Part shown: positions 1-64,000 of the stretch, piece after piece | Position numbering within the stretch: the first letter of the stretch is position 1 | Layout: the number at the start of each line of letters is the position of its first letter | NCBI GenBank assembly: GCA_958295945.1 | Contig: OY282386.1 | Location: forward strand, 4,582,204 to 4,646,203 | From: Candidatus Poribacteria bacterium | Lineage (GTDB): Bacteria > Poribacteria > WGA-4E > WGA-3G | Length of the DNA stretch: 64,000 nucleotides | Direction of reading: 5' to 3' | Made by a program: the position numbers and the translations under genes | The notes under the pieces: model-generated | What the model was told of the DNA's origin: nothing | The model's input: only the letters and a program-made list of their open reading frames with translations | Databases searched by the model: none

Positions 1-700
1 ACAAATCACCCTTGGTTGAATGTACCTTGACGATACGATTTAATATACCGAGTGGTTTCTGTGTTGGGTAACCCGTTTTTTCCTGACCGTTTGTACTGAC
101 AATTGTATGCCACCAGACATCAGTCGGTGTCTTTCCCCGTGCTGCCTTCTCTTTGCCTACTAAACCGGGTGCCATATACGGAATCCTATCCATCTCCTCA
201 TAATTGAATGTATAACGTTTCGGTGTTTTGGCATACCACAAGATATTATCGTGTTTTGCGGGCCATCGTGATTTTGAACGTCCGCCGTAATCATAAGCCC
301 AGATTATTTCATTGATGAATGACTCGCGCCCAAATATCTCATCAAGTATTATTTTGCAATAATGTGCCTCACGATAATCAATATGCAGAAAAAAGCTGCC
401 ATACGGATGTAGAACTCTATATGCCTCTTCAAAACGTGGACGCAGAAATTTCAAGTATACATTTGAACTCTCAAATTTATCTGAGTAGTGTCGGGTTTCT
501 CCTTTGTAAGTTTTATATGTCTTGCCTTGAAAACCTACCCGATCCCCCTCATCATCCTGTTCTACCTGCATCTCAGTGCGCAATTGGTATTTTCCTGTAT
601 TAAAGGGAGGGTCAATGTAAATTAGGTTGATGCTCTCATCTGAGACATGTTCTTGAAGAATTGTGAGGTTATCCCCATAAAATAGTGAGTGTTTTGACAT
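1..700 (-). CDS. Site-specific DNA methyltransferase, beta group (3' end cut by window edge)
   Basis: An open frame of 233 codons runs from ATG at 700 off the left edge. It opens with a YGDNL segment and carries the catalytic motif IV DPPFNTG at residues 30-36. A TQKP motif near residue 215 sits just before the edge, where the FxGxG SAM-binding motif should follow. Catalytic motif before SAM motif is the beta-group order of N6-adenine/N4-cytosine DNA methyltransferases. The usual length is over 350 residues, so a third or more is missing here. No restriction gene is visible on this side; one could lie outside the window. Target base and specificity cannot be read from the sequence. Confidence 0.85.
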   Translation of the reverse strand, partial: MSKHSLFYGDNLTILQEHVSDESINLIYIDPPFNTGKYQLRTEMQVEQDDEGDRVGFQGKTYKTYKGETRHYSDKFESSNVYLKFLRPRFEEAYRVLHPYGSFFLHIDYREAHYCKIILDEIFGRESFINEIIWAYDYGGRSKSRWPAKHDNILWYAKTPKRYTFNYEEMDRIPYMAPGLVGKEKAARGKTPTDVWWHTIVSTNGQEKTGYPTQKPLGILNRIVKVHSTKGDL

Positions 701-769
701 ACAGATATTTTTGATTTGTATTTCAGATTATATTGGAAGAATAGGATGAACTGACTTTTTTGTGGAAAA

Positions 770-798
770 ATTATATCAGAGTCTGTATAATTTATCAA
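770..798 (-). promoter_or_regulatory. Sigma-70-type promoter for the DNA methyltransferase
   Basis: On the minus strand a TTGATA -35 (793-798) lies 17 bases from a TATAAT -10 (770-775). It points at the methyltransferase ATG at 700, giving a leader of roughly 60 bases. It is divergent from the ruvX promoter. Confidence 0.55.
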
Positions 799-831
799 CA
801 TCTTTGTCACTATGGCAAAGGAGAATTGTCC

Positions 832-860
832 TTGACGCTAAACGATTTTTGGTGTAAAAT
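832..860 (+). promoter_or_regulatory. Sigma-70-type promoter of the ruvX-mltG-lpxC/fabZ-lpxA cluster
   Basis: TTGACG at 832-837 and TAAAAT at 855-860 are separated by 17 bases. They lie about 50 bases before the ruvX start and in the right orientation. No other promoter of similar quality was seen before lpxA. Confidence 0.55.
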
Positions 861-916
861 TTTTATGTAGTATATATATCATAAAGCGTGCCCGATTTAA
901 AATATAAGGAGTGAGT

Positions 917-1339
917 ATGTCTGTATTACTGGGGTTAGATGTCGGTGACGTAAGAATAGGTGTTGCCGTCAGCGATGTGCTTGGGAGTGGAGCACACCCT
1001 TTATGTACACTGACTCGGACAAATAGAAAACGTGATATTATCGCAATAGGGGACTTGGTTTCTATCCATAAAGTAGAACGCATTGTTATTGGACTGCCCA
1101 TCTCACTTGATGGATCAATTGGCACACAAGCGGAGAAGGTGCAAAAGTTTGGGGCGCGATTGTCGGAAGGACTGGATGTGCCAGTTGAGTTCTTAGACGA
1201 GAGATTTACTACTGCTGAAGCTGAGGATATTTTAGATACGTTGGAAATGAATCCAAAGGAACGAAAAAAGATTATCGATCAAGTTTCGGCTGTGATAATC
1301 CTTGATGAATATCTACGGGGTAATTCAGTGGAAGAGTGA
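917..1339 (+). CDS. ruvX: Putative pre-16S rRNA nuclease / Holliday junction resolvase-like protein (YqgF/RuvX)
   Basis: The 140-residue product has the YqgF fold signature: GLDVGDVRIGVAVSD at the N-terminus, a VIGLP strand, FLDERFTT, and a C-terminal IDQVSAVIILDEYL helix. The three acidic positions expected for the RNase H-like active site are present. Family members process the 16S rRNA 5' end in the cytoplasm. ATG 917 is preferred because AAGGAG at 906-911 lies five bases upstream; the in-frame GTG at 911 overlaps that ribosome-binding site. First gene of the plus-strand envelope cluster, and ruvX next to mltG is a common arrangement. Confidence 0.92.
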   Translation: MSVLLGLDVGDVRIGVAVSDVLGSGAHPLCTLTRTNRKRDIIAIGDLVSIHKVERIVIGLPISLDGSIGTQAEKVQKFGARLSEGLDVPVEFLDERFTTAEAEDILDTLEMNPKERKKIIDQVSAVIILDEYLRGNSVEE

Positions 1340-1414
1340 TGGCAATTTATTGGTATATAGTTGAACAGTTGAGCAAAATTCTAATAACTAGCATTACTGA
1401 TTTGGAGACAGTCC

Positions 1415-2467
1415 ATGTTTCTACGGGATATTATTACCGAATTAACTCGGAAACGAGTTGTCCGGTTCGGATTATATACACTCGGATGTCTTGGAATCTT
1501 ATGCTTATGTCTTGTTTTAGTTGGGGCATACTATATTTCACCGACTGCTTCAACAGAGGAGATTGTTTCAGTTACAATTGTACCGGGAAGTAGCACATCA
1601 GTAATTGCGAAACACCTGGCTACAAATAATCTGATTCGTAGTCCTCTCGTATTCAAACTTGCAGTTCGGTATCGTGGTATTGGAACGCAACTACGTGCAG
1701 GCACTTACGAACTCAGTCGGGATATGCCGCTTACGCGGATTCTTGATGAACTAAAAAAAGGGCAAATTGAATATGAAACCTTTACTGTACCAGAGGGTTT
1801 TACTGCTAAAGCGATAGCTGAACTTTGGGAGGAATCTGGTTTAGGCAAAACAGAAACGTTTCGTAGCGCGATGAAATCAACTGAGTTATTGGAAAAATAT
1901 CTGCCAGAAGGGATTTCAGCGGAAGGTTATCTTTTTCCAGACACTTACAAATTTGCTAAAGGGAGTAGTGCTGAAACAGTTGTACAAATGATGCTTGCTG
2001 AATCTGACAAAAGATGGACTGAGACGTTGGCTGAAGAAGCAGAGACTTTAGGGTTAACTCGTCATCAAGTGATTACGTTGGCATCTATCATTCAAAGGGA
2101 AGCAGGTTCTGGATCAGAGATTCCCCGAATTGCAGGTGTATTTCATAACAGGCTGAAACATAAATGGAGACTACAAGCTGATCCGACTGTGCTCTATGCA
2201 TTGGGTGATCCAAAAAGATTATTGACAAGAGCAGATCTAAAGGTCCAATCTCCATATAATACATATCTTCATAAAGGTCTACCTCCTGGACCGATTGGTA
2301 ATCCGGGAATGGCAAGTATTTTAGGAGCATTAAGACCAGAGAAAACATCATACTATTATTTTGTGGCTATTGAGAAAGGAAAACACCATTTTTCGGAGAC
2401 ACTTGATGAACATAATCGGATGATTCGTCAGATTCGACGGAAAAAAGCTGCATTAAGTAACCAATAG
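1415..2467 (+). CDS. mltG: Endolytic murein transglycosylase MltG
   Basis: MltG cuts nascent glycan strands at the inner membrane and so helps terminate peptidoglycan synthesis. The 350-residue product has one membrane anchor at residues 20-41, a LysM-like segment (about 50-115) and the YceG catalytic domain. The motif ASIIQREA places the catalytic glutamate at E229, followed by FHNRL and LQADPTVLYALG, as in the family. The start is ATG 1415 with a GGAG seven bases upstream. It follows ruvX by 75 bases and probably shares its transcript. Length and motifs are normal. Confidence 0.95.
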   Translation: MFLRDIITELTRKRVVRFGLYTLGCLGILCLCLVLVGAYYISPTASTEEIVSVTIVPGSSTSVIAKHLATNNLIRSPLVFKLAVRYRGIGTQLRAGTYELSRDMPLTRILDELKKGQIEYETFTVPEGFTAKAIAELWEESGLGKTETFRSAMKSTELLEKYLPEGISAEGYLFPDTYKFAKGSSAETVVQMMLAESDKRWTETLAEEAETLGLTRHQVITLASIIQREAGSGSEIPRIAGVFHNRLKHKWRLQADPTVLYALGDPKRLLTRADLKVQSPYNTYLHKGLPPGPIGNPGMASILGALRPEKTSYYYFVAIEKGKHHFSETLDEHNRMIRQIRRKKAALSNQ

Positions 2468-2543
2468 TCATTGAACATACAACATATCAATAAAAACAAT
2501 CTATAAATAAACATATACATGTAATCGGAGTCAAATACTATAT

Positions 2544-3860
2544 ATGGGAAATGTTGAATCACAACAAACACTGCAGTCCGATGTCAAATTTACTGGCATA
2601 GGTTTGATGCTGGGAGAACAGGTTGAACTCACTATAAAACCTGCTCCTGCTGATACCGGTATTGTTTTTCAACGGATTGACCTACCGGATTCACCTGAAG
2701 TGAAAGCCTGTCCTGAGAACTGGGAAGATATTCTACCGCGATGTACAAGTCTACAACATGGTGAAACAACTATTAGTAGTATAGAGCATCTTTTATCTGC
2801 TCTTGCTGGACTTAAGATTGACAATGCAAAAGTTGAATTAAATGCACAGGAACCCCCTGGACTTGATGGTAGTGCACTGCAATATGTAACGAAAATACAG
2901 CAAGTAGGATTGGTTCAGTTAGATGCACCCCGCCGTTATGTTGAAGTTTCTGAGCCTTTCGTAGTTTGTGACGACGATAAGCAACTTCTCTTTCTTCCAT
3001 CTGATACTTTTGAGGTGACATTTGCTTATGATCATCCGCTTACATCCCCACAATTTGCAACATGGGAGATGACAGAAGAGACATATATCAATGACATTGC
3101 GCCTGCACGTAGTTTCTGTTTTGAAGCGGAGATTGAAGCATTACAAGCTCTTGGAATTGGGAAAGGCGCGAATTATGATAATGTTTTAGTTGTCAAAGAT
3201 CATGGGGAGACAAGTTCGGAACTGAGGTTTCAAGATGAATTTGTGCGTCACAAAACACTTGATTTAATCGGAGACCTTTATCTTGCAGGATATCTACCGA
3301 AAGCACAAGTCATAGCGATGCGAACTGGACATACATTCCATGCGGAATTTGTTCAAGCACTGGCGGAAAAAGGTATACTTGATCAAGTCAAATCAGGTGA
3401 TAGTCAGGAAATTCAACCTATTGAAGCAAAAGACATCTATCGGATTTTACCACATCGACACCCAATGTGTTTGCTGGATCGTGTTATTGAGTATGAGAAC
3501 GGAAAACGTGCAGTTGGTATAAAGAATCTAACATATAACGAACCTATATTTGAAGGGCATTTTCCTGTTCAACCTGTTATGCCGGGAGTTTTGCAGGTGG
3601 AAGCACTCGCGCAACTGGGGGCATGGCTACTGCTACAAGAAATCGGAGAAGAGGATCAACTCGGTTATTTTCGCTCAATTAGCAAGGCGACTTTCCGCAG
3701 AACTGTTATACCAGGGGATCAACTCCGCTTGGAAATAGAGATTATTCAACGACGTAGCACTTTGGCAAAAATTGCTGGGGAGGTGTATGTAGATGGGGCT
3801 CTTGCTACCGAAGCAGAATTGTCTATTGCACTTGCTGCAAATGAAACCGAGAGAACCTAA
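2544..3860 (+). CDS. lpxC/fabZ: Bifunctional UDP-3-O-acyl-N-acetylglucosamine deacetylase / 3-hydroxyacyl-ACP dehydratase (LpxC-FabZ fusion)
   Basis: The 438-residue protein joins two enzymes. Residues 1-285 are LpxC, the committed step of lipid A synthesis, with zinc ligands H82 (SSIEHLLSAL), H236 and D240 (HKTLDLIGDL) and a probable catalytic H263. Residues 295-438 are FabZ, with the HRHPMCLLDRV entry motif, catalytic H339 (FEGHFP) and E353. Such fusions are established in Bacteroidetes and some other phyla. The fusion links the deacetylase to the enzyme that competes for the 3-hydroxyacyl-ACP pool. The start ATG 2544 has a CGGAG at a rather long spacing. lpxA follows 64 bases downstream. 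Confidence 0.95.
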   Translation: MGNVESQQTLQSDVKFTGIGLMLGEQVELTIKPAPADTGIVFQRIDLPDSPEVKACPENWEDILPRCTSLQHGETTISSIEHLLSALAGLKIDNAKVELNAQEPPGLDGSALQYVTKIQQVGLVQLDAPRRYVEVSEPFVVCDDDKQLLFLPSDTFEVTFAYDHPLTSPQFATWEMTEETYINDIAPARSFCFEAEIEALQALGIGKGANYDNVLVVKDHGETSSELRFQDEFVRHKTLDLIGDLYLAGYLPKAQVIAMRTGHTFHAEFVQALAEKGILDQVKSGDSQEIQPIEAKDIYRILPHRHPMCLLDRVIEYENGKRAVGIKNLTYNEPIFEGHFPVQPVMPGVLQVEALAQLGAWLLLQEIGEEDQLGYFRSISKATFRRTVIPGDQLRLEIEIIQRRSTLAKIAGEVYVDGALATEAELSIALAANETERT

Positions 3861-3924
3861 CATTGTCAAAATCCTTGTCAACTCATTTGAATGTGAATAA
3901 CTATAAGAAAGTAGAGGGATACTT

Positions 3925-4743
3925 GTGACAGAAACAAACATTCACCCAACGGCAATCATTTCACCGAAGTCCGAAATAGGAGAAGGTGTTCGTATTGAAC
4001 CTTATACCATTGTTGAAGACCATGTTCAGATTGGTGCAAGGACTGTGATTGGACCGCATGTTCAGATAGGAAAATGGACAACGATAGGTGAAGATTGCCA
4101 GATATATTTCGGTGCAACAGTTGGAAATCCGTCAAAAGACCTGAAATATAAAGGTGAACGGAGTTATGTCCGCATTGGCAACCGAAATGTGTTGCGTGAA
4201 TATGTTTCTATTTCTCGTTCTACTTTTGAAGATGATGAGACTGTTGTTGGGGATGACAATCTGTTTATGAATTGGGTGAACATCGCGCATGATTGTATTA
4301 TCGGTAGTAGAGTTATTATGGCGAATTTCGCTACGCTTGCTGGACATGTCGTCATTGAAGATGATGTGCGTTTAGGTGCGTATGCTGCGCTACATCAATT
4401 TGTGCGTGTCGGTAGAATGGCAATGGCGGGAGGCTGTTCAAAAATCGTTCAAGATGTCCCACCTTACATGCTATCTGCTGGTCAACCTGCCCGTGTTCGC
4501 GATCTAAATCGTTTAGGTATACGGACATCCCAAATTAATCCGTTATCTAAATTATCACCTGAAACATTTGCCCTCCTTAAGAAAGCCTACCGTATTTTGT
4601 TCCGTTCTGGTTTACCCTTAAAGCATGCTGTTACGAAGGCAAAAGCGGAGTTACCTGCGGATCCAGACCTTGATTATCTACTCAATTTTATAGAGGCATC
4701 AAAACGCGGTATTGGTTTTAGCCATCCGGGACGTTCTTTGTAG
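3925..4743 (+). CDS. lpxA: Acyl-ACP--UDP-N-acetylglucosamine O-acyltransferase (LpxA)
   Basis: LpxA catalyses the first step of lipid A synthesis, moving a 3-hydroxyacyl chain from ACP to UDP-GlcNAc. The 272-residue product shows hexapeptide repeats of a left-handed beta-helix through residue 180. The catalytic histidine is H141 in LAGHVVIED, and SAGQPARVRDLNRLG leads into the helical C-terminal domain. The start is GTG 3925, since no in-frame ATG lies at the expected N-terminus. Its position right after lpxC/fabZ shows a lipid A cluster and hence an LPS-type outer membrane. Confidence 0.95.
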   Translation: MTETNIHPTAIISPKSEIGEGVRIEPYTIVEDHVQIGARTVIGPHVQIGKWTTIGEDCQIYFGATVGNPSKDLKYKGERSYVRIGNRNVLREYVSISRSTFEDDETVVGDDNLFMNWVNIAHDCIIGSRVIMANFATLAGHVVIEDDVRLGAYAALHQFVRVGRMAMAGGCSKIVQDVPPYMLSAGQPARVRDLNRLGIRTSQINPLSKLSPETFALLKKAYRILFRSGLPLKHAVTKAKAELPADPDLDYLLNFIEASKRGIGFSHPGRSL

Positions 4744-4798
4744 GGATGGGTAATTATAGTTAACGCAAACAAAATTTAAATATACACAAGAGAAAATC

Positions 4799-5608
4799 AT
4801 GGATACCGTAACCGACTTTGCACTCAAACAAAAAAAGTATATGCCTATTTTCCCAAGAGTTATCGGAAAACCTACCGTCTATATTGAAGGTTATCCGTGT
4901 GAGGACGATGAACCTATGGCCGCAACTGGATTTCATGGTGTCCAGATTAATACCTTTTATGACCAACTTTCGCGATATTTCGCTATCAATGAACAGATAT
5001 ACATCGGTGTTGACAGTTTTATTTACTATTCTGAAGGTGACATCTCTAAGTCCGTTGCACCTGATATTTACGTTGTATTCGGTGTTGCTAAAACCCCTGA
5101 ACGCCGCAGTTTCTATACGTGGGCAGAAGGCACAGCACCCGTTGCTGTATTTGAGTTTCTCTCGGATTCAACTGCACATCAGGATCGGCATGAAAAAGTT
5201 GAGTTGTATCTAAATGATATAGGCGTTCAAGAATACTTTATCCATCAACCGGAACTGGAGAAACCTGCAGAGTTTTGTGGGTGGCAGCGGAGTTCTTCTG
5301 GCAACATTCTTGAGATTATGTCAGATGACCGAGGTGGTTTGTTCAGTGAAGCATTAAATCTCTGGTTTCGGTGGACAGACGATCACACAACACAGGTAAG
5401 ACTTTTGCGTCCATCCCTACCTGACGGTACCCTGATAACAACATCTATAGAAGAAGAACACCTTCGGCTACAAGAAAAACATCTCCGAGAGGAAGCCGAA
5501 GCGATTGCAGCAAAAGAAGTGAAACGAAGGCGCGAACTGGAAATTGAGTTAGAACAACTTCGTGCCCAACTCGCAAACGGAGAGAATGAAACTCCTTCAG
5601 TTAAGTAA
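4799..5608 (+). CDS. Uma2-family putative restriction-endonuclease-like protein (DUF820)
   Basis: The first 195 residues match the Uma2/DUF820 pattern: an SVAPDIYVVFG strand with the conserved acidic residue, VAVFEFLSDST, a DRHEKVELY helix and the QEYFIHQPE strand. The family has a PD-(D/E)XK nuclease fold, is very abundant in cyanobacteria and related phyla, and has no agreed function. The last 55 residues form a charged, Glu/Arg-rich coiled coil, which is common in these proteins. It follows lpxA by 55 bases with only a weak AGAGA before the ATG, so it may be a separate unit. Confidence 0.8.
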   Translation: MDTVTDFALKQKKYMPIFPRVIGKPTVYIEGYPCEDDEPMAATGFHGVQINTFYDQLSRYFAINEQIYIGVDSFIYYSEGDISKSVAPDIYVVFGVAKTPERRSFYTWAEGTAPVAVFEFLSDSTAHQDRHEKVELYLNDIGVQEYFIHQPELEKPAEFCGWQRSSSGNILEIMSDDRGGLFSEALNLWFRWTDDHTTQVRLLRPSLPDGTLITTSIEEEHLRLQEKHLREEAEAIAAKEVKRRRELEIELEQLRAQLANGENETPSVK

Positions 5609-5662
5609 TGACGGTCTGAAATCCAAAACGGTTGCTGTTGATTGATAAGAGGACACAAAGCA

Positions 5663-6145
5663 ATGAACAAAGATGAATTTTTATATGATGTGTTTTTGAC
5701 ATCAAACACACGCACTACAAGAGACAATACCCCCATTGAACTCTATCATGCATATTTAGAAGCCTCACCCCAAAATGACATGGATGCATTTTATGAGTTT
5801 GGCGCACAAATCACAGCATTTGTCACATCGTGTCGGTTGCCAGGTATTGAACCAGAATTTGCAAAAAAGGAAGTTTGGTGGTGTTTTGAGGACAATAAGC
5901 TTTTTGGTATAAATCTTTATAGTGCCAAGCCTTATTTGACTTTTTGCGGTGTAGACGAAAGGATGCTAAAGGAGATTTATCCAGAATATCCGTTCAGATG
6001 GACATCACAGTATTCACAGTGGATATGTCAGAACAGTGAGGTAACTGTGATCGATTTGATTGAACTTTATGAAATAAGAGTCAACGACTTTTTACCTGAA
6101 CATCTACACTACGGGCCCGACACACCGAATGAAACCCAAAATTAG
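5663..6145 (+). CDS. Hypothetical protein, 160 residues
   Basis: I do not recognise this soluble, acidic protein. It is rich in aromatic residues in the middle (VWWCFEDNKLFGINLY) and has no signal peptide or membrane helix. ATG 5663 is preferred to the upstream TTG because an AAGAGG lies about ten bases before it. It sits 54 bases after the Uma2-like gene in the same direction. The composition looks like a real gene, and no frame problem is seen. Confidence 0.65.
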   Translation: MNKDEFLYDVFLTSNTRTTRDNTPIELYHAYLEASPQNDMDAFYEFGAQITAFVTSCRLPGIEPEFAKKEVWWCFEDNKLFGINLYSAKPYLTFCGVDERMLKEIYPEYPFRWTSQYSQWICQNSEVTVIDLIELYEIRVNDFLPEHLHYGPDTPNETQN

Positions 6146-6246
6146 GATATCGTGTTTATCTGTGATGCTTTCCAATGGTGTTGTCCCCTTTCAAATGTAT
6201 GGCACAAGGCGATGTTTCGGTTACTTGACAGGAGAAATATAATGTA

Positions 6247-6495
6247 ATGGACAGTAAAGAAATTAAGTGCCACCGTGAATATTTGGACATGACCCAGGCA
6301 GAGTTAGCAGAAGCACTTGGCTTGAAAAGATCGAGTGCGCCGGCAGTTTGCGACTGGGAAAAAGGTAGAATTAAAATACCTAAACACCATGAAGAAAAAA
6401 TAATTGAATTGGTAAAAACCCGACTTTGGAACAGATACATTCGAAACCTTCACAGAAAAGGGAAGATAGAGATAAATCTACAGATAGATCCATGA
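6247..6495 (+). CDS. Small XRE-type helix-turn-helix protein
   Basis: The 82-residue protein contains one helix-turn-helix of the Cro/C1 (XRE) class: MTQAELAEALGL as the first two helices, then an unusual inserted serine/alanine loop, then VCDWEKGRIKIP as the recognition helix and exit. The rest is basic (RNLHRKGKIEI). It is probably a DNA-binding regulator; no target is evident. An AGGAG lies 12 bases before ATG 6247. A closer ATG at 6242 is followed at once by a stop codon, which might dampen expression. Confidence 0.7.
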   Translation: MDSKEIKCHREYLDMTQAELAEALGLKRSSAPAVCDWEKGRIKIPKHHEEKIIELVKTRLWNRYIRNLHRKGKIEINLQIDP

Positions 6496-6625
6496 ATCGG
6501 CATCAATAGGAAATGACTATCTTGTTTTGCCATACACTTCAATTTACATGGTTGCAACTTTATTAGAAAGGTGTAGTTATCCCTCCTGTGGGGAATTGAC
6601 TATCCTTTTCTGCCTTGACTACAAT
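6496..6625. other. Intergenic stretch with an imperfect direct repeat
   Basis: The segment ACTATC..TT.TGCC with following ACTTCAAT/ACTACAAT occurs twice, at about 6514-6544 and 6598-6628. It lies between the convergent ends of the XRE gene and the small membrane protein gene. Nothing else is seen in it. Confidence 0.3.
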
Positions 6626-7057
6626 TTATTTTACCGCAGAGTCTAATTGGTGTAGATTTTTAGTTTCTTCTGTGAGAGGAACCGCTTTATTGTTGCGCAG
6701 TTCAGCAATTATTGTTTCAACTGATATGCCTTTATTTATAGCATTTTCTAATGCAGACAATACTTCATCTTTAGCTTCATCTTTAGCTTCTTCTATAATT
6801 TTGTCTTTGTATATTTTTGCCCATCCGTACATGATACCCTCCCAAATGTTAGATATTATAAAGAACCAACCTATTATTAGCGTCATAAGGACTGCGGTTC
6901 GCGTTAGTATTGTATCGCCTAGATCTTTTATGTACCAATGAAATGTTAAATCGAGAATAGTGCTGATAATGATTGAGGTTGAAAACGTAACAATGAATAC
7001 ATAGAACCATTTTTTTCGGATTCGGACTAATGATACGTATTCGCTTTGATTCTCCAT
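6626..7057 (-). CDS. Small two-helix membrane protein with cytoplasmic helical tail
   Basis: The 143-residue protein has two hydrophobic segments at about residues 15-38 and 52-72 and a Glu/Lys-rich helix (EEAKDEAKDEVLSALENAINKG) near 90-112. It ends in a short hydrophilic tail. No family is recognised. The ATG at 7057 sits only six bases after a perfect TATAAT box, so the message is probably leaderless and no ribosome-binding site is needed. Convergent with the XRE gene. Confidence 0.6.
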   Translation of the reverse strand: MENQSEYVSLVRIRKKWFYVFIVTFSTSIIISTILDLTFHWYIKDLGDTILTRTAVLMTLIIGWFFIISNIWEGIMYGWAKIYKDKIIEEAKDEAKDEVLSALENAINKGISVETIIAELRNNKAVPLTEETKNLHQLDSAVK

Positions 7058-7063
7058 ATCGCC

Positions 7064-7092
7064 ATTATATCTTATTTTTTATAGTTTGTCAA
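7064..7092 (-). promoter_or_regulatory. Consensus sigma-70 promoter, leaderless arrangement
   Basis: On the minus strand a perfect TTGACA (7087-7092) is followed after 17 bases by a perfect TATAAT (7064-7069) and six bases later by the start ATG at 7057. The predicted transcription start falls on or next to the A of the start codon. Confidence 0.7.
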
Positions 7093-7111
7093 GCAAAATT
7101 ATGTGTTCTTT

Positions 7112-7141
7112 TTGACATATCAGTATGTAATAAGATATAAT
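7112..7141 (+). promoter_or_regulatory. Consensus sigma-70 promoter for the PhyH gene at 7170
   Basis: A perfect TTGACA (7112-7117) and a perfect TATAAT (7136-7141) are separated by 18 bases. Transcription would start about 20 bases before ATG 7170. It lies back to back with the leaderless promoter at 7064-7092. Confidence 0.7.
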
Positions 7142-7169
7142 AAGAGGTATATACAGCGGAGCACAAATC

Positions 7170-8063
7170 ATGAACAAACAATGCCTTTCCCACCTCCTAT
7201 CACAACAAGAACGAAGCCACTTTGAATCACAAGGATACCTCTACGTCCCCAATGCATTATCTTCTGACATGGTAGAATACCTTGCTACTGCTGTTGACAA
7301 ACTCCATAAGAATGCATTGGCAACAGGTAGAGCGAAACCCGATATCCATTGGGGTTTTTCCAATTTCTTAGGTGAAGACGACGCATTCTTGAACCTTGTT
7401 GACAATCCCACAACCCTACCCAAAGTCTGGGGAATTCTTGGATGGAATATCTATCTCTACCATGCACACATGCACGTCAAACCGCCTGCACCATCGGATG
7501 CACAGAATGGGGATGGATGGTTAGAATGGCATCAAGATAGTGGACGTGTCAATATTGAAATGGAAACACACCCTCGTCCCCGTTTATCTATGAAGGTGGC
7601 ATATTTCCTAACAGATGTTTCTGAACCGGGACGTGGTAATTTCTATATCTGTCCCGGTAGCCACTATTCTGATGTGCCTATACCAGAATCAGAAATCAGT
7701 CGTGACCCACGCGAAAGAACTTCTTCAGATATACCTGATGACGCAATACCAGTCTGTGTAGAACCAGGTACTGCAGTCCTGTTTGATAGGAGACTCTGGC
7801 ACTCCCGCAGTCCGAACACATCACAAATCACACGAAAAGCACTCTTTTATGGATATGGATACAGATGGATTCGTCCGAAAGACGATATGGAAGTTGAACA
7901 TCTTTATGAGCGTTGCGATCCTATTCGCAGACAATTGCTTGGTGACGCAGTGAGAAACAATGGACGTTATGTTCCAACTGATGAGGACGTACCGTTACGT
8001 GGATGGCTGATTGAACAATTTGGTGAGGATGCTGTGTATTCACAGTCACCAGTAGGAGCATAA
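7170..8063 (+). CDS. Phytanoyl-CoA dioxygenase (PhyH)-family protein
   Basis: This is a non-haem iron(II)/2-oxoglutarate oxygenase of 297 residues. The iron triad is visible as H121 and D123 (EWHQDSG) and H211 (RLWHSRSPN). An arginine shortly after H211 would bind 2-oxoglutarate. The CPGSH strand before the distal histidine is typical of PhyH. Family members hydroxylate varied substrates, so the substrate cannot be assigned. It has its own strong promoter and is monocistronic, convergent with the dehydrogenase at 8093. One of four divergent PhyH genes in the window. Confidence 0.88.
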   Translation: MNKQCLSHLLSQQERSHFESQGYLYVPNALSSDMVEYLATAVDKLHKNALATGRAKPDIHWGFSNFLGEDDAFLNLVDNPTTLPKVWGILGWNIYLYHAHMHVKPPAPSDAQNGDGWLEWHQDSGRVNIEMETHPRPRLSMKVAYFLTDVSEPGRGNFYICPGSHYSDVPIPESEISRDPRERTSSDIPDDAIPVCVEPGTAVLFDRRLWHSRSPNTSQITRKALFYGYGYRWIRPKDDMEVEHLYERCDPIRRQLLGDAVRNNGRYVPTDEDVPLRGWLIEQFGEDAVYSQSPVGA

Positions 8064-8092
8064 TCCTACAGTTCTGTAGTCTGTTCCAACCA

Positions 8093-9145
8093 TCATGGAA
8101 TAAGACACACCTTCCCAAAGTTCTTACGAGATTCCAGCAACTGATGAGCATCAGCTGCTCGTTCTAATGGGAGTGTCCGATCAATTATAGGCACTAACAA
8201 TCCCAACTCTGCAAGACGAACAAGTTTTCTAAGTTCTTTAGGCGTGCCTAACGCAGAACCCATGAGAGTGAGTTGTTTCTGATACATCTTACGGATATTG
8301 ATTTCCCCAATGTTCCCCGTTGTTACACCACACGAAACAAGCCGACCGTTTTTTGCAAGACTGCTGATACTCTTATCCCAAGTCGCAGCACCGACATGCT
8401 CTAAAACAACATCCACACCACGTCCATTTGTCTCCTCAAGTATAACTTCAGAGAAGTCGATATCTTTGTAGTTAATGGTAACATCGGCACCATGTTCTTT
8501 TGCACGTGCTAACTTTTCATCTGTGCTTGCTGTAGCAAAGATGCGCGCCCCAACAAGTTTAGCGATTTGTAGTCCCGCACTCCCGACACTACCACCCGCA
8601 CCGAGTATCAGAACATCTTCACCTGCACGGAGTTGTGCACGTGTGATGAGCATGTGCCATGCAGTAAGGTAAGCAATCGGCAAAGCAGATGCTTCAACGT
8701 AAGATAACGTTTCTGCTATCCAAATCGCATTCTTAGCAGGTGCTTTGACATACTCAGCATAACCACCATCAGTCTGGAAACCGAGAAGTTGTTGGGTGTC
8801 ACATAGGTTTTCATAACCGTTGATGCAGTCATGACAGATACCGCAGGGAATACAAGGTGCAAGAAGCACACGATTTCCGATAGCAAGGTCTGGGTGTTCA
8901 CCAGATATTTCGACTATTTCTCCTGCAATATCAGAACCTAATATATGAGGGGCACTCGTTTCTTCAAGTTTCTGCTTTATCTCAGGACGGTCGTACCGTG
9001 CGTGAATATCAAGATAGTTGACTGCACAGGATTTGACTTTGATGAGGATTTCATCAGGACCAAGGATAGGTGCGGTGACATCTTGATATTCTAATACCTC
9101 AATACCACCTTGTTCCGAAAACGCAACTGCTTTCATTCTCATCAT
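8093..9145 (-). CDS. Zinc-type medium-chain dehydrogenase/reductase (quinone-oxidoreductase-like)
   Basis: The 350-residue protein has a GroES-like N-terminal domain and a Rossmann domain with GAGGSVGSAGLQ for NAD(P)H. The structural-zinc lobe is intact (CGICHDC plus C115). The catalytic-zinc positions are altered: N43 replaces the usual cysteine and S71 replaces the His of the GHE motif. This resembles quinone-oxidoreductase or enoyl-reductase branches that work without catalytic zinc. Substrate unknown. Its ATG overlaps the stop of the alarmone synthetase gene by four bases, so it is the last gene of a three-gene operon. Confidence 0.88.
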   Translation of the reverse strand: MMRMKAVAFSEQGGIEVLEYQDVTAPILGPDEILIKVKSCAVNYLDIHARYDRPEIKQKLEETSAPHILGSDIAGEIVEISGEHPDLAIGNRVLLAPCIPCGICHDCINGYENLCDTQQLLGFQTDGGYAEYVKAPAKNAIWIAETLSYVEASALPIAYLTAWHMLITRAQLRAGEDVLILGAGGSVGSAGLQIAKLVGARIFATASTDEKLARAKEHGADVTINYKDIDFSEVILEETNGRGVDVVLEHVGAATWDKSISSLAKNGRLVSCGVTTGNIGEINIRKMYQKQLTLMGSALGTPKELRKLVRLAELGLLVPIIDRTLPLERAADAHQLLESRKNFGKVCLIP

Positions 9146-9816
9146 TTTTCCGTTGAATCAGAATAGGTGCGCCAGATTGAATCTGCAAGTCGACTTCCAG
9201 CACCGACCAACCGTGCTAAAACTCCAATCTGTTCTTTCCAAAACACACTATTAGTAGGTATTGGATAGTTGACCAAATGATCAATTTCACCCCATACCTC
9301 CTCAAAAAGCGTTCTGAACTGAATTTCGCAAGAAACAGGTGAATTCTCTCTGGGTTTTATAACATAGTGAATACTGGTGTATAAGCTTTCTTTTACTTCA
9401 ACGTTCAAACCGAGAGATGCAAAGAATTCTTGTGATTCCGGATCCCAAGTATAGGCTTTCGGTTGTTCATAAAGTATCCAATCTTGAATACTCAATTTTT
9501 GGTTTATTACTGAGTGAATCAGTGTGAATTGGGATTGATACAAATGAAGTACTCGGACACCAGCGATATCAGTAATTCTATCAAAGATGTTTTCTGGTGT
9601 AATAGGGTTTTCGTCCGTTGATTTACGTTGTATTTTCTCACGAAGGTGTTCCAAATCCTTCATGCGACTTTTTACCGAATGTACAATTTGGGGTGATTGG
9701 ATTAGGTCCGGATGTGTTTCAAAGAATCTAACTGTGCTCTCGCGAAAGAGATCTATTTCATGGAATTTAATTTGGACTTGTCCTATAATAGCTTCCATAC
9801 TTGCTTCATCAACCAT
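9142..9816 (-). CDS. RelA/SpoT-domain small alarmone synthetase
   Basis: The 224-residue protein consists of a single nucleotidyltransferase domain of the (p)ppGpp synthetase family with no HD hydrolase, TGS or ACT domain. Visible motifs are HSVKSRMKDLEHL, the metal-binding DIAGVRV (D83), YTSIHYVI, and CEIQFRT with E177 and H180 (GEIDH). These are the catalytic features of an active synthetase, which moves pyrophosphate from ATP to GDP/GTP or another acceptor. The start is ATG 9816, inside a TGATG overlap with the ParA stop, so the two are translationally coupled. Housekeeping SAS or a toxic variant cannot be told apart from sequence alone. Confidence 0.85.
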   Translation of the reverse strand: MVDEASMEAIIGQVQIKFHEIDLFRESTVRFFETHPDLIQSPQIVHSVKSRMKDLEHLREKIQRKSTDENPITPENIFDRITDIAGVRVLHLYQSQFTLIHSVINQKLSIQDWILYEQPKAYTWDPESQEFFASLGLNVEVKESLYTSIHYVIKPRENSPVSCEIQFRTLFEEVWGEIDHLVNYPIPTNSVFWKEQIGVLARLVGAGSRLADSIWRTYSDSTEK

Positions 9817-10922
9817 CAATCGACCTCCAGTTGTTCCAGGCGCGTCAAGAGGTCTTTAGCAAAAATATGGAAAGGTAATTGAGTGTCTTTATATCGCTGT
9901 CTGTTTCCTGAAATAGTGCTTTTATCGGCTTTCTCCAATTCTTCACAATCTGGAACTTCCCACATTGGTCTTCTATATTTTTGTGCCATAGTCGGAAGTG
10001 TTGAATAAGAATGCATAATTGCCGTTTCACCGATAGGATCTTCTAATTGTGCAGGACTAAGATGTTTTCTATGATCATGATCAATATAATCTTGAATTGT
10101 GGTGGGAATCTGCTTTGCGTAGTGTTGATGCGCTTGGGACAAATTCCAAGTTCCCTGTCCCGCGTATCGTCTTGCGTTGAATATAGTGAAACCAAGAAAA
10201 CTAACAAAATTCTTAGGGAAATAACTTAACTTTATATCTGAGAGTAAAGTATGAATTGTATCAAAGTCACGTTTCCAATTCTTTAGTGATTTACCAATAT
10301 TTTGTATACCATATAGTGAAAACATATCCGGCATACAAGGAATCAGAAAACCGTCTACAGTGGATATGATGACTTTATTCAGAATCCCAAGACTTGGTGA
10401 TGTATCAATTACAACATAGTCATAGGAATAATTATTCGCATACAGTTCACAAAAATTTCGGATTTGAGTTACAGTCCGAATTGCTAATGGGTCCCCACCA
10501 TAAACATCGTTCCATCGGCTTGCAATTCTGTCTTCATAAGTATGTATGGAAAGTCTTCCCGGAATCATTCCTAAGTTATCGTGTAACTTAAGTGGTTTTG
10601 AAAGGGATTTCGGCACATCTGTTCCATCCTCAGTAGGTTTTAAAAGAAAATGGATGGAACGCACATCCCGTGCGATTTCCTCAAACTCACTAAGAGGTTT
10701 TTCATCACGTGCTTGAGCAAAGTCATCAATAAATTCCTCTTCAGTTTGCCAGATGTTATGCAATTCTTCTGGATCCAAACCAAATAATGTCAAATTTGAT
10801 TGCGGGTCTAAATCAACAAGTAGTGTTTTATAACCCAACTCAGCGAGTGCGTACCCAAGGTGGTACGTCAGAGTTGTTTTACCGACACCTCCTTTATTGT
10901 TAAATACTGCGATTGATTTCAT
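9816..10922 (-). CDS. ParA/Soj-type MinD-like ATPase
   Basis: The 368-residue protein has the deviant Walker A motif KGGVGKTT at residues 10-17, Walker A' VDLDPQSN near 37-43, and Walker B YVVIDTSPSLG near 170. This is the ParA group that segregates DNA or positions protein cargo. It is longer than a typical Soj (about 250), with insertions around residues 55-110 and a C-terminal extension. No ParB or parS-like gene is adjacent. Instead, the next gene is an alarmone synthetase whose start overlaps this stop codon. It heads the operon; the upstream 158 bases are AT-rich with no clear promoter. Confidence 0.88.
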   Translation of the reverse strand: MKSIAVFNNKGGVGKTTLTYHLGYALAELGYKTLLVDLDPQSNLTLFGLDPEELHNIWQTEEEFIDDFAQARDEKPLSEFEEIARDVRSIHFLLKPTEDGTDVPKSLSKPLKLHDNLGMIPGRLSIHTYEDRIASRWNDVYGGDPLAIRTVTQIRNFCELYANNYSYDYVVIDTSPSLGILNKVIISTVDGFLIPCMPDMFSLYGIQNIGKSLKNWKRDFDTIHTLLSDIKLSYFPKNFVSFLGFTIFNARRYAGQGTWNLSQAHQHYAKQIPTTIQDYIDHDHRKHLSPAQLEDPIGETAIMHSYSTLPTMAQKYRRPMWEVPDCEELEKADKSTISGNRQRYKDTQLPFHIFAKDLLTRLEQLEVD

Positions 10923-11080
10923 GTTTGTTCCTCCTTATCAATTGAAAGATAATACTAAGGAAACCTATACGATATAATGAAGCAAGCAAACCTGAAGGAA
11001 TTCTCCATTAATATTATTACATTATTTTGCTAGAATGACAAAGATATTATCTTATGAAAGAAAATACAATACAAGTGTAT

Positions 11081-11905
11081 TTAACCGTACGCACCGCTAT
11101 TGAGAAATCCTAATAATCTACGTAGTCTTGGGTTTGCATCCTTATAGACTGATTCCGGCATTACGTAATTCATAAACGGTTTGTATTTATGTCCTACCAG
11201 ACGGCGTGCATAGGTAATCTGTGTAATATATCGAGTGCGTTGACTCTGATTCGGCCCACCACGGTGCCACACTTGATTGTTGAACATTATGACACTTCCT
11301 GCTTTACCGAGATTATATTTGACTTTATCTTCCCATTTTGTTCCATCCATTGGGTTTGAGGGTGATGCACCAAACAGGTGAGAACCGGGTATAACTTCTG
11401 TTCCACCATGTTCAATCTCAGTGACATCAGTTAGATAGTAATTGGCAGTAAATAAGATGACAGGAAGACGAACATTCGTTGGGGGTTCACCATCAGTAAC
11501 AATATAGTGTGGTGAGTCGTCTTGGTGCCAAGAAGTAATGCCACCCCCAGGACGTGTTTGGAAGGAATTGTTGTGAATAATATGACATTCTCCAGGAATC
11601 AGGGCTTCAGCAAATGATACAATTGGTTCAATGTCAAACAACCTTAGGTTTGCTTTACTATGTTCGAACATACGATGCGAAAGATGCATCGTAGATTCCA
11701 TATTTCCACTGTTTAGTCCATTTGGATTGTTTTCAAGTGCCCAATCTAAATCCTCTCTGAGTTCTGCACAGTGGTCCGGTGTTAACACGTTCTGAAGGAA
11801 AAGGCATCCGTCACGGTTGAAGGTATCTACCCATTCCTGAATTTCTTCTTGGCTAACAACTTGCTCAGATAAGTACGTTGTCTTTTCTACTTTGTCATTT
11901 TCCAT
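11081..11905 (-). CDS. Phytanoyl-CoA dioxygenase (PhyH)-family protein
   Basis: An iron(II)/2-oxoglutarate oxygenase of 274 residues. The triad is H127 and D129 (SWHQDDS) and H214 (QVWHRGGPNQ), with a nearby arginine (RTRYI) for 2-oxoglutarate. VIPGSH marks the strand before the distal histidine. The product differs clearly from the other three PhyH proteins, so it is unlikely to be a recent duplicate. It stands alone on the minus strand between the ParA operon and the DUF350 gene. Substrate unknown. Confidence 0.87.
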   Translation of the reverse strand: MENDKVEKTTYLSEQVVSQEEIQEWVDTFNRDGCLFLQNVLTPDHCAELREDLDWALENNPNGLNSGNMESTMHLSHRMFEHSKANLRLFDIEPIVSFAEALIPGECHIIHNNSFQTRPGGGITSWHQDDSPHYIVTDGEPPTNVRLPVILFTANYYLTDVTEIEHGGTEVIPGSHLFGASPSNPMDGTKWEDKVKYNLGKAGSVIMFNNQVWHRGGPNQSQRTRYITQITYARRLVGHKYKPFMNYVMPESVYKDANPRLRRLLGFLNSGAYG

Positions 11906-11986
11906 AGTTTTGCTTGATTGAAAGAAGAATGATAATACCTAATATTCTAAGAATCACTTGAACTTTCGCCGCAGTCTTGTGTATTA

Positions 11987-12041
11987 TAGGAGCGATCTCG
12001 GAATCGTGTGAATGGTTTCTGTGATTCCGAATTCACTCCTA
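11987..12041. repeat. Long imperfect hairpin of the TAGGAGCGAT repeat family
   Basis: The arms TAGGAGCGATCTCGGAATC and GATTCCGAATTCACTCCTA fold back on each other around a 17-base loop. The arm sequence recurs elsewhere in the window (17846, 23181, 31760, 39370). It lies just upstream of the PhyH start at 11905 on that strand and after the DUF350 stop. Confidence 0.6.
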
Positions 12042-12072
12042 AATCAATAATTAGTGTTAAAAATTGGGTCTG

Positions 12073-12414
12073 TTAACCCATTGCAGCAGCAACAATAATA
12101 CCGAGTGACACAAGGACACCCGCAACTGCTATCCCTGCGGCAACGTTGTTATCTTCGGCAATTTGCCTGTTTAGATCATACGGGGTTGCTAAATCAAAGA
12201 CTTTGTAACCCACCATTAATATGATTAATCCTACAATACTAAAGACGGCTACTAAAATAATGTCTCTTGAAATCATTTTCCAAGGGAACATTGAGGGATC
12301 AGCAGGGGCATCACCTTCATCTTGTGCATTCGCTGTGGTTACAAATACAGCAAAAACACAGAGGGATACCATAACTAAACAGAGTGTTATTGAGACAATT
12401 CTCTTCGCTAACAT
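12073..12414 (-). CDS. DUF350-family membrane protein with signal peptide
   Basis: The 113-residue protein begins with a cleavable-looking signal peptide (about 1-30, ending ANA), then a short acidic linker. Two membrane helices follow (about 51-73 and 90-112) around the DUF350-type segment KVFDLATPYDLNRQIAEDNNVAAGI. DUF350 proteins are small inner-membrane proteins of unknown role, often next to phage-shock or stress genes. A signal peptide ahead of a single DUF350 unit is not what I would expect. It follows the 1322-residue protein gene by 122 bases and may be a separate transcript. Confidence 0.75.
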   Translation of the reverse strand: MLAKRIVSITLCLVMVSLCVFAVFVTTANAQDEGDAPADPSMFPWKMISRDIILVAVFSIVGLIILMVGYKVFDLATPYDLNRQIAEDNNVAAGIAVAGVLVSLGIIVAAAMG

Positions 12415-12536
12415 GACTCCTCCTATACGACATAGATGTCTACTATTATTAAAAGTATAGTTTAGGGTTTAGGTCGTTATTTCGTTATTCATTCATTTTT
12501 CCTACAACAATTGATACTATATAGGATTAGGTTAAT

Positions 12537-15500
12537 TTATTCAACATGTTTTAAAAGCTGAAACTGCATCTCTTCAGTGATGTGAACCTGTTTAATAAGG
12601 ATAGCGTCTTTTTCAGGTATGTAACACCATCCAGATGTAATTTCTTCAAGTGATTCAACTTCTGGTATATCTATAGCAGAATCGTCTTTATCACTACCAC
12701 TCTCTGCGCTTTGTGAACGGATGAGTGAAGGAGTTTGTTCATATCCCGTAATTAGTGTATGGCTTACTTCGTTTTCTGCGTAATTCAGTGCCCACTTTAA
12801 TTCACCAGAACGAGAAACGGTCAAGCTTTTTGGAGTTGCACCGGAACTCAGATGGATTGAACCTGTGATTGCTGTCTTCACACCTGGGTCAAGTCCACTA
12901 AGTGTATAGACATTTACCATGATGTCCTCTGGATTGAGGTGTGGACCTTTACCTTCTGTACAGAAACCATAGAATCCATCAGGATAAGTTCCCTTCAAAT
13001 CACCATCTTCCCACTGCTGATACATTGCACTCACAGTGATGCCTTCCGCAACCTGCCGCCACTTGTCTTCACGTACATATTGATTGAGACGCTGCAAATA
13101 GTAGGCATACACTAAACCGTTCCATTGAACTGGCACACCAAGCCAGGAATGTGTGTAGAATGTAGTGCCAAAAACAGGGATAGAAGCAAACTGCATACCG
13201 GGTCGGTCAGGCAGATGCCAATGATATAGAAATGGTAAACCTGTCTCAGCCCAATATTCTGCCTTTTTCAAATAGGTTTTGTTTCCCATGATTTCATGTG
13301 CTTCTACATAAGCACCGATTGCATAAGCTGCAGCAAGAATATCGGGTTCATAGAGTGGACATTCCCATACTTGAGCCCCGCGTGGCACAGAAAAACGATC
13401 CATATAAGAAAGTGCTTTTTTACCTGCTTCAAGTGATGCTTTGTTTCCTGTTATGCGTGCGTGCTTTAAAAGTTTGAAGGCATTTGCAGCACAAGTACCG
13501 AGAACAACATCACCCGTTTTTCCAAGGCTTTGTGTTTTCTCAGAGGACGGTTGAAATCCCCAACTACCGTCATCAGATTGAGACGCAATTATCGGCTGCA
13601 GCTCAGCTTCATAAGAACCGAGAGCAGCGTCTAAGTGACCATAGTAGAAAGGAAATTCTCCACTTAGAATGTGGCACGAACCGCGGACAGCTAATCCACC
13701 TGCCCCAACATCTCCAACGGTCTTTTCCGCAATCTCCTTGACACGTTCCTTAACTTCATCAGATTTTGTGACGAGATAATCATACCAAAGTAGGGTAGCA
13801 AAACCAGGTTCATTTTGCGAATTCCAATCAACACAGTGTCTGGATTGCCTGTTCTCCGCGTCCCAGACAGTGTGCATAAAACCGTGGCGTGAGAGCATGA
13901 CTTCTTCTTCATCACTACGAGGAGGTTCCAAAGCTTTCGGAGTGCCATAGACAGATGTCCAATGAGAGATCGCTTCTAAAATAGTCGCATTACCATCCGC
14001 TAAAAGTTCACAATCCAATGTGATTTCACGTTCAGGAGTGAGTTGATAAGCATTTTTGGCAGTCAATGTGTTTTCTTCAACCCAATCGGGTATGGTCGGA
14101 AGGAAAAGTGCCATCAAGTGATTTCTCTCTTCATGATGCCAATTGGGTGATGCAAACACAGCAGATACATTTTGTGCATTCCCATCCCAACTTTGCAGAG
14201 GATTCCACATAATACCAACAACAGATTTCTGAATCTCAACCGCCATCATAGGGATTGTAATTTTATATGGATGTGGGACAAGTCTGTTATTGAGAGGCGG
14301 GGCAGCATCACGCGTATTTGATGAAGGTTCGTCACCTTCAAGGTATTCTAAGCCTGGGAAAAGGGCGGCTGTTTTCTTTTCACGGGAACTCTTGTGACCA
14401 GCATAAATTTCTAAACCGCGAAACGCAAGAAGCTCACGGTCCTTGTCAACAGTTAAACGATATGTCGTCTTAACTCGCTTTGTATCTTCGGTAAGGTTAA
14501 GCACTAACTGAAGTTTCCAATTGACACCATCCACATCCTTATGTTCACCTGTTAGATACACGATGGATTCACCAAGACTGTTTCCTGCTAATTGGACATT
14601 ATCAGGTACAAAGTCTATGTTATGAATAGTATCATTAGAACGGTATGTTACCTGTGCAACCGTTTTTGAAGTTGCAACCTGCTGATAGGTGCTTCCCTTT
14701 GCAACGAAAATGGCAAAATATTCATAACCTTGTAGCGTAATCTCATGCGTATCTGTTCTACCTTTTGATTTGCGTGTGCTTTTTTGTGGTTGTGAACCGT
14801 TGTGAACCAGAATCATACGTAAATGTTTGTTACCTATTATCAGATGGTGCTCATGCAAAAATGTATGGAGTTCAGAGTCGACCTGAGTATCAAGTTTAGG
14901 CAATGCCGGTCGAATTTTTACGACCCCTTTCATTTGCCCTTTTCCTTTAACAAATCGTGACTTGAGCGAGACTGTGAAATTAATCGTAGTAGGACGCGAC
15001 ACGCCACGCGCATACCATACAAAAGTTGTTGTATCACCAACTGCAAGTGTCTTCAGGTTATGTGCTGAACGTCCGCGCCTTAGTTTTACATCACCTATGG
15101 TTAGTCTTGCCTTATTCCCTTTGGCGAGAGGTCCTGTTCCAACATTTTTGATAGTACATTGGACCTCAAATGCTTCACCTGTAGCAACTACCGCCGCAGT
15201 TGCACCAACACTCACAATTTCTAATTTCGGTAGTGATGCATATAGTGTCAACGCAATCGGTTCGTTGTCCAATTGATTATGTATTTCTGAAGCAATATCT
15301 TGAGAAGGCGTGAAATCATCGCGATTAATATCAAAGATAGCAGTCTGGTTTTCTGGGTACTTCGCAATTGCAATACCACACTGTATTTCTTGCCGTAACA
15401 CAGGTGGATCTTCAGTTGAAGCATCTTGTGTCCGGTTCAGTTTCAGAAGTTGTGGATGTCCCCATAATGCCCATGCGTAGCTGCTATTCCCTTCAACGTT

Positions 15501-16505
15501 ACAGTGTGTTATAAAAACGATGTCCACTTGATTCCCAGCGAATCGTGTTAAATCCACACCGTTCTGTGTCCAGTGGCATTCAGTTGAAACACCTTCAAAA
15601 CAGTGTTCACCAGAAATTTCAATACAAAACTTGACACCGCCAGGTTGTCTTTCAGCATCGTCAAATACCACACCGTCTCTGAGACCGGTATAGAAATGCA
15701 GGAAGAGCGTTTCGTTTTCTTTGACTGTAGGAAGATCAAGTTTATAGGCTATTCGTGATGGTTCGGTTGATAATGGGTGTTCAAAGAGAGCAGGTTTTGA
15801 AACGCCACCGGAAATATCTGACATACTTGCAGAAATTTGTTCAGCACCAGAAGATTCGCTCTCATCAAACATAGCAACGAAATCATATAACTCTTCACTT
15901 TCACCAAACGAATAGGGACGAATAGTATCAGTTGGAACAGGGGTTTCTTCAACTTCTGATGATTCTTGTTCTTCGGGGGTTGTTTCTTCTTCTGGAGTCT
16001 CATCAGTATCAGATTGATCTTCTGTCCCTGACAATACTTCAACTGAAGGGAGTTCTGGATCTACTTGAGTTTCTTGTTCTTCAGTTTTCCCTTCCTCTTC
16101 AGAACTATCATCAGATTCAGATTGTCCCTCTATTGTCGGCGGGTCTTCTTCTGAAGTCTCATCAGTTACTTCATTTTTTTCTGATTCAGAAACATCATCT
16201 TGATCAGTTTCAATCTCAACTTCAGGAATGGTCTGTTCTTCAGAAGTTTCTTCAGAATCAGGTGTTGCGTCTTCATCCTCTTCTGTCTGTTCAGGTGGCG
16301 TATCCTCTGCCGAGTCAGATGAATCAGTTTCGTTATCATTTTGGGTGTCCTGAGGATGTTCCTCTTCCACAGGTTCTGTAGAATCTGGATCGGGAGTGTC
16401 ATTTTGATGTTCAGACTCTGGTTGGTCTGGTTCAATTCCCTCCTCATCATTGTGTGTATCTTCTTCCATTTTTCCAATTAAAAGATGATGGAAAAACGTC
16501 ATCAT
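12537..16505 (-). CDS. Very large acidic multidomain protein: disordered N-terminus, galactose-binding-like and CARDB-like domains, C-terminal alpha/alpha toroid
   Basis: The 1322-residue protein has four recognisable zones. Residues about 10-210 are low-complexity and dominated by Glu, Asp, Ser, Thr, Pro and Gln. About 230-370 resembles a carbohydrate- or galactose-binding beta-sandwich. About 430-540 is CARDB-like (adhesion-type), with FEVQCTIKNVGTGPL. The C-terminal third looks like a (alpha/alpha)6 glycoside-hydrolase-type toroid (GSWGFQPSS, TCAANAFKLL, AAAYAIGAYVEA). No signal peptide is seen. ATG 16505 is chosen because AGAGGAG lies just upstream. It follows GH172 by 40 bases, so the pair probably acts together on a glycan. 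The exact enzymatic role is unknown. Confidence 0.8.
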   Translation of the reverse strand: MMTFFHHLLIGKMEEDTHNDEEGIEPDQPESEHQNDTPDPDSTEPVEEEHPQDTQNDNETDSSDSAEDTPPEQTEEDEDATPDSEETSEEQTIPEVEIETDQDDVSESEKNEVTDETSEEDPPTIEGQSESDDSSEEEGKTEEQETQVDPELPSVEVLSGTEDQSDTDETPEEETTPEEQESSEVEETPVPTDTIRPYSFGESEELYDFVAMFDESESSGAEQISASMSDISGGVSKPALFEHPLSTEPSRIAYKLDLPTVKENETLFLHFYTGLRDGVVFDDAERQPGGVKFCIEISGEHCFEGVSTECHWTQNGVDLTRFAGNQVDIVFITHCNVEGNSSYAWALWGHPQLLKLNRTQDASTEDPPVLRQEIQCGIAIAKYPENQTAIFDINRDDFTPSQDIASEIHNQLDNEPIALTLYASLPKLEIVSVGATAAVVATGEAFEVQCTIKNVGTGPLAKGNKARLTIGDVKLRRGRSAHNLKTLAVGDTTTFVWYARGVSRPTTINFTVSLKSRFVKGKGQMKGVVKIRPALPKLDTQVDSELHTFLHEHHLIIGNKHLRMILVHNGSQPQKSTRKSKGRTDTHEITLQGYEYFAIFVAKGSTYQQVATSKTVAQVTYRSNDTIHNIDFVPDNVQLAGNSLGESIVYLTGEHKDVDGVNWKLQLVLNLTEDTKRVKTTYRLTVDKDRELLAFRGLEIYAGHKSSREKKTAALFPGLEYLEGDEPSSNTRDAAPPLNNRLVPHPYKITIPMMAVEIQKSVVGIMWNPLQSWDGNAQNVSAVFASPNWHHEERNHLMALFLPTIPDWVEENTLTAKNAYQLTPEREITLDCELLADGNATILEAISHWTSVYGTPKALEPPRSDEEEVMLSRHGFMHTVWDAENRQSRHCVDWNSQNEPGFATLLWYDYLVTKSDEVKERVKEIAEKTVGDVGAGGLAVRGSCHILSGEFPFYYGHLDAALGSYEAELQPIIASQSDDGSWGFQPSSEKTQSLGKTGDVVLGTCAANAFKLLKHARITGNKASLEAGKKALSYMDRFSVPRGAQVWECPLYEPDILAAAYAIGAYVEAHEIMGNKTYLKKAEYWAETGLPFLYHWHLPDRPGMQFASIPVFGTTFYTHSWLGVPVQWNGLVYAYYLQRLNQYVREDKWRQVAEGITVSAMYQQWEDGDLKGTYPDGFYGFCTEGKGPHLNPEDIMVNVYTLSGLDPGVKTAITGSIHLSSGATPKSLTVSRSGELKWALNYAENEVSHTLITGYEQTPSLIRSQSAESGSDKDDSAIDIPEVESLEEITSGWCYIPEKDAILIKQVHITEEMQFQLLKHVE

Positions 16506-16545
16506 ATTTCTTTCTCCTCTGGTCAATTGTTGGCAAGAATAAGTC

Positions 16546-17694
16546 TTACTGTTTTTCTTGCCACTGCTGTTTTTTCTGTTTCATTTCATCATTGAGGACA
16601 ATTTCAGATGAAGGTGTTTGGTTGGTTTCGTCAATAATCCAATGTCCATCTTCATCCTTCAGCACAGGTTTGCGTTGTTCAACTGGTAGGATGCCAAAAG
16701 GTTTATGCGGTTCTATCTGATACCAATATGCAACTGAAGAAGTCTCGTTGCTCAAGTGATTACCGTGTCCATGCTCAATGGTAACCCGTATCTCTTTCTC
16801 AAAACGGATAGGATTTTCAAGGTGATACACATAAGATGTCTGGTAACCTTTTGTATTGCTTTCGTGAATAGATGAACCGTTATGGGCAAATGCATTCCGT
16901 TGCATACCCCACGCCTGATTGAGATAGTCCTCTGAACCTGTGCCGTGTAAATCTGGAGGCCATTTATAGCCATCAATCCATATCATATCATCACCTTCAC
17001 CCCACCACGTGCCTTGAAAGTTGCTGACAGAAAGGTTACAACCAATATAGTGTCCTTTTCCTTCTGCGGATAGGATGAGATAGTTGTTGTCCCACGCGAG
17101 ACGTTCAGCATTGATGATATTCGCTTCCGCAGTGTTAACTGTGATTTCATGTCCCCATCCATCACAAGGATTTTCACGGTGGAATTGCGCGTGGAAATAG
17201 GCAGTCCCCTCACCGAATGGTATAGGATAAAGTTCGTAGTCAACATAAAAATATTGTCTGTGTGATGTCCCACCTTCGTTGACAAGTTCAATCCGTGCAG
17301 ATTGGTTGAACGGCATTTGTAAGTAGCAATTGAGCGCACATCCTGAATTAAACTGATTATTGTTGTGCGTAGAAGCCGAAAACGGAATAGAGTCGTAAGA
17401 GTTCACGATTTCGTTTCCAAGTCCAAAAAAATCACCCAATGGACACAAAACACTCGGATGTTCCTCATCGTCCCAAAACATCTGAATCAGAACGTTGCGA
17501 TAACCATTTGGTTGAGTCATCCAGATGTGATTAATACATCCTGGTCCTTTAATATCTGCCAATACGCGGGTTTCACCGGGTGCAATATCCCACGCATCGT
17601 TATTGCGTCCTGTTGTATCCCATGAGGAAGCGCGTCCAGTCCTAGCATCTTTCACTCGCGTCAACGACGACAATAATCCATTAACATAGTTCAT
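16546..17694 (-). CDS. DUF2961 protein, glycoside hydrolase family 172
   Basis: The 382-residue protein is a typical DUF2961 member: RASSWDTTGRNNDAW and PGCINHIWMT at the N-terminus, FWDDEEHPSV, PLGDFFGLG, and GTGSEDYLNQAWG in the second half. GH172 enzymes characterised elsewhere act on furanosides (fructofuranose, D-arabinofuranose) as trimers or hexamers. The substrate here is not predictable. No signal peptide is visible, so it is probably cytoplasmic or exported by another route. It is the first gene of a two-gene unit with the large acidic protein. A truncated duplicate of its 5' end lies at 19633-19719. Confidence 0.9.
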   Translation of the reverse strand: MNYVNGLLSSLTRVKDARTGRASSWDTTGRNNDAWDIAPGETRVLADIKGPGCINHIWMTQPNGYRNVLIQMFWDDEEHPSVLCPLGDFFGLGNEIVNSYDSIPFSASTHNNNQFNSGCALNCYLQMPFNQSARIELVNEGGTSHRQYFYVDYELYPIPFGEGTAYFHAQFHRENPCDGWGHEITVNTAEANIINAERLAWDNNYLILSAEGKGHYIGCNLSVSNFQGTWWGEGDDMIWIDGYKWPPDLHGTGSEDYLNQAWGMQRNAFAHNGSSIHESNTKGYQTSYVYHLENPIRFEKEIRVTIEHGHGNHLSNETSSVAYWYQIEPHKPFGILPVEQRKPVLKDEDGHWIIDETNQTPSSEIVLNDEMKQKKQQWQEKQ

Positions 17695-17845
17695 TCAGTT
17701 CATCCTTTGCTTTTAGAATCTAACTTTACTCTATTTATACATCGCGGCAGAAGCGATTTCAAACCGCACCTACCAGAGGGCATGCACATTTATAGTAAAA
17801 TCCGATAATATGGTAGATTCTTGAATTAATTATACATTTTGGATA

Positions 17846-17913
17846 TGTAGGAAGGAACTCCGATTCCCGATTATCTCTGACGTTCAAATAGCGATTCGGA
17901 GATCGCTCCTACA
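17846..17913. repeat. Inverted-repeat pair of the TGTAGGA..CTCCGA family
   Basis: The left arm TGTAGGAAGGAACTCCGATT and the right arm, whose complement begins TGTAGGAGCGATCTCCGAAT, form an imperfect palindrome of about 24 bases per arm. The same two arms appear, in the opposite order, inside the MITE-like elements at 31726 and 39332. Confidence 0.65.
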
Positions 17914-17951
17914 GTGGCGTGTATAATTATTCAGTGGCGTGTATAATTATT
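17912..17951. repeat. 20-bp perfect tandem duplication
   Basis: CAGTGGCGTGTATAATTATT occurs twice in direct succession (17912-17931 and 17932-17951), immediately after the hairpin arm. This looks like a slippage or insertion footprint. Confidence 0.8.
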
Positions 17952-18060
17952 TTCATACCTCAGCATATATTGACGCTTTGGTTCTTGGAACCTAAACAAC
18001 CAGATGTACTACTACCTCTTAGGTCGGGTTTGCGTAATGGACGCAACTTACTACTGGTCC

Positions 18061-18120
18061 GAGGGGTTTCTAACCCCGATTTTGTCTGATTTAAATGTTA
18101 ATCGGGTTTAGAAACCCCTC
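18061..18120. repeat. Hairpin with 21-bp arms
   Basis: The arm starting GAGGGGTTTCTAACCCCGAT (18061-18081) pairs with 18100-18120 at 20 of 21 positions across an 18-base loop. A CTCCTAC follows directly, as at the ends of the other hairpin repeats. It may act as a transcriptional stop downstream of the DUF2971 gene, but there is no clear T-run. Confidence 0.65.
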
Positions 18121-18406
18121 CTACAAGAAGATATATCCTTAAATTGACACCTATGGGTTGTGCTGTAGTGGACACAACCTCACAGGGGGCACAACAATTG
18201 CGTGCAAGTAATTATGGATTTCACTATAAACAGTACCCGGAGCAATGTGAGCTATTAATGCTTCAGTCATTAGTGTTGTTTCAGGTAACCTCGCCATAAA
18301 CCTATTCGTTGAAAATCTTTGGCATATCAATATGTTACAACTCCAGCAATTTGTAAATGTAACCATGAATAATACATCAGAAAAATGGATAACTGGAAAC
18401 ACCATA

Positions 18407-19192
18407 CTAAACGGTTTCTGAAGGTTCATCTAAAAGCGTTGATGGATTAACGTCAAAACCAAATCCGTACTGCTTAACTACTGATCTGATGGTATCTGTA
18501 ACCCAGTCATCAATATAAGGTGATGTGATTACTTCACCGATCAATGTGTTGACATTAATATCAAAAGGCATACCAATCTCACAAATATCTGGGAATTCAC
18601 TATTCAAAATAGATTCTGGACTGATTAAATTACCATCATTATCAATATAATCCCGCAAAAATGATGGGTAGTGTGCAATAGTAGCACGGAATTCTCGTTC
18701 GTATTCAAATGGTTTTCTCTTATGGAAATACCAAGTATATATGCTTTTTTCTGGTAAATTTTGTGACACCTCATATTCATAATGGTTAATGTATTTTATT
18801 TTACCGATAAATACATTATAACCCGCGCCCAAGCAGTTCTTAAAATTACCTACAGTCGTTTTTATGGCAATCCCGCTATTATACATGTGATATTTTTCCC
18901 ACATCGCCGCTGATTCATCATTTCCATGATGCCAGCAGCTACACAGAATATATTTACGCCATTTTGCTATGGACTTTCTTAAATCATTACTTTCAAACTC
19001 TTTCGCTTCGCTTTCGTAAATAGACCGCACTGATGGAGGCATAAAACCTTCAAAAGGATCTTCAAACTTATCAGCTCTTGTAAAGTATAAACTCTTTGTA
19101 TCCAAAAGATTGACAAATTTCTCAAAACTCATATATCTCCGTAGAAAATCCGTGTCTTTAGGACGAGTAATCCCAGGTAGAAAGCGATACAT
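18407..19192 (-). CDS. DUF2971 family protein
   Basis: The 261-residue protein matches the DUF2971 pattern: MYRFLPG followed by SLYFTRADKFEDPFEG, an ILCSCWHHGNDESAAMWEKY core, and KRKPFEYEREFRA near residue 165. DUF2971 is widespread and often lies in mobile or defence-rich regions; its function is unknown. No signal peptide or membrane segment is visible. It lies 22 bases downstream of the small hypothetical gene at 19215 and may share its transcript. The ATG at 19192 has only a weak purine-rich site upstream. Confidence 0.8.
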   Translation of the reverse strand: MYRFLPGITRPKDTDFLRRYMSFEKFVNLLDTKSLYFTRADKFEDPFEGFMPPSVRSIYESEAKEFESNDLRKSIAKWRKYILCSCWHHGNDESAAMWEKYHMYNSGIAIKTTVGNFKNCLGAGYNVFIGKIKYINHYEYEVSQNLPEKSIYTWYFHKRKPFEYEREFRATIAHYPSFLRDYIDNDGNLISPESILNSEFPDICEIGMPFDINVNTLIGEVITSPYIDDWVTDTIRSVVKQYGFGFDVNPSTLLDEPSETV

Positions 19193-19214
19193 AAGAGTTC
19201 CTTAATCGAATTAA

Positions 19215-19532
19215 TTACAGGCCTTTAACGCGTTTGATATGAAAAGACACGGAGATTTTTGCAGGCGTGGCATCAAAATTGCCATCTTTCGGAAGGATTA
19301 GTGTCCAATAATTGAGTTCCTCCGATGGACAATTAAACATGGATATTTGTGCTCCAAATGCATGTTCTAACTTTGATGCGAATACTTTGAATACTTCTAC
19401 CTCCGTTTCGCCTTTTTTAACACCATTTGCGTGTTCCAATATCATCTGTCTCATGTTTTCTACATCTTCAGGATTAATATTGCTTGGGTTAATCCTGAAC
19501 GCTTCAATAGTAAATGGATATGCGTTAGTCAT
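19215..19532 (-). CDS. Hypothetical protein, 105 residues
   Basis: I do not recognise this small soluble protein, which is possibly alpha/beta (YPFTIEAFRINPSNI, then an ISVSFHIKRV end). ATG 19532 is chosen because AGAGGA lies nine bases upstream; an upstream in-frame start would place that site inside the coding region. It directly precedes the DUF2971 gene, and a functional pairing is possible but unproven. Confidence 0.6.
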   Translation of the reverse strand: MTNAYPFTIEAFRINPSNINPEDVENMRQMILEHANGVKKGETEVEVFKVFASKLEHAFGAQISMFNCPSEELNYWTLILPKDGNFDATPAKISVSFHIKRVKGL

Positions 19533-19632
19533 TTTATAATCCTCTTTATGCATAATATGTACAGGTTATTGTCTTTGCTTGTTGATTGGGGTGCTAACTT
19601 GTTCAAATCAACTCCGAATGCGTTTTTGGTAT

Positions 19633-19719
19633 TCAGATTGTCGCCCATGAGGAAGCGCGTAGCATCCGTGCATCTTTCACTCGCGTCAACGACGACAATA
19701 ATCCATCAACATAGTTCAT
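19633..19719 (-). pseudogene. 5' fragment of the GH172 (DUF2961) gene
   Basis: The first 18 codons (MNYVDGLLSSLTRVKDAR) repeat the start of the GH172 protein at 17694 almost exactly. The copy then carries a changed RASSW segment and hits a stop after 28 codons. Only the extreme 5' end was copied, so this is a non-functional duplicate. Confidence 0.8.
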
Positions 19720-19723
19720 ATTT

Positions 19724-19843
19724 TTATTTCCTATACAATCCGCTTATGCTATTATAATGCGGATCAACAATAAACAACCACTGTTCGGGATACTTCTCTA
19801 TCATATCATCTATTGTCAAACGTTCACCTATTTCTATAGGCAT
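19724..19843 (-). pseudogene. Truncated copy of the small protein gene at 20318-20557
   Basis: The first 28 codons (MPIEIGERLTIDDMIEKYPE onward, to VDP) match the intact small gene nearly perfectly. The frame then diverges and stops at codon 40. It belongs to the left copy of the local tandem duplication. Confidence 0.8.
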
Positions 19844-19930
19844 TTCACATCTCCTAATTTTTGCAATCGCTGAAATTGGACTCTGATGCAAATCAGATAT
19901 GGTGGTGGATATTCCAGAATTATATCAGAA

Positions 19931-20158
19931 TTACAGAAAAGCATGCATCTTCTCCAATCCAATCCGTGCAACCTCCCCCGGATCTTCCTCCCAATAACTC
20001 GGATTAAACAACTCCAACGAAAAATCACCCGAATAATCTGCATCTTTCAAAATAGAAATCATCCGCTTCAGGTCAAGGATACCATCACCAGGATAAACCC
20101 GATCTGCATCAGACTGTTCTGCACTTGCAGGTTCAGTTTCAATAAGACTCAACATCAA
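19931..20158 (-). pseudogene. 3' fragment of a sugar phosphate isomerase/epimerase gene
   Basis: About 65 residues from DADRVYPGDGILDLKR to the end match the C-terminus of the intact isomerase at 21538-22350, with about ten substitutions. The N-terminal three quarters are missing. An in-frame ATG makes it look like a 75-residue protein, but it lacks most of the TIM barrel. Confidence 0.8.
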
Positions 20159-20169
20159 ACCTTAATTGG

Positions 20170-20340
20170 TTATGGCGTAAAACTAAAAATAGTTGATGGA
20201 ATTGGTTCAGTGTTAATGATATGTTGAGAATAACTAATACTGATATCAAAGCAAGATAAGAAATTTGCACCTAATAAACCGTGTGCATAGGTCTCAACTG
20301 AAAACGCGTCTGACTCATTATAACAGGCACAATCTCCCAT
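20170..20340 (-). pseudogene. C-terminal fragment of a retropepsin-like aspartyl protease
   Basis: In a frame overlapping the end of the small gene, a 56-codon stretch reads HGLLGANFLSCFDISISYS and then IINTEPIP. This resembles the last strands of retropepsin-like proteases (GLLGxxFL then FxxxxxY). The catalytic D-T/S-G half is absent. It appears to be the remnant of a gene that was once paired with the small protein upstream. The assignment rests on a short motif only. Confidence 0.4.
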
Positions 20341-20557
20341 CTGGAATCTCCCCGGTATAACGTATCACAGCACCACCTTTAAGGTTTCTGAGTTCACTAT
20401 AGACATCATCCCTTAAATCACTATGAGCAGTGACTATCCCCGATATAAGTTCTGAAGTTTCATCGTCAATTATAGGATCAACAATAAACAACCACTGTTC
20501 GGGATACTTCTCTATCATATCATCTATTGTCAAACGTTCACCTGTTTCTATAGGCAT
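20318..20557 (-). CDS. Small acidic protein, 79 residues
   Basis: ATG 20557 follows an excellent AGGAGG at good spacing. The product begins MPIETGERLTIDDMIEKYPE, then a WLFIVDP strand, and ends in IRYTGEIPDG. I recall similar small proteins next to retropepsin-like protease genes in cyanobacteria and relatives, and a fragment of such a protease follows here. Its function is unknown. This is the intact copy of a duplicated locus, and its partner gene is truncated. Confidence 0.6.
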   Translation of the reverse strand: MPIETGERLTIDDMIEKYPEQWLFIVDPIIDDETSELISGIVTAHSDLRDDVYSELRNLKGGAVIRYTGEIPDGRLCLL

Positions 20558-20649
20558 TTCGCACCTCCTAAGTTCTGTAAACGCTAAAATCGGACTCTGA
20601 TGCAAATCAGATATGGTGGTGAATACTCCAGAATTATATCAGAACTACA

Positions 20650-20776
20650 GAACAGCCTGCATCTTCTCCAAACCAACCCGTGCAACCTCCCCGGCTCCTC
20701 CTCCTAATAACTCGGATTGAACAACTCCAACGAAATAACACCCGAATAATCTGCGTTTTTCAAAATAGAGATCATC
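20650..20776 (-). pseudogene. Second 3' fragment of the sugar isomerase gene
   Basis: About 125 bases match the end of the isomerase gene at 21538 and the fragment at 19931, but with small deletions that break the frame (for example within the CCCGGCTCCTCC segment). It lies upstream of the intact small gene, in the order expected from the tandem duplication. Confidence 0.7.
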
Positions 20777-20847
20777 CATATTTATCAAAAAAGTTTAGAT
20801 GTCCCTATCTCGACCACAAATTGTGGGTGTTACGCAGTTCACTGTTG

Positions 20848-21267
20848 TTAGCTAAATAAGGCGATGAGTGCTATAATTACTGCTGCAATAGCGGCACCAG
20901 TGCTGAAGACAACCAATATTCTACTGTTACTTTCTTGCTTGCCTTCCAGTTTTCCCTTGATCCATCCGACATCGCGCTCTACCCCGCCGACGCGCGTATC
21001 AATAGCCTCAAGGCGTTTCTCTAATCGGTCATTGTTTTCTTTCGCTTGTGTATCAATAGCCTCAAGGCGTTTCTCTAATCGGTCATTGTTTTCTTTCGCT
21101 TGTATATCAAAAGTCTCAAGGCGTTTCTCTAATCGGTCATTGTTTTCTTTCGCTTGTGTATCAATAGCCTCAAGGCGTTTCTCTAATCGGTCATAGCGTT
21201 CTTTTCCCTGTTCCTTAATGTCTGCTAAAGTAGCAAGGAGCATATCCCTGAATTCGTGATCTGTCAT
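20848..21267 (-). CDS. Coiled-coil protein with 18-residue repeats and C-terminal membrane anchor
   Basis: The 139-residue protein has an N-terminal helix, then about four copies of an 18-residue unit (DRLEKRLEAIDTQAKENN), then GGVERDVGWIKGKLEGK and a final hydrophobic helix (about 115-138). It should form a rod-like oligomer anchored in the inner membrane by its C-terminus. The repeats are nearly identical at DNA level, so the copy number probably varies between strains. The protein resembles hemolysin-XhlA-like or DUF1640-like small coiled-coil proteins; the exact family is not certain. Confidence 0.75.
   Translation of the reverse strand: MTDHEFRDMLLATLADIKEQGKERYDRLEKRLEAIDTQAKENNDRLEKRLETFDIQAKENNDRLEKRLEAIDTQAKENNDRLEKRLEAIDTRVGGVERDVGWIKGKLEGKQESNSRILVVFSTGAAIAAVIIALIALFS
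20996..21196. repeat. 54-bp in-frame tandem repeat (about 3.7 copies)
   Basis: Units start at 20996, 21050, 21104 and 21158. Copies differ at only a few positions and each encodes 18 residues of the coiled coil. Very recent expansion or homogenisation is likely. Confidence 0.85.
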
Positions 21268-21537
21268 TATTTACCACCTCACGGAAAAGTGTTGGGGGTT
21301 ACAAATCTATTCACGAAGTGCAGTATAACACAGTTTACACGTCAATGGCAATCGAAAATCCGTTCCTGATCAGCATCTTTCGTTGGCACGTCCCTGGAAA
21401 CAGGCACACAGTGCGTCAAGTTTATTTTATAGTAGATTTTGGAAGGATTTGGACACTTGTAGAGACTGTGTTACTCAGCCCTTACGCCCACCACGTGTGC
21501 AAGTAATTATGAGCTTTACTATAAACCAAAAACCATA
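21268..21537. other. Intergenic region between the coiled-coil gene and the isomerase operon
   Basis: No gene is seen. Near 21499 the segment GTGCAAGTAATTATGAGCTT followed by TACTATAAAC repeats one at about 18203, and a TTTATAGTAGATTTTGG element lies near 21426. Both look like degraded repeat ends. Confidence 0.5.
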
Positions 21538-22350
21538 TCAAGTCTGTAGTACAGATTTCATCTTCTCCATCCCAATCCGAGCAACTTCCTCCGCATCTTC
21601 CTCCCAATAACTCGGATTAAACAGCTCTAATGAGATAACACCCGAATAATCTGCATCCTTCAAAATAGAAATCATCCGCTTCAGATCAAGAATACCATCA
21701 CCAGGATACACCCTATCCGCATCTGTTTGCTCGGCACGTGCAGGCTCAGCAGGAGCATCATTGAAGTGGAACACAGCGATTTTTTCTCCAGAAATACCCT
21801 CCATATCCTCTATCTCTCCACCACCTCGATAAATATGGAACGGGTCAAGCACAATCGTGCTATCAGGATGATCAGCAACTTCCATCACTTCCCACGCATG
21901 TTTCACCTGATTAACACCGTCAACAAAACCGAGAAACTCCATCGCAGGTTTGACACCCATTTCACGTCCGAGTTCAAGCAGTTTACGATAATTCTCTCCA
22001 CCTAATTGTAAGTCTGCAACCTCACGTGGTGGACTTGAAATAATATAGGTTGAACCAACAGCGGCAGCTTGTGCCATCCGTTTTTTGGCATCCTCCAAGG
22101 CATTTTGAAGGTCAGCACCAGTCGCATTGAGCCATCCATGCAACGCAATAACGGTTGGCACGGAAAGTCCATGATCGTCAAGTGCTTTTCTCACGTCTGC
22201 AAGCGACCCACCTTGATCCTCATACTCCGATAGATCGTTATTCCACAACTCAATCGCTGTATAACCAGTTTCCCCTGCAATCCTAATCTTATCCATCAAA
22301 CTTGCAGGACGGATCGTGCTTGTATTCAAGCCTAACTGAAATTGTCCCAT
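21538..22350 (-). CDS. Sugar phosphate isomerase/epimerase (xylose-isomerase-like TIM barrel)
   Basis: The 270-residue protein has the AP-endonuclease-2/xylose-isomerase-like barrel: GLNTSTIRP start, a TAIELWNNDL strand, AMEFLGF, VLDPFHIYRGG, AVFHFNDAP and YPGDGILDL, ending in ISLELFNPSYW. Metal ligands of the family (Glu, Asp/His, His, Glu) can be placed on these strands. Members isomerise or epimerise sugars, inositols or hydroxypyruvate. It is the last gene of an operon, nine bases after the upstream isomerase, with AAGGAG before its ATG. Two decayed 3' copies lie at 19931 and 20650. Confidence 0.85.
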   Translation of the reverse strand: MGQFQLGLNTSTIRPASLMDKIRIAGETGYTAIELWNNDLSEYEDQGGSLADVRKALDDHGLSVPTVIALHGWLNATGADLQNALEDAKKRMAQAAAVGSTYIISSPPREVADLQLGGENYRKLLELGREMGVKPAMEFLGFVDGVNQVKHAWEVMEVADHPDSTIVLDPFHIYRGGGEIEDMEGISGEKIAVFHFNDAPAEPARAEQTDADRVYPGDGILDLKRMISILKDADYSGVISLELFNPSYWEEDAEEVARIGMEKMKSVLQT

Positions 22351-22359
22351 ACTATCTCC

Positions 22360-23160
22360 TTATTTATCCATCAAAGCCCTAATAAAACGGACATCTACGC
22401 GGGCAAGGTCAATCACACTCTTTACAGGTTCACCACTATATTCACTATGAAAACTCACAGGACCTGTATAGTCCATCGTCTGCAACGTATTAATGGTTGT
22501 TTCCCAATCAACAAACCCTTTCCCCATACGAACAACTTTACCACCCTTCATACCGGGTGAACGTGCAAGGTCTTTGAAAGCAATCACTGCCAAATGTGAA
22601 CTGACAATATCAAGTGCCATGTTAATCGGTTCTCCAACAATAGAGAGATGACCCGTATCAGCAAAAACACCAACATATTTAGGATCAAAATCCTTTACAA
22701 GGTTCATCACTGCACATGAATTCAGTCCCATAGAAGTCCCCGAATGGTTATGGATACAAGTACGCGGACCGTATATCTCAGAGAGTTTAGCAAATCCGTC
22801 AAGTTGCTCGCGTATTGAATCAACCTGAGACCAGTAGCCACCATCTCCTGCATGCCAATGCCAATATCCCAATTTGATATTCTCAACATCTGCATCCCCT
22901 GCAGCAGCATAAACACGTTGAGCGTCTTTGCTCGTAGGATCTAAAAAGTCGCCAGGAGTCGTAACAAGCGGAATCGACATTCCTGCATCTGAAAATTGCT
23001 CTGAGGCTTCACACAATCTTTTAGATGCATTTTCAGGATTTACGGGATAGCCAGGACGAACACAAAGGTCAGCACCATCAACCCCAACGGATTTTAACGC
23101 AGTGATAATCTCTGGAATTTCTAAACCTTCCAGATGTTTTGTGAACATTATAAATTTCAT
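22360..23160 (-). CDS. Sugar phosphate isomerase/epimerase (xylose-isomerase-like TIM barrel)
   Basis: The 266-residue protein starts MKFIMFTKHLEGLEIPEI and shows barrel strands GADLCVRPG, IKLGYWHW, CIHNHSG, VGVFADTGH, VIAFKDL and VSFHSEYSG, all typical of the family. It is not closely similar to its neighbour at 21538, so the two probably do different steps. It is the middle gene of the operon, between the enolase-superfamily dehydratase and the second isomerase. A hairpin repeat sits in the 54-base gap upstream. Confidence 0.85.
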   Translation of the reverse strand: MKFIMFTKHLEGLEIPEIITALKSVGVDGADLCVRPGYPVNPENASKRLCEASEQFSDAGMSIPLVTTPGDFLDPTSKDAQRVYAAAGDADVENIKLGYWHWHAGDGGYWSQVDSIREQLDGFAKLSEIYGPRTCIHNHSGTSMGLNSCAVMNLVKDFDPKYVGVFADTGHLSIVGEPINMALDIVSSHLAVIAFKDLARSPGMKGGKVVRMGKGFVDWETTINTLQTMDYTGPVSFHSEYSGEPVKSVIDLARVDVRFIRALMDK

Positions 23161-23180
23161 ATCTGTACTTTCTTCAATTT

Positions 23181-23206
23181 GTAGGAGCGATCTCCGAATC
23201 GCGAAT
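23181..23206. repeat. TAGGAGCGATCTCCGAATCGCG hairpin unit inside an operon
   Basis: A single arm-type unit containing GCGATCTCCGAATCGC lies between the dehydratase stop and the next start. It belongs to the dispersed family also seen at 11987, 17846, 31760 and 39370. It may stabilise or attenuate the polycistronic RNA. Confidence 0.6.
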
Positions 23207-23214
23207 TTATTACG

Positions 23215-24318
23215 CTACCAATCCACAACAGAACCATCATCAGGATGATAAGATTCCGGATTTCGCCAATCGTGGTCTATCTTATTTTCAAGGGCATCTT
23301 CATCCAACTCAATCCCTAAACCAGGACCCGTCGGCAGTTCTACAAACCCATCTTTGAAAACAAACGGATTCTTGAGATAACCTTCACCGAGAGTAGTATG
23401 TTCCTGCATGACAAAGTTTGGAATAGACGCATCTAATTGTATACATGCTGCTAATGAAATCGGACCGAGAGGGTTATGCGGCGCGATCCCACCATAATAT
23501 GCCTCTGCCATTCCTGCAATAATACGCACTTCATTGATTCCACCTGCATGACATAGGTCAGGTTGAAGAATTGATGCTGCCTGTTTTTCCAATATCTCAC
23601 GGAAACCCCACTTGGTAAAAATACGTTCTCCTGTTGCTATTGGCAAATGTGTGCTACGTGCTATCTCCGCAAGCGTATCCACATTCTGGCATTGGATCGG
23701 TTCTTCAACAAACATCGGCTGATACGGTTCCAACGCCTTAATTAACACCTTTGCAGTCTGCGGACTCACGGCACCATGGAAGTCAATTGCCAAGTCTACC
23801 TCAGTCCCAGCAGCTTCACGCAGCGAAGCAAAATGATCAACCGCTTTGTCAATGAATGCCTTGTTTTCAATAATACGTGCAGGTCTGCCACCAGCAACAC
23901 CCGTTTTAAAAGCTGTGAACCCTTTGTCAATCCATTCCTTAATACTATGTGCATCACCACCACCCTTGTAAAGTCTGATTTTATCACGTGTTGGACCGCC
24001 AAAAAGTTGGTAGATGGGGACACCGAGGGATTTTCCTGCTAAGTCCCATAATGCTTGTTCAACGCCACTCAATGCACTTGTAAGAATTGGTCCACCACGA
24101 TAAAATGCGTGACGATACATCGCCTGCCAATGATGAACAACACGTCTCGGATCTTCACCTATGAGATAGGGGGCAAGTTCATCAACTGCTTGTGCACACG
24201 TCTTAGCGCGGCCCTCCAAAATCGGTTCACCGAGACCTACCAATCCTTCATCTGTATGGATTTTGAGAAAAAGCCAACGGGGTTGTACAAGGAAAGTTTC
24301 TAATTTCGTTATTTTCAT
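23215..24318 (-). CDS. Enolase-superfamily dehydratase (mandelate racemase/muconate lactonizing type, D-galactonate dehydratase-like)
   Basis: The 367-residue protein starts MKITKLETFLV and has the capping domain with ALWDLAGKSLGVPIYQLFGG. Barrel metal ligands are seen in the order DFHG, FVEEP and TGERI, and the catalytic histidine in IAPHNPLGP. The motif set and length match D-galactonate-dehydratase-like enzymes, which remove water from a sugar acid to give a 2-keto-3-deoxy acid. First gene of the operon with two sugar isomerases, so the operon probably breaks down a sugar acid. The exact substrate is not determined. Confidence 0.88.
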   Translation of the reverse strand: MKITKLETFLVQPRWLFLKIHTDEGLVGLGEPILEGRAKTCAQAVDELAPYLIGEDPRRVVHHWQAMYRHAFYRGGPILTSALSGVEQALWDLAGKSLGVPIYQLFGGPTRDKIRLYKGGGDAHSIKEWIDKGFTAFKTGVAGGRPARIIENKAFIDKAVDHFASLREAAGTEVDLAIDFHGAVSPQTAKVLIKALEPYQPMFVEEPIQCQNVDTLAEIARSTHLPIATGERIFTKWGFREILEKQAASILQPDLCHAGGINEVRIIAGMAEAYYGGIAPHNPLGPISLAACIQLDASIPNFVMQEHTTLGEGYLKNPFVFKDGFVELPTGPGLGIELDEDALENKIDHDWRNPESYHPDDGSVVDW

Positions 24319-24713
24319 ATTGAGTTCACCTTAAATGCTCACCAAGTGTCCATAAAATTCTAATTCATAGTACCACCTCATCATTATTTTGTCAATCTGT
24401 TTTTACTATAGTTTGGACGATTTCTCTTAGTTATACCATAAAAAATATCTGGTTCGTAGTCGCGCAATTCATTGCACCTCTCCCATGCATAGTAGTAGGC
24501 ACGCTCCGCGTGCCGTCTATCTTTTAGAGATCACCTTACCACTTCAGAAGCATAATCTTAGAAATCTACTAATCCTGCAAATCCTGGTTCAGACAAGAAT
24601 CCGCGTAAATCCTCGATTCAGAAAATCCTCCCCGAAACCTATTATAAATCCATTGTTCCTACCTCCACAAAAACTACAAATCAATATTACCTCAAGTTAT
24701 AATACTCAGTATT
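24319..24713. other. Intergenic region with hairpin and degraded repeats
   Basis: About 395 bases without a gene, between divergent genes. GGCACGCTCCGCGTGCC near 24497 forms a tight hairpin. At 24567-24640 the segments AATCCTGCAAATCCTGGTTCAGACAAG and AATCCTCGATTCAGAAAATCCT look like degenerate copies of one short motif. A TATAAT at 24698-24703 lies ten bases before the terminase ATG, but no good -35 was found. Confidence 0.55.
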
Positions 24714-26630
24714 ATGAAAAACAAAAACCAAAACGCACGCCAAGAAAAGAATGAGAACGGTAATATTTTTGATGAGTTGATTAAACATCAGATGGAGATG
24801 TTTTCAGTCCTCAAAGAAGATTTTCAGACAGTCAAAAATAACAAAGATCTTCCTGATAGGTCTGAAGAAATCACAAAATGTGTTAGAAATACCGCTACTC
24901 TTGTTCGTTCCTTGAATTCGACTTATAGACGCAAGAACATTGAAGAACGTGGATACGACACCCATTCAGGAATTGCTAAATCGGAATACGATAAAGCAGA
25001 GGAAGCGAAGAAAAATGCTGAAAAGGAGGCACAGCAAAAAAGCAATAACGATTCGCAACCCGAAGATTCCGGGCAAGATGTCCAATCCCAAGTTAATGAA
25101 CAAGGAAAACAACCCGATGAAAATCCACCTGAAATGACACATCTACATTCCGATATAAAGGAAATTGAGGAGAATCTACCTGTCCACGATGAACCAAAGA
25201 AACTCATCAGTAACATAACAGTAGTTGCACCAACCCCCATCATCAAATACAACGATGATGATGGATTTCGTCCGCATGCCAAAATGTGCGATTTCTTCAA
25301 ATCACATGCCCCCATAAAAATAGCGGGTGGCACCTATGACGCAGGCAAAACCTATAGCTGCGTCGCATACATAGACATGTTAGCAAGAAAGTATCCAGGA
25401 GCCAGACTCACATTTATCCACAAAGTACTCAACCGAATCTATAAAAACATCATTCCAACGTATGTAAAGTATCTCGGATTCCATCCAACCAGTAAGATAG
25501 ATAAAAACCCAACCCCAATAGTCAAATACGGCGGTCAACAACCGCTCTATTTTGAATATTGGAACGGTTCACAAATCTACATGAACGGGTTAGACAATCC
25601 GAGTAACCTACTATCTGATCAATTTGATGCAGCGTTTGTCAATCAAGCAGAATTAGTGACATTTGACAGTTGGTTAGAAGTCACCGCTCGCGTCTCAGAA
25701 CGCGCAGGCACATTGCCAATAGCATTCCTCATCGCAGATTGTAATCCAAGCAATCCGAACCATTGGATACGTCATCAAACAAAAAGCGGAAAAATCGAGT
25801 ATTTTGAGCTATCATTCAAAGACAATCCTGAAATCTACAATCAAGAGACAGGAGAGATAACAGAAATCGGCCAACGACGCGTTTCAAGACTACAAAACCT
25901 TGAAGGATTACGCTATAAACGCGGCTATGAAGGCAAATGGGAATCCGCGGAAGGTCTCGTATTTGATACTTTTACACCAGATATACATATCATAGATGGC
26001 ATTGATCTTGACGAAAATTGGAATCGTTATCTCAGCATTGATTGGGGGTACCGCAATCCATCAAGTTGTATTTGGTGGGCAGAATCACCCGATGACCGTC
26101 TCTATGCATACAAAGAAATCTACAAAACAGGTCTCACAAGAACCGATCTGATTGAGATGATAGAGGAAAATACTGAAGATGAAGAACACATTCGGTATGC
26201 AGCCGTAGACAGCGCGGATCAGGATGGTGTTGAGCATCTCAGACGTGCCCGATTTACCGTCAAGGAGCCAAAAAAATCAAGAATTGCCCAAATTGATGCG
26301 ATCAAACAACGTCTGAAGGTAGACGAAACAGGAAAACCTGCAATCTTCTTCTTTCGGAACAGACTTGTGCATTCACCCGACGAGAATTTGCGGCAAGAAT
26401 TCCGTCCCTTAGATGTCACCGATGAGTTATTGAGTTGTGTCTACGATGATAACGTAACATACACCGACAAGGATGACGAAGCCATCAAAGGCGACCATCA
26501 CGGCATAGACAGCACAGCCTATCTATTACTAAGTCTTGAACAGTTCGCCACCATCGGAACAGGTGCCGTGCTCCATGCAACCGGAAGAACAGACGCACCC
26601 GCAGGCATCGGTCCCTCACGCAAAAAATAA
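24714..26630 (+). CDS. Orphan phage terminase large subunit (TerL)-like protein
   Basis: The 638-residue protein has a long charged N-terminal extension (1-165), then an ATPase domain with Walker A-like GGTYDAGKT (205-213), a LTFIHK segment and FDAAFVNQAELV as Walker B region. A nuclease domain follows, with LSIDWGYRNPSS, AAVDSADQDG and a terminal GDHHGIDSTAYL. This is the PBSX/T4-type terminase layout that cuts and pumps phage DNA. No portal, capsid, tail or integrase gene is nearby. It may be a prophage remnant or a domesticated gene. The ATG lacks a ribosome-binding site and lies ten bases after a TATAAT. Confidence 0.8.
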   Translation: MKNKNQNARQEKNENGNIFDELIKHQMEMFSVLKEDFQTVKNNKDLPDRSEEITKCVRNTATLVRSLNSTYRRKNIEERGYDTHSGIAKSEYDKAEEAKKNAEKEAQQKSNNDSQPEDSGQDVQSQVNEQGKQPDENPPEMTHLHSDIKEIEENLPVHDEPKKLISNITVVAPTPIIKYNDDDGFRPHAKMCDFFKSHAPIKIAGGTYDAGKTYSCVAYIDMLARKYPGARLTFIHKVLNRIYKNIIPTYVKYLGFHPTSKIDKNPTPIVKYGGQQPLYFEYWNGSQIYMNGLDNPSNLLSDQFDAAFVNQAELVTFDSWLEVTARVSERAGTLPIAFLIADCNPSNPNHWIRHQTKSGKIEYFELSFKDNPEIYNQETGEITEIGQRRVSRLQNLEGLRYKRGYEGKWESAEGLVFDTFTPDIHIIDGIDLDENWNRYLSIDWGYRNPSSCIWWAESPDDRLYAYKEIYKTGLTRTDLIEMIEENTEDEEHIRYAAVDSADQDGVEHLRRARFTVKEPKKSRIAQIDAIKQRLKVDETGKPAIFFFRNRLVHSPDENLRQEFRPLDVTDELLSCVYDDNVTYTDKDDEAIKGDHHGIDSTAYLLLSLEQFATIGTGAVLHATGRTDAPAGIGPSRKK

Positions 26631-26656
26631 AATCATTCGTAGGCGCGCTTTGATGA

Positions 26657-26783
26657 AAATTATAGTAGAGTTTAGAATTAAGAAGACATTTCAAGGCACT
26701 TTCAAGTGCCACAAGTCCCGTAGGGGCGAGGTTTCCTCGCCCTCTGAGACGTGTCCTATTAATTGTCCATTCCACTATAATTT
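26657..26783. repeat. MITE-like element with AAATTATAGTRGA termini
   Basis: AAATTATAGTAGAGT at 26657-26671 and its near inverted copy at 26769-26783 bound a 127-bp unit. Inside are two hairpins: GGCACTTTCAAGTGCC and GGGCGAGGTTTCCTCGCCC. No coding capacity. It follows the terminase stop and may act as its terminator. Confidence 0.55.
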
Positions 26784-26898
26784 ATTAAATGGGTAATAAG
26801 AAATTTCTCAAACGTGGTAGGTGCGGTTTCCCAACCAATTCAGCATACCTAACGCGAATGCTGACAGACTTCTCAAGGAATTAACTGAACATAAAGTC

Positions 26899-27795
26899 TT
26901 ACAAAATACTATCACTGACAAACAATTGTCCATCTCTATTCACAACAGTAAGCTGCAATTCATTCTTTTCACGGTTTCGTGAAAATGACAATTTCCATAT
27001 AAAACCATCGGGAGCATCAATTCTGGACATGAGTCCTCTTTTCTCTATGTTCCATAGCCGTATTACCGGATCTCTGCCACCACTCGCAAGAATATTACCA
27101 TCATCGGAGAAGGCTAATGCATTGACTGAATCCGAATGTGCACCGAAGGTTGAAAGAAGGTGTTCACGCTCAAGTTCCCACAACCGAACGGCAGAATCCG
27201 ATCCACCACTAGCAAGTAGACTATTATCTGGGGACAAGGCAATTGATAAGACTAATCCATCGTGTGCAGATATGGTGGATAATTGTCTTCCAGATTCCAA
27301 TTCCCATATACGAATCTTACCGTCGGCACCACCGCTGATAAGGGTTTTGTTATCAGAAGAAAAAGTTAACGATCTAATACGGGAGGGATCACCTGTCGAA
27401 CTACTCAACATACGGACAGTGTCTTCATTCCAAGCAGTCAGCGGCACACCATCTGGAGAGGATGCTAATGCCTTGACTAAACTTGATGTCTCACCAGCAA
27501 GTATCGCAATTTCATTGGAACTGTCTGTATTCCATAACCGTAGAGTGCTATCCTCACTTGCGCTTGCAAGTGTTCGTTGATCAGGGGCAAAAGCAACTGC
27601 ACGGATACGATCTGTATGTCCTGACAGAACTGCAGTTTGGTCACCGTTTTCTAAATTATACACCCAGATACGCTCGTTACCACCTGCAGCAAGGTAACAC
27701 CCATCTGGTGAAAACGATATATCAGTTATCTGTTTATTGATGAGTCTTTCATTCAAACTTGGTGGCAGTTCTATTTGGTTATTTATGTTGAACAC
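26899..27795 (-). CDS. WD40-repeat beta-propeller protein
   Basis: The protein of about 298 residues is built almost wholly of WD40 units; clear blade ends are LRLWNT, IRIWELE, VRLWELE and IRLWNIE, with SPDG and ASGG turns. About six to seven blades give one propeller, normally a protein-interaction platform. No enzymatic domain, signal peptide or kinase fusion is present. GTG 27795 is chosen as start because GGAGAGG precedes it by six bases. One blade (ETSSLVKALASSPDG) is degenerate. Monocistronic, with no informative neighbours. Confidence 0.85.
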   Translation of the reverse strand: MFNINNQIELPPSLNERLINKQITDISFSPDGCYLAAGGNERIWVYNLENGDQTAVLSGHTDRIRAVAFAPDQRTLASASEDSTLRLWNTDSSNEIAILAGETSSLVKALASSPDGVPLTAWNEDTVRMLSSSTGDPSRIRSLTFSSDNKTLISGGADGKIRIWELESGRQLSTISAHDGLVLSIALSPDNSLLASGGSDSAVRLWELEREHLLSTFGAHSDSVNALAFSDDGNILASGGRDPVIRLWNIEKRGLMSRIDAPDGFIWKLSFSRNREKNELQLTVVNRDGQLFVSDSIL

Positions 27796-28056
27796 AGCAG
27801 TCCTCTCCAATTGGTTATCTTATTTGCCATAGAATAATGTATCTTATGCAAGTTTATCAGAAATGAGAGTAGATTTCAATTCTAATTCTGTGACAAAGTG
27901 TGAAAAGTTTCTCCCATTAAAGAAATGGACGCACATTTCGGGTTAGCTTGAGTTAAAATCACAAAGGAATTTGACACAAAAAACACACCAATGGATCAAA
28001 CATATTTCTATGTGTCCGACAGAAACAGAACACATCGCATCTAAATGCAAATAGAT

Positions 28057-28085
28057 TTGAATTTAGCAAAATAATATGTTAAAAT
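28057..28085 (+). promoter_or_regulatory. Probable promoter of the isomerase gene at 28108
   Basis: TTGAAT (28057-28062) and TAAAAT (28080-28085) lie 17 bases apart, about 23 bases before the start codon, which has a strong AGGAGG site. Confidence 0.45.
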
Positions 28086-28107
28086 TCAAAATCAATAGGA
28101 GGGAAAT

Positions 28108-28872
28108 ATGAAGGTAGGAATAAGAGATGGGATGTTACCTGTCCCAATTGAAGAATCATTCAAAAAAGCAAAAGAAATCGGCTTTGATGGAATTGAGTTG
28201 TGTATGGGTGTAAATTACAGAGACCATACACTCTGGCAAGACGAAGGTATTGAAAAAGTAAATAAACTCGCTGAGGACGCAAAGATTGAAGTATCATCAC
28301 TTTCACCAGGTGGTTTTACAGCATTTTCTTTTATGCATCCCACCGACAGCGTCCGCACAGAAGGCATTGCGAAGTTGCAATATCTCACAGAAACTGCCCC
28401 TCAATTGGATACAAATGTCATTCTCGTTCCATTTTTTGGCGGCGGTCAAATTAAGGATGAACATATAAACGAACCAAGATTCATTGATGGATTTAAGGCT
28501 GCTGCTGAAACTGCAGAAAAACATGATGTGTACCTTGCAATTGAATCAACGCTAAGTGCTGATCAACATCAGCAGATCATAGACCAAGTCGGTTCAAGTT
28601 ACGTCGGTGTATATTATGACATGGGCAATGCAACAAACATCGGATTTGACTCCCCAGCAGAAATACGGAGTTTGGGCAGTGCCATCGTTCAAATGCATAT
28701 AAAAGATACCGGTGGAAATCACGCAGGTGAAGGTTCGGTGGATTTTGATGCTGTATTTGAAGCTGCACACGCTATTGATTATGATAGTTGGTTTGTACTG
28801 GAAACACCCGGCAAAGACGACCCTATTGCCTCTGCAGCCAAGAATATGAATTTTGTTAGAAACAACTTCTAA
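28108..28872 (+). CDS. Sugar phosphate isomerase/epimerase (hydroxypyruvate-isomerase-like TIM barrel)
   Basis: The 254-residue protein begins MKVGIRDGMLPVPIEESF and follows the xylose-isomerase-like barrel: FDGIELCMG, VSSLSPGG, VILVPFFGGG, YLAIESTLSA, VGVYYDMGNA, IVQMHIKDTGG, and a final VLETPG. Conserved metal-binding Glu, Asp and His residues fall on these strands. Only distantly related to the two isomerases at 21538 and 22360. It has its own promoter, an excellent ribosome-binding site and a downstream hairpin, so it is probably monocistronic. Substrate unknown. Confidence 0.85.
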   Translation: MKVGIRDGMLPVPIEESFKKAKEIGFDGIELCMGVNYRDHTLWQDEGIEKVNKLAEDAKIEVSSLSPGGFTAFSFMHPTDSVRTEGIAKLQYLTETAPQLDTNVILVPFFGGGQIKDEHINEPRFIDGFKAAAETAEKHDVYLAIESTLSADQHQQIIDQVGSSYVGVYYDMGNATNIGFDSPAEIRSLGSAIVQMHIKDTGGNHAGEGSVDFDAVFEAAHAIDYDSWFVLETPGKDDPIASAAKNMNFVRNNF

Positions 28873-28889
28873 AATCCTGAAATGTGGAT

Positions 28890-28914
28890 GTAGGACGAAC
28901 ACCATTCGTCCTAC
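28890..28914 (+). terminator. Hairpin after the isomerase gene
   Basis: GTAGGACGAA and TTCGTCCTAC form a perfect 10-bp stem with a five-base loop, 18 bases after the stop codon. The following sequence is TAAAACACATTTTG, not a clean T-run. It also resembles the dispersed GTAGG hairpin repeats, so it may be a repeat serving as a terminator. Confidence 0.55.
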
Positions 28915-29007
28915 TAAAACACATTTTGACAATCAAATATACATTCCAAAATATTACATTGATTAGATAAATACACGATGTCTCAAATTGCCTATCTGGA
29001 GGATTGT

Positions 29008-29811
29008 ATGAGCAATCGGAAATTAGTAATTCCGCAATCAGAAGCAAAGAAACTACTTTCACTCCCAACCCGCAAAGCTGAACAACTTTTTCAAAGCTAC
29101 GATAAAGAACAACAACTGGAAATAATACGATCTACACGAAACCCTAAACAACGAGAAGAATTATACTATCTTGTTGAAGATTGTACGGAACTTATTCAGG
29201 ACAGTCCCACAGAAGATGTGTTACAAGTCTTAGATACACTTCTTGGGACAGGCCTCGCTTGTGGTCTATTGCCATGTCTATCAAACGAACAATTTGAAGA
29301 AATCATGGATATTGCTGTGTGGCGGGACGGAAAATTGGACGAACGCACACTAAGTCTATGGTTGTTTGAGTTGTCTGAATGTGAACGTGATGACCTTAGT
29401 CGATTCCTGCAGCAACTTGACATACGTATTCTTGCTGGACTCCTCAAGAACCGCGTAAAACTAAAAGGTGCACTCAGCGCGATGATGATAGAAGAAGGAA
29501 TCATTGATCCGAAATCTTCTTCTATAGAATGTAAAGATGATCAAGCAAGAGCAATTCTAAATGCAATCTGGGAAGCGGATGACGATCTGTTCATCCAGTT
29601 GTTGCGAGAAATGTTCTCAATTGACAAAGAAACAGATGCAGAGGAAGATATAGACAAAGCATTAGAAAAGGCAAAAGATGATAGAACTGAACGAGTCAAA
29701 GCACGTGATAAGGAAGCTGGAATTAATATCACAGAAGCGGAAATACAAGAAAAAGTTGATTTGGATTCACTTGAACTTGCTGAGGACAGTGGGAAAGATG
29801 CAGACAAGTAA
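29008..29811 (+). CDS. DUF6178-like protein, N-terminal half
   Basis: The 267-residue protein contains LSLPTRKAEQLFQ, ELYYLVEDC, LSNEQFEEIMDIAVWRDGKLD and LSLWLFEL, which resemble the N-terminal part of DUF6178 proteins. A long acidic helix closes it. ATG 29008 is preferred because CTGGAGG lies just before it; the ATG at 28978 has no such site. The next gene starts 14 bases before this stop in the +1 frame and looks like the rest of the same family. Either the gene is naturally split or a frameshift has broken it. Family recall is from motif memory only. Confidence 0.55.
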   Translation: MSNRKLVIPQSEAKKLLSLPTRKAEQLFQSYDKEQQLEIIRSTRNPKQREELYYLVEDCTELIQDSPTEDVLQVLDTLLGTGLACGLLPCLSNEQFEEIMDIAVWRDGKLDERTLSLWLFELSECERDDLSRFLQQLDIRILAGLLKNRVKLKGALSAMMIEEGIIDPKSSSIECKDDQARAILNAIWEADDDLFIQLLREMFSIDKETDAEEDIDKALEKAKDDRTERVKARDKEAGINITEAEIQEKVDLDSLELAEDSGKDADK

Positions 29812-30763
29812 GTTTTCTCTCGTCGCAGATGCAAACATTGATGGGAAGTCATTCTTAGCAAGAACCATGGTGCATGGCGATAGTCTCGGTAGAATTGACG
29901 ATGAAAAATCCGAAGTGCTATCCGAAGATATCGCCGCACTCGCACACAAACTAATTACCATGAAAGTTGATGACCTATCAGATACATCCCAACTTCGTTC
30001 ACAGATCCAAACTTCTTTTGCATTAACAAGCCTCGGATTAGAATATGGAAGCAAAGGAAACTTAGACAAAGCCGTCAATGTGCTACTTGCCAATCCTATT
30101 GTCAAGTTTTTCCAAATTGGAAATACACTTACGGATAAGTTAATTCAGAAAGCAAGTCACTTACTTCAAAATGCATTCATTCAACCACCAGAAGAACTTG
30201 AACATCTGGATATTGATAGCATCCGAATCTACAACTTCGCGGAAGCAGAATTCCTGAATGCTATACCTTCATATAAAACTACTATTGCATCTTCACAAAT
30301 TTCAATCAACAATACACATGAACCAAGATCCTTCAATACATTATCTGATTTGGAGATAATCCGACAACAACTTGACTACATTGAAGCGCGATGGACTTAT
30401 GTTCAAGCGTTACCGCATGACGAGATTTTCTCTGTTGACCCACCCTTCAGTATCGCAATTGACCCTATACAAACGATAACTCTCAATTTAATGGCAAATC
30501 TAACACTGTATTTCCAACCCGACTTTCAGGTAGAATCAGACACAGTTGAAGATTTTAAAGACATCATCTTTGATGAAAAGACTAGAGAGATTCGATCTGC
30601 ACCGCGACAACGATTGCTTGAATGGATAGAAAACTATCTCGCACAGTACAACCGTTCTGACGATGAAATTAGGTACGCTGTCAATTATTGGGATTCCTGT
30701 TTACAATCACTTATTTATCCAGAATCCAATCTCGTTGAAAAGGTTTGCAACCCCGATTTCTGA
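29798..30763 (+). CDS. DUF6178-like protein, C-terminal half, or partner protein
   Basis: The 321-residue protein starts MQTSKFSLVADAN and is mainly helical and soluble. It includes FALTSLGLEYGSKGNLDKAVNVL, LEIIRQQLDYIEARWTYVQAL and a C-terminal LLEWIENYLAQYNRSDDE. The start at 29798 overlaps the upstream gene by 14 bases, so they are co-translated; a longer in-frame extension back to 29678 would overlap by more than 130 bases and is less likely. No signal peptide. Function unknown; it should be considered together with the upstream gene. Confidence 0.6.
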   Translation: MQTSKFSLVADANIDGKSFLARTMVHGDSLGRIDDEKSEVLSEDIAALAHKLITMKVDDLSDTSQLRSQIQTSFALTSLGLEYGSKGNLDKAVNVLLANPIVKFFQIGNTLTDKLIQKASHLLQNAFIQPPEELEHLDIDSIRIYNFAEAEFLNAIPSYKTTIASSQISINNTHEPRSFNTLSDLEIIRQQLDYIEARWTYVQALPHDEIFSVDPPFSIAIDPIQTITLNLMANLTLYFQPDFQVESDTVEDFKDIIFDEKTREIRSAPRQRLLEWIENYLAQYNRSDDEIRYAVNYWDSCLQSLIYPESNLVEKVCNPDF

Positions 30764-30861
30764 CGCACAAAACTAACTTCTCACCATGAATTGTAGGGGC
30801 GGGTCTCTGCGCCCGCCCGTTGCATAACAGGACAGTGAATGGCGGGGCACAAAGACCCGGG

Positions 30862-30965
30862 GAATGCCTCAATGGCATTCATACCGTTGATTTGGGGGAA
30901 CGCCTCAATGGCATTCATACCGTTGATTTGGGGGAACGCCTCAATGGCGTTCATACCGTTGATTT
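30862..30965. repeat. 36-bp tandem repeat, nearly three copies
   Basis: Units begin at 30862, 30898 and 30934 and each contains GCCTCAATGGCATTCATACC and GTTGATTT. Each unit includes the small palindrome GAAYGCCTCAATGGCRTTC. The units are adjacent without spacers, so this is not a CRISPR. Confidence 0.8.
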
Positions 30966-31038
30966 CTTGATTTGGTGCTTTGTCCGCGCGCTGGACTTTG
31001 ATCTCAAATTACCCTATTTATTTCCTAATCTTCATTAG

Positions 31039-31082
31039 GGACGATATGTCTGTACTAACCTGCCCTTATAACCATATCGTCC
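31039..31082. repeat. Hairpin with 10-bp stem
   Basis: GGACGATATG (31039-31048) pairs perfectly with CATATCGTCC (31073-31082) over a 24-base loop. It is preceded by a small CCTAAT/ATTAGG stem. No coding sequence is nearby. Confidence 0.5.
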
Positions 31083-31592
31083 TTACAGGTCAAAAAAATG
31101 TGTGTTGAACAATGAAAAATATGTCCATTGCCAAAAAATAACTTGACATAAGTCCATTTATGTGTTAACATATATTTATTATTTATTTTAACAAGAATGT
31201 GATATGCAATATAACAATTTTAAGAAATTTATAAGAGCAAAATAATGGAAACTATTATGAAGATAAAAGACGATATTCATGCAATTCATCACACATTTCT
31301 ATACAAAAATAACGGACAAATCTCAGCATCTCAGAAAAATCTTACAGTTTTGCAAAATTCAAATTTTAGCGCCATCAAATTATGCCCTATAAACCCATAC
31401 AGAGACTGCGTTTATAGGCAATTTTACGTATTACACCTTGTAAGAGATTTCTTACAGTTTCGTAACTTTTCAAGAAGGAGACAGACCATGAAATCGCAAG
31501 ATAAACACAATGAATTTGCCGTCAGATACTACACAAAAATTATTACTCTCATAGTCCTAGTTAGGTGCGGTTTCCTAACCGAACCTAACGGC

Positions 31593-31730
31593 ACTAGTGG
31601 AGCGTCTACACTAAAATTATGAATCTCCAAAGAAATCGGGAATCGGAGTTCCCTCCTACCGGACACAAGGTTTCTGTCCGAGAGATCCCCAAATCGCGAC
31701 GGACAATTTTAGTGTAGACGCTCCACTAGT
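31593..31730. mobile_element. MITE-like element 1, 138 bp, perfect 26-bp inverted termini
   Basis: The first 26 bases, starting ACTAGTGGAGCG, are the exact inverse complement of the last 26 (31705-31730). The interior holds a GGGAATCGGAGTTCCCTCCTACC unit and no gene. It has no transposase, so it would need one in trans. It abuts element 2, sharing the ACTAGT hexamer. Confidence 0.75.
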
Positions 31731-31870
31731 AGACTGTCCACACTAATTTTGCGGGTAAATATCGCGATTCGGAGATCGCTCCTACTGAATATAGCTCTGT
31801 CATTGTAGGAGGGAACTCCGATTCCCGATTTCTTCGGCAATTCATAATTTTAGTGTAGACGCTCTACTAG
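31726..31870. mobile_element. MITE-like element 2, 145 bp, imperfect inverted termini
   Basis: It begins CTAGTAGACTGTCCACACTA and ends with a near inverse (complement CTAGTAGAGCGTCTACACTA). Inside are the units CGCGATTCGGAGATCGCTCC and GGAGGGAACTCCGATTCCCG. Its architecture matches the copy at 39332. It lies directly against element 1. Confidence 0.75.
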
Positions 31871-31932
31871 AAGGACGCTAAATTGACGCTTATAGTGACA
31901 AAAACTTTACACACCCGTCGCTACACAATCAC

Positions 31933-31962
31933 TTGACATGACATTACACAATTATATATAAT
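31933..31962 (+). promoter_or_regulatory. Consensus promoter, leaderless arrangement, upstream of the Rpn-like remnant
   Basis: A perfect TTGACA (31933-31938) and TATAAT (31957-31962) are 18 bases apart. The ATG at 31969 follows the -10 box by six bases, so transcription would begin at or beside the start codon. Confidence 0.6.
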
Positions 31963-31968
31963 TCCATT

Positions 31969-32470
31969 ATGGCACAAAATTATGATAACATGGCAAAATC
32001 AATATTATCAGATTTTGCAACCGAAATCTCACAGTTTGTACTAAGCAATAATGAAGTTGAAGTATTAGAAAATTTAGATACTGAACACCAATTCATTATT
32101 CTGTGCTTTGTCTCTGTTCGGTGGTATCGTACATGACGCATTACTTTTTAAACAAAGAATAAGGAAGGCACTCATGCAAGAATCTAAATTCTATCAACTT
32201 CTACGCGACGAATTCATAGCTGAAGGTAAGACACAAGGTCTGGAAGAAGGTAAGGCGCAAGGTCTTGAACAAGGTCTTGAACAAGGTTCAAGAGATACGA
32301 TGCTAAATAATATTCTGACACTCCTCACGTCTAAATTCTCGACGGATGCTGTCAATGAACTGATACCAGTGTTACATCGTATTACTGATTTACAGCAACT
32401 CGAACAGTGCTTCAATGCAGCTTTACAGGTGCAAAGTCTTGATGCATTCAAATTGATGCTTGATGAATAA
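31969..32470 (+). pseudogene. Rpn/DUF4351-type (PD-(D/E)XK) protein gene with internal deletion
   Basis: The N-terminal part reads MAQNYDNMAKSILSDFATEI and VLENLDTEHQ, typical of the start of these nuclease-like proteins. The frame ends at 32136 after 55 codons. A second frame from 32108 carries the characteristic C-terminal tail: DEFIAEGKTQGLEEGKAQG, then helices ending LDAFKLMLDE. The nuclease core in between is missing and the two parts are in different frames. The C-terminal part could still be made as a 120-residue peptide. Confidence 0.65.
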
Positions 32471-32609
32471 CCTGAACAGACTGAATTGAGTTCAATTTAG
32501 GAAGTGTCGTATCATACGGGTACGCCTCTGGTAGCCGATAATAAAAAGAAAATCTTGTCAAGAGGAGTAATACACTGTTATGCAACACGCAGCAGTGTAA
32601 ACAACAACA

Positions 32610-33149
32610 ATGAAATTAGAAACTGTAACATTTGGGGCAGGTTGTTTTTGGTGTGTTGAAGCAGTCTTTCTTCAATTGGAAGGTGTTCATAAAGCTGTAT
32701 CAGGATATACTGGTGGAACGACAGAGAATCCCGATTACCGGTCTATTTGCACGGGTACTACAGGACATGCTGAAGTCGTCCAGATTGAGTTTGACCCAGG
32801 TGTTATCTCCTTCAAAGACCTATTGGATGTATTCTGGCACACACACGACCCAACAACTCTAAACAGACAAGGAAACGACACTGGCACACAGTATCGATCT
32901 GCAATCTTTTATCATTCCGATTCACAACGAAATATAGCAGAAATATCCAAAGCAGAAACAGACAAATCCAATCTATGGAATGATCCAATTGTAACCGAGA
33001 TAACTCCTATTGACGTTTTCTATCCTGCTGAGGACTATCACCAAAACTATTTTGAATTGAATCCAGCACAACCGTATTGTCAGTTCGTTATTCATCCAAA
33101 AATGAAGAAGTTTACAAAAGATTTCAAGGACAAACTCAAATCCAACTAA
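32610..33149 (+). CDS. msrA: Peptide methionine (S)-S-oxide reductase MsrA
   Basis: MsrA repairs oxidised methionine in proteins. The 179-residue product has the active-site motif GCFWCVEA with catalytic C12, followed by SGYTGG, GHAEVVQIEFDP, FWHTHDPTTLNRQGNDTGTQ and YHQNYFELNP. Length and motifs are those of a normal, complete enzyme. There is no MsrB domain or neighbour. No signal peptide, so it is cytoplasmic. The ATG at 32610 lacks a strong ribosome-binding site. Monocistronic. Confidence 0.95.
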   Translation: MKLETVTFGAGCFWCVEAVFLQLEGVHKAVSGYTGGTTENPDYRSICTGTTGHAEVVQIEFDPGVISFKDLLDVFWHTHDPTTLNRQGNDTGTQYRSAIFYHSDSQRNIAEISKAETDKSNLWNDPIVTEITPIDVFYPAEDYHQNYFELNPAQPYCQFVIHPKMKKFTKDFKDKLKSN

Positions 33150-33276
33150 ATTTCAAAAGAACAAGATACCCAATAACATAATGACCGTTCGTAGACGCGC
33201 AATTTATTGTGCGTTTACATTTCTTTCAATAGAGAGAAGCATCTATAGAAATTGAATAAGTTGGGAGGCACCTATA

Positions 33277-34866
33277 TTGAAAACGAAGTATATTATTGTC
33301 TTATTGATGACTATTATCATTTTTTATGCATCTGCAATTGATGTGAATCCACAAGAAACAGAATCTAACATTTCTGTCAAAGTTGAAACACCACGAAAGG
33401 TTACCATAGTATCTGAAAAGACTTACAATGGACATCTACAACCCCGTGCAGAAGTCAAAGTATATGCAAATATCTCAGGGAAAATCGTTAATCTCAATGC
33501 AGTCGCAGGGCAAACAGTAGCAAAAGGAGATGTGCTTGCACAAAGCAGTGCACGACAGGCAAGTATAGCAGCGATTAAGGCAGAAGTCGCATTAAGTGTC
33601 GCGAAATCGCAACTGACAACAACAGAAGCAAACGCACAAACCCGTGTCGAAACGCAGCTTGTCACTGCCAAAGAGTCGGTCGCAGAAGCTGAAGCAAAAC
33701 TTGAAGAAACGATATCTCTTGCTGAAATGCGAATTCGCAACAAATTGGTAGAGGCGAGATCGACTTTAAAGGTTGCAGAGTCTAACTATGAACGTGCAAA
33801 AATCAGCTCTGAAAAAGGATTGGAACGCGCCAAAACCGAATTTACAAAGACTACATCAGATTTTGAACGCGATAAAGAACTTCATACACAAGAACTCATC
33901 AGCGATAGTGCCTACGAAGCATCTGAAACTCGTTACAAACTAGGTAAAAGCAGATATGAAGAGGCAGTTGCAGCAGCAGATCAGTTCAAAGATGGTTCCG
34001 CCAAACTGACTGTGGAGAAAGCACGAGCAGAATTGATTGTTGCACAGAAAATCGTTGAGAGTCAAGGCTGGGAACGGGAAATCGCTGCAGCGGAATCAAA
34101 GGTCACTCAAGCAAAATCAAACCTTATAACAGCGCAAAAACTTGTAGAAGCAAAATCTTGGGAACGGGAAATCGCAATTGCAAAATCAGCAGTCAGTGAA
34201 GCTGAAGAACAATTGAAACTTGCACAAGAACATGTGAATGATGCTGTGGTAACATCTCCTATTGATGGTGTAATTGCCAAAAGACACCTTGAAGTCGGTG
34301 AATATGCAAAATCCGCATCCACTCCAGGAGAACCAATATTCACTGTCGTCGCAATGGATGTCCTAAAAGCAGTTTGGACAGTACCTATAAGCGACATCAA
34401 CATAATAAAAAACGGTAATATGGTGCTAATTTCGACCTCTTCAGGCATACAAAATATCGTTGCGACAATTGACTACATTAGTCCTACTGTCAAACAGGGA
34501 GAGAACACGGTTATAGTCCATGCTACATTACCTAAGTCATTACAATTGTTAGCAGATACAGATTCTACAGCACCGACCCAGAATAGTGCTTTAAAACCAG
34601 GGGTGTCAGCTACTATTTCAATCAAAACAGGAGAACGCAAAAACGTATCTTTACTACCACGTCGTTCTGTTATAAACATCCAGAATGGCAAAGGTTACAT
34701 TTTTGTCGTTGAGGGGAATGTTGCTCGCGCGAAAGAAGTGAATGTCGGGGGTGTATATGGCAGTGAAATTGAAGTAAATACACGTCTAACACAAGCATCA
34801 CAAGTGATAGTTGACAACCAGCATCTACTGAAGGATGGTACGCCAGTTTCTGCTATTAGAGACTGA
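33277..34866 (+). CDS. HlyD/AcrA-type periplasmic adaptor (membrane fusion) protein
   Basis: The 529-residue protein starts with a signal peptide (about 1-21), then a split lipoyl domain whose first half is VKVYANISGKIVNLNAVAGQ. An exceptionally long coiled-coil hairpin (about 85-320) rich in Ala, Glu and Lys follows. The second lipoyl half is VTSPIDGVIAKRHLEVGEYA, leading to beta-barrel and membrane-proximal domains. Such proteins bridge an inner-membrane pump and an outer-membrane channel. No pump or TolC gene is adjacent. Start is TTG 33277 with GGGAGG nearby. The hairpin includes an internal duplication (WEREIA twice, 35 residues apart). Confidence 0.88.
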   Translation: MKTKYIIVLLMTIIIFYASAIDVNPQETESNISVKVETPRKVTIVSEKTYNGHLQPRAEVKVYANISGKIVNLNAVAGQTVAKGDVLAQSSARQASIAAIKAEVALSVAKSQLTTTEANAQTRVETQLVTAKESVAEAEAKLEETISLAEMRIRNKLVEARSTLKVAESNYERAKISSEKGLERAKTEFTKTTSDFERDKELHTQELISDSAYEASETRYKLGKSRYEEAVAAADQFKDGSAKLTVEKARAELIVAQKIVESQGWEREIAAAESKVTQAKSNLITAQKLVEAKSWEREIAIAKSAVSEAEEQLKLAQEHVNDAVVTSPIDGVIAKRHLEVGEYAKSASTPGEPIFTVVAMDVLKAVWTVPISDINIIKNGNMVLISTSSGIQNIVATIDYISPTVKQGENTVIVHATLPKSLQLLADTDSTAPTQNSALKPGVSATISIKTGERKNVSLLPRRSVINIQNGKGYIFVVEGNVARAKEVNVGGVYGSEIEVNTRLTQASQVIVDNQHLLKDGTPVSAIRD

Positions 34867-34895
34867 GTCAGGTAGTGTTTTATAGTCTAATGATG

Positions 34896-36956
34896 TCAGT
34901 CAACATCTGTCCCTGAATTCAGATTTACAATACTCAATATTGCAGTTGAGGATAAACCAAATTCTTTTGATAGCATAGATAAAGGTTCTCCTGCAGCAGA
35001 ACGTAACCTAATGACTTTCACTTGCTCTTCAGTCACTATCGCTTGAGAACGATTTGGGATATTAACCATTGCTGTATTCTCACTCTCTTCGGTCGTTTTA
35101 GTAGTTGTTTCACTTTGATTTCCATTTTTCATATTTGAAAAATGGTGATCTTGTTCATGTATTGTTTGCTTGTTTTCAGTGTCTAAAGTATCAAGGATTT
35201 TCTCCCAGATTTGTTCAATGGAGTCCATACCAAGCTGATAGGATTCACGATTTACTTTCTCTCTTAGTTTTTTACCTTCAGAATATATCTTTGAATCTTC
35301 CAATTGTCTGTTTTCCGATTCTAACAGTTTGATATCCTGATTGTCTCTTTCAACGAACTGGAGTTCTTCAAAAATAGCAGTCCCAGTTTCAACAACAGTT
35401 ATTTTCATATCCAAATCTTGGCACAATTTTTCAAGGTTTACAGGTTTTCCATTTGTTTTTCCGTGCTCTTTGACATAGTTATATATTTTCTTTAATGTAT
35501 CTCGATCTGGATGCTTGTCATTTAAATCTTGCTTATAAGAATCATATCCTTGTTTGGTATCGTATATAAGATGCAGATATGCGTTCTGTGTTGGCATGAA
35601 AGCCTGTTGGCACTGTTTGCAGAACTCGTCTAAATCTAAGATTGGATGACAGAAGACAAAATGTTCAATTGCATGCGTGTCAGGTATCGTGGTAAAAGTA
35701 GCACTTGAAACAACGGCGATTAGATCACCATTTGCAAGTCTGTCTAACAACTCACTTTCATCAGCATCAGATGAATAATCGTTGTGTCTTCCAATAGAGT
35801 CTGCTTTCTCGCCTGCGATGTGTTTGAAGAATACATCTGTTTTCTCTTCACAGTCCACATAGATTATTGAGGACTGATTCAGTTCTAAGAGATTAGTTAG
35901 GTAAGACTTTCTGTCAGTGTTACGTCTGTCAAGAATACGGACTGAGGAATCTATATCATAAGAAGGAAAAACTGCAAACGATGATATATGAAGTTGTTTT
36001 TCAATTTCAATGAGACGGTCTTTGTATTCTCCAGTCTCCTTTTCTAAAACAGCATATTTCTCACTCATTGATTCAAGTTGATTCGTATTGTTTTTTTTCT
36101 CATCTGCAAGTAGAGTCTTGTATCTATTATTCTCATTTTCTGTTGCTTCAATCTGCTCATTTAGGGTTGATACATGTTCCTTTAAACTTTCGTGTGCTTT
36201 GATCTCATCAGCAAGTTGTTTTTCTTTCGACTTTAGACTCATATCTGTCATATTCCATGTGTCTTCTGTTTCTTTCAACTCTTCTGAAAGTTTAGAATAG
36301 GCTTTTTCTAATTCTTCCTTTTCTTCCTTTATTTTTAATAATTCATCTATACGTTTCTTGTTTTCAGATTGCTCATTTTTTATTTCTTCAAGTAGTTCAT
36401 TTGTTTCCAAATATTTACTTTTAAATTCTTTTTTCTCAGTTTCTACTTTCTCAATTTGATCTGACAGTTCCGTAATTCTCTTTTCAATATCGGCAGATAA
36501 TAATTCATTGCGGATTTTTAAGACTTCATTTTGTTGATCAGATCTGTTAATAATTTTCAGAATATCTGAAATTAAGAAAAGGTGTGTTTGAGCAAATTCA
36601 ATATCTAAATCATTTGCTCTGTGTTCACATTTATTTCTCCCTTTTCTTATAATCCATAACATATTTTGTGCAACTAAATCATTGTCAAATTTATGAGCAA
36701 AAACTTCTTCCCAATATATCTTGATGATATGAGGAATATAGGTGAAGTCTATCGCTAAACCAATATCATCATGCTCATCTAACATCTGATGGAACTGACC
36801 TATTTGATTATCATACAATACATCCTCAATAAATTGCTGAACATTTCCACCTTGGACTTGCTTTAAATTATGGACAATGAATGTTCGCATAACATCTAAA
36901 TAGATATCATTCGCTTTACGTAGAGCATCTCGATTTGGGTAATCATTGTTGTTCAT
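34896..36956 (-). CDS. Swt1-like HEPN domain, long coiled coil, RecJ C-terminal-like domain and C-terminal helix-turn-helix
   Basis: The 686-residue protein has several zones. Residues about 8-150 look like a Swt1-type HEPN domain and contain RNKCEH (R107, H112), the Rx4-6H motif of HEPN ribonucleases. About 150-340 is a continuous Glu/Lys coiled coil. About 345-560 (RILDRRNTDRKSYL, AVVSSATFTTIPD, HFVFCHPILDLDEF, then HPDRDTLKKIYNYV and IFEELQFVE) resembles the C-terminal domain of RecJ exonucleases, without the DHH nuclease part. A Ser/Thr-rich linker leads to a resolvase-like helix-turn-helix (EEQVKVIRLRSAAGE to STAILSIV). The domain calls are from motif memory. A defence or RNA-cleaving role is inference. 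Confidence 0.6.
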   Translation of the reverse strand: MNNNDYPNRDALRKANDIYLDVMRTFIVHNLKQVQGGNVQQFIEDVLYDNQIGQFHQMLDEHDDIGLAIDFTYIPHIIKIYWEEVFAHKFDNDLVAQNMLWIIRKGRNKCEHRANDLDIEFAQTHLFLISDILKIINRSDQQNEVLKIRNELLSADIEKRITELSDQIEKVETEKKEFKSKYLETNELLEEIKNEQSENKKRIDELLKIKEEKEELEKAYSKLSEELKETEDTWNMTDMSLKSKEKQLADEIKAHESLKEHVSTLNEQIEATENENNRYKTLLADEKKNNTNQLESMSEKYAVLEKETGEYKDRLIEIEKQLHISSFAVFPSYDIDSSVRILDRRNTDRKSYLTNLLELNQSSIIYVDCEEKTDVFFKHIAGEKADSIGRHNDYSSDADESELLDRLANGDLIAVVSSATFTTIPDTHAIEHFVFCHPILDLDEFCKQCQQAFMPTQNAYLHLIYDTKQGYDSYKQDLNDKHPDRDTLKKIYNYVKEHGKTNGKPVNLEKLCQDLDMKITVVETGTAIFEELQFVERDNQDIKLLESENRQLEDSKIYSEGKKLREKVNRESYQLGMDSIEQIWEKILDTLDTENKQTIHEQDHHFSNMKNGNQSETTTKTTEESENTAMVNIPNRSQAIVTEEQVKVIRLRSAAGEPLSMLSKEFGLSSTAILSIVNLNSGTDVD

Positions 36957-37037
36957 TATTTAATCGCCTTGTCTTTTTTATCTTGTGTTTATTTCATTAT
37001 AATTAGGTCAACATGCTTTCATGTATGGGTTGTGTGT

Positions 37038-38174
37038 TTATTTTTGACCTAAGACATAGACCTGAATGTTTTCCCATTTTCGTTTTGACCTATGGGTTGC
37101 GACACGCCTTTTGATGATAGATTGGCATTCAAAACCTGAATCGTCAATGATGGATTCAAGGTTTGCAATTGCCTTCGGTCCAGATGCATCTGCATATCCT
37201 AACAAGATGATTCCATCAGGTTTTAAGTAGTTTGGAACTTGTTCAAAAAATCGAATCAATGTTTGCTGTTTTTCATCGTGGATTGCGATTTCTGACCTAC
37301 TTCTGACCCGGGCAACTACCCACGGCGCATTGAATATTATGACATCAAATAGCACTGATTCAAATGGATCAAACAGGTCACCTGCTTGCATGACGTTCAC
37401 ATTTTCATTATCTGAAAGTATATGCTGAACGTTCAATTTTGTTGTAGCTACTGCTTCCGGCAGTATGTCAGAAGCATAGATGTTAGCAGCTTTGCCAAAC
37501 TCTTGATGTGCAAGTAGTGTTAAGCATCCACTGCCACAACCGACATCTGCTATAGTTGAACTTGACTCTGTTAGCTTCTCTGAAACGGACTGAATTGCTT
37601 CTTGAAAACATTCTACAGTTTCCTGAGAACGCGGTGCCAACACATTTTCTGATGCAATAAGGGATGCATTGAGTGCGTGAATAGGATGACTCTCTACAAG
37701 TGCACGCTGGAGACGCTGCACTCTAACAACCGATATCAGAAATGGACAGTCTTCGTTAGCATCTGGTTGCTCACCAAGTAACTCCAAGAGAGAAGGTAAG
37801 TCTGGTGTTGGATCGACTTGGAGAATTCCATCTTTATCTGCCCAACACATTAACTTAGAAAGTGTATTTTCCCTATTCTGTTTTGTGTTATATCGTTTTT
37901 CTTGAGATATGCGCTTTTCATATTTTTTGGTCTTTGTTTCTGTAGAAAGTTCATTTTTGTGCTGCTCAATGTAGTCCATCACAGAGGAAATTTGTTGCCA
38001 TTCTCCCTCAACAATAGCAACACCACCGCGTTGAATATGTGTGAAAATGCGATCAAAGTTCTTTAGCTCTTGATTCGGAAATAACTTAACACCACCTCGT
38101 GCAAACACCGCTTCACGAAATTCTGTGGGGATATATAGTTCACCAATTGGATTTATAGAATAAAATGCATTCAT
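37038..38174 (-). CDS. Class I SAM-dependent methyltransferase (HemK/PrmC- or RlmG-like)
   Basis: The 378-residue protein has an N-terminal region of about 190 residues that I do not recognise, with a basic stretch (KTKKYEKRISQEKRYNTK). It is followed by a Rossmann methyltransferase: DVGCGSGCLTLLA (SAM motif I), IYASDILPEAV, GDLFDPF, and the catalytic-type IIFNAPWVV in place of NPPY. NAPW suggests methylation of an amide or base nitrogen as in PrmC/RsmC/TrmN6 relatives. Substrate not assignable. It starts 11 bases after the oxidoreductase stop, so they are probably co-transcribed. Confidence 0.75.
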   Translation of the reverse strand: MNAFYSINPIGELYIPTEFREAVFARGGVKLFPNQELKNFDRIFTHIQRGGVAIVEGEWQQISSVMDYIEQHKNELSTETKTKKYEKRISQEKRYNTKQNRENTLSKLMCWADKDGILQVDPTPDLPSLLELLGEQPDANEDCPFLISVVRVQRLQRALVESHPIHALNASLIASENVLAPRSQETVECFQEAIQSVSEKLTESSSTIADVGCGSGCLTLLAHQEFGKAANIYASDILPEAVATTKLNVQHILSDNENVNVMQAGDLFDPFESVLFDVIIFNAPWVVARVRSRSEIAIHDEKQQTLIRFFEQVPNYLKPDGIILLGYADASGPKAIANLESIIDDSGFECQSIIKRRVATHRSKRKWENIQVYVLGQK

Positions 38175-38185
38175 CTACAAGTGTT

Positions 38186-39235
38186 TTATTGAATTGCTAC
38201 AATTTCTCCAGTTCTAACGGATTCTGCTTCTTTGTAACAGAGAAGGAGTGCATCTCTTGCCCCAACTCCAGATAGTGCTGTTGGTTCTTCGTTATTGCTG
38301 ACTGCATCAACGGCATACTGTATCTCAGCGGTAAAGGCATCAATCGGATCTACCTCACCTAAATCTACCTGTTCCACATTACCATCTTCGGTGATAAGGG
38401 TCAACGGCATAGTTGTGGTAGGTTCACCAGCAAGTGTAGAGAAATCAAATAGGAGCGTTGCTTTCTCAAGAAACATCTCAAACCCGTGTGAAAATGCTCT
38501 CCCTTTTTGCGATATTGCACCTGATGAACAACTGACAGTCAGGTCTTTGTCCTTGTAAATATATTGTGTCGTTAAGAAGTCAAGGAAATTGCCTCCTGCT
38601 ATTTTCCCTTGTGAAAACACGGCATCTGGAACACCACAGAGCAATTGGATAAAATGTGTGTCGTGTATGTGTAAGTCTATACCGGGACCACCGCTCTTTT
38701 CAATGTCTGCTAAATCCCGAGACCAACTCGGTTTTGAGATAATCCTTTTGAAATGTGCACCGAGAAGTTTACCGTATTCGCCATTTTCAACAAGTTGTTT
38801 TGCATAAGCATATTCTGCAAAGAATGGGAGCACGTGAGCCACCATAAACTCTTTATCCGTTTGGTTTGCAAGTGCGACAATTTCATTTGCATCGTCAATG
38901 TCAATAGCAATAGGCTTTTCAAGGAGTGTGTGTTTACCGGCATTTATTGATGCCATGCTTACGGATTTATGCAAATGTGTAGGTAGACAGATATCCACAA
39001 GATCAATCTCATCATCTGCAAGGAATTCGTCAATCTGATTGTATGTTTTGATGTTAGAGAGGTCTTCCATTCCGCCACGTGGTCCAAAATTACCTTGAAT
39101 ACCAGTCCAATCACCTTGTAGTTTTTTCGGGTCACGTGTGCAGATTGCCACCACCTCAGCACCAGTTCCGCGTTGGATGCCGTAATAGTGAATCATTCCC
39201 ATAAATCCGATACCGATTATTCCGATTCTTACCAT
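38186..39235 (-). CDS. Gfo/Idh/MocA-family oxidoreductase
   Basis: The 349-residue protein begins MVRIGIIGIGFMGM, a Rossmann NAD(P) motif, followed by VAICTRD, DLVDICLPTHLH and the signature LLEKPIAIDIDDA. The C-terminal alpha/beta domain includes GPGIDLHIHDTHFI, carrying the expected catalytic His/Asp. Such enzymes oxidise or reduce sugars, inositols or their derivatives. ATG 39235 is chosen because it starts the Rossmann strand and an AGGATAG precedes it; an upstream extension adds a non-homologous tail. First gene of a pair with the methyltransferase. Confidence 0.9.
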   Translation of the reverse strand: MVRIGIIGIGFMGMIHYYGIQRGTGAEVVAICTRDPKKLQGDWTGIQGNFGPRGGMEDLSNIKTYNQIDEFLADDEIDLVDICLPTHLHKSVSMASINAGKHTLLEKPIAIDIDDANEIVALANQTDKEFMVAHVLPFFAEYAYAKQLVENGEYGKLLGAHFKRIISKPSWSRDLADIEKSGGPGIDLHIHDTHFIQLLCGVPDAVFSQGKIAGGNFLDFLTTQYIYKDKDLTVSCSSGAISQKGRAFSHGFEMFLEKATLLFDFSTLAGEPTTTMPLTLITEDGNVEQVDLGEVDPIDAFTAEIQYAVDAVSNNEEPTALSGVGARDALLLCYKEAESVRTGEIVAIQ

Positions 39236-39331
39236 TTGTTCTATCCTTGTTTTATAGAAGAAGGCACAGATGACATATCCTATAGGATAGACACCTGTGC
39301 CATCCATGTGTTAGAAAACTGTCGTTAATAG

Positions 39332-39473
39332 CTAGTGGAGTGTCCACTCTTATTTTATAGGTAAATATCGCGATTCGGAGATCGCTCCTACCGACTGACC
39401 ACTCATTGTCCGAGGGAACTCCGATTCCCGATTTATTTTGCGATCCACAATTTTAGTGTGGACAGTCTACTAG
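39332..39473. mobile_element. MITE-like element 3, 142 bp
   Basis: It begins CTAGTGGAGTGTCCACTCTT and ends with a segment whose complement is CTAGTAGACTGTCCACACTA. The interior carries ATATCGCGATTCGGAGATCG and GAGGGAACTCCGATTCCCG in the same order as element 2 at 31726. It lies between the LamG gene stop and the oxidoreductase start. Confidence 0.75.
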
Positions 39474-39484
39474 AATCTCTATTC

Positions 39485-40273
39485 TTAATATTTAGAAGCT
39501 CTATTCTTAATATACCCCCATGTAGTTGTTGCTTTATTTTTCGCTGAGACAGCAAGAAGTTCTCCACCCATTGCTTGGTTGATTTCATCCTCGCTGAGAG
39601 CGCGACTCCAAATAGCAGCATTGTCAATCATACCGTTTTCAAAGGTATACTGTGGACGGTCTTTTGAACATCCGATCCGTAGATCTTGGTCGTTGGTTCC
39701 TGTAAAGTTGAATTTTCTCGGGTCTTCGACAGCGAGTTCACCATCAACATAAACCTTCATTGTGTCTCCATCATAAGTGCCAACGACATAATGCCAGGTT
39801 TTTACATCAAGTTCATGGGGTTTGTCCAAATGCTGTCGGTTTTGGTCTGATCCCAAGTACATATGGAAACTATTACCATCACCGAAAACACCCATTCCGT
39901 AAGATGTGTGCTCACCACCATTATGGCAGTTTTTATCAAACCACTGAGCATTTTTGTTCCAAGCTTCCATCCAGACCCATGCAGCCATAGTGATTTCGCC
40001 GCTGATTTTTAACTTGTCGTCAGCTGGCACATTGACACAATCCGCACCTTCAGCAGTAATTTTGATTGCTTTACCATCTTTGCCATCAACAATTTCAGCA
40101 TTTGCAACGATGTTAGCATTCAGTCCATTTCCCGAACTATCTTTGATTGTTTTACCATCTACATCATCAAAAGTTAAGAAGATAACAAGATCGTCATCAA
40201 TGGATGCGAAAACTGTTCCGACAACGATTAACGTAAGTATGGTTATAAGTGGCAATACTGTTGACCGTAACAT
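39485..40273 (-). CDS. Secreted LamG (concanavalin A-like) domain protein
   Basis: The 262-residue protein has a signal peptide (about 1-23, VGTVFA) and one LamG-type lectin domain: LVIFLTFDDVDGKTIKDSSG, ITMAAWVWME, WHYVVGTYDGDTMKVYVDGE, DLRIGCSKD and IDNAAIWSRALSEDEINQ. LamG domains bind glycans or calcium; no enzyme domain is attached. ATG 40273 is chosen because a perfect GGAGG precedes it and it starts the signal peptide. It lies downstream of the giant TPR/LamG gene in the same direction, so it may be functionally linked. Confidence 0.85.
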   Translation of the reverse strand: MLRSTVLPLITILTLIVVGTVFASIDDDLVIFLTFDDVDGKTIKDSSGNGLNANIVANAEIVDGKDGKAIKITAEGADCVNVPADDKLKISGEITMAAWVWMEAWNKNAQWFDKNCHNGGEHTSYGMGVFGDGNSFHMYLGSDQNRQHLDKPHELDVKTWHYVVGTYDGDTMKVYVDGELAVEDPRKFNFTGTNDQDLRIGCSKDRPQYTFENGMIDNAAIWSRALSEDEINQAMGGELLAVSAKNKATTTWGYIKNRASKY

Positions 40274-40622
40274 TGGTATAATCCTCCAATTTTGGATAAT
40301 CAGGATACTAATACATTCTTGTTTATAAAATATGAGAAAAACAAATGATCTCAAATTTTATAACACATTATAGCAAATCTTAAGAATTAGTCAAGATTTG
40401 TTGGAGGAATATCAGGGTTTTTTAGTATTAAGTATTTTCCAGAATAGAGATTGGCTGAAAGTTAATCCACAAAACGGTAGGCGTGAATTTAGCGGATATT
40501 CTTAAATTGACGCTTATGGTTCGGTTTCCGAACCGTCCAGGAATCTACAGGAAAAATGACTATGAAAGGTTTGAGCACAAATGCGGCGGTAATGTTTCTG
40601 TTCCTCAACCCAATCTACAGTC
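40274..40622. other. Intergenic region with TTAAATTGACGCTTATGG repeat
   Basis: No gene. Near 40503 TTAAATTGACGCTTATGG is followed by the hairpin GGTTCGGTTTCCGAACC. The same motif precedes other repeats at about 18132 and 31870. An AT-rich stretch at 40320-40440 could hold the LamG gene promoter, but no consensus was seen. Confidence 0.5.
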
Positions 40623-42782
40623 TTATTTATCAGGTAAATCCATGAGATTTAAGTCAGAAAATGGTTTGCCGTTAGTGTCGGTGATTCTGAGGAAGAATCC
40701 CCAACTGAGTTCAGCGTTGCCAATCTTTACGAGTATCGTGTTTTTGCCTTGATTGAGTTTACCTTGTGTTAGGTATTTGTCAAAGACTGCCCATCCAATT
40801 TCTGGTTTCGTAAGTATCTCTTTGCCATTGAGCCAAATTTTCCCTGTGTCATCACAACCAAATCGGAATTGGGCATCTCGTTCATCAGGAGAGTTAACAA
40901 CCACCCAAGCATAAGCAGTAGAGGAATTATTATTCCTACCGAAATCTACAAATCCATCGAAAACGTCGTCAGAATGCAGAACCCATTTCACCTTACCATT
41001 TAGTCCTTCATATTCTGCATCATAGTCAATCTGCATGGTGTCTTCCTGAATGTAAGCGGTATTATAGCCAATGTTGTTCTTATTATCAAATGGACCGAGC
41101 GTGTGCCAAGAGTATTCATGTATGATACCTGTTAGTCTCATTTCTTCTAATGCTTGTTCTGGCATATTCTGTTTGTGATAGTATTCAGCTAATCCAAGGT
41201 GTTGATTAACATGATTGGTCTGTTCTGGCGGTTGTGCGTTGAGTAGTTCATCTGTAGTTTTATATGTAAGACCTTGTATTGGATTTCCATCTTCATCCGT
41301 GAGGCGTAGATAGAAATCCCAAGACATGCTTGAATTACAGATCTTTATAAGGATAGTATTTTCACCTTGCATCAATGTTACAGGTATTTTATAACGATCG
41401 ATCATGACGCCGCTTGTCCTATAATGACTATAGACATTTTTTCCGTTCAACCATATAAAGCCTTGGTCATCACTATCAAAACGCAGAACAATATCCTGTT
41501 CCTTAGGTGAGGAGACAATAGTCCAGACATACGCTGCACTCCAATCATCGTTTTCGGGAACAAAATTGTAATGTCCATCTAATAGTTGATATTCAGTCTT
41601 CTCCCAACTAATTAGTCCGTCTCTTCCATAGTATTTTGCTGTTGGATCAATTTGGGTCGTTTCTTCAAGAATATAGGCATATTCTGTGCCAATTGAATCT
41701 ATGCTTTTGAAGGGTCCTAATGTAATCCACCGCGATTCAGGGACGAACCCAGATTTTGTCATGATATAGTTTTCTGTGTTTTCGGTGGTGTCGTTTTTAC
41801 TGAGATATTGTGCGATTAAACGATATGCATTTGCCCGATTTGCCCAATTGGTAGATGGAATTATCTGAACTAATTCATCAAGGCTTTGGACGTAATCCTC
41901 TTTGTTCTCAACTTTCTCGATTGTATCTGTGACCCTATTCCATAACCAATTGTATCCATAATTGGATGTAACAAAACCTAATGCTTGTTTGAAATGTCTT
42001 AATGCATCATCAACTTTTCCATTTGCAATACACGCCTGACCAAGTATTGTGGTGTATGAATAACTTGTGCCTGTATAATCATGCACAGCAAGTTTGGCAT
42101 TCATCAGTGCTATTTCTGGGAAGATTTCTTTTTCAAGCAATTCTTCTGCGAAAGCGCGGTAGCTTGATGCATAATTTCTACTATTTACCTCTTTCTGTCT
42201 AATCTTTAACCATTTTTCGTAAGTTTCATCGGCTTTTTCTGTATTACCCGTTTTCTTGTATTGATTTGCCAATTGGTCTTGAAAATCAGCACTTCTCGCC
42301 ATTTTGTGTTTGAATTTTTCAAGGATAGCAAGGAGTTCCTGTTCCTGTCCTTCATCTGCATATAGTTTTGAGATAGCTTGGATAGCGGATTCATAATCAC
42401 TTTGTGACAGTGGTGCTTCTAATGCTTGAAGATATAATGTTTCAGCATTTGCTTTGTCGTTTGACTGTAGATAGATTTTTGCTAATCCGTCATAGTTCTG
42501 GTATGATGCAGGTTCAAGCTCCAATGATCTTTCATAATAAGTTTTCGATTTTGCCAGATTGTCATTTCGTGTGCTTTCAAAAATAGGACGCGTGTATTGC
42601 TCCAGTTTCGCGTCGCCGATGAGAGTGCCATGGTTCTTGTTCGGTGAAGAATCAAATATTTTGTCATCTTGTTGCGAATCAAATTTCCAGTATCCGACTA
42701 AACCGGGTTCATCTCCATTGAGTTGCTTATTCATATCTGCACGTATATCTTTTGTTGATCGTGCTATGTTCCATACGCGCAC
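40623..42782 (-). CDS. C-terminal part of the IS-interrupted giant TPR/LamG protein
   Basis: The open frame continues upstream without a stop to the IS edge at 42943 and then, after removal of the IS and one target copy, into the gene ending at 44004. It completes the LamG domain (YIDEVRVWNIARSTKDIR), adds several TPR units, and ends with two homologous beta-sandwich modules of about 150 residues. Each module has W.TLGPF, a WLNGK turn and a SW.F.LR.TD ending. The first ATG of this part (42782) has no ribosome-binding site, so the fragment is probably not translated alone unless the IS provides a start. Confidence 0.8.
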   Translation of the reverse strand: MRVWNIARSTKDIRADMNKQLNGDEPGLVGYWKFDSQQDDKIFDSSPNKNHGTLIGDAKLEQYTRPIFESTRNDNLAKSKTYYERSLELEPASYQNYDGLAKIYLQSNDKANAETLYLQALEAPLSQSDYESAIQAISKLYADEGQEQELLAILEKFKHKMARSADFQDQLANQYKKTGNTEKADETYEKWLKIRQKEVNSRNYASSYRAFAEELLEKEIFPEIALMNAKLAVHDYTGTSYSYTTILGQACIANGKVDDALRHFKQALGFVTSNYGYNWLWNRVTDTIEKVENKEDYVQSLDELVQIIPSTNWANRANAYRLIAQYLSKNDTTENTENYIMTKSGFVPESRWITLGPFKSIDSIGTEYAYILEETTQIDPTAKYYGRDGLISWEKTEYQLLDGHYNFVPENDDWSAAYVWTIVSSPKEQDIVLRFDSDDQGFIWLNGKNVYSHYRTSGVMIDRYKIPVTLMQGENTILIKICNSSMSWDFYLRLTDEDGNPIQGLTYKTTDELLNAQPPEQTNHVNQHLGLAEYYHKQNMPEQALEEMRLTGIIHEYSWHTLGPFDNKNNIGYNTAYIQEDTMQIDYDAEYEGLNGKVKWVLHSDDVFDGFVDFGRNNNSSTAYAWVVVNSPDERDAQFRFGCDDTGKIWLNGKEILTKPEIGWAVFDKYLTQGKLNQGKNTILVKIGNAELSWGFFLRITDTNGKPFSDLNLMDLPDK

Positions 42783-42943
42783 TTCATCAATATATCCGTT
42801 GACATAGTTATATAGTGATAATTCCTCATATGTCCACCCAATTCGGAGCGGGATTTCGCTGGTAAATATTTCATTTACGCCTTTAAATCCAGCAGTGGCA
42901 ATTTCATTGCCATTTACAATTAGTTTTATGGTGTCATTCCTAG

Positions 42944-44033
42944 CAGGACTTACGCATTTTTATAAAATGGTGTATACTATTCTATTATGACTACATGGAC
43001 ACAATCTAAAAAGAAGGAAAACCTATTTTCCGATTATTGTCAATTTTTGTTATCAAGTTTTACGAACTGGACGCAAACGTACTTTGGTGATCAGTCTGAG
43101 AAATGGAGCCATGATCAACTCAATCGTTTTTTGAGAAATGAGAACATTCCATCAAGCGAACTCTGGCAGTCTGTCCAGGATGACATTGAGTTTGATGATC
43201 AAGGGCACATTGCTTTTGATGATGTTGTGCTACCTAAACCGCATGCGAAAAAGATTGAAGCTCTCCGTCCTCAGTGGAGTGGTAGCGACAAAAAAGTCGT
43301 TGATGGCATCGGTATTGTAACGTGTCTCTATGTCAACCCAAAGACGCAAGAGTATTGGATCATTGATTATCGCATTTACGACAAAGACCATGATGGAAAA
43401 ACCAAAATAGACCATTTATTAGACATGCTGCAAAACGCGGTCTTCAAAAAACAACTCCCGTTTCGGACGGTGCTAATGGATAGTTGGTATGCATCCATGC
43501 AAGTCATGAAAGCGATTGAAAAACTTTCTAAGATTTATTATGTGCCACTGAAACGCAATCGTCTTGTAAACGATACGGACGGCGTTGAACCACACCAACA
43601 AGTCCAAAAGTTATCTTGGACACAGACAGAAACGCAACACGGAAAGCACGTGCACATCAAGAAGTTTCCAAAAGGGCATCAAGTGAAGTTGTTCCGGTTA
43701 GTCTCCTCTAACGGACGCACGGAATATATTGCGACAAACGATTTATCTCAATCGGATGCGGATGCGACACGCCAAGAATGTCGCGTGCGTTGGAAGATTG
43801 AACAACTTCATCGTGAGATCAAACAAGTCACCGGTATTGGTAAATGTCAATGCCGCAAGTTGCGTGCCCAAAGAAATCATATTGCTTGTTGTTTTCAAGT
43901 ATGGGTCTGTTTGAAACGTGTTGCGCGCAAACATGGTAAAACAATTTATGAACTAAAACAAAGTTTATTGGATGATTATATGCGATTTCAACTCTCTAAT
44001 CCTTCAATAATTTTTAAAAATGCGTAAGTTCTG
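42944..44033 (+). mobile_element. IS701-like insertion sequence, 1090 bp
   Basis: The terminal inverted repeats are CAGGACTTACGCATTTTTA (left) and CAGAACTTACGCATTTTTA (right, complement), 18 of 19 identical. The 5-bp target duplication CCTAG flanks it at 42939-42943 and 44034-44038. It contains one transposase gene. The clean ends and intact transposase suggest a recent insertion into the giant gene, on the opposite strand. Confidence 0.92.
42987..44027 (+). CDS. IS701-family DDE transposase
   Basis: The 346-residue protein shows FDDVVLPKPHAKKIE, VDGIGIVTCLYVNPKTQEYW, the second acidic motif LMDSWYAS, and RWKIEQLHREIKQVTGIGKC with the third catalytic Glu. The ending RAQRNHIACC matches the same family. 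The D-D-E triad is intact and the frame is full length, so it should be active. The coding region ends inside the right terminal repeat. Confidence 0.9.
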   Translation: MTTWTQSKKKENLFSDYCQFLLSSFTNWTQTYFGDQSEKWSHDQLNRFLRNENIPSSELWQSVQDDIEFDDQGHIAFDDVVLPKPHAKKIEALRPQWSGSDKKVVDGIGIVTCLYVNPKTQEYWIIDYRIYDKDHDGKTKIDHLLDMLQNAVFKKQLPFRTVLMDSWYASMQVMKAIEKLSKIYYVPLKRNRLVNDTDGVEPHQQVQKLSWTQTETQHGKHVHIKKFPKGHQVKLFRLVSSNGRTEYIATNDLSQSDADATRQECRVRWKIEQLHREIKQVTGIGKCQCRKLRAQRNHIACCFQVWVCLKRVARKHGKTIYELKQSLLDDYMRFQLSNPSIIFKNA

Positions 44034-47000
44034 CCTAGTATCAACAATACCTGCAATGTGTGTCCATGTGTTGAGTTGGATTACATAATTTGATGGGAAA
44101 AGGCTTACATGACTTTCACCGTTAGGAGATGCTGCAAACTCTATGGTGCCGTCGTGCTTAAGATTTACGAAAAAAGTTCTACTCCTGAACTCAGTAAACC
44201 ATGTATGCGTCTTTGATAGTATAGGAGAATAATCTTTTGGATATTCATTGCATTTATACCATGCTGATACCGTTAATTGATCCGACATATTGTTTAAAAT
44301 CTCACTGTCATTGATTTCAACATAACTTCCATTGCCATCAAGTGAGAGTGCTGTTCCATCTATCACTTCACCTATTTCTTGTCTTTCATCTGGTAGGTTA
44401 TTATAGAGTTCCGCAAGTTTCTTATACCATTTGGGATTATTGGGTTGAAGTTCACTTATTGCCTCATACTGTTCGACTGCATTTTTGAACTGTTTTGCCA
44501 GTTCATAATTCTCAGCAAGCAGTAAGCGTGCATTAATATCATCCGGACGATTTTGGACGGTTTCAAGTTGTTTGGGAATCCATTTTTCATATAGTTTACC
44601 TTGCTGCGTAATCTCGAGAATTTCACTTTCAGCATTTCTTCTATCATATTCATAGTCGGTTGTTATTACGACCTGCCGATACATATTGACAGCATCTTCG
44701 TATTGTTTCTTGTTTTTGTATATTTCCCCAAGCATTGCCCATAAAGTCTCCTGAACTGTGCTATTGCCATAACTACGGTTTAACTCAAGAGCAGTTTGTG
44801 CGTGTTTGAGTGCTAAATCGTTCATGTCGTTCTGGAGACAAATAGAAGCGATATGACTAACGATGAATGTATCGTCTTTCTCCGGACTTGATGTGAATGC
44901 AGTTTCAGCTTTCTCAATAATTTCTGCAGCTCTAACTGGATGTCCACTCTTTTTCGCAGCTGCGGCAGCGTAGAAATAATTCCGTAAGTTGAAAGGTTGA
45001 ATTTTGTTTAGTGTTTGGTAAACTTCAGCAGCTTTTTTGTAATCTTCGCTATCCCAATGGATCTCTGCAAGTGTTTCAAGATAGTCCACCTTGTTCGGTC
45101 CACCTTGTTGGATTGCTTTGAGTTTGGCTTCGTATATTGTCTTCAGCTTCTCAAGTTTATTCTGATTTCTATAGATACGGATCAGCGTTTCACGTGCCCT
45201 TTTTGCATTTGATGAGACAGTGATACTTGTTGTTCCGTAAGAGGTTCTTCTTCTGGAATCAGCACGTAGAGCGATTTTATCATAAAGTTGTGTCGCTAAT
45301 TCGGTTTGATCATTTTCAACATATACCTCAAGTAATTCATTTGATAACCTATTCTTTTGATATGAATCTGTAGTCATATCAATGGCTTTCTTAAACGCTT
45401 CCACAGATTTTTCTGTGTTACCTGTATTAAGCAGATGTCGCGCTATTTGTGCCTGCTTATCCGATGTAAGCGGACCTTTTGCTTCTATATCCTTAAACTT
45501 TTCTTCTAACTTACCTTGATAACGATATATGTTTAGAATCTGTTCTTCAATATTATCTCTTTGGTAGCTTGATGTAGTGTTGAGTTGAAGTGCACTGTTG
45601 AAAGCATCTTCTGCCTTGACAAAATTATCTGTTCGCAGATACATATTTGCCAAATTGAGATAGGTTGTTCGGTTCCCTGGTGCCAATTCATTTACTTTCT
45701 CATATTGTTTGATTGCGTCATCAATTCGATTTTCATCAGCATATAGTTCTGCAAGTCTTAGGTAGTGTGCGCCAACTTCAGGTTCTTCCTGTGTGTATTT
45801 CTGTGCAAGTTCATAAGCATCGTTGAGTTTGTCAGCAGATTGAAGACATTGGACAAGTCCATCTTGGTATAATGTGTTTTCTGGGTCTAATTCAAGCAGT
45901 TCTGTCCATATTTGTTGGGACTTATCGTGTTGACCAATGCGTGTATAGAGATCAGCAAGTTGTCTGCGGGAGTCATAATCTTCTGGTGTGGTTTTGATGA
46001 TACGGTTGTATATCTGAATTGTCCTATCAACTTTACCAATGTATTCAAATTCATCTGCATAGGCTTGCTGCAAACTGATTGGCAGTTGTTTTATTTCCGC
46101 ATCAGTTATAACATCAAGATCACCACGTCGTTGTTTTATATCCAACAACTTTTCTTGAGAGTTACTTCGTTCATAACTTGTTGCGCCAAGATTGTTGATT
46201 ATTTCTGAATAGAGTGTTAGTGCATCGTCCCACATTTGATATTGCATATAAGTGGTTGCGAGTTTTCTCTTGTCATATATTCTGCCCCATCCATCTGACA
46301 TTGAAATGAGTTTTCCCATCTTTCGTGTTGCGATTTGTGCTTTTTCTATGTCACCTTTTTTAAGATGTTCCTCTGCAAGTTTTTGATAACCCTTTTCAAG
46401 TTGCCATGAGCTAATGTCTTCCAATTTTTGGACAGCGGCTTCAATGAGACGGAACTGTAGTTCGGGCAGTTCTTTGTCTCTACAAGCATCTGACATATCA
46501 TATAACCACTGCGTGGAGATAGACGGGTTTACTTTTTCAGTCAGTTGATCAACAAGGTCTTGGACACCTTCAGTATCATCAGTTTTTAACTTCATAGAAG
46601 TTACGATATAGAGAAGATCAGTATCAGTCGGATTTTCAGCGAGTTTAGCTTGGTATACGTCAATTAGGTTGTGTAATTCATCGCCATTTTTATATATATC
46701 AGCAAGTTTTAGTACAAGAGGAATGGTTGATTTTGATTGTCCTTTTTCATTGATCTTATCTTTTAAGTAATTGACTGCTTTCTCAGAATTACCCGATGAC
46801 AGATAGATTTCAGCAATTTTGACAATGAATCCTGTTTCTGATAGTGATGTTCTATCACTTTTCTGCTTTTCAGTTAGAAACTGAATTGCCTTCTCAGGTT
46901 GACCAGCGTTGACATAGATGGATGCCAATTCTTGGTGGAGTGCTGTCCAGCTTGGATGTGTCTGTATAATCTTCTCAAATAACTTGATTGCATCTTCAGT

Positions 47001-50000
47001 TCTATTTTCAGTGAGACATCTGCGTGCGACAATAACAGTGAAATCGCTGCCAGCATATTGTCCAACAGGCATGATAATGTCATTTGTGATTGAAATAAGT
47101 TCATCAAATTTTCCTGCTTCAACGAACGCATCTATTGCGATGTCATGTTCGTAGTCTAATACACTGGAATTACTTTTCAATAGAATGGCGTAATCTGAAA
47201 TTGCATCTGTCGCTTTACCGTTTCGTTCTAACATTCTGACGTACTGTAGTCTGGTATTATTGTCCTTTGGTCGTAAGGCAAGTGCTGACTCATAAGCTTT
47301 TGTTGCTTTACCAATTTGATTTGAACGTTCATAGTGGACAGCCAATTTTATTTGTGCTTGAAATGAATCGGGTTTGTTTTGTGCATCTTCAACTAATTTA
47401 CTTTCATTATTCTCTTTATCCTGTGATGTGCGGTATAAATTTGCGGATTGAGAGATATTCCGTGATGATGCTGCTCTTCCACTTCTGTTGGAATTGTTAG
47501 AGAATTGCATTGCGCGAGTATAAAGTTCTTGACTATCTTTTGCTCTACCAAGTGAGTTGAGATGGTAAGCTAAATTTGTCAAGAGAGAGGTGTTTCTCTG
47601 TTTCATAACTATTGACTTGGCTTTTAATGCAAATGTAATTGCATGCTGTGTAAAACCACGGTCATCAAGCATATTAGAAAACTGGTATAGGACATCGGCA
47701 CTATATGAAGAATTTAGTATTTTTGGAATTAGCTTTCGTAATTTATCCATATCACCCAATTGTGTAGCAAGTTCCAACATCAATTCGTAGTATTGGAGTT
47801 GTTTACTTGCATCTACCTGTGCAAGTTCTTCAACAATATTCATTGCTTCACGTATATTTCCAGTCTGAATATAGAGTGCTGCAGTATTGTGCTTGAGAAT
47901 GAGGTTATCAGGGAATTCATTCTGTAGTGAAACAAGAATATCTTTAGCATTCTGTTGTTTTCCATCCCACCAATAGCAGTATGAGAGTGCTAAACTCGGA
48001 TATAGAAGGTTGTTACCTTCGGTTGTATCAAACACATTTTGGAGTTTTGAATATAAGACATTTGCTTGATTGTGTATCCAGAACTCCCGGAAATTGTATT
48101 CAAGGAAGTCTAATCGGTCTTGGTTGAAGTATGCTGATTGTGGTGGAAAGTTTGTTGGTAATGAACTATACCCACTTGTAAATGAGGACTGTGAAAGTAA
48201 GGAGATTCGTCTTGGGTGGACAGATTTGGGTTTTGTTTTCTCAAAGAATACCCAGAAGGTGTCAATTGCCTTTTCAGGTTCTCCTTTGTCAAGGTAAGTT
48301 TTAATGAGATGTTCAAATAAGTATTCATAACTATATAGACTTTGTGAAGGTGGAGGAGGCGCGAGCGTCATGAGGTGTTTCTTTGCTACATCGGTCTTTT
48401 CTGCAAGATTAAACGCCATGACAAAAGCATAGACGGTATCAAAATTAGAGATTTCTTCATTTTCTATTTCACTTAGAAGTTTATTGGCTTGGTCTTCATC
48501 CCCTTTACGAAACAGTGATTCTGCATATTTTGCCATAAATTGCAAGCGATCCTCAGACGTAATTGCAGGTAATTCCGCAATTCTATCTTTGAACTTATCA
48601 GGTGTTAGGTCTTCGTTCAGCACACGTTGAAGTCGTAAGTATCGGTATGCAGTATCGTTAGATGTGATATCAATCAACTTGTCAACAACTTCGTCTGTCT
48701 TATCATCATACTGAAGTAGATCATATAATCTTGCTAAGGTTACGTGTGCATTGACATCAGTTGGATTTGCATCGGCAGCATCCTGCAATTTATTGACGAG
48801 ATCTTTCACTCTTCCTTGTTCTTGTGCAATTGTTGTCAGTTGTACCAGTGCACCAATTTTCGCATCGTCTAATGTCTTTGGTCTCCATCGGACTCTACCT
48901 GTTCCTGTGGTTGGCTTACTCTGAATATCTGAGATAGTTCTGCGTGATACTGTGAAGTAATTGTGATTTATAATGTTTGCGTTTGTTGCGGATTGATCGG
49001 CTGCTATCTGAGTTAAACTATCTGTATTTTCAGACATGTTTAGGATGGCATGGAAATAAGGGATTGCACGTTCTTTTTCATAGATAGCCACCAACATTGC
49101 ACCGACTTGATAGAGTGGGAGGTGTGCATCAGTGCCAGTGATTTTTTCAGCTGCGCGTTCTAATACGACAAATGCTTGTTCTTGCAGACCGTTACGTAGC
49201 AATAAAGATGCGAGTTTTACTTCTGCCTCAAGCGTCTGGTTTTTTGCATGCAGTAGTTTTGTCCAGACTTGAATTGCTTCCTGTTCTCGTCCAAGATCAA
49301 ACAGTATTTTCCCAAGCTGCTGCTGGTTGTCAGAATTGGGTTGTACTTTGACAAGCTGTTGTTGATATGTTAGTGCTTCCTGTATTTCATCCATCTCCAA
49401 GGTGATATTTACTAAGTGGAATAACAATGCGGGATTATCTCTTTGTCTGTTCAACGCTTGTGCCAATTGAAATTGCGCTCCTTCTATATTACCCTTCATC
49501 CGTTGAAGTTCGGATAGTGCAAGAACAGCCGCAACCCAAGTATTATTTGATCTTGCTAATTTCTTGAGTTCAGTTTTTAATTCTTCTGGACGACCAAGAT
49601 CGTCATATATTTCTGAGAGTGGTTTTATCAAATCAAGTTTTTCATTGACACTATCGCTGAGATTCCAACATCTCCAATATTGTGCCAAAGCGTGTTGCGG
49701 TTTTTCTGCGAGTAAATAAACCTTTGCTAATTCAATTCGTGTTTTAATTTCCTCTGGTCGTAATCTAATTGCATTTTTTAGACTATCAATTGCGGAATCA
49801 TAGTTTTCTGATTGGACAGCAATTTGTGCGAGGAGTTGATGTCCATCGGGATTGCGTGGACTATTTGCGATGACCTGTTTTGCAGTATCTGTAGCGGAAT
49901 CAAAATCAAAGATATTCAGATGTGACTTTGCAATTTTAGTATAATATTCGCGAGCATTTGCACTGTCTATCTCAATAAGGTGTGTGTAGATATCATTTGC

Positions 50001-51914
50001 TGCATCGCGTCTACCTTGACGATAGTATATGTCTGCAAGCCAACGGTTTATGGTGATGTCATGTGGCATCATCTCTTTAGTCTGTAACAGGACTTCCATC
50101 GCATAACTAATGTTCCCCATCTTCAGATACATCTTTACGAGCTGCTTCTGATGTGCGAAGCGTTCAGTTTTAGATAGTTCAGTCCTTTCAAGTTCTGTTT
50201 CTATTTCATTGATCTTCTCTGTGAGTGTTCCTTGTCTGCGATAGAGTTCAATCGCTCTATCATTCATCTTATCAGCAAAAAATTGATTTGGCGAAAGTTC
50301 CATCGCTGCGTTGTATTCAACAAGTGCTTTGTCATATTCTTCGTTCTCTGTTAGATATTTTGCTAATGTTTCTCTATAACTATATTCTTCTGGCATCAAC
50401 TCAGTAGCTTTTCGTATAGCTGCGATTGATTCTTTTTTGAAGTTTTTTGTCTTTAGTAGTTTTGCAAGACGATCATAGTTGGCAGCATTTGCTTTGTCGT
50501 CAGTAACCATTCTGTTCCAAGTCTCAAGTGCCTTCTCACGATTCCCTTGTCTTAGATAGAAATCACCAAAATACTCAATGTAATCCAGATTATTTGGGAC
50601 AAGAGACAGTGCCTTTTCATAATGTGATGTGGCTTGTTCAATCCATTCGTGTCCAGTATATATTTCAGCCAAGGTTAGATATGTGCTTGGATTGTCAGGG
50701 GATTGGTCAATCAAACGTTGATACACCTGTTCTGTTTTTTCACGGTCACCAAGTTGATGATAGAGTTCACCGAGTTCTCTGTATATACCGATATTGTCAG
50801 GATCTTGTTTGTTGAGGGTTTCATATTCGGTAGCAGCCTCATCAAACTTCTCTGCATATCGGAGTGAGGCAATCAGGTTTAGTCTTAGATTGGTGTCAGT
50901 GGGTGCGAGCTCTAATCCTTTGTGGTATGTCTTGATTCCTTCATCAAGTTGCTGATTCTCAATGTATGCAGCTGCGAGTAAACCGAGAAGTTCTGGGTCA
51001 TTCGGATTATCATCAAGTTTTTCTTTGTAATAATTTATCAATCCATCCCAATTGCTATCTGAAGCGAAGATGCCAATGATACGGTGTTGTATGTCTTTAC
51101 GTAACCAGTTGCCTTGTGCGGTAATTTCAAGCGCGGTGTCATATCTTTTCACAGCGTCTTGAATGTCACCTTTAATTTCAAGAATATTTCCGATTTCTCT
51201 GTGGCTCAAACAGACTCTGTACGGGTCGTCTTTCTTCAGTTTTATAATATCTTCATGTTGTGCGATAGCCTGTTGATAAAGTTCCTGTTCACGGAAGAGC
51301 TCAGCGAGTTCAATGCGTGCAAAGATGTCCATTGGATCGAGTTCAGCGATCTTTTGCCATGTCTGAATTGCTTCATCTACTCTATCACGATGAAAAAATG
51401 AGTATCCGAGATCTTGATATATTGATGTCAGTTCATCTGGAGGAACATCCTGGACTTTCTCTGACAGTTTGGCAGCCTTGCTCAATTCTATTATTGCTTC
51501 TTCATGTTTGCGTAGCGTTTTATATAACTTACCTAAAGCAAAATGTGGGTAGTAGTTTTCGGGTGCCAGTTCGACCGCGCGTTGATAGGAAGTGATGGCT
51601 TGTGTGTCTTTCCCAAGCCTTTTGTAAAGATGCCCTAAGATGAGCTGAAGATTTGGATTGTTAGGTTTATTTTGTGCCTCGGTTTGATATTCGTTGAGCA
51701 TTGCTTCTAAACCATCCCCTTCAAGATAGAACTGATAGAGGCGGTCAAAAGTGCTTCCTTCTTTTGGTTTACCAAGCAGTATCTGTTTATATCGTGAGAT
51801 GATGCTCTCATCGTTTACCGATTGCTGCGCGAAGGAGAACATTGGAATTAAGGAAAGTGCAAATATCAGACACAGAACGCATGTGAAATATGAATTGTTT
51901 ATTCTTTTTAACAT
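44004..51914 (-). CDS. N-terminal part of a giant secreted TPR/LamG protein, interrupted by an IS
   Basis: The 2636-residue frame begins with a signal peptide (MLKRINNSYF to SFAQ, about 1-29) and a perfect GGAGG upstream. Dozens of consecutive TPR units follow (for example LGHLYKRLGKDTQAITSYQR) up to about residue 2490. A LamG domain then starts (TALSLDGNGSYVEI, LTVSAWYK) and is cut by the IS at WTHIAGIVDTR; the last 11 codons are IS sequence. TPR arrays bind peptides or scaffold complexes; here they would be periplasmic or at the cell surface. Without the IS the protein would be 3398 residues. Whether the truncated form works is unknown. Confidence 0.9.
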   Translation of the reverse strand: MLKRINNSYFTCVLCLIFALSLIPMFSFAQQSVNDESIISRYKQILLGKPKEGSTFDRLYQFYLEGDGLEAMLNEYQTEAQNKPNNPNLQLILGHLYKRLGKDTQAITSYQRAVELAPENYYPHFALGKLYKTLRKHEEAIIELSKAAKLSEKVQDVPPDELTSIYQDLGYSFFHRDRVDEAIQTWQKIAELDPMDIFARIELAELFREQELYQQAIAQHEDIIKLKKDDPYRVCLSHREIGNILEIKGDIQDAVKRYDTALEITAQGNWLRKDIQHRIIGIFASDSNWDGLINYYKEKLDDNPNDPELLGLLAAAYIENQQLDEGIKTYHKGLELAPTDTNLRLNLIASLRYAEKFDEAATEYETLNKQDPDNIGIYRELGELYHQLGDREKTEQVYQRLIDQSPDNPSTYLTLAEIYTGHEWIEQATSHYEKALSLVPNNLDYIEYFGDFYLRQGNREKALETWNRMVTDDKANAANYDRLAKLLKTKNFKKESIAAIRKATELMPEEYSYRETLAKYLTENEEYDKALVEYNAAMELSPNQFFADKMNDRAIELYRRQGTLTEKINEIETELERTELSKTERFAHQKQLVKMYLKMGNISYAMEVLLQTKEMMPHDITINRWLADIYYRQGRRDAANDIYTHLIEIDSANAREYYTKIAKSHLNIFDFDSATDTAKQVIANSPRNPDGHQLLAQIAVQSENYDSAIDSLKNAIRLRPEEIKTRIELAKVYLLAEKPQHALAQYWRCWNLSDSVNEKLDLIKPLSEIYDDLGRPEELKTELKKLARSNNTWVAAVLALSELQRMKGNIEGAQFQLAQALNRQRDNPALLFHLVNITLEMDEIQEALTYQQQLVKVQPNSDNQQQLGKILFDLGREQEAIQVWTKLLHAKNQTLEAEVKLASLLLRNGLQEQAFVVLERAAEKITGTDAHLPLYQVGAMLVAIYEKERAIPYFHAILNMSENTDSLTQIAADQSATNANIINHNYFTVSRRTISDIQSKPTTGTGRVRWRPKTLDDAKIGALVQLTTIAQEQGRVKDLVNKLQDAADANPTDVNAHVTLARLYDLLQYDDKTDEVVDKLIDITSNDTAYRYLRLQRVLNEDLTPDKFKDRIAELPAITSEDRLQFMAKYAESLFRKGDEDQANKLLSEIENEEISNFDTVYAFVMAFNLAEKTDVAKKHLMTLAPPPPSQSLYSYEYLFEHLIKTYLDKGEPEKAIDTFWVFFEKTKPKSVHPRRISLLSQSSFTSGYSSLPTNFPPQSAYFNQDRLDFLEYNFREFWIHNQANVLYSKLQNVFDTTEGNNLLYPSLALSYCYWWDGKQQNAKDILVSLQNEFPDNLILKHNTAALYIQTGNIREAMNIVEELAQVDASKQLQYYELMLELATQLGDMDKLRKLIPKILNSSYSADVLYQFSNMLDDRGFTQHAITFALKAKSIVMKQRNTSLLTNLAYHLNSLGRAKDSQELYTRAMQFSNNSNRSGRAASSRNISQSANLYRTSQDKENNESKLVEDAQNKPDSFQAQIKLAVHYERSNQIGKATKAYESALALRPKDNNTRLQYVRMLERNGKATDAISDYAILLKSNSSVLDYEHDIAIDAFVEAGKFDELISITNDIIMPVGQYAGSDFTVIVARRCLTENRTEDAIKLFEKIIQTHPSWTALHQELASIYVNAGQPEKAIQFLTEKQKSDRTSLSETGFIVKIAEIYLSSGNSEKAVNYLKDKINEKGQSKSTIPLVLKLADIYKNGDELHNLIDVYQAKLAENPTDTDLLYIVTSMKLKTDDTEGVQDLVDQLTEKVNPSISTQWLYDMSDACRDKELPELQFRLIEAAVQKLEDISSWQLEKGYQKLAEEHLKKGDIEKAQIATRKMGKLISMSDGWGRIYDKRKLATTYMQYQMWDDALTLYSEIINNLGATSYERSNSQEKLLDIKQRRGDLDVITDAEIKQLPISLQQAYADEFEYIGKVDRTIQIYNRIIKTTPEDYDSRRQLADLYTRIGQHDKSQQIWTELLELDPENTLYQDGLVQCLQSADKLNDAYELAQKYTQEEPEVGAHYLRLAELYADENRIDDAIKQYEKVNELAPGNRTTYLNLANMYLRTDNFVKAEDAFNSALQLNTTSSYQRDNIEEQILNIYRYQGKLEEKFKDIEAKGPLTSDKQAQIARHLLNTGNTEKSVEAFKKAIDMTTDSYQKNRLSNELLEVYVENDQTELATQLYDKIALRADSRRRTSYGTTSITVSSNAKRARETLIRIYRNQNKLEKLKTIYEAKLKAIQQGGPNKVDYLETLAEIHWDSEDYKKAAEVYQTLNKIQPFNLRNYFYAAAAAKKSGHPVRAAEIIEKAETAFTSSPEKDDTFIVSHIASICLQNDMNDLALKHAQTALELNRSYGNSTVQETLWAMLGEIYKNKKQYEDAVNMYRQVVITTDYEYDRRNAESEILEITQQGKLYEKWIPKQLETVQNRPDDINARLLLAENYELAKQFKNAVEQYEAISELQPNNPKWYKKLAELYNNLPDERQEIGEVIDGTALSLDGNGSYVEINDSEILNNMSDQLTVSAWYKCNEYPKDYSPILSKTHTWFTEFRSRTFFVNLKHDGTIEFAASPNGESHVSLFPSNYVIQLNTWTHIAGIVDTRQNLRIFKNY

Positions 51915-52217
51915 TAATACCTCCGTGTGGAACCTGTATAAAATAGTATCAAGTATCCAAATTCATTTGCCCAATTATTGAGTTTAGTCAAAAAATCAAC
52001 ATTTTCTATACAAATCGGAGTTATGGATTTACGACGAACACAATTCTTATGGAGTAGATTTCATTGGTTATAGAATTATCAATGCGTAAACACAGTGTGA
52101 CTATTGTTTGATCTTAGTCAATGAAATAGTGTGGAAGTATTTTAATCTTTAATACACACGCAGAGAAGGTGTGTAGATATAATTGGTTAGTTTACTAAAG
52201 AATAACGGACAACTTGA
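51915..52217. other. Intergenic region upstream of the giant TPR gene
   Basis: About 300 bases between the stop of a PhyH gene and the start of the giant gene. It is AT-rich and contains no recognisable gene or strong hairpin. The promoter of the giant gene is presumably here, but no consensus pair was identified. Confidence 0.5.
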
Positions 52218-53045
52218 TTAGGAAGAAGCGATTACATTATCCATGAGTTCTTGCCACCTACCTTCAAACTTCTGACCGAATTCTTTCTCTCCACCGGTTG
52301 ACAAAGGACCTGAAATCATCGGTTTGGTAGCATTATTTCGTTCCCAGATATCCTTTCCTCCGAAATCATTGTGTAGGAAATGGAGTGCTACACCTGCGCG
52401 TTCTTTGTCAGATAGGTTTTGTCTTGTGCAATGTGCAACCCCGTAGCAGAAGAATAATACACCACCTGCCTTTAACTCAATAGGAACTGCGCGTTCTTCC
52501 GGTGGGTCGCATCTGATATGGTGATCGCTTAGTGGGTCGCGGTAGTGTTCGTAAGATTCACGGTGGCTACCGGGAATAACATGTAAACATCCATTTTGAA
52601 TGTTTGCGTCGTGAATAGCAATCCACATAGCAGTGCCGCGTAGCGGATCAGCGATTTTGAAATATGCGTTATCCTGATGCCAACTTGTGCCGACACCAAT
52701 CTTGGGTGGTTTCCAGAATGCTTGGTCAAGTTCCAGCATAAATTCATCACCGATAAGTTGCTTGACAACGGAGACAACTTTAGGGTGGAAAGGTAATGCT
52801 TTGTGTAGATCGCTACGATTGTTTAATGGAATCACTTGTAGGTTTTGTCGTTCACCTTCGTTGTCGCGTTTAGTTCCATCTTCTTGAATAGCACAGTTGA
52901 TACCTGTGCCTTTTTCAAGTTCAGTATTGTAAATGCGTTCTAATTCAAGTCGCAGTGCATCAGCCTCAGTTGTTGAGAAAAAGTCTTCAAATACGATATA
53001 ACCATTTTCTCTGAATTGTGCAAGTTGTGTGTCTTGTAGTTGCAT
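52218..53045 (-). CDS. Phytanoyl-CoA dioxygenase (PhyH)-family protein
   Basis: An iron(II)/2-oxoglutarate oxygenase of 275 residues. The triad is H123 and D125 (SWHQDNAYF) and H205 (GVAHCTRQN), with an arginine following in the ERAGVALHF segment region. VIPGSHRES is the typical strand before the distal histidine. It lies 48 bases downstream of another PhyH gene in the same direction, and the two may be expressed together although they are not close paralogues. Substrate unknown. Confidence 0.88.
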   Translation of the reverse strand: MQLQDTQLAQFRENGYIVFEDFFSTTEADALRLELERIYNTELEKGTGINCAIQEDGTKRDNEGERQNLQVIPLNNRSDLHKALPFHPKVVSVVKQLIGDEFMLELDQAFWKPPKIGVGTSWHQDNAYFKIADPLRGTAMWIAIHDANIQNGCLHVIPGSHRESYEHYRDPLSDHHIRCDPPEERAVPIELKAGGVLFFCYGVAHCTRQNLSDKERAGVALHFLHNDFGGKDIWERNNATKPMISGPLSTGGEKEFGQKFEGRWQELMDNVIASS

Positions 53046-53093
53046 AATGATTGTAATTCCTATATAGGTAGGTTGTAACTGATATAACCCTGT

Positions 53094-53990
53094 CTAAGCT
53101 GAGAAAGGACGAAAACCGCGAACCATCAAGCCACGATCGGAATTTGATTTCTTTGCTTCTTCAGCTGCAGCTGCACGTTTCTCTGCCTCTGCACGATTTG
53201 ACGTGGTTGTGCCTCCAATTATCACAAAATCATCTGTCCGACGATATCGGTTGATAAATGCCGGACGCGGTTTATCTGACATATTCTGTTTTGAACCATG
53301 CACCGTTTTTACATTAAAGAATATAGAATCTCCTGCTCTTCCGACGACTGGTAGTGCACTTTCCCAAGGCCATTCATCCTCCTCTAAACCAAGATGTGAA
53401 AATGTATCCACATGTTTCAATTGTCCAAGCCGATGTGAACCAGGAACTACATGTAACGCACCATTCACAAGGTCAGTATCCACAACATAATTCAGAATAC
53501 CGACGGGTCCTTGAAAGCGATGCTCAAAATAGGCGGAGTCTTGATGAAGGTGTTTGGGGTGTCCACCAACAGGTTCTTTATACAGACACTGACCATTTCC
53601 AAATATCTCAACGTTCTGACCTAAAATCGCTTCAACGATACTAATAGCGTTTTCATCAAATGCAGAGTGGAAAAATGATGCACTTGTTTGATAATTGATT
53701 GAGAGGACCATAATCTGTTTATCTCGATCATACCCATGTGGAGCAGGAATGAAAAGAGTCCCGTTTGGCGTTCGCCATCCTTCAGTTATCTGTTGTGCTT
53801 GATCAAGCAGTGCTAAAGATTCTGCTGCAGCAGCTTCTATATCTTTGTGTAATTCTTTGATATAAGGATTCATCAGACCACGTACTACGAGACATCCGTG
53901 CTGATCAAATATGTCAGCTGCTTTCTGAGAATCTAAATTGTCAACCGACATTTCTATTTCTTCAACAGTAATCTTCTTTTCCTGATTCAT
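53094..53990 (-). CDS. Phytanoyl-CoA dioxygenase (PhyH)-family protein
   Basis: The 298-residue oxygenase has H149 and D151 (LHQDSAYFEHR) and H231 (TVHGSKQN) as the iron triad, with RPAFINRYR downstream for 2-oxoglutarate. VVPGSHRLG precedes the distal ligand. A charged Ala/Glu-rich helix (EAEKRAAAAEEAKKS) is added near the C-terminus. ATG 53990 is chosen because AAGGAG lies at ideal distance; the longer frame would start upstream of that site. It follows the small hypothetical gene at 54064 by 73 bases. Confidence 0.88.
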   Translation of the reverse strand: MNQEKKITVEEIEMSVDNLDSQKAADIFDQHGCLVVRGLMNPYIKELHKDIEAAAAESLALLDQAQQITEGWRTPNGTLFIPAPHGYDRDKQIMVLSINYQTSASFFHSAFDENAISIVEAILGQNVEIFGNGQCLYKEPVGGHPKHLHQDSAYFEHRFQGPVGILNYVVDTDLVNGALHVVPGSHRLGQLKHVDTFSHLGLEEDEWPWESALPVVGRAGDSIFFNVKTVHGSKQNMSDKPRPAFINRYRRTDDFVIIGGTTTSNRAEAEKRAAAAEEAKKSNSDRGLMVRGFRPFSA

Positions 53991-54063
53991 AAAAGTACTC
54001 CTTAATAACAACAATGAACGAAGTGAAAATTGTCTGACAATCCAGAATTGATCAAATCACAGA

Positions 54064-54405
54064 TCATCCCCAAGTGGGTCTGTTTCCAGTTAATTTTTCT
54101 AAATAATCTGCTGATTTTTTTAGTTCTTCTTTGATTTTCTTTTTACCGCGTATCTTCTCTGCCTCTTCTGTTCTATATTTCACTCTGTATGAACCTTTGT
54201 AGTTGCGGCGCAGTGCAAATTCACCCGGAACATTTCTGTTTACATACGAAAGCATATTGTGCAGCAACCAATAAATATCAGTAGGAGAAAATTGCAAATG
54301 ACAATGTTCAGAATTTTCCTTGACAGCTTCCAAAGTGTCCTGCACAATATCCACAACTTCTGCAAGAGTATAGGCTTTGTTCTCTTCCAAATTAATGTGA
54401 TTCAT
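54064..54405 (-). CDS. Hypothetical protein, 113 residues
   Basis: I do not recognise this protein. It is helical and basic towards its end (KIRGKKKIKEELKKSADYLEKL), with a central SPTDIYWLLHNMLSYVNRN segment. No signal peptide, membrane helix or DNA-binding motif is evident. It starts 11 bases after the XdhC stop in the same direction, so it probably belongs to that transcript. Confidence 0.6.
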   Translation of the reverse strand: MNHINLEENKAYTLAEVVDIVQDTLEAVKENSEHCHLQFSPTDIYWLLHNMLSYVNRNVPGEFALRRNYKGSYRVKYRTEEAEKIRGKKKIKEELKKSADYLEKLTGNRPTWG

Positions 54406-54416
54406 AATTGTATACC

Positions 54417-55517
54417 TTATATTCTAATGGTAGGCATTTTTTCAGTTTTTGCTTCATAAGAATGTCCACTATTTCCACTATTGCGAACTTGTATTAGCTG
54501 CGATGCTATACTAACAGCAATTTCAGGTACAGTTTTGGAGTTTATATCTAAGCCAATTGGCGCATTCACGCGTTGTAGTTTTTCTTTTGGAATTCCAATT
54601 TCAAGCAGATCATCAAATATAAGTTTTATTTTCCTCCTGCTTCCAATTAATCCAATATATCGGGCATCCGATTCCACGACACTATGGAGTGCAGATTCAT
54701 CGTGTTGATGCCCCCTTGTAACAATAACAACATAGGTCAAATGATTCTTTGGATATTTCTTGAGTTCTTCAGCGATATCACCAATAATAATTTCGTCCGC
54801 TTCGGGTAACCGTTCTGATGAAGCAAAATCTGCTCTATCATCAACGATAACTATGTCAAAATCTAACCAGTTGCCGAGATGGCATAGTGCCTGTCCAACA
54901 TGTCCTGCTCCTGCAATGAGTAAAGTCGGTCTGGGTTGGAGCGGTTCAAGAAAGAGGGTCGTGGTATCATTCTGTTTGAAGATATCTGCTTTATTTTTTT
55001 CAAGGATATCGGTCATTTTGTCTTCTACATCCAATTCCAATGCAGGACTTCCTAATGTTCCAAATCGTTCACCATTGGAAGCAAATATCATCTTCAAGCC
55101 AACATTTGAATTTTGTTGATTGCTTTTTACAACCGTTGCACAGACAAGTGGCACCTTATCCGCACTTAGTTGTTGTAGTCGCGTGAATAAGTCTGCCTCG
55201 GTGATTGTTCTCGGAATATCAATGAAGATTTTCATATTCCCACCACAGATTAGTCCATCATCCCAACCGTAGTCACTATCCAGTTGAAATTCCAAGAGTT
55301 GAGGCGTGCCATCTTGCATTAATCCGATAGCTTGTCGACGCGCTTCTGCTTCAACACATCCTCCTCCGAGGGTTCCGATGTTACGTAAGTCCGGAAGAAT
55401 CAGCAGTTTTGCCCCCGGTTTTTGTGGTGTAGAACCTTTGGTTTCAACCACAGTACAGTAGGCACCCACCTGATCGGATCCGATTAACTCTGGGATTTTT
55501 TGATATATTTTCTTCAT
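54417..55517 (-). CDS. XdhC/CoxI-family molybdoenzyme maturation protein
   Basis: XdhC-type proteins bind molybdenum cofactor and insert its sulfurated form into xanthine-dehydrogenase-type enzymes. The 366-residue product has the N-terminal XdhC/CoxI domain (VVETKGSTPQKPGAK, GTLGGGCVEAEAR) and a C-terminal Rossmann domain (LLIAGAGHVGQALCHLG, VVIVTRGHQHD, YIGLIGSRRK, NAPIGLDI). No molybdoenzyme subunits (XdhA/B, CoxL) are in the window, so its client must be encoded elsewhere. It follows the degenerate dehydrogenase gene by 86 bases. Confidence 0.9.
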   Translation of the reverse strand: MKKIYQKIPELIGSDQVGAYCTVVETKGSTPQKPGAKLLILPDLRNIGTLGGGCVEAEARRQAIGLMQDGTPQLLEFQLDSDYGWDDGLICGGNMKIFIDIPRTITEADLFTRLQQLSADKVPLVCATVVKSNQQNSNVGLKMIFASNGERFGTLGSPALELDVEDKMTDILEKNKADIFKQNDTTTLFLEPLQPRPTLLIAGAGHVGQALCHLGNWLDFDIVIVDDRADFASSERLPEADEIIIGDIAEELKKYPKNHLTYVVIVTRGHQHDESALHSVVESDARYIGLIGSRRKIKLIFDDLLEIGIPKEKLQRVNAPIGLDINSKTVPEIAVSIASQLIQVRNSGNSGHSYEAKTEKMPTIRI

Positions 55518-55603
55518 TGGACATCCTGAGTGAAATCATTTAATTTTGAATGATTGTTAAATCGTGGTAAGAAATCCTCCAACCAATGTAGGTCAAATCT
55601 GTA

Positions 55604-56527
55604 TCAACTAAAGTTCTGTGATGTTGCACTTTGCGCGACCAGTTCTTTGAATTGTTCGCGCTGAGTGTCCGTTAGGTCTAAAGGTATTATTGATTCTATA
55701 CCGTTGCTTCCGATTTTTGATGGAACGTTGAGGAAAACAGAAGTCGTATCAGTAGTAATCAATGTGCCAACACTCATCACTCGTTTCTTATCCAGACTGA
55801 TTGCGGATAGTACTTGTAGAATATGACTTGATAATGTGTACTCATTTGCCGAAGTGTAGGGACAACGTTTTGAAACGACCTCAGATAGTTCTTGTATGTC
55901 AGATTCATTCATCAATTGTGATAACGGAATTCCATTAATCCTACAATATTCAGGTAGTGGATAAGTGACTTCGTCATTACCAATAGCCAAAGCAGAAATG
56001 TCATTAACTGAGAGACCGAGTCGATTTGTTATTTCTGCTTTTATATGAGCTGTAGAAACTCCATTAGCAATTCCAATGATGCCTTTCAATCCATTTGTTT
56101 GATGTATCCATGCTGCAATATGATTTGCATAAGGCATTGCAATCAATACAATTGCATTCTGGATCTTTTCCAGAATTTTCGGAACAATTTGGCGAGTCAG
56201 TGAGAGATTGGTCGTTTTCAAAGCGTGTGCAGCGTGAAAACCGAAGGGTAAGGACGCAGGTAGCAGGACAACAACTTGTGAATCGGATAGTTCCTCTGAT
56301 GAACTTGCAATACTTATTTGTGTGTCACTGGGACTCACTGCGGCTGCTAAAGTGAGATCTTCAATTCCATCTGCTAAAGACTTACGATTTGATGCGCCTC
56401 GGGTGACTTGTTTTATTCCGGCTTGTGAACCTGAGAAAATGACAATATGCTGTGCTAACTCATTTTGAGATATACCCCAAGCTACCGAAAGTGCTAAATG
56501 ACTGTTTCCTATCAATGATATTTTCAT
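55604..56527 (-). CDS. Degenerate lactate/malate dehydrogenase-like protein, probably inactive
   Basis: The 307-residue protein follows the lactate/malate dehydrogenase fold from end to end (MKISLIGNSHLALSVAW; QVVVLLPASLPFG; IVLIAMPYANHIA; IIGIANGVSTAHIKAEI; YPLPEYCRINGIPLSQL; FLNVPSKIGSNGIE). Key positions are altered: GxGxVG reads GNSHLA, the NP of the substrate loop reads MPYAN, the substrate arginine region reads VSTAHIK, and the catalytic GxHG histidine reads GNDE. It therefore lacks catalytic residues and may bind nucleotide or act as a partner. Its ATG overlaps the stop of the 932-residue gene. Confidence 0.7.
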   Translation of the reverse strand: MKISLIGNSHLALSVAWGISQNELAQHIVIFSGSQAGIKQVTRGASNRKSLADGIEDLTLAAAVSPSDTQISIASSSEELSDSQVVVLLPASLPFGFHAAHALKTTNLSLTRQIVPKILEKIQNAIVLIAMPYANHIAAWIHQTNGLKGIIGIANGVSTAHIKAEITNRLGLSVNDISALAIGNDEVTYPLPEYCRINGIPLSQLMNESDIQELSEVVSKRCPYTSANEYTLSSHILQVLSAISLDKKRVMSVGTLITTDTTSVFLNVPSKIGSNGIESIIPLDLTDTQREQFKELVAQSATSQNFS

Positions 56528-59322
56528 ACTGCATGTTCCTGTAATAATGTATCAACAATCTCTTGAAAGCAAGATTCAAGATTTTCACGTTGCATATCCA
56601 TATCCGATTCTGCTACAAGTTTAGTATCAAGTAGTTTGTCATATCGTTCAACGAATTCCATTAATTGTTCAACCTCTTTTTCATAGCATACAGCAGAAGT
56701 TAATACCTTTTCCTTGACTATAACGGGTAGTTCCTCAGAGGTAATCTGAGTTAATTCCCATCTCCATACTTTTTCAGATATATAAGATGTGAATTTATCT
56801 AAAACTTCACCCTGATAACTGCTTTTCTGAAGTTCTTTAACCTCTTGAATTAATCCTAAGACTTGATTGAATAGATCATCGGAAAGTAATTTTCGAAGTT
56901 CCATTATTATCCGTCCGGTTGTGGAAATCGGCAATTTGTTCTGTAGCAGAAACACCCGTAGATTCGGATAATCATCCAAAGTTCTTACATCAGTAAGCCA
57001 AGTCTCACCGATTGAAGGGAGGTCATCCAGATCAAAACTTAGTACTTGTTGCTTTCGAATCTCTTCGATTTCAGAACCATTTCTCTTGATTCCAGCGTCT
57101 GCCAGTATGCTGATGACTTCGGATTCACTATAGGGTTTTAAGAAGGAGATCATATCACCCACTTTTTTCTGTTCTGCTTGAATTGTTTCAAAGGTTACTT
57201 GTCCGTTGTTTTTTGGATTAACATTGCTACGTTTTTGTTCCTTACGTTGTAGACTTGTCAATCTGCTTGCACGTTTTGCGAGTGTTTCATCATATCGAAT
57301 CAATTCTTCACGTAAAAGGGAGAGCGTAACATCTCCATGAATTGCAAGTTTCTCAGTCGTCGTAATTTCATGTAAGTTGTGTCCAGTTTTCGACATAACA
57401 ACTTTATTTAAGTTGCGTTCCAAATACTTACGATCCTTTTCATTTTCAACGACCATCTGACTACTTAAGGTAAGATTCATCAGACGTTTAGTCTGATCGG
57501 GCACACTGATATTGATGTCGCATACCGGTTCAAAATCCGATATTAATTTCTCACGTGTTTTTCCATTGAGGATTAGACTCCACAAAGTTGCATAGTATGC
57601 ACTCAATTTTTCAGAATCAATAGGAGTATTCTCAATCCACATTTTGATAATGAAATTATGGTCATGAATTTGATGAATAATTTCTTGAAGTTCTACATCG
57701 CTAATCTCAAATCCAGGAAATTTTGCTGTTTTCCGGTTCGATTGGTTTTTCCGATAGTTAGATGAAGACTTGGTTGATGATATTATGGTCTCAATCGGTT
57801 GAATAATCTGCTCAAAATCCTGTTTGTGTTGACTTGCAAAGTTCGCTATATCAAGAAGATTTAACCATAAGTTTCGTAACCTTTCAATTTGCTGTGGATA
57901 GAAACTTGAACGTAAAGTTAAACGTGTCATTTTTTCACGTACTGTTCCGGATGTCCATTCTGGCAAAGGTATTATTTCTTGTAATACATCATTGGAATAG
58001 ATCTTTAAATCAACTGAAGTAACAAGTCCAGATGCGATAAAATCGGTTTCAAAAACGAGGTCATGGAATAATGCATTGGCATGTTCAACGACCTGATTTG
58101 TCAAAACATAACTTGACTGAATCATTTGGTTATGTGTCAGTTGTTCATTCTCTTGTAGCTGCCAATGTTCTATTATCGGTTCAATTTTCTTTCTAAGAAG
58201 TTGCGTTGTCTCTCTTGAGACATCCTCCTCAAAATGTTCTGTCAGATATTCAGCGTAGAAATCACAAAATGTATTCAATGTATTCAACAATTCACGAATG
58301 ACAAGGTCGTCCCAAACTTTATTATGAATCCGTTGACCTTTATCCAGCATGAGTGCTTTCAGACGACTCTCAACCCCTTGTTGGTATTGCATTATCAATT
58401 GATATGCATGGGGATTTGCTTTGACCATATAATTATCAATTTTTTCTGAACACCTACCAATTGCGTCTTCAATTTCTTTTGTTGCTGCATTGAATTCAAT
58501 TGGTTTTAACTTGATTGCGTTGGGTTCAAGTGAATTTAGAACTGCAGCAGTAGGCAGAATTCTCACTTTTCTATTCGATTCAGTTTCTGATTCCTCAACA
58601 AGTCGTGAGTGTAAAGCTAAAGTGTATTCTAAATCAAGAAGATCAGGATACTGTTTGTCGAGTGTCCGTATGACAACCAGTGCAGTATCGTATCCCTCTT
58701 CCCCAATTTCTGCAAGCATTTCATCTTCGTTGAGATGCACTCTGTTAATGTGGGTCTGTTCTGGAATAATTACCTTTGCAGAATTACTATCAGTATCTTC
58801 TGAGTTTGTTAGTATATACCCTCCTGTTTTAATATTAGTTGGTAATGACAAACGTACTTGCAAGACTTCTTCAGCGAGTTCAGTGAGTGTCAACGATTTT
58901 CCTAAATGTTGAACAATGATGTTAGTAATCACACCGTCAGCAAAATCAGTGATTTGCCTGGTATTACGTTCTAACTCCTGAACACTCTTGTGAACGCGGT
59001 CATAATCGTCAATTGCAATAGCTTGAACCATTGTCTCATCAATCCAGGATATCCATGCCCCTGGTCTATACTTCACTTTTAGAGTAAGATCGCCGTCTTT
59101 TGAGTCGAATCCGGGAAGGATTGTGTTTTCGGATGATTTCTTCGGTGTCCAGATTATAAGATGCTTAGTGTTTTTGCTGTCGAGAGCTAATCCAAAAGTA
59201 TCCCCCCAACTTATTCTTCCTTCAAGACTGGCTTTGATTTTATCAGTTAAAGTAAAGAGTGAGTCAGTGTTTAAATCAAGTGATATATCATACATTGCGT
59301 CAATTAGACAGTCCCTCCACAT
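56524..59322 (-). CDS. Unknown 932-residue helical protein
   Basis: I do not recognise this protein. It has no signal peptide or membrane helix. The first 150 residues look alpha/beta (ISLDLNTDSLFTLTDKIKAS, HLIIWTPKKS). The rest is mainly helical with several Leu/Glu-rich segments (for example ELVIRE-like helices and LLREELIRYDETLAKRASRL) and a charged loop near 520-540 (SSSNYRKNQSNRK). The overlap with the degenerate dehydrogenase gene (ATGA, 56524-56527) shows tight coupling. The ATG at 59322 has no ribosome-binding site; an in-frame ATG at 59295 also exists, with GGAGG 17 bases upstream. Function unknown. Confidence 0.75.
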   Translation of the reverse strand: MWRDCLIDAMYDISLDLNTDSLFTLTDKIKASLEGRISWGDTFGLALDSKNTKHLIIWTPKKSSENTILPGFDSKDGDLTLKVKYRPGAWISWIDETMVQAIAIDDYDRVHKSVQELERNTRQITDFADGVITNIIVQHLGKSLTLTELAEEVLQVRLSLPTNIKTGGYILTNSEDTDSNSAKVIIPEQTHINRVHLNEDEMLAEIGEEGYDTALVVIRTLDKQYPDLLDLEYTLALHSRLVEESETESNRKVRILPTAAVLNSLEPNAIKLKPIEFNAATKEIEDAIGRCSEKIDNYMVKANPHAYQLIMQYQQGVESRLKALMLDKGQRIHNKVWDDLVIRELLNTLNTFCDFYAEYLTEHFEEDVSRETTQLLRKKIEPIIEHWQLQENEQLTHNQMIQSSYVLTNQVVEHANALFHDLVFETDFIASGLVTSVDLKIYSNDVLQEIIPLPEWTSGTVREKMTRLTLRSSFYPQQIERLRNLWLNLLDIANFASQHKQDFEQIIQPIETIISSTKSSSNYRKNQSNRKTAKFPGFEISDVELQEIIHQIHDHNFIIKMWIENTPIDSEKLSAYYATLWSLILNGKTREKLISDFEPVCDINISVPDQTKRLMNLTLSSQMVVENEKDRKYLERNLNKVVMSKTGHNLHEITTTEKLAIHGDVTLSLLREELIRYDETLAKRASRLTSLQRKEQKRSNVNPKNNGQVTFETIQAEQKKVGDMISFLKPYSESEVISILADAGIKRNGSEIEEIRKQQVLSFDLDDLPSIGETWLTDVRTLDDYPNLRVFLLQNKLPISTTGRIIMELRKLLSDDLFNQVLGLIQEVKELQKSSYQGEVLDKFTSYISEKVWRWELTQITSEELPVIVKEKVLTSAVCYEKEVEQLMEFVERYDKLLDTKLVAESDMDMQRENLESCFQEIVDTLLQEHAV

Positions 59323-59410
59323 TGGTAATCATACGAAACAATATAATAGACAACGACTTCGTAGATTAGAATTTACAGATTTTTTGAAGTTTCTCACTAA
59401 GGAGATTACT

Positions 59411-59989
59411 TCAGGTGATATTTTCCATATTCAATTCGTTCTTAATTTCAAGTCCCCATACGTCCCAACCTTTAACTTTCTTTCTTGCAAAAAGTTCAAG
59501 TTTATTCTGTTGCGGAAACATCTCATCAATCCGTTTACGCACCTCATCCGGTTTCTCTGAATGTTGATTACGTTGAGATTGTACAAGTTGCCTAATATTC
59601 CGCATTCCTCTTGGCTGAGGAATTGTTCCACGTTTAAAGACCAGACATAATTCACATTGGCTCATGGTATAGAATCCCGGGTTGACGCGGCATTTATCCC
59701 ACACAAATGCGACTGTTGCCCAACGAAATCCCCACGCTTTTCCTAACAGTATGGCTTGGTCAAGATGCGGGGATGTACTCCACATGAAGAGCAGACAGTT
59801 TTCTGAAGTAATGGATGAAATATTCCAATCAGCCATTTCAGTAACAGAAATGGTTGGATAATGCATTATTGCTCCACCACTATCTTTTCCACCTATTCCT
59901 GTGTGTTGCAGTTGACCTTTGTAGTCCCAGGGTGGATCTGCGTAGAGTATTTGATATTTTTTTTTCGGAAATGGCGGGTGCGAATTCAT
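59411..59989 (-). CDS. MT-A70-family adenine N6-methyltransferase
   Basis: The 192-residue protein has the MT-A70 signature ILYADPPWDYKG (DPPW at 18-21), then MHYPTISVTEMADW, LLFMWSTSPHLDQAI, VAFVWDKC and the closing KPDEVRKRIDEMFP...KLELFAR. In bacteria and phages such proteins methylate adenine in DNA, often as phage anti-restriction or orphan methyltransferases. No endonuclease is adjacent. It lies upstream of the 932-residue gene by 88 bases in the same direction. Target sequence unknown. Confidence 0.9.
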   Translation of the reverse strand: MNSHPPFPKKKYQILYADPPWDYKGQLQHTGIGGKDSGGAIMHYPTISVTEMADWNISSITSENCLLFMWSTSPHLDQAILLGKAWGFRWATVAFVWDKCRVNPGFYTMSQCELCLVFKRGTIPQPRGMRNIRQLVQSQRNQHSEKPDEVRKRIDEMFPQQNKLELFARKKVKGWDVWGLEIKNELNMENIT

Positions 59990-60018
59990 ATTATGTTAAC
60001 AAACAAGACTTCACAATA

Positions 60019-60237
60019 TTATACAACAGTATTACCAAAATTACAAACGCGATTGAAGGATATGAGTGCAAATATTTTGGCATTAGCCTCGTCATCTTCT
60101 TGTTGCAGACTTTGTAGTCCCAATAAATCCAAATCAACGTCAATTGCACCAATGGCAATCGTCTGAGACGAAAATCCCAGCAACAAGAAAAACACTCTAT
60201 TTGTGCCAAATGCATTACACATCCTGTAGCATATCAT
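60019..60237 (-). CDS. Possible small protein of 65-72 residues
   Basis: A frame with a hydrophobic start (RVFFLLLGFSSQTIAIGAID) and an acidic continuation (LQSLQQEDDEANAKIF) fills the gap between nuoI and the MT-A70 gene. There is no ribosome-binding site and no family match in memory. It may be chance or a remnant. Confidence 0.25.
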   Translation of the reverse strand: MICYRMCNAFGTNRVFFLLLGFSSQTIAIGAIDVDLDLLGLQSLQQEDDEANAKIFALISFNRVCNFGNTVV

Positions 60238-60256
60238 CAGAATACTCGCTTATATG

Positions 60257-60805
60257 CTACTTTGCATCAACACTTAGCCCCTCCTGAACGATGTCGTTGT
60301 TTGCAACTAACATATCACGATCAAAGATAAAATCACTACGTTTGCCACCAAGTTTCTCACCCTCAGTTTGTTGTTCTCTGAAGTATTGTGGTAGCGTCAG
60401 TCCAGTCATGCGTATTGCGTCTTCAGGACATGCTTCAACACAATAACCACAGAAGATACAGCGGAGCATATTGATTTCAAATACATCCGGGTATTTTTCA
60501 CGTTGGTAACCTTCTTTAGTTGTCCAACCTTCTGGAGCAGGTGCTGCCTGTATTGTAATGCAATCAGCAGGACAAGCAGTTGCACATAAGAAACATGCAA
60601 CACACTTGATTTCATCTTTTTCAGTCTTGGTTAATTTGTGGATACCTCGATAGCGGTCATTTCGTTCATTGACACTTCGAGGATCTTCAGGATATTGGAC
60701 GGTTAATTTCTTTTTTGGGATGTGTTTCAACGTTGTGAACATCCCCTTAAGCAATGCTGGGATATAGAGTCTATCCCAAAATGACATCTCTTCGTTAACT
60801 TTCAT
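60257..60805 (-). CDS. nuoI: NADH-quinone oxidoreductase subunit I (NuoI)-like ferredoxin
   Basis: The 182-residue protein has two 4Fe-4S clusters: KCVACFLCATACP and RCIFCGYCVEACP, spaced as in NuoI, preceded by a helical N-terminus (FWDRLYIPALLKGMFTTLKH) and RYRGIHKL. In complex I, NuoI passes electrons between clusters N6a and N6b. No other nuo gene is nearby, although some bacteria scatter nuo genes. It lies 38 bases after guaB, and co-transcription is likely. The C-terminal tail (DRDMLVANNDIVQEG) is a little longer than usual. Confidence 0.85.
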   Translation of the reverse strand: MKVNEEMSFWDRLYIPALLKGMFTTLKHIPKKKLTVQYPEDPRSVNERNDRYRGIHKLTKTEKDEIKCVACFLCATACPADCITIQAAPAPEGWTTKEGYQREKYPDVFEINMLRCIFCGYCVEACPEDAIRMTGLTLPQYFREQQTEGEKLGGKRSDFIFDRDMLVANNDIVQEGLSVDAK

Positions 60806-60843
60806 AGGTGGTATTCCTTTCTGAGAAATTCAGTATAATCTCA

Positions 60844-62358
<1,515 letters not shown>

Positions 62359-62480
62359 CTATATATTGATTATGGTGGGTGAGTATGGTTCGCTATTCTT
62401 ATTCTAAAATATGCTTGCCAACTATCTTAAATTATAGCATATTGTCGTATTTATGTCAAAATATTTTGAATATAAAGGAT

Positions 62481-62602
62481 GTGTAAAGTTATTGGCAAAA
62501 TTTCATCAAAGAATCAGTAGGTACGATCTCCGTATCACGACAGGTCGGAATCTGAGTTCTCTCTTACAAAGATTTATGTGATTATTGCCAAAAACTTTTC
62601 AC
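62481..62602. repeat. Degenerate inverted-repeat element (about 120 bp)
   Basis: GTGTAAAGTTATTGGCAA at 62481 and TTGCCAAAAACTTTTCAC ending at 62602 are imperfect inverse complements. Between them lie degraded versions of the GTAGGxACGATCTCCG and CGGAATCTGAGTTCTCTC arms. It appears to be an old copy of a MITE-like family. Confidence 0.45.
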
Positions 62603-62680
62603 AGCCAAATGCAACAGTATTTTTTCCAAAACTAATGCAACTGTGCTAAAATATCGTAAAAACAAATTAAGGAGTTAGTA

Positions 62681-63727
62681 ATGGGAAACCAAAACGTTGG
62701 AATTGTTGGACTTGGCTGGGTTGCTGGTGCGCACATTGAAGCATTCAAAGCAGTTGATGGGGCAGATGTAACTGCAATCTGTTCACGACGTGAACACGAT
62801 GAAACTGCATTGGCGGAGACTTATGGCACACCACTAAAAGCATATACCGATTATGATAAGATGATTGCCGATCCCGATATACACATAATTGATATTTGTA
62901 CACCGCATCCTTTTCATGCAGAACAAGCAATCGCTGCTGCAAATGCCGGAAAACACCTTATCATCGAAAAACCGATATGCCTCACATATCAAGATGCTTT
63001 GGCAATCCGTGATGCTGTAAAATCAACGGGAGTCAATGTATGTGTCTGTTTTGAGTGTCGTTACAGTGCACACTTTACCATGATCCGTTCTGTAATTGAC
63101 AATGGCTTGCTCGGTGAATTGCATTACGCTGAAGTGGATTACTACCACGGAATCGGACCTTGGTACGGACAATATGAATGGAATATCAAAAAGGACTTCG
63201 GGGGAAGCACATTACTTACTGCGGGATGTCATGCCCTTGATGCACTGCTATTCTTTATGGATGGCAATGTTGAAGAGGTAACCAGTTATCATACCAAATC
63301 CGCCGGTGAAGCATTTCAACCTTACGAATACAAAACAACCAGTGTCAGTCTTCTAAAGTTTGAGGATGGACAGAAAATCGGTAAAGTCACTTCTTGTGTA
63401 GATTGCCTGCAACCGTATTATTTCCACATTCATCTTGTTGGAAGTGAAGGAAGTTTGCTTGATAACAGAATCTATTCATCAAAACTAAAAGGAATGGACA
63501 AAAGTAAGTGGAGCACACTTGAAACATCCCTCATTGACTCTGGTGATGTGAGTGATCACCCTTATGAACCGCAATTCCAAGCATTCATAGATAGTATCGG
63601 ACGCAACGAACCGATGCCGTTGACAGATTTTGACACGGCTTTTGAAACACACCGAGTCGTATTCGCTGCTGATAGGTCAGCAGAAGCTGGAGGCCAGACG
63701 GTTAAGTTATCTGGGCTTGCAGGATAA
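62681..63727 (+). CDS. Gfo/Idh/MocA-family oxidoreductase
   Basis: The 348-residue protein starts [20 protein letters not shown] (Rossmann), with [20 protein letters not shown] and the family signature [14 protein letters not shown]. The C-terminal domain has the active-site region [20 protein letters not shown] and EVTSYHTKS. It probably oxidises or reduces a sugar or cyclitol. ATG 62681 has an AAGGAG at good distance. Not closely similar to the other Gfo/Idh/MocA protein at 38186. Monocistronic, with a hairpin about 50 bases after the stop. Confidence 0.9.
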
Positions 63728-63938
63728 GATAGCGTGAATATGGAGTTAAATTCGGTTGTGAAAAATCAGCTTCAATTCAGGTGGGGTCTTTTTGCTCCAC
63801 CTGAACCACTAATTATGAGACATGATGAGGCACAAAGATGCCGCAATAAAATATGGTATGGTGCTGTGCGACAATGTGGTAGTAGGTTGGGTTAGGGAAG
63901 TTGTATATTCTTGGAAATAAAATAATTCGGATCAACAA
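63728..63938. other. Intergenic sequence with one hairpin
   Basis: Apart from the hairpin at 63776-63805 nothing is seen between the oxidoreductase stop and the possible gene end at 63939. Confidence 0.5.
63776..63805 (+). terminator. Hairpin downstream of the oxidoreductase gene
   Basis: TTCAGGTGG (63776-63784) and CCACCTGAA (63797-63805) form a perfect 9-bp stem with a T-rich 12-base loop. No T-run follows, so an intrinsic terminator is possible but not certain. Confidence 0.45.
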
Positions 63939-64000
63939 TCAATTTTTTAGTTTGAGATCAATAGCGACGGCTTTCTTCTTTTCTATCAGCATTTTGTATT
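63939..64000 (-). CDS. Possible C-terminus of a gene running off the right edge
   Basis: On the minus strand a frame entering from the right edge reads YKMLIEKKKAVAIDLKLKN and stops at 63939. Twenty codons are too few to assign a family, and it could be chance. Confidence 0.25.
   Translation of the reverse strand, partial: YKMLIEKKKAVAIDLKLKN

Follow-up and report, generated by a model that had tools for sequence, protein, structure and literature searches.

What would a protein do that carries a probable HEPN ribonuclease domain on the tail of a RecJ exonuclease? The question is raised by a gene in a window of 64,000 nucleotides (the whole stretch of DNA analysed) from Candidatus Poribacteria bacterium, a sponge symbiont whose genome is a single contig of 5.34 Mb. 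Both parts are well known, and the joining of a HEPN RNase to a non-catalytic RecJ tail was not found in the literature searched; no description of the complete order HEPN, coiled coil, RecJ C-terminal region (RecJ-C) and helix-turn-helix (HTH) was found there either, in agreement with the first-pass annotation, whose architecture was almost wholly borne out. Strongest among the new observations are the fixed chromosomal slot of the gene, the single RecJ origin of its core and the exchange of both ends of the protein.

The Gene and Its Detection

The open reading frame at 34896-36956 lies on the minus strand, begins with ATG, has AAGG on the 5' side of the start codon and encodes 686 amino acids. 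Between pairs of relatives dN/dS was about 0.14-0.49 over the domains; thus the protein has been kept functional by purifying selection, and the frame proposed in the first pass is real. When the 686-residue protein was searched singly against Pfam, NCBIfam, PADLOC, and PDB, coiled-coil stretches alone were matched. The PADLOC models gave no match outside the coiled coil, along which the JetC, LmuB, and DruC models aligned. Considering that single-sequence searches saw only the coiled coil, alignments of relatives were needed to read the protein.

The N-Terminal Domain

Residues 1-155 (36492..36956, minus strand) form a Swt1-type HEPN domain, with the Rx4H motif R107-N-K-C-E-H112 at 36621..36638. 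All 37 proteins of one alignment, namely, the window protein and 36 from related genomes, have R107 and H112, as do all 33 domains of a second alignment. The letters between the two residues vary widely (RNKCEH, RNRASH, RNADWAH, and RNQIAH), and some of the 37 proteins have the spacing Rx5H. The Pfam family HEPN_Swt1 (PF18731) was matched by all 15 N-terminal domains scanned, with a best E value of 2.4e-10. The window domain alone reached E 0.0014 and 19.4 bits, which is below the curated cut-off of 27.5 bits; the domains of two relatives exceeded it, with 36.3 bits in L040 and 30.0 bits in L092.

The AF2 model of residues 1-155 was all-helical, with a mean pLDDT of 93.3. Its three highest-Z matches in VIA-align were HEPN structures, the closest solved fold being the C-terminal domain of yeast Swt1 (4pqz; Z 8.5, 127 residues, rmsd 3.3), followed by the HEPN domain of Csm6' (Z 8.0) and that of A. 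fulgidus AF0298 (Z 7.1); middling Z values come easily with helical bundles, and the range of 7.1-8.5 is by itself no proof of a HEPN domain. The assignment therefore rests on profile, motif, and fold jointly. Both the Swt1-type domain and the RNKCEH motif had been proposed from the sequence alone, and neither the profile check nor the conservation check spoke against them.

The Coiled Coil

The coiled coil covers residues 156-322 (35991..36491, minus strand), a stretch with no proline and 46% charged residues (E, K, R, and D). Its hydrophobicity peaked at a period of 3.5 residues with a power of 10.6, compared with 0.2 and 0.3 in the flanking domains. All 26 family members had, at the same place, a stretch of 106-184 residues rich in charge and poor in proline. 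The coiled coil of the first-pass annotation is thus real and heptad-periodic, and its length is about 167 residues, not the 190 or so given there.

The RecJ-Derived Region and the Tails

Residues 326-600 were 36% identical over 279 residues to the C-terminal region of the RecJ of the same genome (E 3e-48 in a two-sequence comparison, E 1e-40 in a genome search); judged by sequence, this is genuine homology. In profile searches the DHH, DHHA1, and OB domains were present in the genome's own RecJ and absent from the 686-residue protein, and a housekeeping RecJ variant was rejected for lack of DHH. Among PDB entries, the RecJ-C model matched S. aureus RecJ best in Foldseek (8y30, E 4.3e-6), with MrfA and RecQ next. 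The earlier description of a region like the C-terminal domain of RecJ, with the nuclease part missing, was therefore correct. When 26 family members were aligned with 19 genomic RecJ proteins, nineteen positions proved to be conserved in 90% or more of each set.

Three parts can be distinguished on the minus strand. Residues 326-482 (35511..35981) have a degenerate alpha/beta fold like helicase domain 2, supported by the identity to RecJ, by Foldseek, and by Pfam Helicase_C, which matched in 8 of 16 relatives and in the genomic RecJ. Residues 483-545 (35322..35510) are a winged helix according to the secondary structure of the model, the RecQ-type domain 2 and winged helix (RecQ D2-Zn-WH) found among the top structural matches, and PF10141, which matched in 2 of the 16 relatives scanned. 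Residues 546-600 (35157..35321) are the helices after the winged helix, with L552, S555, and W584 conserved in the alignment. The region of motif VI reads FCKQCQQAF, so that the arginine-bearing motif is lost, and when the protein was examined as an SF2 helicase no domain 1 with Walker motifs was found. Taking into account the loss of motif VI and the lack of the first RecA-like domain, the protein should not be an ATP-driven helicase, and an active helicase was rejected. A helicase-like match elsewhere (G016:C36) was, by sequence, an ordinary RecQ-like helicase.

The C-terminal HTH occupies residues 640-686 (34899..35039, minus strand). Three helices were predicted with high confidence at residues 643-678 (pLDDT about 80-90), which upholds the helix-turn-helix of the first reading; its label "resolvase-like" is not borne out, with a weak HTH_38 match in 1 of 16 family members alone. 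The family has at least five alternative tails, the HTH among them. The full HTH tail was common to 5 of the 26 members, and the others differ or have no tail: besides the HTH there is a 'IAWKKIREELGL' module, a 'FWQPIRAGEFG' module, and two more.

A Fixed Chromosomal Slot

One border of the slot is a Rossmann methyltransferase (37038..38174, minus strand; Pfam Methyltransf_31/MTS/PrmA), which lies 81 bp upstream of the HEPN gene on the same strand. It is preceded by a GFO/IDH/MocA oxidoreductase (38186..39307, minus strand), found by Pfam in 22 of 26 loci. The other border is a convergent HlyD-family periplasmic adaptor (33277..34866, plus strand; Pfam). The methyltransferase was beside the HEPN gene in 24 of the 26 loci, and it is retained in genomes without that gene, where HlyD adjoins it in empty slots. 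The usual order is oxidoreductase, methyltransferase, and HEPN gene, facing HlyD and MsrA (15 of 26 loci each); of the loci without the last two, some reach the contig end and others have different genes there. No terminator-like site was found between methyltransferase and HEPN gene.

In a search of 60 related genomes the full architecture was limited to one family of Poribacteria, with two genera. The gene was present in 17 of the 36 genomes of the family, and one further genome (G011) retained in its slot a decayed copy that is interrupted by an in-frame stop (L133:5871-6974). An alignment-based scan of genome contigs gave 33 loci, nearly all from Poribacteria, and the same scan with the single 686-residue protein as query gave no match. 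In three genomes (G003, G004, and G017) the slot was empty, no more than about 15 bp separating methyltransferase from HlyD; the gap without the HEPN gene was 285 bp in G005 and 52 bp in G035. In G012 the slot held instead a protein of HEPN and coiled coil that ends in DUF7669. On the methyltransferase tree, presence and absence of the gene require at least six changes.

Relatives of the gene were absent from the phage, plasmid, and viral-contig collections scanned, which gives no support to a gene carried by phages or plasmids. Nor was an antitoxin or immunity gene identified beside it; in particular, the locus has no adjacent MNT nucleotidyltransferase as in HEPN/MNT toxin-antitoxin pairs, its flanks being the methyltransferase and HlyD. 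Considering that the genes around it are metabolic and conserved, a setting in a defence island is not supported either. The constant position suits an endogenous system better than a mobile island.

Mosaic History of the Protein

In the tree, the RecJ-C module was one clade (100/99) beside the RecJ of the same family, as would be expected if that RecJ was duplicated once. The HEPN domains on this one core fell into three clades, interleaved with HEPN proteins that have other C-terminal parts, and well-supported branches of the HEPN tree forced at least five label changes. The HEPN domains of L066 and L072 fell in clade C, and those of L031, a slot protein with RecJ-C, and L046, with another C-terminus, were sisters (99/85).

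The same discordance was visible in pairs of proteins. L025 and L081 were 82% identical in RecJ-C, 42% in HEPN, and 28% in the coiled coil, while L069 and L081 were 90% identical in HEPN and 70% in RecJ-C. The synonymous divergence (dS) of the first pair was about 2.1 in HEPN, near saturation, versus 0.47 in RecJ-C, and that of the second pair was 0.20 versus 0.82. Since dS differs about fourfold from domain to domain within a single gene pair, the gene is a mosaic made by recombination; such dS values speak for exchange and not for unequal constraint, and ancient paralogy was rejected as the sole cause on the same fourfold difference. An artefact of metagenome binning was rejected as well, because L024 and L072 are in single-contig chromosomes and yet share 80.5% identity in RecJ-C and 39.7% in HEPN. 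As read from these comparisons, both outer modules have been exchanged around a constant RecJ-C core at one fixed locus. The mosaic members are natural chimeras with which one may ask which part senses and which kills, and the swapping of both protein ends resembles the way in which bacteria handle the parts of defence and stress systems.

Related HEPN Fusions and Known Systems

The HEPN domain was matched in 52 of 85 genomes of the phylum, nearly all in the family of the HEPN-RecJ-C gene. The partners of this subfamily in the phylum include the HmaC/DUF499 ATPase, DUF4268 with Mrr_N, Mrr_N alone, triple S1, and UDG. The HmaC/DUF499-type ATPases are proteins of about 1100 residues that begin with a HEPN domain of this subfamily (L040:6308-9715, L041-L044, and L054-L057); the PADLOC HmaC match of the HEPN-DUF499 fusion had E 9.5e-234, and in L040 that model matched from residue 193 onward alone. 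HEPN-coiled coil-DUF4268 proteins were seen at L048:7185-9062, L090:5195-7129, and L049:512-1813, two of them with Mrr_N, and the DUF4268 part of L048 and L090 matched the PADLOC candidate defence family PDC-S11. A uracil-DNA-glycosylase superfamily domain follows HEPN at L045:7069-8232 by Pfam, and L058:5374-7548 looks alike by eye. Repeated S1 RNA-binding domains follow it at L052:3981-5459 (three, by Pfam) and L059:6477-7601 (by eye), and these fusions are an RNA-directed counterpart of the other HEPN tails. To the DUF499 fusion already described, the poribacterial set thus adds RecJ-C, DUF4268, DUF7669, S1, and UDG as HEPN partners.

By comparison with known systems, the closest likeness is to the Hma or Type-1 BR system and its HEPN-DUF499 proteins (the Ava_2192 class of Anantharaman 2013), which also have an N-terminal Swt1-type HEPN domain and whose HEPN-DUF499/HmaC fusions with the same subfamily occur in related Poribacteria genomes. 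In published work the HEPN domain of the DUF499 ATPases is seen as a suicide RNase of last resort (PMC12839542, which builds on PMC3710099). The window protein differs in having coiled coil and RecJ-C in place of the DUF499 ATPase, and its locus differs from the Hma operon in having, by Pfam, the oxidoreductase, the MTS/PrmA-like methyltransferase, and HlyD, and neither helicase nor DNA methylase. With the C-terminal region of RecJ (PF10141; S. aureus RecJ 8y30) it shares about 275 homologous residues and a common origin with the family's RecJ; where RecJ has the DHH, DHHA1, and OB domains, it has HEPN and coiled coil instead. The nearest solved relative of the N-terminal fold is yeast Swt1, but in eukaryotic Swt1 the HEPN domain is fused to PIN and is thought to be inactive (PMC3710099). 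The CoCoNuT systems resemble the window protein in combining coiled coils with nuclease effectors, HEPN among these (PMC11090510), but they are defined by McrB/McrC homologues, of which there were none among the flanking genes scanned; the paper that describes them makes no mention of RecJ or Swt1.

Proposed Function and Alternatives

HEPN RNases generally work as dimers. We consider that there is about an even chance that the gene encodes a one-gene HEPN ribonuclease effector, probably of defence or stress, gated by a non-catalytic recognition module made from a RecJ tail. The long coiled coil would hold two HEPN domains together and so create a composite Rx4H active site. The C-terminal part would be non-enzymatic, the duplicated RecJ region (pseudo-helicase domain 2 and winged helix) serving for recognition and the exchangeable tail after it binding DNA or a partner. 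Considering that the C-terminal domain of D. radiodurans RecJ binds the SSB tail and HerA (PMC4846377, PMC4663267), the cue might by analogy be, most plausibly, either single-stranded DNA ends or the SSB and helicase partners bound by RecJ tails. Once the cue is engaged, the HEPN pair would be switched on and cut host RNA, leading to arrest or death of the cell as an abortive defence or stress stop; an antiviral function may be supposed. If the RecJ tail gates the RNase in this way, arrest at the RNA level would be tied directly to events at single-stranded DNA ends. This gated effector is favoured by the HEPN fold with its invariant R and H, by a coiled coil conserved in every member, by a RecJ-C region that forms one clade, is free of DHH, DHHA1, and OB, and consists of a degenerate helicase domain 2 with a winged helix, by the HEPN exchange, and by the patchy presence with clean empty slots; the fusion of the same HEPN subfamily to HmaC, DUF4268/PDC-S11, and Mrr_N, which are known or candidate defence parts, also speaks for it. 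Against it are the metabolic neighbourhood, the lack of relatives in the phage, plasmid, and viral collections, and the fact that no neighbouring antitoxin or immunity gene was found.

Non-defence RNA processing is possible for HEPN proteins with intact motifs. A rather unlikely alternative is a housekeeping RNase of RNA processing or coupled to repair, whose RecJ-like tail would bring it to places where recombination occurs or replication has stalled; there it would remove RNA (transcripts, R-loops) with no suicide or defence involved. The fixed slot among conserved metabolic genes, the purifying selection (dN/dS about 0.2 in both HEPN and RecJ-C), and the action of RecJ tails in repair (PMC4663267) agree with such a role, but the repeated absence or decay of the gene in sister species and the exchange of its catalytic domain and tails would be out of the ordinary in core repair; a conflict or stress system accounts better for the scattered losses and the swapping of modules. 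A copy that arose once from the RecJ of the family and is now free of the nuclease would also suit an integrated decoy or guard, in which the copy mimics the host RecJ tail and triggers the HEPN RNase when invader proteins that attack or hijack RecJ or SSB at single-stranded DNA ends bind to it. The 19 positions that the copy has kept in common with RecJ in an otherwise diverging sequence, and a shuffling of modules as in arms races, point the same way; however, the fold alone can explain the shared positions, and we know of no invader protein of this kind. We regard the decoy as improbable. Its fullest form is correspondingly speculative and would be a bacterial analogue of the integrated decoy immune receptors: a RecJ-tail bait firing a HEPN RNase dimerised by the coiled coil, with the one slot acting as an allelic cassette that exchanges HEPN and tail modules between species. 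It is very improbable that the HEPN part is structural or RNA-binding and non-catalytic, the protein being a nucleic-acid-binding scaffold or regulator that acts through its HTH and winged helix. Several modules do look suited to binding nucleic acids, and the HEPN domain of eukaryotic Swt1 has been inferred to be inactive (PMC3710099), but in the present family R and H are strictly kept in very divergent members, those with altered spacing included, which is the opposite of what is seen in inactive HEPN families.

Other Features of the Window

Rfam identified no family in the 64-kb window. A DUF6178 protein is encoded on the plus strand in two overlapping frames, 28978-29811 and 29678-30763, which cover the N-terminal and the C-terminal portion of the Pfam model, respectively; as 14-15 relatives also have the two genes apart, the split is an old fixed feature and not a sequencing error. 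A transposase-like open reading frame is located at 42987-44027 on the plus strand, near LamG-type proteins.

Follow-up and report, generated by a model that had tools for sequence, protein, structure and literature searches.

CSN6 and Rpn8 are inactive (MPN-) scaffold subunits. To our knowledge, pseudoenzymes with the lactate/malate dehydrogenase (LDH/MDH) fold have rarely been recognized in bacteria. The human protein UEVLD is composed of a UEV domain and a lactate/malate dehydrogenase domain, as stated in PMC12513931, and XdhC proteins serve molybdenum hydroxylases of the xanthine oxidase family, according to PMC2997495. The locus described here, from a poribacterial genome, combines an MDH-like pseudoenzyme with a large protein of an orphan family, next to a gene of the XdhC family.

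The window, i.e. the whole stretch of 64,000 nucleotides that was analyzed, belongs to a genome consisting of a single contig of 5.34 Mb, and all genes for which window coordinates are given below are on its reverse strand. The first gene of the pair (56524..59322) codes for a 932-residue protein, the second (55604..56527) for a protein of 307 residues, here called pMDH, which the reading frame, family search, alignment and fold match identified as an MDH/LDH-fold pseudoenzyme. Codon 10 (59295) is the start in many homologues of the 932-residue protein and may be its true start. The four-base overlap between the stop of the large gene and the start of pMDH described in the earlier note was found at 56524-56527 (ATGA; the junction reads gcagtATGAaaa), with both reading frames placed as given here. 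This overlap is not conserved: in 54 of 57 related loci the genes are separated by a gap of at least 5 bp, and the apparent overlaps of 44-50 bp in the remaining three are an artifact of choosing the longest reading frame. The XdhC-family gene expected after pMDH (54417..55517; Pfam XdhC_C, 3.3e-41) and the MT-A70 methyltransferase gene expected before the large gene (59411..59989; Pfam, 1.8e-18) were both present. Behind XdhC lies a gene for a 113-residue protein without family match (U113; 54064..54405), and the MT-A70 gene is preceded by a 4Fe-4S ferredoxin-type gene (60257..60805), which we take to be NuoI-like.

Family search revealed full-length similarity between pMDH and the malate dehydrogenase family PRK06223 of NCBIfam (E 3.7e-28), with a score of 98.6 bits, which is below the family cut-off of 283; among PDB sequences MDH 4plh was matched with an E of 4.6e-19. 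The predicted model (pLDDT 85.3) retained the Rossmann fold and matched MDH 2hjr (E 6.1e-22, TM 0.81), which assigns pMDH to the LDH/MDH fold. Conservation at the catalytic positions was evaluated by aligning 21 canonical MDH/LDH proteins of Poribacteria, used as the reference set, with 60 pMDH orthologues, of which one is the window protein, 56 are complete proteins of the named loci and three belong to family f3. The catalytic His195 and Asp168, present in 21/21 canonical proteins, were retained by none of the 60 orthologues; nor did any of these orthologues have Asn140 or the second loop Arg. Arg171, likewise found in all 21 canonical proteins, was kept by a single orthologue, and the first loop Arg, as aligned, by nine. 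The His loop carries a one-residue deletion common to all 60. All three glycines of GxGxxG were present in 21/21 canonical proteins, whereas in pMDH the first was found in 59/60, the second in 13/60 and the third in none; the Asp that closes beta 2 was found in 11/60. In every one of the 60 the canonical NAD site is disrupted. The replacements reported for the window protein in the earlier note were seen as GNDE for GGHGD, VSTAH for LDSAR and GNSHLA for GAGNVG; Arg171 and the loop arginines are missing from this protein as well. In fold and full-length sequence pMDH is like the PRK06223-type malate dehydrogenases; what sets it apart from them is the loss, shared by 60/60 orthologues, of His195, Asp168, Asn140, the second loop Arg and the third P-loop Gly. 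Judged by its residue content, pMDH is unable to work as a canonical MDH.

A canonical MDH copy is encoded elsewhere in the genome of the window (G000:C1:977830-978555). Tree construction with 18 sequences of pMDH and 21 of canonical MDH/LDH proteins split the two sets with a support of 100/100; this tree is unrooted, has two long branches (PS_L064 and CAN_L192), and indicates separation, not time of origin. For 12 hand-picked pairs of near relatives, from which pairs without one of the genes were skipped, dN/dS was between 0.086 and 0.244 for pMDH and between 0.078 and 0.168 for the 932-residue protein. Taken together, the shared losses, the separate tree group and the low dN/dS indicate that the loss is old and common to the whole group, and that it was followed by constraint. 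The catalytically degenerate dehydrogenase proposed in the earlier note is therefore a conserved pseudoenzyme and not a decayed copy with catalytically intact homologues, as the catalytic His is absent from 60/60 orthologues.

The ten columns that correspond to the former active site and cofactor site had a mean entropy of 1.50 in pMDH and 0.03 in canonical MDH, the mean over all 289 compared pMDH columns was 1.34, and the first Gly was the sole conserved one of the ten. The old pocket is about as variable as an average column, which indicates that no substitute active site is kept there. These values also weigh on the possibility that pMDH is a ligand sensor, which would bind a nucleotide or small molecule in an altered manner and signal through the 932-residue protein. 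Such a function would be compatible with the retained Rossmann fold (model pLDDT 85, fold match), with the nearly invariant first P-loop Gly (59/60) and with the Asp that closes beta 2 in 11/60 orthologues, but it appears unlikely, taking into account that the third Gly is lost in 60/60, that the second is kept in 13/60, and that a conserved ligand would normally have preserved the ancestral pocket.

The sensitive profile search suggested for the 932-residue protein gave no significant match in Pfam, NCBIfam, PADLOC or PDB sequences, hence no recognized family. Of the PADLOC profiles for anti-phage defense none matched at E up to 1. A viral origin was also considered and set aside, as one scan of viral contigs showed no relative. 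A collection of 84,980 species genomes yielded 58 named loci related to the 932-residue protein, all of them in Poribacteria. Among 84 Poribacteria genomes the protein is present in 66, which belong to families f1, f2 and f4; it was found in none of the three f3 genomes and in none of the 12 genomes outside the order.

Both genes of the pair are present in 57 of the 58 loci, with identical strand and order in 57/57; at the one other locus the contig breaks off within the large gene. The intergenic gap does not exceed 370 bp in 55 of the 57; at locus L091 an IS605/TnpB-like reading frame and at locus L080 four reading frames, one of them STT3-like, are located between the two genes. A census of the 84 genomes, in which matches with E <1e-50 were counted as pMDH, found both genes in 65, pMDH alone in three, the large gene alone in one and neither in 15. 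The genome with the large gene and without pMDH (G021) has its contig cut inside the gene. The three genomes with pMDH alone represent all members of family f3 (3/3), and they argue most strongly against an obligate pair: the view that pMDH obligatorily needs the 932-residue protein is weakened, and either pMDH has a role without the large protein or its partner in f3 is unrecognizable.

Rate correlation was determined for seven locus genes, each pair with the others held constant, using the 34 of 58 loci in which all seven were complete, and the window. Shared tree signal in fast genes can yield such correlation; U113 is as fast as pMDH, yet less correlated with pMDH. Over 35 genomes the partial correlation of distances between pMDH and the 932-residue protein was 0.692 and ranked first among 21 pairs, ahead of 0.417 for the second; within f1 it was 0.599, and again first, ahead of 0.435. 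When the correction was limited to IMPDH and NuoI, the value for the pair rose to 0.89, which was reached by 0/500 permutations, and since most other pairs also pass the permutation test, it is the ranking that matters and not the permutation count. It could be argued that chance synteny keeps the two genes together and that their products act independently. The synteny of the whole block (IMPDH, NuoI-like, XdhC, U113, PhyH), which makes adjacency weak when taken alone, and the f3 genomes without the large gene would fit this explanation. We find it rather improbable, because the rate correlation of the pair was the strongest of 21 in both data sets, and because the genes are jointly present in 65 and jointly absent in 15 of the 84 genomes. 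The pair is thus conserved, contrary to the refuting outcome envisaged in the earlier note: pMDH and the 932-residue protein are under purifying selection, remain adjacent and co-evolve.

Residues newly fixed in pMDH are Asp185, Gln193, Cys195 and Arg196 and, in the C-terminal helix, Gln289, Phe293, Ser300 and Gln304; a position occupied by Thr in 20 of 21 canonical proteins is Cys in 60/60 orthologues. That pMDH performs a new reaction with Cys195, Asp185 and Gln193 is quite improbable. Cys195 and Asp185 do occur in 60/60 orthologues and are absent from canonical MDHs, but the candidate residues are few and lie in a strand and loop beside the former His, no second conserved polar cluster was found among the pMDH columns, and the conservation of the C-terminal helix favors a binding face. 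As far as the aligned residues can tell, the pattern of constraint is better accounted for by a binding surface than by an active site newly formed within the former pocket. Finally, the idea that pMDH is a decaying duplicate of malate dehydrogenase, with which only its faster evolution relative to IMPDH and NuoI would agree, was ruled out by reading frames intact in four families, by the identical lost residues and deletion in 60/60, by purifying selection with dN/dS far below 1, and by the single group apart from canonical MDH (support 100/100).

The predicted model of the 932-residue protein had a mean pLDDT of 69 and a pTM of 0.44, with low values in residues 1-200. Residues ~10-280 were predicted to be alpha/beta and residues 280-932 helical, so that the designation "large helical protein" in the earlier note was appropriate for about two thirds of the chain and missed the N-terminal part. 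Within the latter, residues 130-310 (58393..58935) have a predicted alpha/beta structure with a JAMM/MPN-like order of elements: residues ~136-324 of the model run beta-alpha-beta-beta-alpha-beta-alpha-beta-beta-alpha, which is presumably the JAMM topology. In a second look with VIA, 44 of the 50 matches shown were by title MPN-containing assemblies (proteasome lid, COP9 signalosome, BRCC36/BRISC, EMC, 43S complex, JAMM1), the others being four BubCD, one plant complex and one unrelated entry; Z was 7.9-10.8 over these matches, and values <8, or <13 for helical models, are possibly due to chance. The matched ranges span approximately residues 6 to 450, and the domain can therefore not be assigned to one of the two beta-alpha-beta-beta segments (10-60 and 140-185). 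Foldseek against viral models returned phage RadC proteins with a probability of 0.97 but with E of 0.2 and 0.55, and the best E against the PDB was 0.18.

The HxHP zinc motif was found in none of the 41 family members examined. Where it would stand, at residues 219-230, these members have R-T-H/L-x-x-x-Y/F-P-D-x-x-D, in which Arg219, Thr220, Pro226, Asp227 and Asp230 are invariant and His221 is present in 39/41 and lost in the window protein. The corresponding site is HNHP...PSxxD in RadC and HSHP...FSxxD in JAB, with a spacing that is two residues off relative to the 932-residue protein. The 25 Pfam families listed for the 41 members (E up to 1) included no member of the JAB clan and no UEV family, and a search with 21 subregions of the protein gave no JAB-clan match at E up to 10. 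When ten stretches of the family alignment were compared by hhalign with JAB, RadC and MDH profiles, the probability was at most 3.4 with these shallow profiles; the best value was obtained with residues 130-300 against JAB, and the reversed alignment gave at most 0.50. The profiles were built from poribacterial sequences (28 JAB, 20 RadC and, as control, 21 canonical MDH); the JAB alignment was shallow and included one over-long reading frame, and 2/30 rows without HxHP had been dropped beforehand, so that this comparison speaks neither for nor against the fold. In summary, the protein is similar to the JAMM/MPN fold in the predicted order of elements, in the VIA matches and in the Foldseek probability for phage RadC, and it differs in the absence of HxHP (41/41), the absence of a sequence-level match and Foldseek E values that were all >0.1. 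Judged from the predicted model, and with sequence profiles not confirming it, the chances that the N-terminal third is an inactive JAMM/MPN-like domain are about even.

The gene order kept around the pair is IMPDH, NuoI-like ferredoxin, (MT-A70), large gene, pMDH, XdhC, U113, PhyH. Among the 58 loci IMPDH was found at 48, NuoI at 53, MT-A70 at 44, XdhC at 51, U113 at 48 and PhyH at 44, many of the missing genes being accounted for by contig ends. MT-A70 was found at none of the ten loci marked as belonging to the other two families, and was rejected as a core part of the unit. The pMDH and XdhC genes overlap by 4 bp in 5/51 loci, and the two f3 loci L062 and L063 have the order NuoI-like, pMDH, XdhC with the same four-base overlap. 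A search of 39 genomes detected molybdenum hydroxylase genes in 37; on one contig of the distant genome G060 an XdhC homologue and a molybdenum hydroxylase are ~2 kb apart. None of the three molybdenum hydroxylase genes of the window's genome is near the window, and XdhC occurs without pMDH in other families. The adjacency of XdhC to pMDH and the wide occurrence of molybdenum hydroxylases lead to the guess that the pair has a role in maturation; the block also includes unrelated genes (IMPDH, phytanoyl-CoA dioxygenases), and proximity of XdhC therefore proves little. XdhC-dependent maturation of molybdenum hydroxylases as the client of the pair is thus a weak guess.

These observations suggest that the two genes most likely encode a non-catalytic scaffold or regulatory pair; the regulatory or sensing function put forward in the earlier note is a putative one. 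An MDH paralogue would have become non-catalytic and given up the canonical NAD site no later than at the base of the pMDH group, and would then have been retained as a subunit with a binding or structural function. In f1, f2 and f4 it would act together with the 932-residue protein, probably in a physical complex, in which the latter would provide a long, helical scaffold; the inactive JAMM/MPN-like domain may make up the N-terminal third of this protein. The complex would most likely regulate another protein or aid its assembly, and not perform catalysis, the most plausible client by position being the XdhC-dependent maturation mentioned above, as guessed from gene order. The combined proposal, namely that pMDH is a non-catalytic MDH paralogue which with the 932-residue scaffold probably forms a complex regulating or assembling another protein, perhaps in XdhC-dependent maturation, is in our judgment as apt to be right as wrong. 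A more specific version is doubtful: it would unite two dead enzymes in one complex, an inactive JAMM/MPN-like domain on a helical scaffold and an inactive MDH, as an assembly or regulatory platform of Poribacteria, perhaps for molybdenum hydroxylases.

No description of such a pseudo-MDH and its co-evolving partner from an unrecognized family was found in the open-access papers searched, and the word "malate" did not occur in an excerpt of PMC5087111. The pseudo-MDH is fixed across four families of one phylum alongside a working MDH elsewhere in the genome, so the label "malate dehydrogenase" would be a wrong annotation, and with its partner it offers a concrete object for tests in a phylum of uncultivated sponge associates. 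Should the dead JAMM/MPN domain and the complex both prove real, the pair would merit greater interest. In comparison with the XdhC family, the XdhC homologue is the next gene downstream of pMDH; pMDH and the 932-residue protein are themselves not XdhC, and the part of PMC2997495 considered here mentions no such partner. The pair resembles UEVLD (PMC12513931) in joining an LDH/MDH-like unit with a catalytically dead enzyme domain, and differs from it in that UEVLD is one fused chain with a dead E2 whereas two separate genes are involved here; the similarity is a parallel only. A platform of two dead enzymes, if true, would parallel the eukaryotic reuse of dead MPN, E2 and LDH folds.

The MDH/LDH-fold pseudoenzyme (pMDH) was also found apart from the 932-aa gene. 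At two loci of family f3, a Poribacteria family of three genomes, pMDH lies between a NuoI-like gene and XdhC (L062:8158-9087 and L063:8019-8918); at both, pMDH and XdhC share a four-base overlap, and the 932-aa gene is absent from its slot. At a further related locus, a TnpB/IS605-like ORF (L091:10223-11512) is inserted between the 932-aa gene and pMDH. In G008, a genome of the same genus that is 90% complete, the 932-aa gene, pMDH, XdhC and a match to canonical MDH were all missing together, which may reflect an assembly gap or joint loss.

Behind XdhC in the window lies a gene for a 113-aa protein (54064-54405, reverse strand), for which no family match was found; it is retained in this position in 48 of 58 loci and evolves as fast as pMDH.

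The histidine of the R-T-H motif, residue 221 of the 932-aa protein, is nearly invariant (39/41). The window's own copy carries leucine instead (region 58393-58935, reverse strand).

Elsewhere in the window, also on the reverse strand, are a very long ORF of 2636 aa (44004-51914), judged TPR-like by eye, and a sigma-70-like promoter upstream of the IMPDH gene (62431-62459; 12/12, extended -10). Across the whole region the count of promoter-like sites did not exceed expectation.

In the distant Poribacterium G060, a distance of about 2 kb separates an XdhC homologue and a molybdenum hydroxylase (G060:C184:12899-13936 and 15950-16609).
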